Positions 1 through 34,163 of a stretch of DNA of 34,163 nucleotides are shown piece after piece. The notes under the pieces were generated by a model. The model worked only from the letters and a program-made list of their open reading frames with translations, was not told the origin of the DNA and did no database searches. Origin of the DNA: Actinomycetes bacterium (GTDB taxonomy: Bacteria; Actinomycetota; Acidimicrobiia; Acidimicrobiales; Poriferisodalaceae); contig JAAETH010000128.1 in NCBI GenBank assembly GCA_024228575.1, positions 1 through 34,163 of the forward strand, given 5' to 3'. A program made the translations under genes and the position numbers. How positions within the stretch are numbered: the first letter of the stretch is position 1; each line of letters starts with the position of its first letter.

Positions 1-303
1 GTGCTCCAGTGGATCGTCGAGCGCTCCCACGGTCGGGCATACGCACTCGAGAGCCCGCTCGGTTGGATGCCCCGAGCCGAGGACATCAACTGGAAGGGAC
101 TCGAGGACTTCACAGAAGCCGATTTCCGCCAGGCGATGTCGGTCGACCGCGACGACTGGAACAAGGAGATCCTCTCCCACGACGAGTTGTTCATTCGACT
201 CAACGACCGCATCCCCAAGGAGATGATCGCTATCCGCGACCTCACCTTGTCGGCACTGTGGCGTTCGCCCGAACACTGGGAGATGAACGCAGACCCCACC
301 TGA
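1..303 (+). CDS. pckG: Phosphoenolpyruvate carboxykinase (GTP), C-terminal fragment
   Basis: This is the last 100 codons of a gene whose 5' part lies outside the window. The opening [13 protein letters not shown] and the following P-x-G-W-M-P-x-A-E-D-I-N-W-x-G-L stretch resemble the C-terminal end of actinobacterial GTP-dependent PEP carboxykinases (MLKWI..R, then P-x-E-D-L-D-L-x-G-L, then a V-D-x-D-x-W acidic helix). The enzyme converts oxaloacetate plus GTP to PEP and CO2 in gluconeogenesis in the cytosol. The GTG at base 1 is only where the window begins and is probably an internal valine. The catalytic P-loop and metal ligands are not visible here, so activity cannot be judged. Confidence 0.82.
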
Positions 304-460
304 TCGGGCCGAACCTGCACCACCCACACTCAGGTACCTGCACAATGGCGAGGCCCTAGATCGCGCCGGCGGACCCTCAGAGATCAAACGACAACCTCAC
401 ACCGCCCCACACTTCATCGCGGAGTGCCGGTATTATCGCCGCGCCTGGGGAGGTGACCAG

Positions 461-1279
461 TTGAACGCACGCATTCGGAAGCTCGTTCGGATGCTTGTCC
501 CGTTCCGGGTGCGACTCGAGATCTTGCGGCTGATGCGTCTGCCGCGGTGGATCATCGAGCGGCCGACCATCGCTCGCCGCCGTGCCTCCGACGAGGAGGG
601 CGCCGGGTTCGACTACTTGCTCGCATCGCACACATCGCCTCTAGAGCGAGTGCCGGGTTCTCTCGCCACCGAGGTGCAGCTCGGCAAAGAGCACAACGTC
701 GGTCTGGCGGCTCGGCTCCTCGATCGCCTCATCGTGGAACCGAACCAGGTCTTCTCGCACCATCACACAGTCGGCCGGACCTCACGTCGCCGTGGCTTTC
801 GGGAGGGCCTTGAGCTGCGGAACGGCGAGCCGACGGCGGGTGTGGGCGGCGGCTTGTGCCAGGTGTCGAACAGCTTCTACTGGGTCGCGGTGCGCGCCGG
901 GATGCGTATCACCGAGCGCCATCGTCACGGCCTCGACCTGTTCCCCGATCACGAGCGAACGGTTCCATTCGGTTGCGGCGCGACAGTCGTCTACAACTAC
1001 GCCGACTTCCGGTTCGAGAATCCGCTGCCGATGAGGGTCATGCTCCGAGCCCGGATCGACAATGGCCGCTTCGTCAGCGAGCTGTGGTCGACGGACGATC
1101 CCGGGGTGCGCTTCGAGGTGGAAGAGGTCGACCATCGATTCTTCCGGGAGGACGACGAGTGGTGGCGGGAGAACCGATTGCGCCGGCGGGTCCGCACACC
1201 CGAGGGCACTCTCGTGCTCGATCACGAGATCGCCCACAACCGCGGTCGGGTGATGTACACCCCGGACGAGGACGGGTGA
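461..1279 (+). CDS. VanW-family protein
   Basis: The 272-residue protein has the VanW core at about residues 75-200. It includes a conserved S-x-x-x-x-x-R-G-x-x-x-G-x-x-L segment, the family hallmark GGGLCQVSN at about 129-137, and the R-H-x-H and Y-N-Y-x-D-x-R-x-x-N elements after it. VanW was named from vancomycin resistance clusters, but its biochemical role is unknown. No resistance genes are nearby, so no resistance function is implied. The start is TTG at 461, chosen because GGGGAGGTG ends 5 bases upstream. A TATTAT at 431-436 could be a -10 element. There is no signal peptide; the basic N-terminus (RKLVRMLVPFRVRLEILR) could associate with the membrane. Confidence 0.8.
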   Translation: MNARIRKLVRMLVPFRVRLEILRLMRLPRWIIERPTIARRRASDEEGAGFDYLLASHTSPLERVPGSLATEVQLGKEHNVGLAARLLDRLIVEPNQVFSHHHTVGRTSRRRGFREGLELRNGEPTAGVGGGLCQVSNSFYWVAVRAGMRITERHRHGLDLFPDHERTVPFGCGATVVYNYADFRFENPLPMRVMLRARIDNGRFVSELWSTDDPGVRFEVEEVDHRFFREDDEWWRENRLRRRVRTPEGTLVLDHEIAHNRGRVMYTPDEDG

Positions 1280-1566
1280 TACTGCGGGGCGTGGCCAAGG
1301 GTGCGCTGCTGGCCGGGTCCGGACCACAGGCCGACTCGGCGAACTCGCCCAGCTGCTGAACGGACTCTCACGAGGACACGTCGCAGACACGGCCCGTGGC
1401 CTCACCACCCGCGGACACGACCACTGCGAACACGCTCGCACGCATTGCCGAGACCCGGAAGAAGGCTCACTGACCCCTTCGGGTCGGTTCGGTAGCGGCC
1501 GGGCCGTTTCTTGAGAGTCGGACGCCTCGACCTATGCTCGGCTCGAGACCACGACCCGGGGGGACG

Positions 1567-2562
1567 ATGGAGCTGAACACCGACACACAACTCGACCTGC
1601 ACCACACGATGGTGCGGATCCGCCTGTTCGAGGAGGCGGCGGGCCAGCTCGCCGAAGCTGCAAAGCTGCCTGGATTTCTTCATCTTTGCGTCGGCCAGGA
1701 AGCGGTGGCCGCCGGGGTCTGCGCCACTCTGAACGACGACGATCAGATCGCCTCGAACCACAGGGGTCACGGTCATCTCGTGGCCAAGGGTGGCCAGTTC
1801 CGCCCGATGATGGCCGAACTGATGGCCAAATCGACCGGCTATTGCAAGGGCAAGGGCGGTTCGATGCACATCTCCGACCTCTCGGTCGGAATGCTCGGAG
1901 CCAACGGAATCGTGGGTGCAGGTGTGCCTATCGCCGTCGGAGCAGCCTGGGCCAACAGCCTCAGAGGTAGGGGCCAGGTGTCTGTTCCGTTCTTCGGCGA
2001 CGGTTCGACCAACATCGGAGCCTTCCACGAGGCGGCCAACATGGCGGCAGCACTGAAGCTTCCCGTGGTGTTCGTCTGCGAGAACAACGAGTACGGCGAG
2101 TTCACGCCCCGGGACAAGACCATGGCGATCGCCGACATCGTCGATCGGGCCGCCGGCTACGGGATGCCCGGGGTCATCGTCGACGGCATGGACGTGGTTG
2201 CGGTGTACGAGGCGGCGAGCGAAGCCGTAGACCGGGCCAGGCGCGGCGACGGGCCATCGCTGATAGAAGCCAAGACGTTCCGGTTCTACAACCACCACGG
2301 CATCCAGAACCTCGGCCTCCGCTATCGGACCGACGAAGAGGTCGAACACTGGAAACAGCGAGACCCCATCTTCACATTCGAGGACCAGATAGTGGGGGCC
2401 GGCTCGACAACACGAGAACACATCACCGAGGTTTGGAACCACGAACGCGCCAACATCGCAGACGCCGTCGAGTTCGCAGAACACAGTCCCACCCCAACCA
2501 CCGATCAACTCCTCACCGACGTCTACACGATCTCGAGCCAGACAGCGGAGGTATCGCCATGA
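1567..2562 (+). CDS. Thiamine-diphosphate-dependent dehydrogenase E1 alpha subunit (pyruvate/acetoin type)
   Basis: This is the alpha subunit of the E1 component of a 2-oxoacid or acetoin dehydrogenase complex; with the beta subunit it decarboxylates the substrate on thiamine diphosphate and passes an acyl group to lipoyl-E2. The 331-residue length is normal. It shows N-H-R-G-H-G at about 64-69, the GSMH segment near 98-101, and the ThDP-Mg motif GDG (144-146) ending in ENN (172-174). ATG 1567 is preferred to ATG 1534 because GGGGGGA lies just before it. The gene overlaps the beta gene by ATGA, implying translational coupling. The 287 bp upstream (1280-1566) holds short GC-rich inverted repeats, for example GACCC-CTTC-GGGTC near 1474, but no convincing gene. 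Substrate (pyruvate, acetoin or branched-chain) cannot be fixed from sequence. Confidence 0.9.
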   Translation: MELNTDTQLDLHHTMVRIRLFEEAAGQLAEAAKLPGFLHLCVGQEAVAAGVCATLNDDDQIASNHRGHGHLVAKGGQFRPMMAELMAKSTGYCKGKGGSMHISDLSVGMLGANGIVGAGVPIAVGAAWANSLRGRGQVSVPFFGDGSTNIGAFHEAANMAAALKLPVVFVCENNEYGEFTPRDKTMAIADIVDRAAGYGMPGVIVDGMDVVAVYEAASEAVDRARRGDGPSLIEAKTFRFYNHHGIQNLGLRYRTDEEVEHWKQRDPIFTFEDQIVGAGSTTREHITEVWNHERANIADAVEFAEHSPTPTTDQLLTDVYTISSQTAEVSP

Positions 2563-3566
2563 CCGATTCCCCCGGCCGCAAGCTCTCCTATGTTCAGGCG
2601 TTCACCGAGGCTGTCCGCCTGGAGATGGCCGACGATCCGACGGTGATCTGCGCCGGCGAAGACATCGGCTTCTTCGGTGGTGTCTTCCAGAGTTACGCGG
2701 GTCTCCAAACCGAGTTCGGGGTCGACCGGGTCGTCGACACTCCCATCAGCGAACAGGCCATCGTCGGGCTCGGGCTCGGGGCTGCCGTGAACGGCATGCG
2801 ACCGATCGTCGACATCATGTTCATGGATTTCATGGCCGTGGCCCTCGATCAGATCATCAACCAGGCGGCCAAGATCAAGTACATGTTCGGCGGAGCCGCG
2901 ACGGTCCCCCTCACGATCACGACGGGAGGTGGTGCAGGCATGTCGGCCGCAGCACAACACTCCCAGTCCTTGGAAGCTCTTCTGTGCCACATACCCGGCC
3001 TGAAGGTCGTCTACCCATCGAACCCGCTCGACATGAAGGGCCTGATGGCGTCGTGTATCCGCGACGACAACCCGACGGTGATGGTCAAACACAAACGTCT
3101 TCTGGGCATGAAGGCCGAGGTCCCAGAAGAGCGCTACTACACACCGCTCGGCGAGGCTCGCGTCATCCGTCCTGGAAACGACGTGACGGTCGTCGCCTGG
3201 GGCAAGATGACCAACGACGCCCTGGCAGCGGCAGACACCCTGGCCCGTGACGGCATCGAGTGTGAGGTGATCGACCCGAGGACACTCCAGCCCTTCGACA
3301 TCGGCACAGTGGTCGAATCGGTGCGCAGGACCAACCGGGCGGTCGTGGTGCACGAGGCGGTCAGGTTCGGTGGCCTGGGAGGCGAGATCGCCTCCCAGAT
3401 CCAGGAGAACGCCTTCGACTATCTCGACGCACCGGTCGCCCGGCTCGGCGCACCGTTCTCGCCCGTTCCTTTCAGCCCCGACCTCGAGGCTGCCTACATC
3501 CCGTCGCAGGAACGCATCGTCGAAGAGGTTCGCTCGGTGATGGCACGCCCGCTGCTCGGCGGCTGA
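2559..3566 (+). CDS. Dehydrogenase E1 beta subunit (pyruvate/acetoin type)
   Basis: The 335-residue protein is the beta partner of the preceding gene. It has the family features in order: an N-terminal Y-V-Q-A-F-T-E-A segment, G-E-D-I-G at about 34-38, the ThDP-activating glutamate in TPISEQ, the QHSQSLEALL loop, the central PSNP-x-D-x-K-G-L-M motif and the C-terminal transketolase-like domain (E-V-I-D-P-R-T-L-x-P-F-D, later VVVHEAVRFGG). Together alpha and beta form the heterotetrameric E1. The ATG at 2559 lies inside the alpha stop (ATGA) and is preceded by GCGGAGG. The operon order E1a-E1b-E2 matches acetoin dehydrogenase and type-II pyruvate dehydrogenase clusters. Confidence 0.9.
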   Translation: MTDSPGRKLSYVQAFTEAVRLEMADDPTVICAGEDIGFFGGVFQSYAGLQTEFGVDRVVDTPISEQAIVGLGLGAAVNGMRPIVDIMFMDFMAVALDQIINQAAKIKYMFGGAATVPLTITTGGGAGMSAAAQHSQSLEALLCHIPGLKVVYPSNPLDMKGLMASCIRDDNPTVMVKHKRLLGMKAEVPEERYYTPLGEARVIRPGNDVTVVAWGKMTNDALAAADTLARDGIECEVIDPRTLQPFDIGTVVESVRRTNRAVVVHEAVRFGGLGGEIASQIQENAFDYLDAPVARLGAPFSPVPFSPDLEAAYIPSQERIVEEVRSVMARPLLGG

Positions 3567-3574
3567 GCCCGCTC

Positions 3575-3784
3575 GTGAGGACCGTCGGAATCATCGTCAA
3601 CCCCAATGTGGGGAAGGAACAGGCGGGATCTGTTGAGGCTTTGGGCGGCGACCGAACGTTCCACGATGCGAGAACGGGCTGGCCCAAACGTATCTCGGTC
3701 ACCTCAGAAGGAATCGATGAGATCGCACCGGTCGACGCAGCAACTGTTCCTCAGGAAGGACTCCCATGGCCACTGAGTTCGTGA
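3575..3784 (+). pseudogene. Possible AcoX/NAD-kinase-like N-terminal vestige
   Basis: This is a short open frame of 69 codons starting with GTG, 8 bases after the E1 beta stop. Its first residues (RTVGIIVNPNVGKE) look like the N-terminus of AcoX/ATP-NAD-kinase-like proteins, which begin VGIIANPxSGKD. After that the similarity fades, and the frame runs past the E2 start, ending 19 bases inside that gene. AcoX is commonly found in acetoin dehydrogenase operons, so the location fits. It is far too short to be an intact protein of that family (usually over 300 residues). It may be a decayed remnant, or a coincidental match in a spacer. The E2 ribosome binding site lies within it. Confidence 0.4.
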
Positions 3785-5097
3785 TGCCCAAACTCGGGCT
3801 CACCATGGAAGAGGGCACCATCGCCGAGTGGCGCGCCGACGACGGCGAGCAGATCTCGGCCGGAACGCCGGTGCTGCTGATCACCACAGACAAGACCGAC
3901 AGCGATGTCGAAGCGCCTGCCTCTGGCCGTCTCTTCAGGGTTGGGCGGATCGGTCGGACATACGCTTGCGGCGATCTGATCGGCTGGATCCTCGCAGAGG
4001 GCGAGGATCCGCCACAATCCGCAGAACAGCCGCCTGTCCCCTCCGAGCCCCGTCTGTTCGCATCCCCAAATGCCCGCAGGCTCGCGGCCGAAGCACACAT
4101 AGACCTATGGACCATTTCGGGCACGGGACCGGGGGGCCGCATCGTCTCCGAAGACCTGCTGGGCGCCCAACCGTCGTCGCCGACCCCGGACCCGATCACA
4201 AGACCACCCACCCCCCGGCCGGTTCCCCTTGCGACCGCTGCGGCGCGCTCGCTGGCCGACCTGATCGGCATCGACATCTCCACCGTGCCCGTAGATCCTC
4301 GTGAGGGAAGGGCCACGCGTGAAACGGTGGCCTCTCACATCCGGACGTTGTTGAAGGGCCGGGCCGCGCCCGAGCCAACCTCACTCGGTCATCTGACCCA
4401 GGCGCCCACCGAGATCGTCCCGCTGGCAGGCATGAGGGGAACCATCGCACGCCGCATGTACACATCACTTCAGCAGATGGCCCAACTCACGATGTTCGTC
4501 GACGGCGACCTCACGGCGGTGGTGTCCGACCGCGAGGCCCGCAAATCCACCGGACCTGCACCGAGCCTCACCGACTACGTGATCGCCGCAGTCGCTAGAG
4601 CACTGGCCGATCACCCCATGGTCAACTCACAGGTCACCGACGACGGCATCGCACTCCTGCCCGGGGTTCAAGTCGGCATGGCCGTCGCAATCGACGGTGG
4701 CCTGATCGTGCCGGTCGTGCACAACACTCTCGAACACGGCCTGCCCTCGTTGTCCGTCGAGACCAGCCGTCTCGCGGTCGCCGCCCGCGGCGGATCACTC
4801 GAGCTGAGCGAACTCGAGGGGGGAACCTTCTCTGTCACGTCACTTGGCATGCACGGGGTCGACGGGTTCACACCGATCATCAACCCACCGAACGCAGCGA
4901 TCCTCGGCGTGGGTCGTCTGCGTTCAGACGTCGATCTCGACGACACCGACAACCCGATCCGGGTCCAGCGCATGACCCTCAGCCTCACCTGGGACCATCG
5001 TGTGTTCGATGGGGTAGCCGCCGCCGAGTTCTGCAGGTCGATAACCGCCTACCTCGACGACCCGGAGTCCCTCGACCGACCGGTTCTCAGCGGCTAG
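3766..5097 (+). CDS. Dihydrolipoamide acyltransferase (E2) with one lipoyl and apparently two subunit-binding domains
   Basis: The 443-residue E2 core carries the acyl group from E1 to CoA. Residues 1-80 are a lipoyl domain (MPKLGLTMEEG; lipoyl lysine K43 in TTDKTDSD). Residues 99-131 are a clear peripheral subunit-binding domain (S-P-N-A-R-R-L-A ... GTGPGGRI). A second, weaker copy appears at 157-192 (A-A-A-R-S-L-A-D-L-x-G-I-D-I-S-x-V ... GRATRETV). Pro-rich linkers separate them. The catalytic domain runs from about 220 to the end, with DHRVFDG at 410-416 (H411, D415). AGGAAGGA sits before ATG 3766. No E3 gene is in the window, so the complex must borrow dihydrolipoamide dehydrogenase. Its TAG stop overlaps the stop of the convergent next gene. 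Confidence 0.9.
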   Translation: MATEFVMPKLGLTMEEGTIAEWRADDGEQISAGTPVLLITTDKTDSDVEAPASGRLFRVGRIGRTYACGDLIGWILAEGEDPPQSAEQPPVPSEPRLFASPNARRLAAEAHIDLWTISGTGPGGRIVSEDLLGAQPSSPTPDPITRPPTPRPVPLATAAARSLADLIGIDISTVPVDPREGRATRETVASHIRTLLKGRAAPEPTSLGHLTQAPTEIVPLAGMRGTIARRMYTSLQQMAQLTMFVDGDLTAVVSDREARKSTGPAPSLTDYVIAAVARALADHPMVNSQVTDDGIALLPGVQVGMAVAIDGGLIVPVVHNTLEHGLPSLSVETSRLAVAARGGSLELSELEGGTFSVTSLGMHGVDGFTPIINPPNAAILGVGRLRSDVDLDDTDNPIRVQRMTLSLTWDHRVFDGVAAAEFCRSITAYLDDPESLDRPVLSG

Positions 5098-6878
5098 TCC
5101 AAGATGGTGATGGTCCCGACCGTGCCGTCGACTCGGATCCGTGCGCCATCGGCGATACAACCGGTGGCGCCCGTGACAGCAACAACACATGGCTGCCCCA
5201 GCTCCCGGGCAACAATAACGGCGTGGCTCATCTGGCCGCCCACGTTGACCACAACCGCCTCGACCGGCACAAACAACGGCGTCCAGGCGGGGTCGGTGTG
5301 TGGCGCCACGAGCACGTCGCCGGGGCCGAGGTCGCCTGGATCGGTCGGGTCCAGAACAATGCGGGCTCGACCCTCGGCAACGCCGGGACAACCTGGCACA
5401 CCCGCCAGCACGTCGCCCGGTCGAGCGAGTTCGTTGCTGTCGTCGGCGACATTCGCAGAGGCCCGCAACGGCCAGGTGTCGATCGGCGGCAGCTCCTCGG
5501 CAAAGGCAAACGGCGGTTCACGTTCCACGATGAAGTCTCTCGCCGCTCGGCGTTCGGCGATCACTTCACCAAAGGTGTCGGGTTTGGCGACATAGTCGAC
5601 CAGCTCGTCATAGCCCACAAACCAGATGTCGAACATCGTGCCACCCCGACCTCGCTCGGCGGTTCGCCGGCCCAGCTCACGGATGATCAACCGCGAGACG
5701 TGGACGACGTCGACCACGGTGGTCTTGGAGCGCTCGCGCGCACGGGACAAGACGGTGGCCGCCCGAAGGGCTCGGTTGAAGACCCATCGATTCGGTCCAC
5801 GGAGCCGGGCTCTTGCATCGGTGATCGCCGCCTCGCGTTTGGCCGAGAGCGATTTCGCCGCTACCACTGGGTCGTGATCGGGTCCTGCCGAACGCATACG
5901 ATCGATCAGGGTCAGCGGCTGCGTTCGATCGGTGCCCCACGTCTGCGACGCGGTCTCCCACTCGTTCTGGCCGCGTGCTGCATGGGTGAAACAGAACGAA
6001 TCAAATGCATCACAGAAGTCGCTCGCAGCCGGGTTCGTCTCGACCGATGCGCTGATACGTTCCTCGAGACCGTCGGGGCCATCGTCGAACATCGTTGTCA
6101 ACTCGGAGTCTTCGGCCACCATCCGCCCGAGCCTCCAGAGGGCGATGGATGGAAGAGCGCTGTCGACTTCACCGATCCCGCCGAGGAGCGTCAACGCGAG
6201 ACCCTTGTCGCCGAGTTGCTCCTTGCAGATCCTGGCCAACAGTTGTAGCGCTGCTCCGGCACGGTTGGTGGTGTCGAGGTGGTGAATGAACAACGAAGAG
6301 ATGATCGCACCGAGCTCGTCCAGCGTCGCCAGCAGCTCGGCGTCGGAGCCTTCGAGGATCTCGGACTCTCGATCCCTCCACGCGGTCGCCAACTCGCGCT
6401 CCTCTGCCAAACCCTCCACCTCGGTCACCCGAAGGAGTCCCAACACGTAACGAACGGCACCGATCGAGGCTCGGAGATTCTTGTCGTCGGGATGTGGTTC
6501 ATGGGGAGGGGCGAGATCGTGTGAGCTGAAGAACGTGGCGTCCGATTCCTCGATGCTCGTCCCCGGGGCCCTGACTGCGAGAACCCGCTGCAACGAGAGG
6601 TTGAGGTACTGGTAGCCGCCGAACACACCACCCATCGTCACAAATCCTTCGGCCACATCGGACCTGGTGACCATCCGGGTGTCCAGCATCAAGGCGGCGA
6701 GTTCTTCCACGGTCACCGCCGAACGAGCCATCGAGAAACTCAGGGGGTAGACGGCCTCGGGGTAGACCTCGCCGACATTTCCTCTCGTGTAGACCGGGAA
6801 ACGAGTACTCGGTCGCTCAGTCAGATACATCACAGGCCCGAGGTCGGCCATCGGCATCGTCGGATGTGTTCGTTCCAC
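5094..6878 (-). CDS. PEP-utilising-enzyme mobile (phosphohistidine) domain protein without ATP-grasp domain
   Basis: The C-terminal ~90 residues match the swivelling phosphohistidine domain of PEP synthase, PPDK and rifampicin phosphotransferase: PHTDPAWTPLF, then GGQMSHAVIVARELGQPCVV (catalytic His about residue 552). The roughly 500 residues before it are mostly helical and I do not recognise them; there is no ATP-grasp nucleotide-binding domain. Relatives without that domain usually need a partner that phosphorylates the histidine, and none is seen here. GTG 6878 is chosen because GAGGGGG lies 5 bases upstream; an upstream TTG (6920) and downstream ATGs (6857, 6851) are alternatives. The gene is convergent with E2 and their stop codons interlock in CTAG. 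A role in phosphotransfer on PEP, pyruvate or a small molecule is inference. Confidence 0.7.
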   Translation of the reverse strand: MERTHPTMPMADLGPVMYLTERPSTRFPVYTRGNVGEVYPEAVYPLSFSMARSAVTVEELAALMLDTRMVTRSDVAEGFVTMGGVFGGYQYLNLSLQRVLAVRAPGTSIEESDATFFSSHDLAPPHEPHPDDKNLRASIGAVRYVLGLLRVTEVEGLAEERELATAWRDRESEILEGSDAELLATLDELGAIISSLFIHHLDTTNRAGAALQLLARICKEQLGDKGLALTLLGGIGEVDSALPSIALWRLGRMVAEDSELTTMFDDGPDGLEERISASVETNPAASDFCDAFDSFCFTHAARGQNEWETASQTWGTDRTQPLTLIDRMRSAGPDHDPVVAAKSLSAKREAAITDARARLRGPNRWVFNRALRAATVLSRARERSKTTVVDVVHVSRLIIRELGRRTAERGRGGTMFDIWFVGYDELVDYVAKPDTFGEVIAERRAARDFIVEREPPFAFAEELPPIDTWPLRASANVADDSNELARPGDVLAGVPGCPGVAEGRARIVLDPTDPGDLGPGDVLVAPHTDPAWTPLFVPVEAVVVNVGGQMSHAVIVARELGQPCVVAVTGATGCIADGARIRVDGTVGTITILD

Positions 6879-6951
6879 TGCGGCCCCCTCGCCCGGGTCA
6901 CCCCCACGGTTCCCCGGCAAACGTTGTCATTCTTGCTTGCCCGGCAGGTGT

Positions 6952-7001
6952 TGCGCCAAAGAGCCACGGCGACGGCTGCGCCAAAGAACCACGGCAACGG
7001 A
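6952..7001. repeat. Two tandem 25-bp direct repeats
   Basis: The unit TGCGCCAAAGARCCACGGCR followed by ACGGM occurs at 6952-6976 and again at 6977-7001, head to tail, with three differences. The pair lies in the 196-bp divergent spacer between the phosphohistidine-domain gene and the SCO6745-like gene, about 75 bp before the latter's start. It could be a pair of regulator binding sites or a simple slippage duplication. Confidence 0.7.
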
Positions 7002-7074
7002 GAGGAGCGAAAGCGACGACCGGTTCGAAGGCCGACCCAAACGGCCCTGTGAGCGCCCATGTAGGGTCCAATCC

Positions 7075-7851
7075 ATGGACTCACTCTCTCTCGCTCGCAA
7101 CATGCGTGGATCGATCGGCATGCTGGCGATGCACTGGCTGATGGCCCCTTCCACCAACGCCAAGGCGAAAGCCGCTGGGATGCCAGAAGGCATCGCCGGC
7201 TACGCGATCGGACGGCTTGGCGTGTTGGGCGATTGCCCGGTCGACAACGTCGTCGGGGCGGCGTTCTTCTGGCAACCCGACTACCTGGCAGCCCAGACCC
7301 GCGCCGGGCGGGCCGCGATGAGCCCATCAGAGGGAGCCACAATCTTCACCAGGATCTGCCAGGAATGGGGTGTCGACCACCTCGACGGCTTCGAGGGCAC
7401 CCTTCGTCTCGGCGAGCTGGCCCGACGAGTTGTCGACGCGGCCAGCCCCCTCGGAGCACCCATGTTCGCCGGCTGGCGCGACCAGCCACTGCCCGACCCC
7501 GGGCCCCAACAGACCATGCAGCTCGCCCAGACACTCCGCGAGCTCGGATTCTCCCGGTTCTGTACCGCTGTTCTGGCCGCCCAGATGAGCCCGCTCGAGG
7601 CCATCATGAGTGGCCCGACCGGGGCATGGAACGCCGAGATGTTCGGCTGGCCCCAACCCTTCCCCGACGGCGAGCCAATCGTCGAAGCTCGAACCAAGAT
7701 CGAGGAACACGCCAACCGCCTGCACGCCACCGATTTCGAAGTGTTCACCGATGAGGAACGAACCGAGTTCCGCGAACTCGCCAGGGCCGCACGCAACCAC
7801 GCCGGAACCAGGATGACCGCCGACTCGAGCGCCATGGCGCCGAGAAGCTGA
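7075..7851 (+). CDS. SCO6745-like (HTH_67) protein
   Basis: The 258-residue soluble protein resembles the actinobacterial SCO6745 family of uncharacterised proteins with predicted helix-turn-helix folds. The best-conserved part is near residues 40-85 (G-Y-A-I-G-R-L-G-V-L-G, then A-A-F-F-W-x-P-x-Y-L), which matches the family's R-x-x-P-L-G-x-V ... A-x-F-F-x-F-x-P block. Whether the family binds DNA is not established. ATG 7075 gives an N-terminus beginning MDSLSLARNM; an upstream extension to 6937 would read through the tandem repeats and looks non-coding. The nitroreductase fusion gene follows after 56 bp on the same strand, so the two may share a transcript. Confidence 0.55.
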   Translation: MDSLSLARNMRGSIGMLAMHWLMAPSTNAKAKAAGMPEGIAGYAIGRLGVLGDCPVDNVVGAAFFWQPDYLAAQTRAGRAAMSPSEGATIFTRICQEWGVDHLDGFEGTLRLGELARRVVDAASPLGAPMFAGWRDQPLPDPGPQQTMQLAQTLRELGFSRFCTAVLAAQMSPLEAIMSGPTGAWNAEMFGWPQPFPDGEPIVEARTKIEEHANRLHATDFEVFTDEERTEFRELARAARNHAGTRMTADSSAMAPRS

Positions 7852-7907
7852 CGACCCCTCCCAACGCCGGCACCGTTACACCCGAACACATCTCAAAGGA
7901 ACCGAAC

Positions 7908-9098
7908 ATGGACATCGACGTCGCCTCCGTCGACCAGGCCCTCATGACCACCCGAGCTGTTCGCCGGCGCCTCGACCTCGAACGGCCGGTCGATCGCGAG
8001 ATCATCCTCGACTGCATCGACATCGCAGAACAGGCCCCGTCTGGCGGCAACCAGGGCAGCCGACGCTGGATCGTCGTGGAGGACCAGCGGGTCAAGGACC
8101 GCATGTCCGAGATCTACATGGAGGCCGCAGGCACCTGGATGATCGAGACCCACGACCGCATCGCCGGCAGCGGGCATCCCCAGGAAAGGGTGATGGCTTC
8201 TGCCGCCCACCTCGCCAGACACCTCTCCGAAGTGCCCGCGATAGTTGTTCCGACCATCATCGGTGTTCACGACGGCAGTGGGCGGCCAGGCCTGTTCGAC
8301 TCGGTCATCCAGTCGGTGTGGAGCTTCTGCGTGGCGCTGCGGGCCAGGGGCCTCGGCACGGCGTGGACCACCGCTATCCTCGCCCGCCAGGAGGAGCTGG
8401 TCGAGCTGCTCGAGATCCCAGAGGGAATGACACCGATCGCAATGCTTCCCCTCGGCTGGATGAAAGGATCCAGCGTCAAGCTCGCACCTCGCCTGCCGGC
8501 CCGCGAGGTCACCTACTTCGACGGGTTCGCGCGAACGTGGGAGAGCGGCCCAAGCGACCCGCCCTGCCTCGCTGACGGACCCGGCACAGTGGTCGAGGTC
8601 GACATCAAGGCCCCCGTTGCCACCGTGTGGCCCTTTGTCACCGACATCGGCTTCGGAGCCGACTTCAGCGCAGAATTCACCGGCGCCCGCTGGGCCGACG
8701 GCCACGATGGCCCGGCTCAAGGGGCCCAGTTCATCGGCTCCAACACCCATCAGGCGATCGGCGAGTGGGAGGTCCCATGTTTCGTCGACCGCCACGAGCC
8801 CGAGCGAGAGTTCGGTTGGGTCACCGCTGACGCCGACAACCCGGGCGCCAGCTGGCGCTTCGAGCTCCAGCCAATCGCCGGGGCGACCCGTCTGCGCTAC
8901 CGACTGATCCTCGGACCCGGCCCCTCTGGCCTCTCCGCGGCGATCGCACAGCTGCCCGACAAGGAGCCGCGTATCCTCGCCCGCCGAATCGGCGAGCACA
9001 GGGCGAACATGCAACTCGTGGTCGACGGCATCAAGGTGGCAGCCGAAGCCGCCAGGCCCGACCGATCCCAGGGCGGCACCAGGGCGCCGCTGTCATAG
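7908..9098 (+). CDS. Nitroreductase-like domain fused to an SRPBCC domain
   Basis: The 396-residue protein has two domains. Residues 10-205 are nitroreductase-like: TTRAVRRRLD at the start, A-P-S-G-G-N-x-G at about 44-51 for FMN phosphate contact, and the dimer-forming S-V-W-S-F-C-V-A-L-R-A-R-G-L-G-T-A-W region. Residues 220-380 are an SRPBCC/polyketide-cyclase-like domain (V-E-V-D-I-K-A-P-V-A-T-V-W-P-F-V-T-D at its start, a long C-terminal helix I-x-x-x-R-x-N-M-Q-L-V-V-D-G-I-K). Nitroreductases use FMN and NAD(P)H to reduce nitro groups, quinones or enones; SRPBCC folds bind hydrophobic ligands. A fused substrate-binding module is a reasonable inference, but the substrate is unknown. AAAGGA precedes the ATG. 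Confidence 0.78.
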   Translation: MDIDVASVDQALMTTRAVRRRLDLERPVDREIILDCIDIAEQAPSGGNQGSRRWIVVEDQRVKDRMSEIYMEAAGTWMIETHDRIAGSGHPQERVMASAAHLARHLSEVPAIVVPTIIGVHDGSGRPGLFDSVIQSVWSFCVALRARGLGTAWTTAILARQEELVELLEIPEGMTPIAMLPLGWMKGSSVKLAPRLPAREVTYFDGFARTWESGPSDPPCLADGPGTVVEVDIKAPVATVWPFVTDIGFGADFSAEFTGARWADGHDGPAQGAQFIGSNTHQAIGEWEVPCFVDRHEPEREFGWVTADADNPGASWRFELQPIAGATRLRYRLILGPGPSGLSAAIAQLPDKEPRILARRIGEHRANMQLVVDGIKVAAEAARPDRSQGGTRAPLS

Positions 9099-9118
9099 AC
9101 CTCTGCGGATGGTTTGGC

Positions 9119-9913
9119 TCATCGGCCGTGGAACTCGGCGGGCCGCTTCTCGATGTAGCTCATGAGGCCCTCGCGGAAATCGTTCGTACGAAACAGCTGT
9201 AGCAAGGCGAGGAACTGGCGGTGCACATGGTCCTCGAGGTTCTCGCTCATGGCGTGACGCATCAGCCTCTTCGACGCACGAACGGCCAGCGGAGCATTGG
9301 CGGCGATCTCCTGGGCGAGCGCAGCCGTTGCCGCGGGCAGATCGTCGGGTTCCACAACCTGGCTGACCAGTCCCAGATCCGCGGCATCGGCAGCCGTGAG
9401 TGTGCGAGCCGTGTAGAGCAGCTCGGCGGCCTTCGACCAGCCCACGATCCGCGGCAACAGCCAGGTGCCGCCACTCTCTGGGACCAGGCCGCGAGCGGTG
9501 TAGGCAGCGGAGAGTTTGGCGGTGCTGGCTGCGATCCGGATATCGCAGCCGAGCGCCAGGTCCATCCCGTAGCCGGCCGCGCCACCGTTGAGCGCGGCGA
9601 TGGTCGGGGTGTCGATCTTGTGGAGCACAACAGGTGGGGCGTCGCGCAGGTTGAACTCGCCGTTGCCGCCCGATCCGCCGTCGCCGCCGATGCCGTCACC
9701 CGATGCCGCGGCGGCAACGTCGAGTCCGGCGCACCAGGCACGTCCGTTGCCGGTGATGACGATGACCCTGACCGTCGGATCGGCATCGGCCTCTAGCAAA
9801 CATGTCGACATGGCACCGAGCATCCGCGCTGTGATGGTGTTCATCTTGTCGGGCCGGTTGAAGGTGATCGTGGCGACATGCCCATCGATCGTGTAGAGCA
9901 GTTCGTCGGTCAC
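9119..9913 (-). CDS. Enoyl-CoA hydratase/isomerase family (crotonase fold)
   Basis: The 264-residue protein has the crotonase layout: N-R-P-D-K-M-N-T-I near the N-terminus, the first oxyanion-hole loop GNGRAWCAGLDV, the second loop A-L-N-G-G-A-A-G-Y-G-M-D-L-A-L-G-C-D-I-R-I-A, and a glutamate in LVPESGGTW at the usual catalytic position. Only one of the two classical hydratase glutamates is evident, so isomerase or other crotonase chemistry is possible. A glycine-rich insert (about 12 residues, SGDGIGGDGGSGG) follows the first loop. GTG 9913 is favoured because CAGGGAGA lies just upstream; ATG 9934 would put that site inside the gene. The role is probably in beta-oxidation of an acyl-CoA. Confidence 0.85.
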   Translation of the reverse strand: MTDELLYTIDGHVATITFNRPDKMNTITARMLGAMSTCLLEADADPTVRVIVITGNGRAWCAGLDVAAAASGDGIGGDGGSGGNGEFNLRDAPPVVLHKIDTPTIAALNGGAAGYGMDLALGCDIRIAASTAKLSAAYTARGLVPESGGTWLLPRIVGWSKAAELLYTARTLTAADAADLGLVSQVVEPDDLPAATAALAQEIAANAPLAVRASKRLMRHAMSENLEDHVHRQFLALLQLFRTNDFREGLMSYIEKRPAEFHGR

Positions 9914-9991
9914 GTATTGTCTCCCTGGTGGCATATCGGAATCGCGACTGAACTGTAGTCGCCGACCGAACGAGGCTCCGGGGCTGTGGCC

Positions 9992-10900
9992 TCAGCCCAC
10001 GTCGAACCAGGCCGTCTCTGGGCCCGAACGAACACGTCCCGAAGTAGGGGGCGCGAAGTGGCTGCCGAGCACAAGGGTCGAGGAGTCCACCAACCGGTCG
10101 ATCAACCTGCGTCGAGTCGCTCCCGCAGCCATCGAGTCGAAGTCGGCGTAGGAGGCCGAGATCTCTGGGAGAGCGAACTGCACCGGTGAATGGAACGAGT
10201 CACCCGTGATCAGCGCTCGCTCACCGGCCGACTCGATCATCACACAGACGTGGCCGGGACTGTGGCCGGCCGACGGCACCAAACACAGGTTGTCGTCAAT
10301 CCGGTGATCGGAGTCGACGGCATCGAGCACCCCACACTCGACAAGAGGGTCGATGCTCGATTCCATGACCTCCATGGAGTCGTCGGCACGGGTTCCCGAG
10401 AGCTCGTCCTCACTGACGAGGTAACGAGCGCTGGGAAACGTCGGAACCCATTCGCCGCCGACTCGTTCGGTGTTCCAACCGACGTGGTCGAAGTGCATGT
10501 GTGTGCACACCACGAAGTCCACGGCGTCGAGACCACCTGGAATCGCAGCGGCGAGCCGTTCGCCGAACCCGGAGTCTCCGGGAAGCCTGCGTTGGGTGTG
10601 TTCGGCGATGCAGGTATCGACCACCACGGTGTTGTCGCCGCTGAACACCACGAAGCTGTGTATCGACAGCAACATCTGCCCCTCCTCGGCGAAGAACGGG
10701 CTCACCCACTCGCCACACGAGTCGAGCAATTCCTGCGACAGGTCGGGCAAGAGATATCGCGGCGACATCTCGATCACGCTCTCCTCGACGCGAACGACCT
10801 CGACATCGCCGACTCGCCAGCGCAGCGGGCTGGCCGGATCCTCGTGGTGAACGACGAGCTGACGGTCTCTCGACGCACGACTCTCCGACAGCTCAGACAT
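9992..10900 (-). CDS. MBL-fold metallo-hydrolase
   Basis: The 302-residue protein has the metallo-beta-lactamase-fold zinc motif HMHFDH at 134-139, a further histidine pair in SAGHSPGH, the bridging aspartate in ITGDSFHS and a C-terminal histidine in GSHFAPP. These are the ligands of a dinuclear site. The layout with a long N-terminal segment before the first strands resembles AHL-lactonase-like and other MBL hydrolases rather than true beta-lactamases. The substrate (lactone, thioester or ester) cannot be told. The gene lies on the minus strand, upstream of enoyl-CoA hydratase, with about 78 bp between, and is divergent from the P450 across a 189-bp spacer. Confidence 0.8.
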   Translation of the reverse strand: MSELSESRASRDRQLVVHHEDPASPLRWRVGDVEVVRVEESVIEMSPRYLLPDLSQELLDSCGEWVSPFFAEEGQMLLSIHSFVVFSGDNTVVVDTCIAEHTQRRLPGDSGFGERLAAAIPGGLDAVDFVVCTHMHFDHVGWNTERVGGEWVPTFPSARYLVSEDELSGTRADDSMEVMESSIDPLVECGVLDAVDSDHRIDDNLCLVPSAGHSPGHVCVMIESAGERALITGDSFHSPVQFALPEISASYADFDSMAAGATRRRLIDRLVDSSTLVLGSHFAPPTSGRVRSGPETAWFDVG

Positions 10901-11017
10901 CGTCGACCAACCTCATACGATCGGTGACGTTATCGGGTGGGTGCCGTGGCAGCAGCCTTTGGGGTCTCGCCGCCGAGGATACCGACCCCTCAGAGATGAC
11001 GGCCGCCGAACGATAGT

Positions 11018-11031
11018 TGCGCGGTCGCGCA
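11018..11031. promoter_or_regulatory. Inverted repeat TGCGC-N4-GCGCA upstream of the P450 gene
   Basis: This perfect 5-bp dyad with a GGTC spacer is in the divergent spacer between the MBL hydrolase and P450 genes, about 60 bp before the P450 start. It is a candidate regulator site only; GC-rich dyads of this size arise by chance. Confidence 0.3.
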
Positions 11032-11059
11032 TTGATATCGACGGGCTCGTCGCCCTAGT

Positions 11060-11074
11060 TTGGACAGAGTCCAA
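11060..11074. promoter_or_regulatory. Inverted repeat TTGGAC-AGA-GTCCAA before the P450 ribosome binding site
   Basis: This perfect 6-bp dyad with a 3-base centre lies 15 bases before the ATG of the P450 gene, just upstream of its AGGGGGAG ribosome binding site. It could be an operator for a dimeric repressor of the TetR or GntR type, or a small mRNA hairpin next to the ribosome binding site. No regulator gene is adjacent. Confidence 0.45.
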
Positions 11075-11089
11075 CAAGGGGGAGAAGTG

Positions 11090-12412
11090 ATGAGCGACGC
11101 AACAGGCAACCCTGAAACGGTTCCACTCAGCGAGCTTCGGAGCCCCGAACAAGAGATGGCGGACAAGGGCGCGAACGTTCCTGCCGCTGCCGATCTCGCG
11201 ATCGAGGACATCAACCCGGTGAACGCTCACCTGTTCCACGAGAACCGCTGGCAGGACCACTTCGCCCGCCTGCGCGCCGAAGACCCGGTTCATTTCAACG
11301 AGATCGAGACAGCCGGGCGTTATTGGTCGGTCACCAGATACGAAGACGTCAGGGCCGTCGACGGCAACTGGCAGGACTTCTCGTCTGCCGACGGTATCGC
11401 CCTCGGCCTTCGTGTGGGCGGGCCGATGCCCGAAGGCTCCGGACAGTCGATCTCGTTCATCGCCATGGACCCGCCCCAGCACACCGAGCAGCGCAAGACG
11501 GTCCGTGCGGTCTCGGCGCCGAGCAACCTGCGCAACGTGGAACCGCTCATTCGCGAACGCACGATCCAGGTTCTCGACTCACTTCCCGATGGCGAAACGT
11601 TCGACTGGGTCGACACCGTATCGATCGAGCTCACGACGATGATGCTCGCAACCCTGTTCGACTTCCCGTTCGAAGACCGACGCAAGCTCACCCGCTGGTC
11701 CGACATCGTGTTCGCTATCCCCGAGCCCGGCGGCATGATCGAGTCCCACGAACAACGCATGGCCGAGCTGATGGAGTGTGTCGAGTACTTCGAGGGACTC
11801 TGGAAGGACCGCCGCGACAACCCCGGCTTCGACCTGGTCTCGATGCTGGCCAACGGTGAGGCCACCAGGGATATCCCGACAGCAAAACACCTTGGCAACC
11901 TCCTGTTGCTCATCGTGGGTGGAAACGACACGACCAGGAACACGATGTCGGGCAGCGTCTACGGTCTCAACAAGTTTCCCGACCAATACGACAAGCTCAT
12001 CAACAACCCCGACCTCATCGCACAGATGGTGCCCGAGATCATCCGCTGGCAGACCCCACTGCCATACATGCGCCGAACCGCAACCCGCGATTGTGAGATC
12101 GGCGGTAAGCAGATCCTCAAGGACGACCAGGTGCTCATGTGGTACGTGTCGGCCAACCGCGACGAAGACGTGTTCGGCGACAACGCCGACGTCATCGACA
12201 TCGAACGCCACAACGCCGACCGCCACCTGTCGTTCGGCTACGGCATCCACTTCTGCATGGGAAGTCGCCTGGCAGAACTGCAACTGCGCATCCTCTGGGA
12301 AGAGATCCTGCAGCGGTTCGAAAGAGTCGAGGTATTGGACGAACCCGAGCGCACCCTCTCCTCGTTCGTCAAGGGCTACACCAACCTCCCTGTCCAGGTC
12401 ACACACAGGTGA
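11090..12412 (+). CDS. Cytochrome P450
   Basis: The 440-residue soluble bacterial P450 shows all hallmarks: the C-helix M-D-P-P-Q-H-T-E-Q-R-K at 126-136, the I-helix oxygen-activating GGNDTT at 277-282, the K-helix E316-x-x-R319 (EIIR), and the heme-binding loop FGYGIHFCMG at 382-391 with axial Cys389. The overall pattern (long acidic N-terminus, GGNDTTRN, A-T-R-D-C-E-I-G-G) resembles actinobacterial CYP124/125/142-like and terpene or steroid hydroxylases; that assignment is tentative. It would need ferredoxin and ferredoxin reductase, and neither is in the window. ATG 11090 follows AGGGGGAGAAGTG. The downstream spacer to 12624 (212 bp) shows only a CCACCGGTGG palindrome and no gene. Confidence 0.93.
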   Translation: MSDATGNPETVPLSELRSPEQEMADKGANVPAAADLAIEDINPVNAHLFHENRWQDHFARLRAEDPVHFNEIETAGRYWSVTRYEDVRAVDGNWQDFSSADGIALGLRVGGPMPEGSGQSISFIAMDPPQHTEQRKTVRAVSAPSNLRNVEPLIRERTIQVLDSLPDGETFDWVDTVSIELTTMMLATLFDFPFEDRRKLTRWSDIVFAIPEPGGMIESHEQRMAELMECVEYFEGLWKDRRDNPGFDLVSMLANGEATRDIPTAKHLGNLLLLIVGGNDTTRNTMSGSVYGLNKFPDQYDKLINNPDLIAQMVPEIIRWQTPLPYMRRTATRDCEIGGKQILKDDQVLMWYVSANRDEDVFGDNADVIDIERHNADRHLSFGYGIHFCMGSRLAELQLRILWEEILQRFERVEVLDEPERTLSSFVKGYTNLPVQVTHR

Positions 12413-12624
12413 GCCTTGGGCGAACACCCGCGTCGCCTACATCGACCGCACCAGCGCACACCACTCGAACCAGCGCCACAACAGACACCACCGGTGGGAC
12501 GGACACGACAATGGCGCGCTGAAACCTCTGGCCACTCCGCTCTTAGGGGTGCTCATCCCATCGATCCACCACTCCAACCCATCCCACCAAGGGCAACGTC
12601 CCCGGTCGTAGTAGATAGGTCACC

Positions 12625-13815
12625 GTGCTTCAAGACGTCAACCTCCCGTTCGGCCTCGACGAGTACCGCAGCCGCCTCGCAAAAACACGGGTTGCCATGG
12701 CCGAACGTGGCATCGAAGTGTTGTTTGTGTCCGACCCATCCAACATGTGCTGGCTGACCGGATACGACGCATGGTCGTTCTACACATTCCAGGGAGTCAT
12801 CGTCAGCCTCGAGGACGACCCCATCTACTGGGGTCGCAACATGGACACCCAGGCGGCGAGGCGTACAACCTGGCTCGACGAGGACCACATCGTTCCCTAC
12901 CCCGACAACTATGTACAGAACCCCGAGCATCACCCCATGCAGCACCTTGCAGAGGTGCTGAACGGCCGGGGTATGTCCAACTCTCGCATCGGAGTCGAGG
13001 CGGACAACTACTACTACTCGGCCAAGGCCGACCAGTCCCTACGCACCTCTCTGGGTCGCGACGACCTCATCGATGTCACCGGGCTCGTGAACTGGCAACG
13101 AGCGGTCAAGTCAGCCCACGAGATCCAGTACATGAGGATCGCCGGCTCGATCCTCGAACTCGTCTACGAACACATCGGCAACGTGATCCGTCCCGGCATG
13201 CGCAAGAACGATCTGGTGGCCGAGATCCTCCACGCTTCAATCACCGGCACACCCGAACACGGCGGCGACTATGCAGCGATCGTCCCCCTCCTCCCCACCG
13301 GTGCCGATGCGACAGCGTCACATCTCACATGGAACGACGCTCCGATGGAAAAAGGTGCCGGCACCTTCCTCGAACTCGCCGGGTGTTTCCGCCGATACCA
13401 CGCGCCGCTGTGTCGGTCGTTCTTCCTGGGCACTCCCCCGCCAGAAGTCGTCAACGCCGAGGCGGCTCTCGTCGAGGCGCTCAGTGCCGGTATCGACGTT
13501 GCCAGATCGGGGAACACCGCCGCAGATGTCGCAAATGCGCTCGCCTCCGTCCTTGCCAAGTACGGCATCGACCGCGGAGGGGCTCGGTGTGGTTATCCGA
13601 TCGGGCTCAGCTATCCGCCCGATTGGGGTGAGCGCACCATCAGCCTCCGCCCAGAGGACACCACCGTCCTCGAGCCGGGGATGACGTTCCACTTCATGCC
13701 TGGGCTCTGGATGCAGGACTGGGGTCTGGAGATCACCGAAACGATCCTGATCACCGAGTCGGGTCCCGCCGAGTGTCTTCTCGACGTCGACCGCTCGGTG
13801 ATGGTCTTCGACTGA
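12625..13815 (+). CDS. doeA: DoeA/EutD-type ectoine hydrolase family protein (creatinase fold, M24-like)
   Basis: The 396-residue protein has an N-terminal creatinase domain with P-S-N-M-C-W-L-T-G-Y-D-A-W-S-F-Y at 38-53, a signature of the DoeA/EutD family, and a C-terminal pita-bread domain. In place of the metal ligands of true M24 peptidases it has a creatinase-like set: H233 (SHLTW), E250 (FLELAG), H356 (HFMPG) and E372 (ITETI). Known DoeA/EutD opens the ectoine ring to N-acetyl-diaminobutyrate. The methyltransferase gene follows 159 bp later. The deacetylase DoeB/EutE that should complete the pathway is not in the window, so the substrate may be ectoine or a related cyclic or amidine compound. 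The start is GTG 12625, with a modest AGGT upstream. Confidence 0.68.
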   Translation: MLQDVNLPFGLDEYRSRLAKTRVAMAERGIEVLFVSDPSNMCWLTGYDAWSFYTFQGVIVSLEDDPIYWGRNMDTQAARRTTWLDEDHIVPYPDNYVQNPEHHPMQHLAEVLNGRGMSNSRIGVEADNYYYSAKADQSLRTSLGRDDLIDVTGLVNWQRAVKSAHEIQYMRIAGSILELVYEHIGNVIRPGMRKNDLVAEILHASITGTPEHGGDYAAIVPLLPTGADATASHLTWNDAPMEKGAGTFLELAGCFRRYHAPLCRSFFLGTPPPEVVNAEAALVEALSAGIDVARSGNTAADVANALASVLAKYGIDRGGARCGYPIGLSYPPDWGERTISLRPEDTTVLEPGMTFHFMPGLWMQDWGLEITETILITESGPAECLLDVDRSVMVFD

Positions 13816-13974
13816 CGTCGACGTACCGGCTCCGAAGCAACAATCGTCGATCTCGACATCACCGGGGGACGACGAGCGTTGATGCAACGAGTAGAGGTCA
13901 CCGCCAATGGACTTCCTACTCTGACGCGACCAACACACTTGGACAATCCTGAGCCGAACGATCGGAGTCAGACC

Positions 13975-15141
13975 ATGGACATCACACCACGAGAACGCGT
14001 CCTCATGGCCCTCGAACACGAGGCACCCGATCGGCCGCCGATAATCCTCGGAACCAGCAACGCCACCGGGCTGAAGATGCAGACCTACCGGCGACTCAAG
14101 GCGCTGCTCGGCATCGAGGCTCCCGACGAGTACCTCTACGGCTGGCCCGAGCTGGGCACCGCCGCAATCGACGAGGAGACGATGTCACGCCTGCACTCCG
14201 ATGTGCGGGGTGTGCTCGACCTCGAACCGGCAAACGTGCTCGAACGCAACCGGACACGCGAACCCCACAGCGACTACATCGATTCTTGGGGTTCGGGCGC
14301 CCGAGAGGTGAAACCCGACGAGTGGTTCCCCATGGTCCATCCGCTGGCCGGGGCCACCACCATCGAGGAGATCGAGGCCCACGACTGGCCCGAGATGTCG
14401 GACCCGACCCGCGTCGCTCACGTCTGCGCCCAAGCTGAGCAGCTGGCAGCGGACAACCAGTACGCGATCATGGCGACACCTTGGCTGCTGTTCCCACTCG
14501 AGCGGGCATTCGCCATGCAGGGCATGGACACCTTCCTCATGAACATGGCGTTGTACCCCGACTTCACCGAAGCACTTCTCTGGAAACTCCAGGACGTCTG
14601 CAAGCAGCTGATGGAACCGTTCCTCGCAGCGCTGGGGCCCAACGTCGACATGATCAAGATCGGCGACGATCTCGGCACTCAGGAGAGCCTGCTGATGTCG
14701 CCCGACATGTATCGAAGGGTGCTCAAGCCGATCCACGCCGATTGGGTCGAGTTCATCAGGGCTCACACCGATGCCAAGGTCTTCTTCCACACCGACGGCG
14801 ACGTGTTCCCCCTCATCGACGACTTCGTGGAGATGGGCATCGACATCTTGAACCCGATCCAGACATCGGCTGGAAAGATGTCAAATATCGACGAACTTCG
14901 TGACCGGTACGGCTCCAAGATCGTGTTCTGCGGGGCCATCGACACCCAGCGCATCTTGCCCCACGGCACCCCCGACGAGGTTCGAGCCGAGGTACACCGA
15001 GTCATCGACATCCTCGGACAAGCGGGCGGGTACATGGTTTCGTCGGTTCACACGATCATGGACGACGTGCCGGCCGAGAACGTGCTTGCCATGGTCGATG
15101 CTGTCGAGGACTACGGTCGAAGCAGAAACAGGTCGCACTGA
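13975..15141 (+). CDS. UroD-family corrinoid methyltransferase
   Basis: The 388-residue protein belongs to the uroporphyrinogen-decarboxylase-like superfamily, in the MtaA/MtbA/CmuA-like methyltransferase branch rather than heme biosynthesis. It starts T-P-R-E-R-V-L-M-A-L, has a central D-M-I-K-I-G-D-D-L-G-T-Q motif (225-236), the FFHTDGDV loop (270-277) and I-V-F-C-G-A-I-D-T-Q (316-325). The zinc site of well-known members uses H-x-C with a later Cys; here the first motif is H272-x-D274, with C319 later. The next gene encodes the cognate corrinoid protein, so this one likely moves a methyl group to or from cob(I)alamin. The methyl donor is unknown. ATG 13975 is preceded by CGGAG. Confidence 0.8.
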   Translation: MDITPRERVLMALEHEAPDRPPIILGTSNATGLKMQTYRRLKALLGIEAPDEYLYGWPELGTAAIDEETMSRLHSDVRGVLDLEPANVLERNRTREPHSDYIDSWGSGAREVKPDEWFPMVHPLAGATTIEEIEAHDWPEMSDPTRVAHVCAQAEQLAADNQYAIMATPWLLFPLERAFAMQGMDTFLMNMALYPDFTEALLWKLQDVCKQLMEPFLAALGPNVDMIKIGDDLGTQESLLMSPDMYRRVLKPIHADWVEFIRAHTDAKVFFHTDGDVFPLIDDFVEMGIDILNPIQTSAGKMSNIDELRDRYGSKIVFCGAIDTQRILPHGTPDEVRAEVHRVIDILGQAGGYMVSSVHTIMDDVPAENVLAMVDAVEDYGRSRNRSH

Positions 15142-15173
15142 CAAGGCGACCCAGAGCAAGAAACACATCATCG

Positions 15174-15818
15174 ATGACAACAGACAACCTTCTCGACTCG
15201 TTGTACGACGCCATCGTCAGAGGCGATGCCGAAACCGCCGCGGCCGACACCGGCGCTGCCCTCGAAGCGAACACACCTCCGCTGACAGTGTTGTTCGACT
15301 CGATGATTCCAGCTCTCGAAGAGGTCGGCTCGATGTTCGAGTCAGGCCAGATCTTCCTTCCCGAGATGCTCGTCTCCGGCCGCGCGATGCAGGCCGGGAT
15401 GGACCTCATCCGTCCCCATCTCGCCGATGAATCGGCAGCCAGGGCCGGGACATTTGTGATGGGGACCGTCGCCGGCGACATCCACGACATAGGCAAGAAC
15501 CTGTGCAACGTCATGCTGGAGGGTGGCGGCTTCAAGGTCGTCGATCTCGGAGTCAACGTGCCGGCGTCGGACTTCGTGGCGGCCATCGTCGAACACCAGC
15601 CCGATGCCGTTGGTATCAGTGCCTTCCTCACCACGACGATGCCAGAGGTCGCGACAACCATCGCTGCCATCACCGAGGCCGGGCTTCGCGACAGCACAAA
15701 GATCCTGGTCGGCGGAGCACCGATCAATCAGCAATACGCCGACGATGTCGGTGCCGACGGATATGCCCCCAACGCTGCGGCCGCGGTTCGTACCACCAAG
15801 TCCCTGCTGGGTATCTAG
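15174..15818 (+). CDS. Methyltransferase cognate corrinoid protein
   Basis: The 214-residue protein has the two-domain layout of MtaC/MtbC/MttC proteins and the MetH cobalamin module. Residues 1-88 form a helical cap (the M-F-E-S-G-Q-I-F-L-P-E-M motif near 54-65). Residues 90-214 form a Rossmann-like B12 domain with the cobalt-ligating D102-x-H104-x-x-G107 (GDIHDIGKN), V-G-I-S-A-F-L-T-T-T and V-G-G-A-P-I-N followed by G-A-D-G-Y-A-P-N-A. The protein holds cobalamin base-off/His-on and carries the methyl group between two methyltransferases. It starts 32 bp after the UroD-type gene, so the pair is probably co-transcribed. Neither a second, tetrahydrofolate-linked methyltransferase nor a reductive activase for Co(II) is in the window. 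Confidence 0.88.
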   Translation: MTTDNLLDSLYDAIVRGDAETAAADTGAALEANTPPLTVLFDSMIPALEEVGSMFESGQIFLPEMLVSGRAMQAGMDLIRPHLADESAARAGTFVMGTVAGDIHDIGKNLCNVMLEGGGFKVVDLGVNVPASDFVAAIVEHQPDAVGISAFLTTTMPEVATTIAAITEAGLRDSTKILVGGAPINQQYADDVGADGYAPNAAAAVRTTKSLLGI

Positions 15819-15835
15819 GAACGCGGACTCGGCAG

Positions 15836-15901
15836 CTGGCTCTGGCAAGTCTTCCGCGGGAGCCAGAAGGTGTCCGCGCCCACATGACTCACACGGACAC
15901 C
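15836..15901. terminator. Two tandem hairpins between convergent genes
   Basis: CTGGCTC at 15836-15842 pairs with GAGCCAG at 15860-15866, and GGTGTCCG at 15869-15876 pairs with CGGACACC at 15894-15901. Each has a 17-base loop. They fill the 98-bp gap between the corrinoid-protein gene and the oppositely oriented acyl-CoA dehydrogenase gene. No T-run follows either, so termination is likely but unproven. Confidence 0.45.
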
Positions 15902-15916
15902 AGAGTTGGTTGGCTG

Positions 15917-17161
15917 TCAGGTGTTTTGCGGGAGATCCCTGAACGGTGTGTCCTTCGACGGTCCGGGTTCTTTGGGAAGTCCCAGCGCCCGCTCGCCGAC
16001 GACGTTGCGCTGAACCTCATCGCTGCCGCCATAGATGGCGGGTGCGGGCGAGAACAGCGCCAACTCCTGAATCGAACCACCCGTCGCCGAGTCGGAGCCG
16101 GTGATGGTTGCGTCTGCACCCAGGATCCGACAACCGACCTCTCTTGCGAGGCGGACGGTGTCGCTGTTGCGGATCTTCGCAAGATTGCCCTCACCACCGG
16201 TCGCCGCGTTGCCGGACTTCATGCGGCCGACGTGCAGGCTCGCCACCTCGACCAGTGTGTGCAGTTTCGCCAAATCCTGGCGGATCGTCGGGTCGTCGAG
16301 TTTCCCCCGGTCGCCTGCCATACGTATCAGCGACCGGACCCGGCCACGCCCGATGGTCCCTTCGCCCATGGCATGGGGCACGTGTTTGAACGAACCAGCT
16401 GAACGGTCGAGATCGCCCGCGACGGAGCCCGGTTGGGCAGAACTGGGTGCCGCAACGCCGGCACCGCCGATACCACTTCGTTCGACCATCAACGTGGTGT
16501 TGGCCACGCGCCAGCCGTCGCCGATGTCGCCGATGATGTTGGCGTGAGGTACCCGTGCCTCATCGATGAACACCTCGTTGAACAGTGCCCTGCCCGTCAT
16601 CTCGCGAAGCGGCCGCACCTCGACCCCGTCCTGGCGCATGGGGAAGGCGAAGTAGGAGATGCCACGGTGTTTTGGGGCATCGGGATCTGTGCGCGCGATG
16701 AGGATTCCGTAGTCGGCCCATTGCCCGAACGAGGTCCAGACCTTCTGGCCTGTGATGACCCACTCGTCCCCGTCGCGTTCGGCTCGGGTCTGGAGCCCGG
16801 CCAGATCGGATCCGGCCGCCGGCTCGGAGAACAGCTGGCACCAGCCGTGCTGCCCGTCGAAGATGCTCGGCAAAAGCCGCTGCTTCAGCTCGTCATCACC
16901 ATGAGCGATGAGGGTCGGCGCCGCGAGCATCATTCCCAGACCACCCGGAGGGCCGAGGGCATCGCGATCGGTCATGGCGGCGACCAGCTCCACGGTTCTG
17001 GCCCTGGACCAGCCCAGCCCCCAGGGTTCTGGGAGCATCGGGTGGGTCAACTTCTCATCGGCCAGTCGCTGCCACCAATCGGCGACGGTCGCCTCGGGAT
17101 CCCAGTTCGCTTCGACCCAGGCTTCGACATCGAGGGACGGATCGGGGGTCATGTTCGTCAC
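15917..17161 (-). CDS. Acyl-CoA dehydrogenase
   Basis: The 414-residue flavoprotein has standard acyl-CoA dehydrogenase motifs: C-Q-L-F-S-E-P-A-A-G-S-D-L-A (FAD and substrate contact), W-V-I-T-G-Q-K-V-W-T-S, R-x-G-x-G-G-A-G-V in the middle, and the C-terminal I-Y-G-G-S-D-E-V-Q-R-N-V-V-G-E-R-A-L-G-L-P segment. It would introduce a double bond alpha-beta to a CoA thioester and pass electrons to ETF. GTG 17161 is chosen because GAGGTGAGAG lies 2 bases upstream of GCC-GTG; ATG 17152 is the alternative. The gene is divergent from the second EutD-like gene across 115 bp and stands alone on its strand inside the cluster. Confidence 0.9.
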   Translation of the reverse strand: MTNMTPDPSLDVEAWVEANWDPEATVADWWQRLADEKLTHPMLPEPWGLGWSRARTVELVAAMTDRDALGPPGGLGMMLAAPTLIAHGDDELKQRLLPSIFDGQHGWCQLFSEPAAGSDLAGLQTRAERDGDEWVITGQKVWTSFGQWADYGILIARTDPDAPKHRGISYFAFPMRQDGVEVRPLREMTGRALFNEVFIDEARVPHANIIGDIGDGWRVANTTLMVERSGIGGAGVAAPSSAQPGSVAGDLDRSAGSFKHVPHAMGEGTIGRGRVRSLIRMAGDRGKLDDPTIRQDLAKLHTLVEVASLHVGRMKSGNAATGGEGNLAKIRNSDTVRLAREVGCRILGADATITGSDSATGGSIQELALFSPAPAIYGGSDEVQRNVVGERALGLPKEPGPSKDTPFRDLPQNT

Positions 17162-17276
17162 GGCTCTCACCTCGCTCGCAACGAGACTGGCACAGTTTGC
17201 AGTTCCGGCGCGAATGGTGCGAAGAAGAGAACAGAGAGGGATCACCACAGGTGTCCGTATCTGCCAGGCTGAGCGG

Positions 17277-18428
17277 ATGCCAGTGCACTTCAGCGACGAC
17301 GAGATGACCGAACGAGCAACCCGGGCCAGCGCCGCGTTGGCCAGTGCGGGCATGGACGCTGTCCTGTTGTTCAAACAGGAGTCGATGTACTGGCTGACGG
17401 GCTACGACACGTTCGGTTTCTCGATGTTCCAGTGCCTGGTGCTCACCAGCGACGGACCGATGGCGTTGCTGACCCGTATGCCCGACCGTGGAACCGCTCG
17501 GTACACCTCAAACCTCTCCGACATCCGTATCTGGACCGATGTCGAGGGCATGAACCCGGCACAGGACCTGGTCGCGATGCTCGACGACCTGGGTTTGCGG
17601 GGATCTCACGTCGGAATCGAGATCGACAGCTACGGCCTCAAGGCCTCGAACTGGCTGCTGCTCAGCGCCGCGCTCGAAGGTTTCTGCACATGGACCGACG
17701 CATCGAGCCTGGTGCAGGAACTGCGACGCACCAAGAGCCCCGCCGAGCTGGCCTACATCCGCCGCGCCGCCGAACTGGCCGACGATGCATGGGACGCAGC
17801 GGTCGCTCGCGCCGGTGCCGGGGTGTCGGAGGCCGACGTACTCGCCGACATGCAGGATGTCATCTTGAGGGGCGGGGGCGACTACGCGGGCAACGAGATC
17901 ATCATCGGCTCTGGCCCGGCCGCTCTCATGGTGCGCTACACGTCTGGGCGGCGAACCCTCGAAACGAACGACCAGCTGACCCTCGAGTGGTGTGGTGTCG
18001 AACGTCGTTATCACGCTGCCATGATGCGCACCCTGCTGGTGGGAGACCCGGGGGCCGAACACATCGCCATGCACACCGCTTGTGAAGAGGCCCTGTTGGC
18101 GTGCGAAGCCGCTATCCGACCGGGCTCCACCCTTGGCGAGGTGTTCGATGTGCACGCAGCCGTATTCGACGACGCCGGGTTTCGGCGCCACCGCATGAAC
18201 GCCTGCGGCTACGGCATGGGTGCGGTATACGCACCGATCTGGGTCGACTGGCCCATGCTCTACAGCGGCAATCCGCTCACCTTCGACACGAACCAGGTCT
18301 ACTTCCTGCACATGATCCTGCTGAACCTCGACGACGGCCTGGCCATGAACCTCGGCCACTCGGTGGTCGTCACCGAAGATGGGTGCGAACGTCTCAGCCG
18401 ATCGTCGCTCGATCTCACGGTCCGATGA
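17277..18428 (+). CDS. EutD-like M24/creatinase-fold protein, divergent active site
   Basis: The 383-residue protein is a paralogue of the gene at 12625. It shares the signature M-Y-W-L-T-G-Y-D-T-F-G-F-S-M-F-Q (37-52) and the same two-domain length. The catalytic positions differ. E237 is kept (LTLEWCG), but the histidine of SHLTW is replaced within VRYTSG (about R220-S223), and the late glutamate of ITET falls at G360-H361 (NLGHSVV). It may therefore have another activity or serve as a partner subunit. It overlaps the EutA gene by ATGA, so the two are translationally coupled; eut operons of proteobacteria likewise hold eutD with eutA. Family is clear, function open. Confidence 0.7.
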   Translation: MPVHFSDDEMTERATRASAALASAGMDAVLLFKQESMYWLTGYDTFGFSMFQCLVLTSDGPMALLTRMPDRGTARYTSNLSDIRIWTDVEGMNPAQDLVAMLDDLGLRGSHVGIEIDSYGLKASNWLLLSAALEGFCTWTDASSLVQELRRTKSPAELAYIRRAAELADDAWDAAVARAGAGVSEADVLADMQDVILRGGGDYAGNEIIIGSGPAALMVRYTSGRRTLETNDQLTLEWCGVERRYHAAMMRTLLVGDPGAEHIAMHTACEEALLACEAAIRPGSTLGEVFDVHAAVFDDAGFRRHRMNACGYGMGAVYAPIWVDWPMLYSGNPLTFDTNQVYFLHMILLNLDDGLAMNLGHSVVVTEDGCERLSRSSLDLTVR

Positions 18429-19165
18429 GGCCGGGCATCACCTTCGACGAAGGTCGTTTCCCCAGGGCAAAACTCGGTTTCGTGTTGTTGTCGAGCGAGC
18501 AGACGATCGAGAGCGACATGATGCGGTGGGCACCCGACGGTGTCGGTATCCACTTCTCGAGGGCAACCAACCCAGACCAGATAACGGCAGACGGTCTCGC
18601 GGGCATGCTCGATTCGATCGGGCCGGCCACCGCCGTCCTGGCACCAGACGCAGGTCTCGACGTCGTCTGCTACGCCTGCACCAGTGGCAGTGTTGTCATG
18701 GGGGAGAGTGCCGTTTGTACACAACTCAGAGCGGGCAACCCGAACGCCATCGCTACGACCCTCATCTCCGGGGTGTTCGCAGCCCTCGACGCGTTGGACG
18801 CGAAACACATCGTGGTCGGAACCCCCTACCTCGACGAGGTGAACCAGATCGAACACGACTACATGGTCGAACACGGCTACGACGTCTTGTCGTTGGAGGG
18901 GTTGAACATCACCAACGACTCCGACATGGTTCGCGTCACACCCGAATACATCCGCGACTTTGCCATCGGCCTCGACCGCCCCGAGGCCGACGCCGTGTTC
19001 ATCAGCTGTGGAGCGCTGCGCACACTCGACGTCATCGACGAGATCGAGCAGGCGATCGGCAAACCGTGCGTGGCCAGCAACCAGGCGATGTTGTGGCACT
19101 GCCTCCGCCTGGCAGGCATCGACGATCAGATCGACGGGCTGGGTCGCCTGTTTCGCGACCACTGA
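18425..19165 (+). CDS. eutA: EutA-like protein (Asp/Glu racemase, maleate isomerase superfamily)
   Basis: The 246-residue protein matches the ectoine-utilisation EutA pattern throughout. It starts L-G-F-V-L-L-S-S-E-Q-T-I-E-S-D, has Y-A-C-T-S-G-S-V-V-M-G (Cys85), T-P-Y-L-D-E-V-N, F-I-S-C-G-A-L-R (Cys195) and ends with P-C-V-A-S-N-Q-A-M-L-W-H-C-L-R-L-A-G-I-D-D. The two cysteines are the expected catalytic pair of the superfamily (Asp/Glu racemases, maleate isomerase, arylmalonate decarboxylase). The exact reaction of EutA is not settled; a role in stereochemistry or isomerisation of diaminobutyrate-type intermediates has been supposed. It is coupled by ATGA overlap to the preceding EutD-like gene. 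Confidence 0.75.
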   Translation: MRPGITFDEGRFPRAKLGFVLLSSEQTIESDMMRWAPDGVGIHFSRATNPDQITADGLAGMLDSIGPATAVLAPDAGLDVVCYACTSGSVVMGESAVCTQLRAGNPNAIATTLISGVFAALDALDAKHIVVGTPYLDEVNQIEHDYMVEHGYDVLSLEGLNITNDSDMVRVTPEYIRDFAIGLDRPEADAVFISCGALRTLDVIDEIEQAIGKPCVASNQAMLWHCLRLAGIDDQIDGLGRLFRDH

Positions 19166-19197
19166 TCCACCGGCGCCGAATCCAGATCGGAGCTATT

Positions 19198-19221
19198 CTG
19201 ACGGCGAACCAGCACCGTCAG
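19198..19221. promoter_or_regulatory. Inverted repeat before the HD-domain gene
   Basis: CTGACGG (19198-19204) and CCGTCAG (19215-19221) form a 7-bp perfect dyad with a 10-base spacer in the 65-bp gap before the HD-domain gene. It abuts the AGGGGG ribosome binding site, and TATTCT at 19194-19199 could be a -10 box. It might be an operator or an mRNA hairpin affecting translation. Confidence 0.4.
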
Positions 19222-19230
19222 GGGGCAGAC

Positions 19231-19803
19231 ATGTGGCGAGCCAAGTGGATCCGGATGGAAGACGGGACCCCGGAGGAATTCGCGAAGATCATCGAGATGG
19301 AGACGCAGTTCAACAGCAATCTCGTCGACCGTCTCATCACCCATCTCAAACTGCTCAGCGACGACTGGGGCGGGTACAAGATGAGCCGCTATGACCATTG
19401 CCTGCAGTCGGCGACCCGCGCTTTCGACGACGGAGCAGACGAAGAGATGGTCGTCGCTGCCCTGCTACACGACATCGGCGACACCGTGGCGCCCTACAAC
19501 CACGGCGAGCTGGCCGCCGCAATCCTGAGGCCCTATGTGTCGGAACGGGTGCGCTGGATCGTCGAACACCATTGCATCTTCCAGGGTTACTACTACAACC
19601 ACTACCTCGGAGGCGACCGCAACGCACGCGACCGGTTCCGAGACCACCCGTGGTACGACGACTGTGTCTATTTCTGCCACACGTACGACCAGAACGCTTT
19701 CGACCCCGACTACGACACAAAACCAATCGAGTTCTTCGAGCCGATGATGCGGCGGGTATTCGGCGGCGAAGCAGCACACCTGGAACTCAACCTCGGCCAG
19801 TGA
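19231..19803 (+). CDS. HD-domain protein with PhnZ/TmpB-like ligand spacing
   Basis: The 190-residue protein has HD-superfamily metal ligands: H56 (YDHCLQ), H80-D81 (LLHD), H91 (NHGE), H113/H114 and D153 (TYDQ). The 24-residue spacing from H56 to H80 and the text around it (L-Q-S-A ... G-A-D-E-E-M-V-V-A-A-L-L-H-D) resemble PhnZ/TmpB, the mixed-valent diiron oxygenases that cleave C-P bonds, more than ordinary phosphohydrolases. The Tyr and Glu that PhnZ carries 10 and 7 residues before its first histidine are here W46 and Y49, so phosphonate cleavage is not implied. It follows EutA by 65 bp and may be part of the same catabolic unit. ATG 19231 follows AGGGGGCAGAC. Confidence 0.62.
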   Translation: MWRAKWIRMEDGTPEEFAKIIEMETQFNSNLVDRLITHLKLLSDDWGGYKMSRYDHCLQSATRAFDDGADEEMVVAALLHDIGDTVAPYNHGELAAAILRPYVSERVRWIVEHHCIFQGYYYNHYLGGDRNARDRFRDHPWYDDCVYFCHTYDQNAFDPDYDTKPIEFFEPMMRRVFGGEAAHLELNLGQ

Positions 19804-19976
19804 CCTGACCGAACGAAAGGGGCGCTCGTCACCTGCCTCGGCCGCGACCAGATCGACTTGTTCGACCTCCTCGACCTTGCCCCCGCCCTCGTCCACCGCT
19901 GTGTCGAACAGTTCCCTCGCCGTGTCGAGAGTGTTCGCTGGCTACCCTCGGTCTGTGTTGCCCCACGCGTGCCGCC

Positions 19977-22514
19977 TCACAGCCCGAAGACGTTCAGGTA
20001 CTCCTTGACGGTCGCTTCGGAGAAAGCGGTTTCGCAAGGGATCCCGTTGCCGTCCGCATCCATCAGGTCTGGTGCTCCCTCGAGCATCCAGTAGGCGACC
20101 GCTCGTTCGTAGCCCGAGTAGTCGTCCGGCAGGTTCAGATCGGCACACCTCAGGCCGGTTGGCTCGCCGATAGCGGCGTCGAGGATGTGCTCGATGTCCT
20201 CAACGAACACGGTCTCGCAGGGGATCCCGTTGCCGTCGGCATCCATTCGTTCTGGTGCCCCCTCGGCAAGCCAGTAGGGCACCGCGACCCAGGCCCCGTG
20301 ACCCATCGCGGCGAGATCACGGCAGAACAGGCCCGACTCCAGGCCGGTGATGTTGCGCGCCGCCGGCGGCTCACCCGCCAGAAACACCTGCTGCCAATCG
20401 GGGCGTTGTGGATTTGTCGCAGCATCGAGCTGGGCTCGCCACTCGTCGTCGGTGAGCCGTTGCCCCGAGTTCCAGAACTCGTAATAGGAATACACACCTC
20501 CGGCTGCGACCTGGAGGTTGCCGTCGTCGTCGGGTACCAGAACGAAGATTTTGTCGACATAACCCGTGCCGAGCTCGAGAGCAGCGTCGGCGTTGCTCAT
20601 GATGTCGGCGATCAGGGCGGCGTGTGAGTCGGGCCCGGTCTCCCAGTCGAGATCTGCATCGGAAGTCCAGATCCAGAAGCTCTCGAGCAGGCCACCGATG
20701 AACCTGAGCCGATCGTTGTCGTCCGCGCCGATCGGCAACCCATCGAGCTCGTCGCCGGCGATGCCACCGAGCCATGAATAGAAGGACTCGAGTTCGTCGA
20801 GGAGTTCGACGTACTCGTCGGGCAACAGTCCGCGGCTCTGCATCCCAGTGTTCATCAGCTCGGTGATGGCCGCCAGACGTTCGAAAACGACCGGCTCGGG
20901 TTCGACCCAATGACGGGGCGGATCGGGAGGTTCCTCGAACCCGGCTTCGGCCACCGCCTGTTTTGTGTAGAGGATCGTGTCGTGTTTGAGTTCGGTGTAG
21001 GACCCGAGACCGGTCTGGTGGGACTTGGCATCCCAGGCATCGGTCTGCATGAACTGCGGATACTGCTCGCCGTGTGGTGACCACATCGGCCGCACTGCCC
21101 ACAACCAGGCGTCGTAGACCGTGGCGCCCCAGTCGCCGTCGGAGCGAGAGGCGATCAATTCGCGCATGGCCGCCATCTGGTCGTCGTAGCCGTCGAAGTC
21201 GGTGTTCCCGGCTGCTTGTTGTGTGGCGAGCGCCCAGTCCGACCCGAACGCCGCAGCGAGATCGAGCGGCGACGCCTCGAACCGTCCGGCCACGTTGGGG
21301 GCCACCAACTGGTCGAGGATGAACGAGTCGACCACCAGACGCGAACCCATGATCCGCATCGAGGCAGCCTCGGGGTTGATCTCCACCGGTCGCATTGACA
21401 GCAACGCCTGCCCGACGCTGTCGACGACCGACGGATCGGCGAACACCGACATGTCGGACCAGCCCGATGGAACAACCTGTTCGACCACCGCTCCCAGCTC
21501 GAACGGCGTGTAGTCGTCTGCGGCTCCGACGAGCCACGAGGTGGGCTCGTAGATGAGGCGCCACGACTCGACGACAGCCGGATCGGTCAACAAGACCTTG
21601 CTCGCCATGATCCCGAGCAGCATCCCTTCGTCGACCAGGAAGGCGTTGTTGCCGAGGTGCGACATGGCTCGGAAATACTTCTCGAGACTCTCGCTCCTGG
21701 TGTAGTGACCGCGTGGGCGAAACAGCGTGTAGTCGATCCGGCGGGTGATGAACGGCGACCCCGCATCACCTCCGGTGGTGGGCGAGACAGCGACCGCGTC
21801 TGCTGCCAGGACCAGCGCCACTTCTGCCGATGCCAGGGGACCGATCGGGCTGACATCCAAGTCGAGCAGTGCGGCCGCGACCTCGTAGTACTGGGTCACA
21901 CGGTTCGCGGCCTCTGCCAGCTCGGTGCCAACCAGGTCGGCCTCTTGTCGCCGAGCCAGCTCGACCAGACGCTCCACCATGTCCTCCAGCTCGGGCAGCA
22001 GCGACTGCTGCTCGACCTCTCGAAGGATCTTGTCGAAGGCGAGGTGCCAGACGTGATAGGCGGTATCGGTGGTCAGGAAGACCGGGTACGCCTCATACGC
22101 GGCGCTCTCGTAGATGTGGTGGAAGTGACGGGTAGTGCCGGGGACCACGACGAAACCGTTCTCGAGCAGCTGCTGTTGGGCACCGTTGGCCTCGAGGGAT
22201 GCCGCCACCCACGGAGAGATCTCGACGCCTTCCAGATCGACGGGCAGGCCGGGCCCTTCGTATGCCGGGCCGTCACGCGGCGGCACTGGGGAGAGACTGC
22301 CGAAATTCATCCGGGCACCGTCGGGAACCGTGACCGAGGGCTGGGTGGTAGGCGACTCCGTTGTGCTCGACGCGCCGGATGCTCCGGTTGTCGACGTGAC
22401 CGCAGGAGCCGAGGTCTGGGTCCCGCTAGATGTGGTCGACGCCGATTCATCGCCAGAGGTGCACCCCGCCGCGATCAACAGCAACACCGCCACAGGGGCA
22501 AACAGGGCTCTCAT
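19977..22514 (-). CDS. DUF3160 lipoprotein with two C-terminal Excalibur-like calcium motifs
   Basis: The 845-residue secreted protein has a lipoprotein signal (hydrophobic core, then A-A-G-C with Cys18), a Ser/Thr-rich linker (19-63) and a large domain (about 90-720) that looks like DUF3160, with F-V-V-V-P-G, F-L-T-T-D-T-A-Y-H-V-W-H near its start and later L-G-S-Y-T-E-L-K-H-D-T. Residues 724-786 and 787-845 are tandem copies of a short module, each with a Cys, a Y-W-x-x-E-G-A-P segment and a D-A-D-G-N-G-I-P-C-E loop. The loop fits the DxDxDGxxCE calcium motif of Excalibur domains. No enzymatic role is known for DUF3160. GGAGGTAGCG precedes ATG 22514. It follows the CapA-like gene by 75 bp, perhaps in one operon. 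Confidence 0.78.
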   Translation of the reverse strand: MRALFAPVAVLLLIAAGCTSGDESASTTSSGTQTSAPAVTSTTGASGASSTTESPTTQPSVTVPDGARMNFGSLSPVPPRDGPAYEGPGLPVDLEGVEISPWVAASLEANGAQQQLLENGFVVVPGTTRHFHHIYESAAYEAYPVFLTTDTAYHVWHLAFDKILREVEQQSLLPELEDMVERLVELARRQEADLVGTELAEAANRVTQYYEVAAALLDLDVSPIGPLASAEVALVLAADAVAVSPTTGGDAGSPFITRRIDYTLFRPRGHYTRSESLEKYFRAMSHLGNNAFLVDEGMLLGIMASKVLLTDPAVVESWRLIYEPTSWLVGAADDYTPFELGAVVEQVVPSGWSDMSVFADPSVVDSVGQALLSMRPVEINPEAASMRIMGSRLVVDSFILDQLVAPNVAGRFEASPLDLAAAFGSDWALATQQAAGNTDFDGYDDQMAAMRELIASRSDGDWGATVYDAWLWAVRPMWSPHGEQYPQFMQTDAWDAKSHQTGLGSYTELKHDTILYTKQAVAEAGFEEPPDPPRHWVEPEPVVFERLAAITELMNTGMQSRGLLPDEYVELLDELESFYSWLGGIAGDELDGLPIGADDNDRLRFIGGLLESFWIWTSDADLDWETGPDSHAALIADIMSNADAALELGTGYVDKIFVLVPDDDGNLQVAAGGVYSYYEFWNSGQRLTDDEWRAQLDAATNPQRPDWQQVFLAGEPPAARNITGLESGLFCRDLAAMGHGAWVAVPYWLAEGAPERMDADGNGIPCETVFVEDIEHILDAAIGEPTGLRCADLNLPDDYSGYERAVAYWMLEGAPDLMDADGNGIPCETAFSEATVKEYLNVFGL
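19980..20345 (-). repeat. Tandem duplication of an Excalibur-like module within the DUF3160 gene
   Basis: The two ~60-codon copies (about 20157-20345 and 19980-20156) are closely similar at DNA level around their calcium loops and the preceding Y-W-x-x-E-G-A-P codons, indicating duplication within the gene. Confidence 0.7.
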
Positions 22515-22589
22515 CGCTACCTCCGCATACGGGGTTTCATTTCACCGTAGGGCTTGGGAGATTGCGCCGGTAGGACCCAAAGCCGTTTC

Positions 22590-24092
22590 TCAGTCGGACC
22601 CTGAGCGCTCGATGACCACCGGTTCGCTCGTGCCGTCTCCGTCGACATCGGCGCAGCCGGGCACACCTGTGCCCGCGATGTCGGGACCTGTGTCGAACCC
22701 GAACCCGTTCCACACCCATGCTCCCGCTGCGACGATGTCGGGATCATCGAGGTCGTCGTGGATGATGGCGATAGCAGCATCACAGACGGCGAGACCGGCT
22801 ATCGGCATGAGGACCGAACCGGCCACCCACTTCTCGCGTAGTCCCTCTGGTTCGTAGACGCCGAGGTGTGCACTTCGCCCCATCGAGTCGGCCCACCGCT
22901 GCTCCGGGTGCAGCTCCATGAACGGGGTCGAACGAAACGGACGCCGAAACGAAGCGACAACATCACCCTTGCCGTCACCGTCGATGTCGCCCACCGTTGC
23001 GGCCACCAGGTCGCCGTGTCGGAACACACCGAGAAGGGCGGGCTCCGGGAGCGTCACAGCGACGGGGCGGACGAGGTTCCACCACGACCCCTCCAGATAG
23101 GCGGCATCACTCGCCGGTGCCACCCAGTCGACGAACTCGATGTGGTGATCCGGGTGTTCGGCCACACCGACTCGATAGGCGACCACCCCGTCGACATCGA
23201 CGATCAGCTCGAGCATCGCTCCTTCGGTTCGGTCGCCTCTGGCCTGATCGAACAAGAAGTTGCCGAGCGAGGTCGCCACGACGGTGGGACGGTCCCCCTC
23301 CAGTACGTCCACGGGCTGGATCACGTGGGCGCCGTGTCCCCAGAAGACATCGGTGCCCGCCGCCGCCAGTTCACCGGCGATCGACAGCATGCCAGGGTCG
23401 GCCGACCGCAAGTACTCCGTGCCACCGTGTACCGAGACGATCAGCACGTCGACCCGCTCGCGCAGTTCCGCCACCGCCGCCATCGACGAGTCCTCGTCCC
23501 AGGCGACCACGCCGGCGTTCGTCGATACGGGAGTTCCTACTCCTGTGGCATCAAAAGCCAGGAAGCCGACGCTCACATCACCATCGACGACGACCCCCTC
23601 CCCCGCTGTCTTGCTGTCGGCTCCGGCACCGACGGGCATCATGCCCGCGGCCGCGACCGCATCGATCGTGTCGATCAGTCCGTCGGGCCCTGCGTCGGTG
23701 CTGTGATTGTTGGGTAGGGAGATGACATCAAATCCGGCGTCGGCCAGAGCGACCGCTGCAGCCGGATCGGCTTCGAGCTCGTTCTTGTTGTCAGAAACGT
23801 GGGGACGGTCCGTCAGGGGCGACTCGAGGTTGGCCCCGACGACGTCGGCGGCGCCGAGGATGTGACGTACTCCGGCGAACACTACTCCCGGATCGCGAGC
23901 CAGCGGTTCGGTCAGGCCGCGTCCGAACATCACGTCGCCCACGAGCAGAACCCGAACCGTTCGTGACACTGACGCCTGAGCCAGAGTGTTGGACGACGTG
24001 TTTGCCGCGGTCGTTTCGGTGGAGCTCTCGTCTGCGGTGCCGGTACACGACAGGAGCGCCGCCACCAGGGCGAGACAGGCGACGTGTCGCAT
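22590..24092 (-). CDS. CapA-family lipoprotein with FG-GAP-like C-terminus
   Basis: The 500-residue secreted protein begins with a lipobox (A-L-L-S-C, Cys16). Residues about 45-290 are a CapA/PGA_cap metallophosphatase-like domain: L-L-V-G-D-V-M-F-G-R-G, N-L-E-S-P-L-T-D, L-P-N-N-H-S-T-D, S-V-H-G-G-T-E-Y and G-H-G-A-H-V-I-Q-P with S-L-G-N-F-L-F-D. CapA proteins are linked to poly-gamma-glutamate handling, but most have no proven activity. The C-terminal part carries D-I-D-G-D-G-K-G-D-V and D-V-D-G-D-G-T-S-E-P loops, like FG-GAP/VCBS calcium sites. ATG 24092 is chosen for its signal peptide; upstream in-frame codons look non-coding. No capsule synthesis genes (capB, capC) are nearby. Confidence 0.83.
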   Translation of the reverse strand: MRHVACLALVAALLSCTGTADESSTETTAANTSSNTLAQASVSRTVRVLLVGDVMFGRGLTEPLARDPGVVFAGVRHILGAADVVGANLESPLTDRPHVSDNKNELEADPAAAVALADAGFDVISLPNNHSTDAGPDGLIDTIDAVAAAGMMPVGAGADSKTAGEGVVVDGDVSVGFLAFDATGVGTPVSTNAGVVAWDEDSSMAAVAELRERVDVLIVSVHGGTEYLRSADPGMLSIAGELAAAGTDVFWGHGAHVIQPVDVLEGDRPTVVATSLGNFLFDQARGDRTEGAMLELIVDVDGVVAYRVGVAEHPDHHIEFVDWVAPASDAAYLEGSWWNLVRPVAVTLPEPALLGVFRHGDLVAATVGDIDGDGKGDVVASFRRPFRSTPFMELHPEQRWADSMGRSAHLGVYEPEGLREKWVAGSVLMPIAGLAVCDAAIAIIHDDLDDPDIVAAGAWVWNGFGFDTGPDIAGTGVPGCADVDGDGTSEPVVIERSGSD

Positions 24093-24259
24093 GGCCCCAT
24101 TCTCTCCCACGTCGCCACCATCGTGTTGCCAGTGCGTCGAGTCGAGGCCCGTCATCGCGCCGACCGACTCGATCCTCCGTGGCTCTTTGGTTTCCATTCG
24201 ATCGGAGGTGCGATGATGGCCCACGGGGAATCACCGTCGATATCGAAGGGGGACCCGAC

Positions 24260-25858
24260 GTGGTCTACGACCCGCGAATGCCGAGCCGCCAAGACTGTGT
24301 ATTGGGCAACCAGCTCGAACGCTGGGCCCGCGAACAACCAGACGACATCGCCGTCATCTTCTTCGACGGCGAGACGTGGACCTGGAGTGAGGCGCTCGAC
24401 CACACCCGCCGGGCGGCGAGAGCCTTTCGAGATCTCGGTGTCTCGAAAGGCGACCACGTTCTGTCCTGGCAGCCCAATGGCCGTGACGCGGTTCTCACCT
24501 GGTTCGGGCTGAACTACCTCGGGGCCGTCTACGTTCCCTTGAACACCGCCTACAAGGGAGGTGTTCTCGAACACCTGGTCCGGTTGTCGGATGCGACGCT
24601 CGTCGTGTGTCACGCCGATCTTGCACCGCGGTTGAACGACATCAAGACCGCCGCGCTCACCGACATCGTCGTCACCGGTGGCGAAGCCCACGTCGAGGGG
24701 CTGAAACACCACCCCTCGTCGCTCCTCGAGCCCGCGGTCGGGCTCGCCGAGATGCCGGACCCGGTCGAGCCGTGGGACACGCAGTACATCATCTTCACCT
24801 CGGGCACCACCGGCCCGTCGAAGGCGGTGCTGTCGTCGTACGTCCAGGGCTACTCCATGGGACCCGACGCCTACCCCATGCTCGACGCGAACGACAGGAT
24901 CCTCGTCAACCTTCCTCTGTTCCACGTCGGTGGCACCATCTTCATGATCCTCACTCTGGCCAGGGGCGGTTCGTGCTACCTCGACACCCATTTCCGCACC
25001 GACGAGTTCTGGCAGATAGTTCGCGACAACGAGATAACCGCCACCTGTCTCCTCGCCGCGATGATCCCGTTCCTGTCGAACCTTCCCACGCTCGAGGGCG
25101 AGTACGACCACCCGATGGAGAAGGTTCTGGTCGTACCGTGGACCGACGAGGCCATGGCGGTCTGCAAGCGCTACGGCCTGACCGCCTGGACCGGTTTCAA
25201 CATGACCGAGGTTTCCTCTCCGCTGGTCTCCGAACCCAACCCGACCGCTGCGGGAACGTGCGGGAAGGTTCGCGCCGGCATCGAGGCCCGTGTCGTCGAC
25301 GAGAACGACTGCGAGGTCGAGCCCGGCAAGACGGGCGAGTTGATCCTGCGCACCGACCGGCCATGGGCGATGAACCACGGCTACTACAAGAATCCCGAGG
25401 CCACCGCCAAGGCGTGGCGCAACGGCTGGTTCCACACCGGCGACGGGTTCCGCTACGACGAGGACGGGAACTTCTTCTTCGTCGATCGCATCAAGGATGC
25501 AATCCGACGCCGCGGCGAGAACATCTCCTCGTTCGAGGTCGAGAACGAGGTCGCGGCCCATCCAGACATCGGCGAGGTCGCCGCCATTCCCGTACCGAGC
25601 GAGCTGGGTGAGGATGAGGTGATGATCGTCGTCGCCCCCGCAGAGGGAACCGTCATCGAGAACGAGGACCTGTTCCGCTTCCTCGAACCACGGATGGCGC
25701 ACTTCATGCTGCCCCGCTACATCCGGACGGTCGATGCACTGCCCAAGACGCCCACACAGAAGGTGCAGAAGCATCTACTGAAGACGGACGGGGTCACCGA
25801 CGACACCTGGGACCGCGAGGCCGCCGGCATCAGGGTGAAGCGCGACCAGATCGGCTGA
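24260..25858 (+). CDS. AMP-forming acyl-CoA ligase (crotonobetaine/carnitine-CoA ligase-like)
   Basis: The 532-residue enzyme belongs to the ANL superfamily. It has the P-loop IIFTSGTTGPSKAVL at about 177-191, W-T-G-F-N-M-T-E-V (adenine and Mg contact), G-W-F-H-T-G-D-G (ATP ribose contact), D-R-I-K-D-A-I-R-R-R-G-E-N-I-S hinge and a final P-K-T-P-T-Q-K-V-Q-K containing the adenylation lysine. The TGPSKAVL variant and overall pattern resemble CaiC-type and related ligases acting on short polar acids, but substrate assignment is weak. It would form an acyl-CoA with ATP to AMP and PPi. GTG 24260 follows AAGGGGGACCCGAC. The gene is divergent from the CapA-like gene. Confidence 0.87.
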   Translation: MVYDPRMPSRQDCVLGNQLERWAREQPDDIAVIFFDGETWTWSEALDHTRRAARAFRDLGVSKGDHVLSWQPNGRDAVLTWFGLNYLGAVYVPLNTAYKGGVLEHLVRLSDATLVVCHADLAPRLNDIKTAALTDIVVTGGEAHVEGLKHHPSSLLEPAVGLAEMPDPVEPWDTQYIIFTSGTTGPSKAVLSSYVQGYSMGPDAYPMLDANDRILVNLPLFHVGGTIFMILTLARGGSCYLDTHFRTDEFWQIVRDNEITATCLLAAMIPFLSNLPTLEGEYDHPMEKVLVVPWTDEAMAVCKRYGLTAWTGFNMTEVSSPLVSEPNPTAAGTCGKVRAGIEARVVDENDCEVEPGKTGELILRTDRPWAMNHGYYKNPEATAKAWRNGWFHTGDGFRYDEDGNFFFVDRIKDAIRRRGENISSFEVENEVAAHPDIGEVAAIPVPSELGEDEVMIVVAPAEGTVIENEDLFRFLEPRMAHFMLPRYIRTVDALPKTPTQKVQKHLLKTDGVTDDTWDREAAGIRVKRDQIG

Positions 25859-25872
25859 TAGCGAGCCTCAGC

Positions 25873-26355
25873 TCAACCTTGCGACGAGTACTCGCTCTGG
25901 GCGGGATAGAAGTAGAGGGCCATGCAGGACTCGAACACGGCGTCGGCTACGTCGGCCTCCGCCATCGTTCCGCCACCGATCGAGAACTCGGCACCGCGCG
26001 GGCTCCACTCCAGCAAGTCGGCATCGAACCCGGCACGGCGCGTGCACTCGACCGATTCGACGGCGAGCGCCCTCAGCTCGGGCACCGACATGATGCCGTC
26101 CGACATGGCCGATTCGAACATCTCCTCGGCGATGGCCCACTCGCCAGGGTCGAGAGCGACGGGTGGTGGCGCGACGGTGGTCGGTGCTCCGGGTGCCGTC
26201 GACTCTGGCTGAAGCTGAACCTCGGGGAAGCCGTCACTCCCCACCGAACATGCCATCAAGGCCAACACCCAGACACCGGGCGCAGCGAAGGAGAGCACCG
26301 ATCGTCGCCCCAGCTCACCCGCTCGCCACCGACCATCCGCCAACCCGATTACCAC
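25873..26355 (-). CDS. Small secreted lipoprotein, unknown function
   Basis: The 160-residue protein is predicted to be exported: G-R-R-S-V-L-S-F (a twin-arginine-like start) leads into a hydrophobic stretch ending in the lipobox L-A-L-M-A-C (Cys36). A Pro/Thr-rich spacer is followed by an acidic helical domain with three cysteines (E-C-T-R-R-A-G at about 104, later S-C-M-A-L). I do not recognise the family. The GTG start at 26355 is uncertain because the only purine-rich stretch abuts it; GTG at codon 20 is another option. It is convergent with the ligase gene (14 bp apart) and divergent from thiolase. Confidence 0.6.
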   Translation of the reverse strand: MVIGLADGRWRAGELGRRSVLSFAAPGVWVLALMACSVGSDGFPEVQLQPESTAPGAPTTVAPPPVALDPGEWAIAEEMFESAMSDGIMSVPELRALAVESVECTRRAGFDADLLEWSPRGAEFSIGGGTMAEADVADAVFESCMALYFYPAQSEYSSQG

Positions 26356-26424
26356 CTCTCAAGCCGTTCGCTGCGAACCTAGCACCGGCGGAAGGTGAGA
26401 TCACAGCGCTACCCGGCTCCAACT

Positions 26425-26440
26425 ACCGGGCCGGCCCGGT
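26425..26440. promoter_or_regulatory. Perfect 16-bp palindrome upstream of the thiolase gene
   Basis: ACCGGGCCGGCCCGGT is self-complementary over 16 bases, 58 bp before the thiolase start and 69 bp from the divergent lipoprotein start. A looser GTTCG-CTG-CGAAC dyad lies at 26366-26378. Both are candidate operators; the GC richness lowers confidence. Confidence 0.35.
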
Positions 26441-26498
26441 TTGCATTGGTCGGCCCGACAGAGTTCTCTGGAACCGTTGTCATCGTGGAGGAAACAGC

Positions 26499-27686
26499 GT
26501 GCGTGAAGTAGTGATCGTGGAAGCGGGCCGGTCGCCCATCGGCAAGAGGAACGGCTCTCTGGCCAACGCCCACCCGGCCGACATCCTGGGTCCGGTGATG
26601 ATGCAGACCGTCGACCGGGCTGGAATCACATCGTCCGACGTCGGTCAGGTCATCGGGGGTTGTATCAACAAGGTCGGCGCCCAGGCGATGAATGTCACCC
26701 GCACAGCCTGGCTCAGCCACGGCGGAGCCGAAGAGGTGGCGGCCTCGACCGTCGACTCGCAGTGCGGCTCTTCACAGCATGCGGTGAACCTGGGATACAG
26801 CCTGATCGCCTCGGGTGTCGAGGACGTCGTTCTCGCCTGTGGCGTCGAGAACATGAGCGTTCTGCCGATCGGTTCCGACGCGTATGCGGGAGCGAAGACC
26901 GGGCTTGGCAAGCCCGTATCGCGCAGCTACTTCGAGCACTACGAATTCACCAGCCAATTCGAGGGCTCCGAGCGCATGGCCGACAAGTACGGCATCTCGC
27001 GAGAGGACACCGACGCGTTGGGCTTGTTGTCGCAGGAGAGGGCAGCCAGGGCTGTCGCCGAGGGGCGGTTCGAGACCCAAATCATCCCGCTCGAGGCACC
27101 GGTCGTCGGCGACGATGGCGAGAAGACGGGCGAGACCGTCACCTTCACCCGCGACGAAGTCCCCCGCAACACCAGCCTCGAACAGCTGGCCAAGCTCAAG
27201 CCGGTCGCCCGTGAAGACGGGGTGCACACGGCAGGCTCCTCGTCGCAGATCGCCGACGGCGCCGCCGCCGTGTTGCTCATGAGCGCTGACAAGGCCGCCG
27301 AGCTGGGCTGCACTCCGATGGCCATGGTCTGCCAGACGGCATTGGTCGGCTGCGACCCGGTGCTGATGCTCGAGGGGCCAATCCCCGCCACCGAGCGGGT
27401 GCTGGGGCGCGAGGGCATCAACATCGACGACGTCGACGTGTTCGAGATCAACGAAGCCTTCGCTTCGGTCGTGCTGTCGTGGGCCAAGACGGTCGGAGCC
27501 GACATGGAGAAGGTGAACCCCAACGGCGGCGCGATCGCTCTCGGTCACCCGCTCGGCGGAACCGGCTGTTTCCTCACAACCAAAGCAGTCCACGAGCTGC
27601 AACGAACCGGTGGACGTTACGGCCTCATCGCCATGTGCTGCGGTGGTGGCTTGGGCACCGGCACCCTCATCGAGCGAGTCGGCTGA
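26499..27686 (+). CDS. Thiolase (acetyl-CoA acyltransferase family)
   Basis: The 395-residue enzyme has the thiolase catalytic set: nucleophilic Cys89 in DSQCGSSQHAV, the N-E-A-F-A loop near 320, His350 in G-G-A-I-A-L-G-H-P-L-G-G-T-G and the second cysteine at 380/381 in M-C-C-G-G-G-L-G-T-G. It cleaves a 3-ketoacyl-CoA with CoA, or runs in reverse as acetyl-CoA acetyltransferase. The length is normal. GTG 26499 is favoured because GTGGAGGAAACAGC immediately precedes it and the protein then starts with the usual R-E-V-V-I-V-E-A-G-R-S-P-I-G. It ends 9 bp from the convergent ligase gene. Confidence 0.92.
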   Translation: MREVVIVEAGRSPIGKRNGSLANAHPADILGPVMMQTVDRAGITSSDVGQVIGGCINKVGAQAMNVTRTAWLSHGGAEEVAASTVDSQCGSSQHAVNLGYSLIASGVEDVVLACGVENMSVLPIGSDAYAGAKTGLGKPVSRSYFEHYEFTSQFEGSERMADKYGISREDTDALGLLSQERAARAVAEGRFETQIIPLEAPVVGDDGEKTGETVTFTRDEVPRNTSLEQLAKLKPVAREDGVHTAGSSSQIADGAAAVLLMSADKAAELGCTPMAMVCQTALVGCDPVLMLEGPIPATERVLGREGINIDDVDVFEINEAFASVVLSWAKTVGADMEKVNPNGGAIALGHPLGGTGCFLTTKAVHELQRTGGRYGLIAMCCGGGLGTGTLIERVG

Positions 27687-27695
27687 CCCTACGCG

Positions 27696-29318
27696 TTAGC
27701 CGACGTCCATCATGTCGCGAGCGGTCGAGTAGTCGGCCTTGCCATTCGGTGCCCTGGGAACGGTCTCGACGAAGACGAGTTGCCGGGGCGCCTTGAAGTG
27801 GCTCAGCCGTTGCTTGGTGTGCTCGATGAGACCCTCGGCATCGATGTCGCCATCGGGCTCGAGCGAAGCCACCCCCACGACCCGTTCACCGAAACGTTCG
27901 TCTGGAACGCCGAACACGAGGCAGTCGTGCACCGCCGGGTGGGTCTTCACAGCCTCCTCCACCTCTTCGGGGAAGACCTTCTCGCCGCCGGTGTTGATGG
28001 AGTTGGAGCCCCGCCCGAGAAGGGTGATGGAGCCGTCATCTTCGACGGTGGCCATGTCGCCGTGGAACGTGTAGCGAACACCACCGATCTCGCGGAACGT
28101 ACGAGCCGTCTTCTCTTCATCCTTGTAGTAGCCGAGTGGAACGTTCGCGCTCGTGCTGGCCACCATCCCCAGGTCGCCAGACCCCGGCACGATCTCGTTG
28201 TCGTCCTCGTCGAACACCTTGACACCGGGCGTGAGCTCGAACTTGGCGGTGTCGGCGGTGTCGGCATCGGCGACTGCGACGTTTTGACCCATGCCTCCCT
28301 CGGTGGATCCGAGGACGTCTTGAATAGCCACGTGTGGCATATGCCCGAGCAGCCCTTGTTTGACCTCGGTGCTGAACATGGCACCCGATGACACGATTCG
28401 TTCCAGCGAACTCGTGTCGTAGGCACTGCCGGTTTCGGCCCGATCGTTGAGGGCCCTGAGCATCGGCCGGGCAAAGGCATCGCCGACGATCACGGCCGAG
28501 GTGACACCGTGGCGCTCGATCACCGACCAGACCTCGTCCACATCGAGATGGCGCGACTCCATCAGGACCACCGCTCCACCCACAAGATGGGTGACCATCG
28601 CTCCGAGCCAGACACCGGTTCCGTGCATGAGTGGGCAGCACGGCATGCCCCGGCCCAGAAGACCACCCTGTTTCATCATCCCCACGATTGCAGCCACCTG
28701 CTCGGACGATTCGAACGGGGGAAGGCCCCCCTGCTCGGCGATCGCGTTCAGGAAGAACTGGGTGAAAGAGCCCATGCCGTACATGACACCCTTGGGCATT
28801 CCCGTGGTGCCGCCCGTGTACAACATGTAGATGTCATCCTCGCGGCGAGCGATGCGGTCGGCGGGGGCATACGCGGCGATGACTTCTTCGTAGAGCCGGG
28901 CACCATCGAGATGATCGTCGCTGTCGGGCAACTCGACCAACAGTTTCAGCCGCGGAAGCCGCTCACGGATCCGACCGATGCGATCGCCGAGCGATGAGTG
29001 GAACACCAACGCTTCGCACTCGGCGTTGTCGAGCAGGTACCAGAGCTCGTCGTCGAGGTAGCGGTAGTTGACGTTGAACGGAGTGGCCCGAACCTTGAAC
29101 GCTGCAAACTGTGTCTCGAGATACTCGGGGCAGTTGTAGAGGAACATGCCCACCTTCGAGTCGAGTCCGATTCCGGCCTCGTCGAAGGCTGCTGCCAGCC
29201 TCGCCGATCGCTCGTCGAACTCGCCCCACGCGACCGTTCGGTCTCCCTGGATGACTGCAGGTTCATCGGGGATCGTGTCAGCTATTGCTTCCCACACATC
29301 TGGATATGTCAGCGCCAT
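27696..29318 (-). CDS. AMP-forming acyl-CoA synthetase (FadD-like)
   Basis: The 540-residue enzyme has the P-loop M-L-Y-T-G-G-T-T-G-M-P-K-G-V-M at 165-179, the variant with YTGGTTGMPKG that is common in actinobacterial FadD proteins such as those of steroid catabolism. It also has L-G-S-T-E-G-G-M-G, H-G-D-M-A-T-V-E, L-L-G-R-G-S-N-S-I-N-T-G-G-E-K-V-F-P-E-E-V (hinge) and the C-terminal P-R-A-P-N-G-K-A-D-Y lysine. It would activate a fatty or other carboxylic acid to its CoA ester. Its first 40 codons have a diverged, broken copy at 31190-31319 on the same strand. ATG 29318 gives the typical N-terminus. Confidence 0.88.
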   Translation of the reverse strand: MALTYPDVWEAIADTIPDEPAVIQGDRTVAWGEFDERSARLAAAFDEAGIGLDSKVGMFLYNCPEYLETQFAAFKVRATPFNVNYRYLDDELWYLLDNAECEALVFHSSLGDRIGRIRERLPRLKLLVELPDSDDHLDGARLYEEVIAAYAPADRIARREDDIYMLYTGGTTGMPKGVMYGMGSFTQFFLNAIAEQGGLPPFESSEQVAAIVGMMKQGGLLGRGMPCCPLMHGTGVWLGAMVTHLVGGAVVLMESRHLDVDEVWSVIERHGVTSAVIVGDAFARPMLRALNDRAETGSAYDTSSLERIVSSGAMFSTEVKQGLLGHMPHVAIQDVLGSTEGGMGQNVAVADADTADTAKFELTPGVKVFDEDDNEIVPGSGDLGMVASTSANVPLGYYKDEEKTARTFREIGGVRYTFHGDMATVEDDGSITLLGRGSNSINTGGEKVFPEEVEEAVKTHPAVHDCLVFGVPDERFGERVVGVASLEPDGDIDAEGLIEHTKQRLSHFKAPRQLVFVETVPRAPNGKADYSTARDMMDVG

Positions 29319-29432
29319 GCAGTTGTTGTATCACCGCTCGGATCAGTGGCTCCATTCCTCACGAGGTTCGAGCCTGCCCGATGATCGACCGTAACGAACT
29401 CGTCCCGGCGGCCGATGCAGCCATGACCCGGG

Positions 29433-31097
29433 TCAGGTGACGTCGGCGGTGGGCTGCATCGACCAGGAGGAGAAGCCGCCGCTGAGGTTGTAGGCCTCGA
29501 ATCCCAACTGACGGAGCAGGCGGGTAGCGAGGTAGCCGCGCTGGCCGACAGCACAGTAGACGATGACCGGCGCTCGTTTGTCTGGCTCGACCGCACAAGC
29601 CCGCAGCTGGTCGATCGAGCAGTTGATCGCCCCGGCGATGTGACCTCGGTCGAACTCTGCTGGACTGCGGACGTCGAGAAGGGTCGCCCCTCGAGCCATC
29701 ATCTCGCGGACCCGATCCGCGTGCACGATGGGGTGATCACCCCGAATCTGGTTGGCGGCCACAAACCCGGCCATATTGATGGCGTCCTTGGCCGAGCCGA
29801 ATTGGGGTGTGTAACAGAGTTCGGCCTCCTCCAGATCGAACACGGTGAGGCCCGCTTGGATGGCCATGGCGATGACGTCGATCCGTTTGTCGACTCCGGC
29901 TCTACCCACGGCCTGGGCTCCGAGAATTCGTCCATCCTCTGGCGCGAACAGGAGCTTCATGTGAATGGTCTCTGCGCCCGAGTAGTAGCTGGCGTGATGG
30001 CCGGGGTGCAGGTAGACCTTCTCGTAGTCGAGCCCGAGTCGTTGGAGGCCCTTCTCGCTGGCGCCGGTCATGGCCGCGGCCATGTCGAACACCCCGACAA
30101 TGGCCGTGCCCTGGGTGCCCCGGAAGCGTGACGGTCGACCGAAGATGTGATCGGCGGCTATCCGGCCTTGACGGTTGGCCGGGCCGGCCAACGGAACCTG
30201 CGACGGCGTACCGGTGACATAGTCGGTTACCTCTACGACATCACCTACGGCGTAGATGTTGGGGTGCGAGGTCCGCATGTGGTCATCGACCTGGATGCCA
30301 CCACGCTCCCCCAAGTCCAACCCAGCATCGATGGCCAGCTTGTTCTCCGGCCGCACGCCGACGCTGAGGACGACAAGATCGGTCTCGAGGCGATCACCAC
30401 CGCTTGTGGCAACGACTACCGATCCGGTCTCGGTGGTCTCGAATGCTCCGGCCGATTCCGAGAGTCGCAGTGTTACGCCCTTTTCCCGCAGATGTGCCTC
30501 GATCGGCATCATCATCTCGCGGTCCCACGGAGGAAGCACCTGGTCGGCCAGCTCAACGATGGTCACGTCGAGCCCACGGTGAGCCAGGTTCTCGGCCATC
30601 TCGATTCCAACAAAGCCGGCACCGACCACGACCGCAGACTTCATTCCGCCCTCGACCATTCCCCTGATTCGGTCTGCGTCCGCGAGGTCACGGACCACCT
30701 GAACTCGCTCGGAGTCGACCCCGGGGATGGGTGGCCGAATCGGGGCCGCACCGGTGGAGAGAATCAACCGGTCGTAGGACTCTTCATACTCCTCACCACT
30801 GACCAGATCCCGAATTGTCACCACCTGTGCGTCTGCGTCGACGCCGATGGCTTCGGACTGGATGCGCACGTCGAGGCCGTAGCGACCGCGGAGCCGCTCG
30901 ACCGGCGTCACCAGGAGGTCGTCACGCTCGGCGATGACACCCCCGATGAAGTAGGGGATGCCACAGTTGGCGAAGGACGGGTGCATCCCCCGTTCGACCA
31001 ACACGATGTGGGCGGTCTCGTCGAGACGACGCGCCCGCGCCGCGGCGGAAGCACCGCCGGCGACGCCTCCAACGATGACGAGCTTCGTGGGCTCCAT
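29433..31097 (-). CDS. CoA-disulfide reductase-type flavoprotein with C-terminal rhodanese domain
   Basis: The 554-residue protein starts with an FAD Rossmann motif (V-I-V-G-G-V-A-G-G-A-S-A-A-A-R-A-R-R) and has the single redox cysteine of CoA-disulfide reductases, Cys45 in F-A-N-C-G-I-P-Y. A second, NAD(P)H-binding motif V-V-V-G-A-G-F-V-G-I-E-M-A-E-N and the Y-A-V-G-D-V FAD site follow. Residues about 465-554 are a rhodanese domain with active Cys515 in V-Y-C-A-V-G-Q-R-G. Such fusions reduce CoA disulfide, persulfide or polysulfide and move sulfane sulfur. ATG 31097 follows TTGGAGGATCGT. It sits between a duplicated ligase fragment and the full ligase on the minus strand. Confidence 0.9.
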   Translation of the reverse strand: MEPTKLVIVGGVAGGASAAARARRLDETAHIVLVERGMHPSFANCGIPYFIGGVIAERDDLLVTPVERLRGRYGLDVRIQSEAIGVDADAQVVTIRDLVSGEEYEESYDRLILSTGAAPIRPPIPGVDSERVQVVRDLADADRIRGMVEGGMKSAVVVGAGFVGIEMAENLAHRGLDVTIVELADQVLPPWDREMMMPIEAHLREKGVTLRLSESAGAFETTETGSVVVATSGGDRLETDLVVLSVGVRPENKLAIDAGLDLGERGGIQVDDHMRTSHPNIYAVGDVVEVTDYVTGTPSQVPLAGPANRQGRIAADHIFGRPSRFRGTQGTAIVGVFDMAAAMTGASEKGLQRLGLDYEKVYLHPGHHASYYSGAETIHMKLLFAPEDGRILGAQAVGRAGVDKRIDVIAMAIQAGLTVFDLEEAELCYTPQFGSAKDAINMAGFVAANQIRGDHPIVHADRVREMMARGATLLDVRSPAEFDRGHIAGAINCSIDQLRACAVEPDKRAPVIVYCAVGQRGYLATRLLRQLGFEAYNLSGGFSSWSMQPTADVT

Positions 31098-31189
31098 ACG
31101 ATCCTCCAAGAAATGTCCGTACAACTGGAGGATAACCACAACGCCCAATGCTGGGACCACTGGCGTTGGTGACGTCCGACACCACGCCG

Positions 31190-31319
31190 AAACCGCCAGC
31201 CTCGCCCGTCGGCTTTCGACCTCGCCCCATGCAACCGTGCAATCTCCTTGGATGACCGCCTGTTCATCGGGGATGGTGTCGGCTATCGCCTCCCAGATAT
31301 CGGCATGGATCGGCTCCAT
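31190..31319 (-). pseudogene. Truncated duplicate of an acyl-CoA synthetase N-terminus
   Basis: Reading down from ATG 31319, the frame encodes a D-I-W-E-A-I-A-D-T-I-P-D-E-Q-A-V-I-Q-G-D stretch and then T-V-A-W-G-E-x-x-x-x-R-A-R-L-A. This matches codons 7-42 of the intact synthetase at 29318 with few changes. Similarity stops near 31190 and the frame then runs into the upstream spacer of the CoA-disulfide reductase gene. It is a remnant of a paralogue or a partial duplication. The remaining ~500 residues are absent. Confidence 0.8.
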
Positions 31320-31360
31320 CGAGCCACTATGGAACCGGGCGATCGAGGTCCCATTCTTCT

Positions 31361-32299
31361 TCAGGGTTCGAGCACAACCTTGATGGCACCCGACGCCCGA
31401 TCGGCTGCCACGGCAAAGGCCTCTGGGGCCGCGTCGAGGGGGAATCTGTGGGTGATGATCGTCTCGGCCAACCCGGGTGAACTCGCCAGCAATGCTGCCG
31501 CGTTGTCGACATCGCGACCGGCCGCGTGACGTCCATAGAGTGTGGTCGGGCACAACGTGACCTGCTTCAAACACATGGACATACCCGGCAGGGCAACCGG
31601 GCCCCAGTAGATGCCGGGGATTGCGACCTGGGCCGAGGGCTTGGCGATCTTGACCGCCTGCTCGAGCGCACTCTGCGAGCCGGCAGCCTCGATCACAAGG
31701 TCGTACTCGCCGGAGATCTCGGTGGCACCCAGACGTTCTCCCGCCACCCGCTGGGCGTCGTGGCGGGCAGCCAGTCCCACTTCACATCCGTGGGCTCTCG
31801 CGACAGCGACCGCACAAAGGCCGATGGCTCCACCTCCGACGACCGCCACACGCTGGTCCGAGCGCACCTGGGCACGACGGAACGAATGCACGAGCACAGC
31901 GAGAGGTTCGACCATAGACGCGTCGCGCGGATCGACACCGGCGGGAAGCCGGACAAGGGCACGCTCGGGCACCCACATGGCGTCGGCCATGCCGCCGTCC
32001 CTGCCGACTCCGAAGAGCATGGCCGAGCCGTCGGCACACAGGTTGTACTCGCCACGGCAACAGGGATCACACCTGCCACACGGAGAGAGCGGTTCGACCG
32101 CAACCGGTGTGCCATCGTCGGTGAACCCGGCGATTTCGTGGCCGAGGGTGATCGTGTCGCTCGCCAGACCGGACCCGACGAGATGCAGGTCCGAGCCGCA
32201 GATTCCGGCGGAGCTGACCTTGACACGAACACCGGGGCCGTCGCAGCGCTGAACCTCGGTCACCTCGACCTGGCCTTCTCGCACCCGAACAGCCCGCAT
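31361..32299 (-). CDS. Zinc-dependent medium-chain alcohol dehydrogenase
   Basis: The 312-residue protein has the medium-chain dehydrogenase/reductase plan: catalytic zinc ligands in A-G-I-C-G-S-D-L-H and L-G-H-E-I-A-G-F, the four-cysteine structural zinc loop C-G-R-C-D-P-C-C-R-G-E-Y-N-L-C, and an NAD(P)-binding V-A-V-V-G-G-G-A-I-G-L-C-A-V-A. It is somewhat shorter than the usual ~340-350 residues. It would oxidise an alcohol or polyol with NAD(P)+; the substrate is unknown. ATG 32299 follows TTGGAGAACACG. An upstream extension of the same frame to 32671 is low-complexity and overlaps another reading, so it is rejected. It is 53 bp downstream of a frameshifted gene on the same strand. Confidence 0.87.
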   Translation of the reverse strand: MRAVRVREGQVEVTEVQRCDGPGVRVKVSSAGICGSDLHLVGSGLASDTITLGHEIAGFTDDGTPVAVEPLSPCGRCDPCCRGEYNLCADGSAMLFGVGRDGGMADAMWVPERALVRLPAGVDPRDASMVEPLAVLVHSFRRAQVRSDQRVAVVGGGAIGLCAVAVARAHGCEVGLAARHDAQRVAGERLGATEISGEYDLVIEAAGSQSALEQAVKIAKPSAQVAIPGIYWGPVALPGMSMCLKQVTLCPTTLYGRHAAGRDVDNAAALLASSPGLAETIITHRFPLDAAPEAFAVAADRASGAIKVVLEP

Positions 32300-32352
32300 C
32301 GTGTTCTCCAATCGTGGTTTCGGATCCGATCCTAGAGTGCGCCCAGCGGAGA

Positions 32353-32711
32353 TCAGTCGTCGAGCGATCCGGCTCCGGCTCTGATGAGACACGACTCTTC
32401 GGTGTCGGGCACGAACACACGGCCGGCGAGCTTCGCTGCACTCGCCAGGTGGTAGCCCAGACGGCGTCGACATCGATCGACAAGAGGTCGGCCGAGATGG
32501 TGTTGTCGCGGATCTCGGCGTAGCGGTAGGCCGCTGTGATCTGTGCTCGGCGAACGATATGGCGGTGCTCTGGGTGGCACAGCAGGAAGGCTGCCACAGC
32601 GGGATCGCTGTTCGGCAGGCAGATCGTGGGCGAAACAGACAAGGCTGTATGCGACGCAGGAGGGTCCTCATGAACGACAGCCGGTACCGAGCGTCGTAGT
32701 GGTTTGCTCAT
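32353..32711 (-). pseudogene. Frameshifted hypothetical gene
   Basis: ATG 32711 has a strong GTGGAGGATCCCG ribosome binding site, and the first ~80 codons look protein-like (H-I-V-R-R-A-Q-I-T-A-A-Y-R-Y-A-E-I-R-D-N, then I-S-A-D-L-L-S-I-D-V-D). Near 32450-32475 the sensible reading moves to another frame (L-G-Y-H-L-A-S-A-A-K-L-A-G-R-V-F-V-P-D), which ends at TGA 32353. In the original frame the text turns to low-complexity Ser/Pro/Arg and runs on into the alcohol dehydrogenase gene. Joined, the product would be about 118 residues. I do not recognise it. The break may be a true one-base deletion or a sequencing error. Confidence 0.5.
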
Positions 32712-32765
32712 CGGGATCCTCCACTCATGGCGCCGACACGCCCTTCACCTCATAACATCTGCCTC

Positions 32766-33437
32766 ATGACGTCCCAGCTAGGTGTGACCCAACACACGAA
32801 CACCATCGAAGGGCTCAAGCGCTGGGCAGTCACGCTTGCGTGGCTCACCGTCGTATGGAATCTGGTGGAGGCCGTGGTCGCGCTCACCGCCGGCGCTGCG
32901 GCCGATTCATCGGCTCTCATCGGATTCGGACTCGATTCGACCATCGAGGTCTCCTCTGCATCGATCGTGCTTTGGCAATTCCGCGCCACCATTCCCGAGA
33001 CGCGCGAACACCTGGCCCTGCGGTTCATCGCCATCTCGTTCTTCGCTCTGGCGCTCTGGGTCGGCGCATCGGCGATCTCTGACCTTGCGCAGCGATCCGA
33101 GCCCCAGGCCTCGACAGTGGGCATCGCCTTGGCAGCTGTATCGCTGGCGGTGATGCCGATCCTGGCGATCGCGAAGCAGCGTGTCGGAAGGGCCATGGGC
33201 GCAGCTGTTGTCATCGCCGACAGCGCACAGACGTGGCTCTGCACCTCATTGTCTGCGGTGCTACTCCTCGGGTTGGGCGCAAACGCCTTGGCCGGCTGGT
33301 GGTGGGCCGACCCGATCGCCGGCCTGGCGATTGCAGGGGTGGCGACACGCGAAGGAATCGAGGCCTGGCAGGGTCACAACTGTTGCGCTACCCCAGAAGC
33401 ACCGTCAGCGTGCGGCAACGACGATGCCTGCACCTAG
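32766..33437 (+). CDS. Cation diffusion facilitator-type transporter
   Basis: The 223-residue protein has about six hydrophobic helices (roughly 17-37, 43-70, 82-104, 117-135, 145-175, 176-195), with acidic residues inside them in F-G-L-D-S-T-I-E, V-I-A-D-S-A-Q and W-A-D-P-I-A-G-L. These match the metal-binding membrane sites of the cation diffusion facilitator family. It lacks the cytoplasmic C-terminal domain and instead ends in a cysteine-rich tail (H-N-C-C near 205, then three more Cys), which could bind metal. Export of Zn2+ or a similar ion by proton antiport is the likely role. It is divergent from the frameshifted gene across only 54 bp. ATG 32766 is preferred to ATG 32727 since neither has a clear ribosome binding site and 32766 leaves a usual N-terminus. 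Confidence 0.75.
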   Translation: MTSQLGVTQHTNTIEGLKRWAVTLAWLTVVWNLVEAVVALTAGAAADSSALIGFGLDSTIEVSSASIVLWQFRATIPETREHLALRFIAISFFALALWVGASAISDLAQRSEPQASTVGIALAAVSLAVMPILAIAKQRVGRAMGAAVVIADSAQTWLCTSLSAVLLLGLGANALAGWWWADPIAGLAIAGVATREGIEAWQGHNCCATPEAPSACGNDDACT

Positions 33438-33599
33438 GACCATGGCTTGGACTTGTTGGTGGTGATTGGCTGGATCTGAGGGTGAGGTCGGTGTGGTGAG
33501 GGTGCCAGGTGGTCGAGGAGCAGTAGTCGGCAGGGATCAACTGGAACACGCACCTGGCGATGAGATCGAGTCGGGGCGAGTAGGCCTGTCGGCGATGCG

Positions 33600-34044
33600 C
33601 TACTGCCCATTCGCGATACTGCACACTCGGAGGCTCTCATCTAGAAGGCCCCCTTGTGTGCCGGCTTCGACGAGGTCGGTCAGAGCGTCTGCCTGTGTTG
33701 GGTGTCGGTGGGCCACGTCGCGTCGGCGTGGCGTTTTGCTGTGCTGCGCATCATCGTCGCGTTGACTGCGGCCGGTACCTTGCCCCCGGCGAGTGGCGGT
33801 AGCGGGAACGACCCGCGGATGGTGCCGTCGGGATCGGTTCGGGTCGTGGGGTGGCGATGCGGGTGGGTGCACGCACCTTCGAGTACGAGAGCTCGCCCTT
33901 GCTGAACGCTTCCGCGGAAGCGCGAGGAGCACGCAGAGCGCGACCGACACGAACCCATTCACGCACGGTGCTGGCGCAGTGGTCGGTGTGTTCGGTCGCC
34001 ATGGTGGGCTCGGGCTCGAACTCCTCGAGAGTCACCACCGTCAT
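33600..34044 (-). pseudogene. Decayed 13E12/DUF222 HNH-endonuclease-family gene
   Basis: Three pieces in different frames match the 13E12 repeat/DUF222 family. From ATG 34044: T-V-R-E-W-V-R-V-G-R-A-L-R, then A-F-S-K-G-E-L-S-Y-S-K-V-R-A (to about 33845). Then P-D-G-T-I-R-G-S-F-P-L-P-P-L-A-G (about 33840-33690). Then Q-A-D-A-L-T-D-L-V-E-A-G (about 33690-33650), ending at TAG 33600. A middle segment of the family appears to be missing between the first and second pieces, and the C-terminal HNH nuclease motif is absent. It is therefore an inactive relic. The 162 bp between it and the cation transporter gene holds nothing I can identify. Confidence 0.75.
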
Positions 34045-34074
34045 CTTGTTCTCCGATCGATCGCTGTTTGTGTT

Positions 34075-34094
34075 GGTTTCGCGTACGCGAAACC
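34075..34094. promoter_or_regulatory. Perfect 20-bp palindrome GGTTTCGCGTACGCGAAACC
   Basis: All 20 bases are self-complementary. It lies 30 bp upstream of the start of the decayed 13E12/DUF222 gene on the minus strand, where an operator would sit. In mycobacteria many 13E12-family genes are LexA-controlled, so a damage-response operator is one possibility, but this sequence differs from the usual actinobacterial GAAC-N4-GTTC LexA box. Confidence 0.7.
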
Positions 34095-34163
34095 TTACCG
34101 AGGGGGTGGGACACTCATCGGAAAGCCTATTCAGGCATTCAGAGTGACCACAACGACACAGAA

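Follow-up and report, generated by a model that had tools for sequence, protein, structure and literature searches.

M24-EutA genes beside UroD-type corrinoid methyltransferase pairs, twice in one actinobacterial genome, hint at an undescribed catabolism of methylated solutes

The window, i.e., the whole stretch of 34,163 nucleotides analysed here from a Poriferisodalaceae genome, contains seven neighbouring genes that the initial annotation had described as two EutD-like hydrolases, EutA, a corrinoid methyltransferase pair, an acyl-CoA dehydrogenase and a PhnZ-like HD protein. In a profile search of the window proteins, all seven proved to be open frames at about the places given there, each with its named family above the Pfam cut-off (Table 1). 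The Pfam frames of UroD and HD run from 13879 and 19258, and that of the dehydrogenase runs to 17374; the dehydrogenase start at 17152 was chosen from the sequence. A cytochrome P450 gene precedes M24a by 212 bases, and UroD and Corr are separated by 32 bases. M24b, which shares a 4-base overlap with the EutA-like gene, diverges from the acyl-CoA dehydrogenase gene at a distance of 124 bases. This opposite-strand gene divides the cluster, with UroD-Corr spanning 13975-15818 and the M24b-EutA-HD block 17277-19803.

Table 1. Positions and family matches of the cluster genes and the preceding P450 gene
Feature	Coordinates	Strand	Matches and remarks
Cytochrome P450	11090-12412	+	PF00067 78.5 bits; unit membership doubtful
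M24a, ectoine-hydrolase-clade (EutD/DoeA) M24 protein	12625-13815	+	M24 and Creatinase_N Pfam matches
UroD-superfamily methyltransferase (MTI type)	13975-15141	+	PF01208 92.1 bits; H272-T-D274-G motif
Corr, corrinoid protein	15174-15818	+	PF02310, PF02607; DxHxxG = D102-I-H-D-I-G
Acyl-CoA dehydrogenase	15917-17152	-	PF02770, PF00441, PF02771
M24b, second M24 protein	17277-18428	+	M24 and Creatinase_N; PF00557 103.6 bits
EutA-like racemase/isomerase-type protein (Amdase/EutA-like)	18425-19165	+	PF17645 105.9 bits
HD protein related to PhnZ/TmpB	19231-19803	+	PF01966 28.1 bits

Judged by family and motif, UroD-Corr is a real corrinoid methyltransferase pair, as first proposed. The PF01208 score of UroD exceeds the cut-off of 23.9, and the HxDG motif is conserved in alignment A2 (H in all 32 rows, D in 31). 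The predicted UroD model (pLDDT 91.4) has as its top Foldseek match the Methanosarcina methyltransferase 4ay7; in VIA-align, HemE structures score Z 28.2 and the methyltransferase 4ay8 scores Z 27.1, values so close that fold alone does not separate decarboxylase from methyltransferase. UroD as a second HemE was ruled out because RQAGR, which we take to be the HemE motif, is absent from the window's UroD and present in the genome's own 401-bit HemE on another contig (C595). Corr comes after UroD at all eight actinobacterial loci compared (L007-L014).

Several UroD-superfamily corrinoid demethylases (MtvB, OdmB, VdmB, MtoB, CdmB and CmuA) are described in passages of PMC13222342, according to which such systems include an activase and an MTII. 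The window resembles them in pairing a UroD-superfamily MTI with a corrinoid protein encoded just after it but differs in that the activase and MTII genes lie on another contig, C539, where the genome's single activase (RACo) is encoded along with a pterin methyltransferase of the corrinoid type (PRK07535 protein, 353.5 bits against a cut-off of 259). CmuC, the sole member compared, is 24.6% identical to the window UroD and has HxCG where the latter has HxDG. The replacement of HxC by HxD at the zinc site fits a hard donor atom, going by the ligand rule in the portion of PMC10418091 that treats it. UroD-Corr probably carries out a vitamin B12-dependent demethylation.

The two M24 proteins, both first labelled EutD-like, are 27% identical and fall in different clades. 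M24a groups with Sinorhizobium (S. meliloti) DoeA (support 100/100, 57% identity) and scores 517.8 bits against EutD of PDB 6twk and 565.2 bits against TIGR02993 (EutD; cut-off 613). M24b falls in a clade separate from EutD; its predicted model is weak (pLDDT 72 from 7 sequences), and its orthologues in two relatives are 72% (G269) and 73% (G825) identical. The assignment "EutA" stands at the level of family (PF17645) and not at that of the equivalog: against TIGR02990 the protein scores 195.7 bits, below the cut-off of 318. It is 54-57% identical to rhizobial "arylmalonate decarboxylases" versus 41% to S. meliloti EutA, from which it also stands apart in the tree (support 89/91, long branches flagged), and it has cysteines at C85 (CTS) and C195 (SCG).

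The HD protein aligns with 4n6w and 4mlm such that six positions, presumably the metal ligands of PhnZ, are kept, the sixth in a weak second segment, but the positions of PhnZ Y24 and E27 read W46 and Y49. Together with scores of 44.2 and 38.1 bits against curated PhnZ/TmpB profiles that call for 214.6 and 300, these residues rule out reading the gene as a sign of a phosphonate pathway. The oxidative HD step suggested at first finds little backing here: because 158 of the 395 genomes examined from the class have the family, the gene is weak evidence for such a step, and the case for its belonging specifically to this unit is weak as well, with no M24 or EutA label in the 10 HD regions examined from other genomes. 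In one of these regions, the 4.5-kb contig L127, a different UroD-type gene lies beside a 77% HD match.

The genome has a second, differently built cluster of this kind on contig C390, where another pair, UroD'-Corr', is divergent from an EutA' gene and two M24 genes, all within 5.3 kb; UroD', Corr' and EutA' are 30%, 46% and 49% identical to their window counterparts. The window's pair had prompted the look at proximity, and the C390 pair is an independent case, lying 2.9 kb from its EutA-like gene, which is itself beside the two M24 genes. A random point in the genome has a chance of about 0.7% of being within 3.5 kb of one of the six EutA-family matches. The linkage of UroD-Corr with EutA-M24 is beyond coincidence, yet not tight. 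The two M24 genes of C390 have between them a frame of 92 aa that by eye resembles the end of an amine oxidase; it was set aside (no family match, BLAST E 2.2).

Relatives of the EutA and M24 genes also adjoin demethylation genes in other bacteria. Of ten plasmid regions viewed around EutA matches, five contain an annotated sarcosine oxidase (Sox) subunit, and two of these also have purU. In Roseovarius pelagicus and Aminobacter sp. SR38, EutA lies upstream of SoxB at distances of 22 and 4 bases, respectively. M24 and a demethylation system both adjoin EutA, as here, but an oxidative, folate-linked sarcosine oxidase takes the place of UroD-corrinoid, and an Ehu-type transporter and regulators are present. 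EutA of these regions is 47-48% identical to the window's and 55-56% to that of C390, and their M24 protein is of the C390 type (42-44% to one C390 M24), neither M24a nor M24b. Because five of the ten regions place these relatives close to genes for sarcosine oxidase or folate C1 metabolism, demethylation of a methylated solute, the theme of the initial annotation, remains the likeliest.

Our preferred reading, held tentatively, is that these genes form a catabolic island for a small methylated zwitterionic solute of amidine or ureide type, with B12-dependent rather than oxidative demethylation. Candidates would be a methylated cyclic amidine or a solute resembling ectoine or creatine. The two M24 proteins would hydrolyse C-N bonds, either in the ring or in an amidine/guanidine group, and the EutA-like protein may invert or isomerise an intermediate. 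UroD would take a methyl group off an O or N atom and place it on Co(I) of Corr, with the single RACo reactivating the cobalt and the C539 pterin methyltransferase passing the methyl to tetrahydrofolate; UroD-Corr would thus be the non-oxidative counterpart of the sarcosine oxidase beside related EutA/M24 genes in Proteobacteria. The sequence itself shows the gene families with their order and overlaps, the second cluster, and RACo and pterin methyltransferase genes in the genome. We infer that the genes act in one pathway and, beyond this, what class of substrate they serve, which way the methyl group moves, that the C539 proteins take part, and any oxygenase step.

The C390 cluster, a second and independent case within the genome, speaks for the catabolic island, as does locus L008 (OFTM10), in which UroD (82% identical) and Corr (74%) are preceded by an M24 gene, an EutA-like gene and, by eye, a PhyH-like gene. 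The initial annotation would have taken the unit for a chance neighbourhood if related genomes never kept the pair next to eut-like genes; on C390 of this genome and in OFTM10 the pair does stand beside M24 and EutA-like genes. EutA-family genes are in excess in UroD-Corr genomes, occurring in 3 of 8 versus 20 of 295 in a sample of the class (one-sided Fisher test, p 0.017). The Sox neighbourhoods point the same way, as does a deltaproteobacterial contig (L188) on which MttB and corrinoid protein genes lie close to an EutA-like gene, and the HxD zinc site and the RACo, pterin methyltransferase and eutE genes of the genome are consistent with it.

Other observations count against the catabolic island and for two or three independent modules that merely lie side by side, namely an ectoine hydrolase, a UroD-Corr pair with an unrelated substrate, and M24b-EutA, with no common pathway. 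No M24 or EutA gene was found in the examined flanks of seven of the eight other actinobacterial UroD-Corr loci (upstream, these cover only 1.0 kb at L013 and 4.8 kb at L014), and neighbours of the UroD-Corr orthologues are very different, from carbamate-kinase-, YgeW- and YgeY-like genes (L007) to formate-THF ligase (L014). Among 41 close UroD loci, one has EutA-like and M24 genes in the flank examined, and in both G269 and G825 the M24b-EutA orthologues have hydantoinase as a neighbour and no UroD-Corr within the region examined, so the seven genes do not form the single conserved unit first envisaged; in G825, the genome of locus L011, both modules are present, apart. The dehydrogenase also interrupts from the other strand. 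Further points weigh on the catabolic island alone. In a sample of 99 related genomes, none of the 98 besides its own yielded the window UroD, and a corrinoid neighbour was seen at 1 of 33 close UroD loci titled other than actinobacterial. Two M24b-type genes on rhizobial plasmids have no annotated EutA or demethylation gene nearby, the cluster genes include no substrate-indicating transporter or regulator, and M24a could be a plain ectoine hydrolase. Against separate modules are the same pairing with different orthologues on C390 and in L008 and the small fraction of the genome so near an EutA-family match. We consider independent modules a real, if somewhat doubtful, possibility.

A stronger form of the catabolic-island reading, in which non-oxidative methyl removal from a cyclic amidine or ureide solute replaces the Sox step and was reached twice in this genome with distantly related UroDs, seems to us rather unlikely. 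Were the catabolic island real, it would suggest which class of substrates to screen with one of the UroD-superfamily methyltransferases lacking an assigned substrate, tie B12-dependent demethylation to nitrogenous solute turnover and account for EutA-like and extra EutD-like genes outside ectoine pathways. In the open-licence literature searched, we found no paper joining UroD-corrinoid demethylation with EutA/M24 solute genes; the passages of PMC8318568 are not on this subject, and a search on the homarine pathway gave nothing useful.

A divergent ectoine or 5-hydroxyectoine pathway, with M24a as EutD, EutE supplied from contig C187, and the EutA-like protein, M24b, HD and P450 replacing EutABC, is improbable. 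The S. meliloti DoeA clade of M24a favours it, as do an EutE above its cut-off on C187 (435.5 bits against 402.7), near another M24 gene and an EutA-family gene, and the L007 genome, in which an EutD over the cut-off adjoins an EutA-family gene. It also agrees with the putative ectoine clusters of Thermodesulfobacteriota, which, in the passages of PMC13188858 on these, usually have two eutD homologues and lack eutE. The window shares an EutD-clade hydrolase and an EutA-family protein, with EutE encoded elsewhere in the genome, with known eut/doe clusters (S. meliloti, L183; R. pomeroyi and Halomonas in the relevant parts of PMC5924519 and PMC13188858), but its second M24 is different, the methyltransferase pair lies between, the EutA-like protein is outside the S. 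meliloti EutA branch, and no ectoine transporter or EnuR was seen among the cluster genes in Pfam and NCBIfam profile scores. Neither EutB nor EutC exceeds its cut-off anywhere in the genome (96.9% completeness; best 177.5 of 413.35 and 140.7 of 471.65), which, with the EutA-like score below its own, upholds the earlier view of a composite and not a plain ectoine pathway. The list of absent genes that went with that view is correct genome-wide for EutB and EutC; profile searches detected no EutE among the window's cluster proteins, but its absence and those of the activase and pterin methyltransferase are true only locally, because these genes lie on C187 and C539. Ectoine has no N- or O-methyl group to remove, and in this pathway the methyltransferase pair would process C1 units from elsewhere.

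Methylated guanidino or hydantoin-type substrates (creatine, creatinine or N-methylhydantoin), from which UroD-Corr would take the methyl of sarcosine or of a ring nitrogen, are less probable still. In a different family of the same phylum, orthologues of M24b adjoin a DAO-type oxidase gene on three of five contigs (one by Pfam, two by eye), and two of the five have an arginase-family gene near (one by Pfam, one by eye). Hydantoinase A/B genes lie beside EutA-family genes in Haladaptatus, G269 and G825, and G290 has them next to an EutA remnant. The M24 protein of L141 has the stretch GINTDGAHNP, which we assume to be creatinase-like, but no creatinase-named match in NCBIfam. Profile searches of the window's cluster genes revealed neither a creatininase nor a hydantoinase, and the HxD site favours an oxygen donor under the PMC10418091 rule.

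Neighbour regions were read with a simple gene caller that is rough in GC-rich DNA, missing some genes and calling some antisense frames. A purine or ureide link of UroD, based on ureide-type genes near L020 (by eye), the YgeW/YgeY-like genes near L007 and nucleoside-type ABC genes near some Anaerolineae UroD loci (by eye), was dropped because the other UroD loci read have unrelated neighbours.

The cluster (see table) lies on contig C128 of a 6.15-Mb genome that is distributed over 960 contigs and is 96.9% complete. The closest relatives of its UroD suggest an actinobacterial source, probably within the Acidimicrobiia. Judged from spacing and strands, its genes form two plus-strand groups separated by a single opposite-strand gene. 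The first contains M24a, one of two M24 proteins, followed by the methyltransferase UroD and the corrinoid protein Corr, which are 32 bases apart; the second contains M24b, the EutA-like gene, which overlaps M24b by 4 bases, and HD, 65 bases further on. The acyl-CoA dehydrogenase gene and M24b are divergent, with 124 bases separating them. The G+C content of the cluster genes (60 to 65%) is close to that of the remainder of the window (64%). The secreted-looking protein encoded beyond HD has 845 amino acids, with DADGNGIPCE stretches repeated at its C-terminal end.

Coordinates of features in the window and at loci on other contigs
Feature	Location	Position	Strand
Cytochrome P450	Window	11090-12412	+
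M24a	Window	12625-13815	+
UroD	Window	13975-15141	+
Corr	Window	15174-15818	+
Acyl-CoA dehydrogenase	Window	15917-17152	-
M24b	Window	17277-18428	+
EutA-like	Window	18425-19165	+
HD	Window	19231-19803	+
Secreted-looking protein	Window	19977-22514	-
Second cluster, same genome	C390 (L125)	5631-10937	
Trio M24 (metal type)-PhyH oxygenase-EutA-like	L143	7425-10221	
Same trio	L146	9062-11894	
Same trio	L187	9100-11917	
EutA-like near MttB	L188 (G833:C67)	2179-7934	
Carbamate-kinase-, YgeW-, YgeY-like genes upstream of UroD-Corr	L007	6408-10001	
UroD-Corr near formate-THF ligase	L014	2410-11657	

The structure model of UroD (pLDDT 91.4) has the methyltransferase 4ay7 as its top Foldseek match (E 3.5e-14), but with VIA-align HemE structures score equal to or slightly above the methyltransferase. 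The HemE motif, RQAGR, is absent from the window UroD, and the proper HemE of this genome is located on C595. The position of the CmuC HxCG motif reads H272-T-D274-G, and in an alignment of 32 of the 42 close sequences (the window and L007 to L047), the histidine occurs in all 32 rows and the aspartate in 31. Within the UroD superfamily, an excerpt of a preprint (PMC10418091) assigns His-Cys-Cys at the zinc to S-methyltransferases and carboxylate or noncoordinating substitutions at the zinc site to O-methyltransferases. Combined with HxDG, this rule suggests that the methyl donor of the window UroD may be an O-methyl or perhaps an N-methyl compound. Zinc is not required in every member, CdmB being without it, according to an excerpt of PMC13222342, our source for the background on this superfamily. 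Corr contains the DxHxxG motif.

The initial annotation had listed EutB, EutC, EutE, a folate methyltransferase, and a corrinoid activase as absent. This holds for the cluster itself and, for EutB and EutC, also for the whole 96.9%-complete genome (no match above cut-off), whereas the others are encoded elsewhere. EutE is on C187, together with an M24 gene and a EutA-family gene. The single RACo match, on C539, neighbors an MttB-like methyltransferase, a pterin-binding methyltransferase (PRK07535, 353.5 against a cut-off of 259), DUF1638, and a corrinoid protein. Given these RACo and pterin-binding methyltransferase genes, a methyl group on Corr could in principle reach folate, assuming that the C539 proteins serve Corr. 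Our account of the EutA-E pathway follows portions of PMC5924519 and PMC13188858, the latter also describing putative clusters in which eutD has two homologues and eutE is missing.

The two M24 proteins are 27% identical and fall in separate clades. M24a matches the EutD crystal structures 6twk and 6twj at about 517 bits and joins Sinorhizobium meliloti DoeA (57% identity) in one clade, with support of 100/100, that also holds proteins of genomes G269, G290, and G092; on TIGR02993 (cut-off, 613) M24a scores 565.2, below the cut-off, and the G269 orthologue 626.7, above it. M24b groups with actinobacterial and rhizobial M24 proteins; a search of 396 genomes from the phylum found relatives at E ≤ 1e-60 in 6, its own included. 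Among the five contigs from other genomes, a DAO-type oxidase gene adjoins M24b in three and an arginase-family gene is near it in two; Pfam confirmed one gene of each kind. The two regions viewed around M24b-type genes, in R. leguminosarum and Shinella, show no EutA and no demethylation gene. The gene order in G269 is M24a, PhyH, M24b, hydantoinase, and EutA, the last split by a frame change. At L141 and L142, the M24a orthologue adjoins M20-like, sulfoacetaldehyde acetyltransferase (1008 bits against a cut-off of 676 in L141), Fe-ADH-like, and glutamine-synthetase-like genes, and L141 additionally has a hydantoinase and a short EutA remnant.

By sequence, the product of the EutA-like gene does not qualify as a true EutA: it scores 195.7 bits against the EutA model (cut-off, 318) and is 41% identical to S. 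meliloti EutA and 54 to 57% identical to rhizobial and Paraburkholderia plasmid proteins. The tree places it apart from S. meliloti EutA (support, 89/91), a split only moderately supported because long branches were flagged. Two cysteines, C85 and C195, occupy the positions used by racemase-type members.

Co-occurrence of the cluster's genes, which the initial annotation had proposed as a check, is conserved in part: UroD-Corr is paired with M24 and EutA genes on C390 and at L008, but L008 is the only one of 41 close UroD loci with EutA-like and M24 genes in its flank (≤10 kb, shorter where contigs end). These 41 (L007 to L047), among 48 loci found in genome contigs, match UroD at 55 to 85% across most of the protein; UroD was not found in the 98 other genomes of a 99-genome sample of genus, family, and order. 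Corr follows UroD in all eight actinobacterial loci (L007 to L014), of which six carry the title Acidimicrobiales or Acidimicrobiia and the other two Actinomycetes. In the fetched flanks of L015 to L047, where UroD is kept at 55 to 70% in Chloroflexota, Spirochaetes, Rhodobacteraceae, and others, a corrinoid gene was not found in 32 of 33 loci, Corr preceding UroD in L039; UroD of Chloroflexota and others therefore seems mostly to stand alone, although several of those contigs are short. In L008, UroD-Corr is preceded by an M24 that belongs to another clade, of the metal type, together with a PhyH-like gene (recognized by eye) and a EutA with 36% identity. The same trio occurs in L143 and L146 (PhyH by Pfam) and L187 (by BLAST), each with a class V aminotransferase-like gene nearby, and was seen by eye in L008 and L145. 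The full metal-ligand residue set of the L143 M24 is kept in neither M24a nor M24b (by eye). In L007, carbamate-kinase-, YgeW-, and YgeY-like genes lie immediately upstream of UroD-Corr, with one carbamate kinase model above cut-off and the YgeW and YgeY models below; formate-dehydrogenase-like genes were seen by eye in L014.

The C390 cluster contains EutA', one frame-broken and one intact M24, and a divergent UroD'-Corr' pair. EutA' is 49% identical to the window protein and UroD' about 31% identical to UroD over 185 residues; a search of 390 genomes from the class found UroD' only in the window's own. This genome has six EutA-family and 11 M24 matches, and the nearest EutA-family gene is about 2.6 kb away from the window's UroD-Corr pair and about 2.9 kb from that of C390; a random genome point has an approximately 0.7% chance of such proximity. 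Since the window pair prompted the search, only the C390 pair is an independent test. A EutA-family gene is present in 5 of the 16 genomes to which UroD loci led, 3 of 8 behind L007 to L014 and 2 of 8 others; the former proportion exceeds the 20 of 295 in the class sample when the window's own genome is excluded (P = 0.017, small numbers). One of these three, the genome of L007, has, on another contig, a EutD above cut-off (625) adjoining a EutA-family gene. In another of the three, that of L011 (G825), M24b (73%), EutA (72%), and a hydantoinase adjoin molybdenum-hydroxylase subunits, apart from UroD-Corr.

Among the best-scoring 25 of 525 plasmid records, we selected, nonrandomly, ten regions that contain a EutA hit and viewed them through their incomplete gene tables. 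By annotation, 8 contain an M24 ("Xaa-Pro peptidase"), 5 a sarcosine-oxidase subunit, 2 purU or folD, 1 hydantoinase A/B, and none UroD or corrinoid proteins. Roseovarius pelagicus and Aminobacter sp. SR38 have the tight order M24-EutA-SoxB-SoxD (EutA-SoxB gaps of 22 and 4 bases); EutA' and the intact M24 of C390 are 55 to 56% and 42 to 44% identical to the EutA and M24 there. In the rhizobial regions the link is looser, as the Sox genes are kilobases from EutA. On the deltaproteobacterial contig L188, genes for MttB, a flavin oxidoreductase, and a corrinoid protein lie close to a EutA-like gene. In marine Deltaproteobacteria, according to an excerpt of PMC8318568, genes of ectoine-type transporters occur in the vicinity of a gene for a methyltransferase.

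Judging from C390 and L008, from the two tight Sox arrangements, and from L188, we consider it somewhat more probable than not that demethylation is in general truly linked with M24/EutA genes. The initial annotation's single pathway for all seven window genes is a more tentative proposal, to which we give somewhat less than an even chance. Methylated amidine- or ureide-type solutes fit best as the candidate substrate class.

HD is probably a metal-dependent HD protein acting on a substrate other than that of PhnZ. In its alignment to PhnZ, the metal-ligand positions are kept, although the last of them falls in a weak segment. Y24 and E27 of PhnZ, however, correspond to W46 and Y49, and HD scores far under the cut-offs of curated models. 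At L127 (G408:C280), on a 4.5-kb contig, a 77% HD orthologue adjoins another UroD-type gene.
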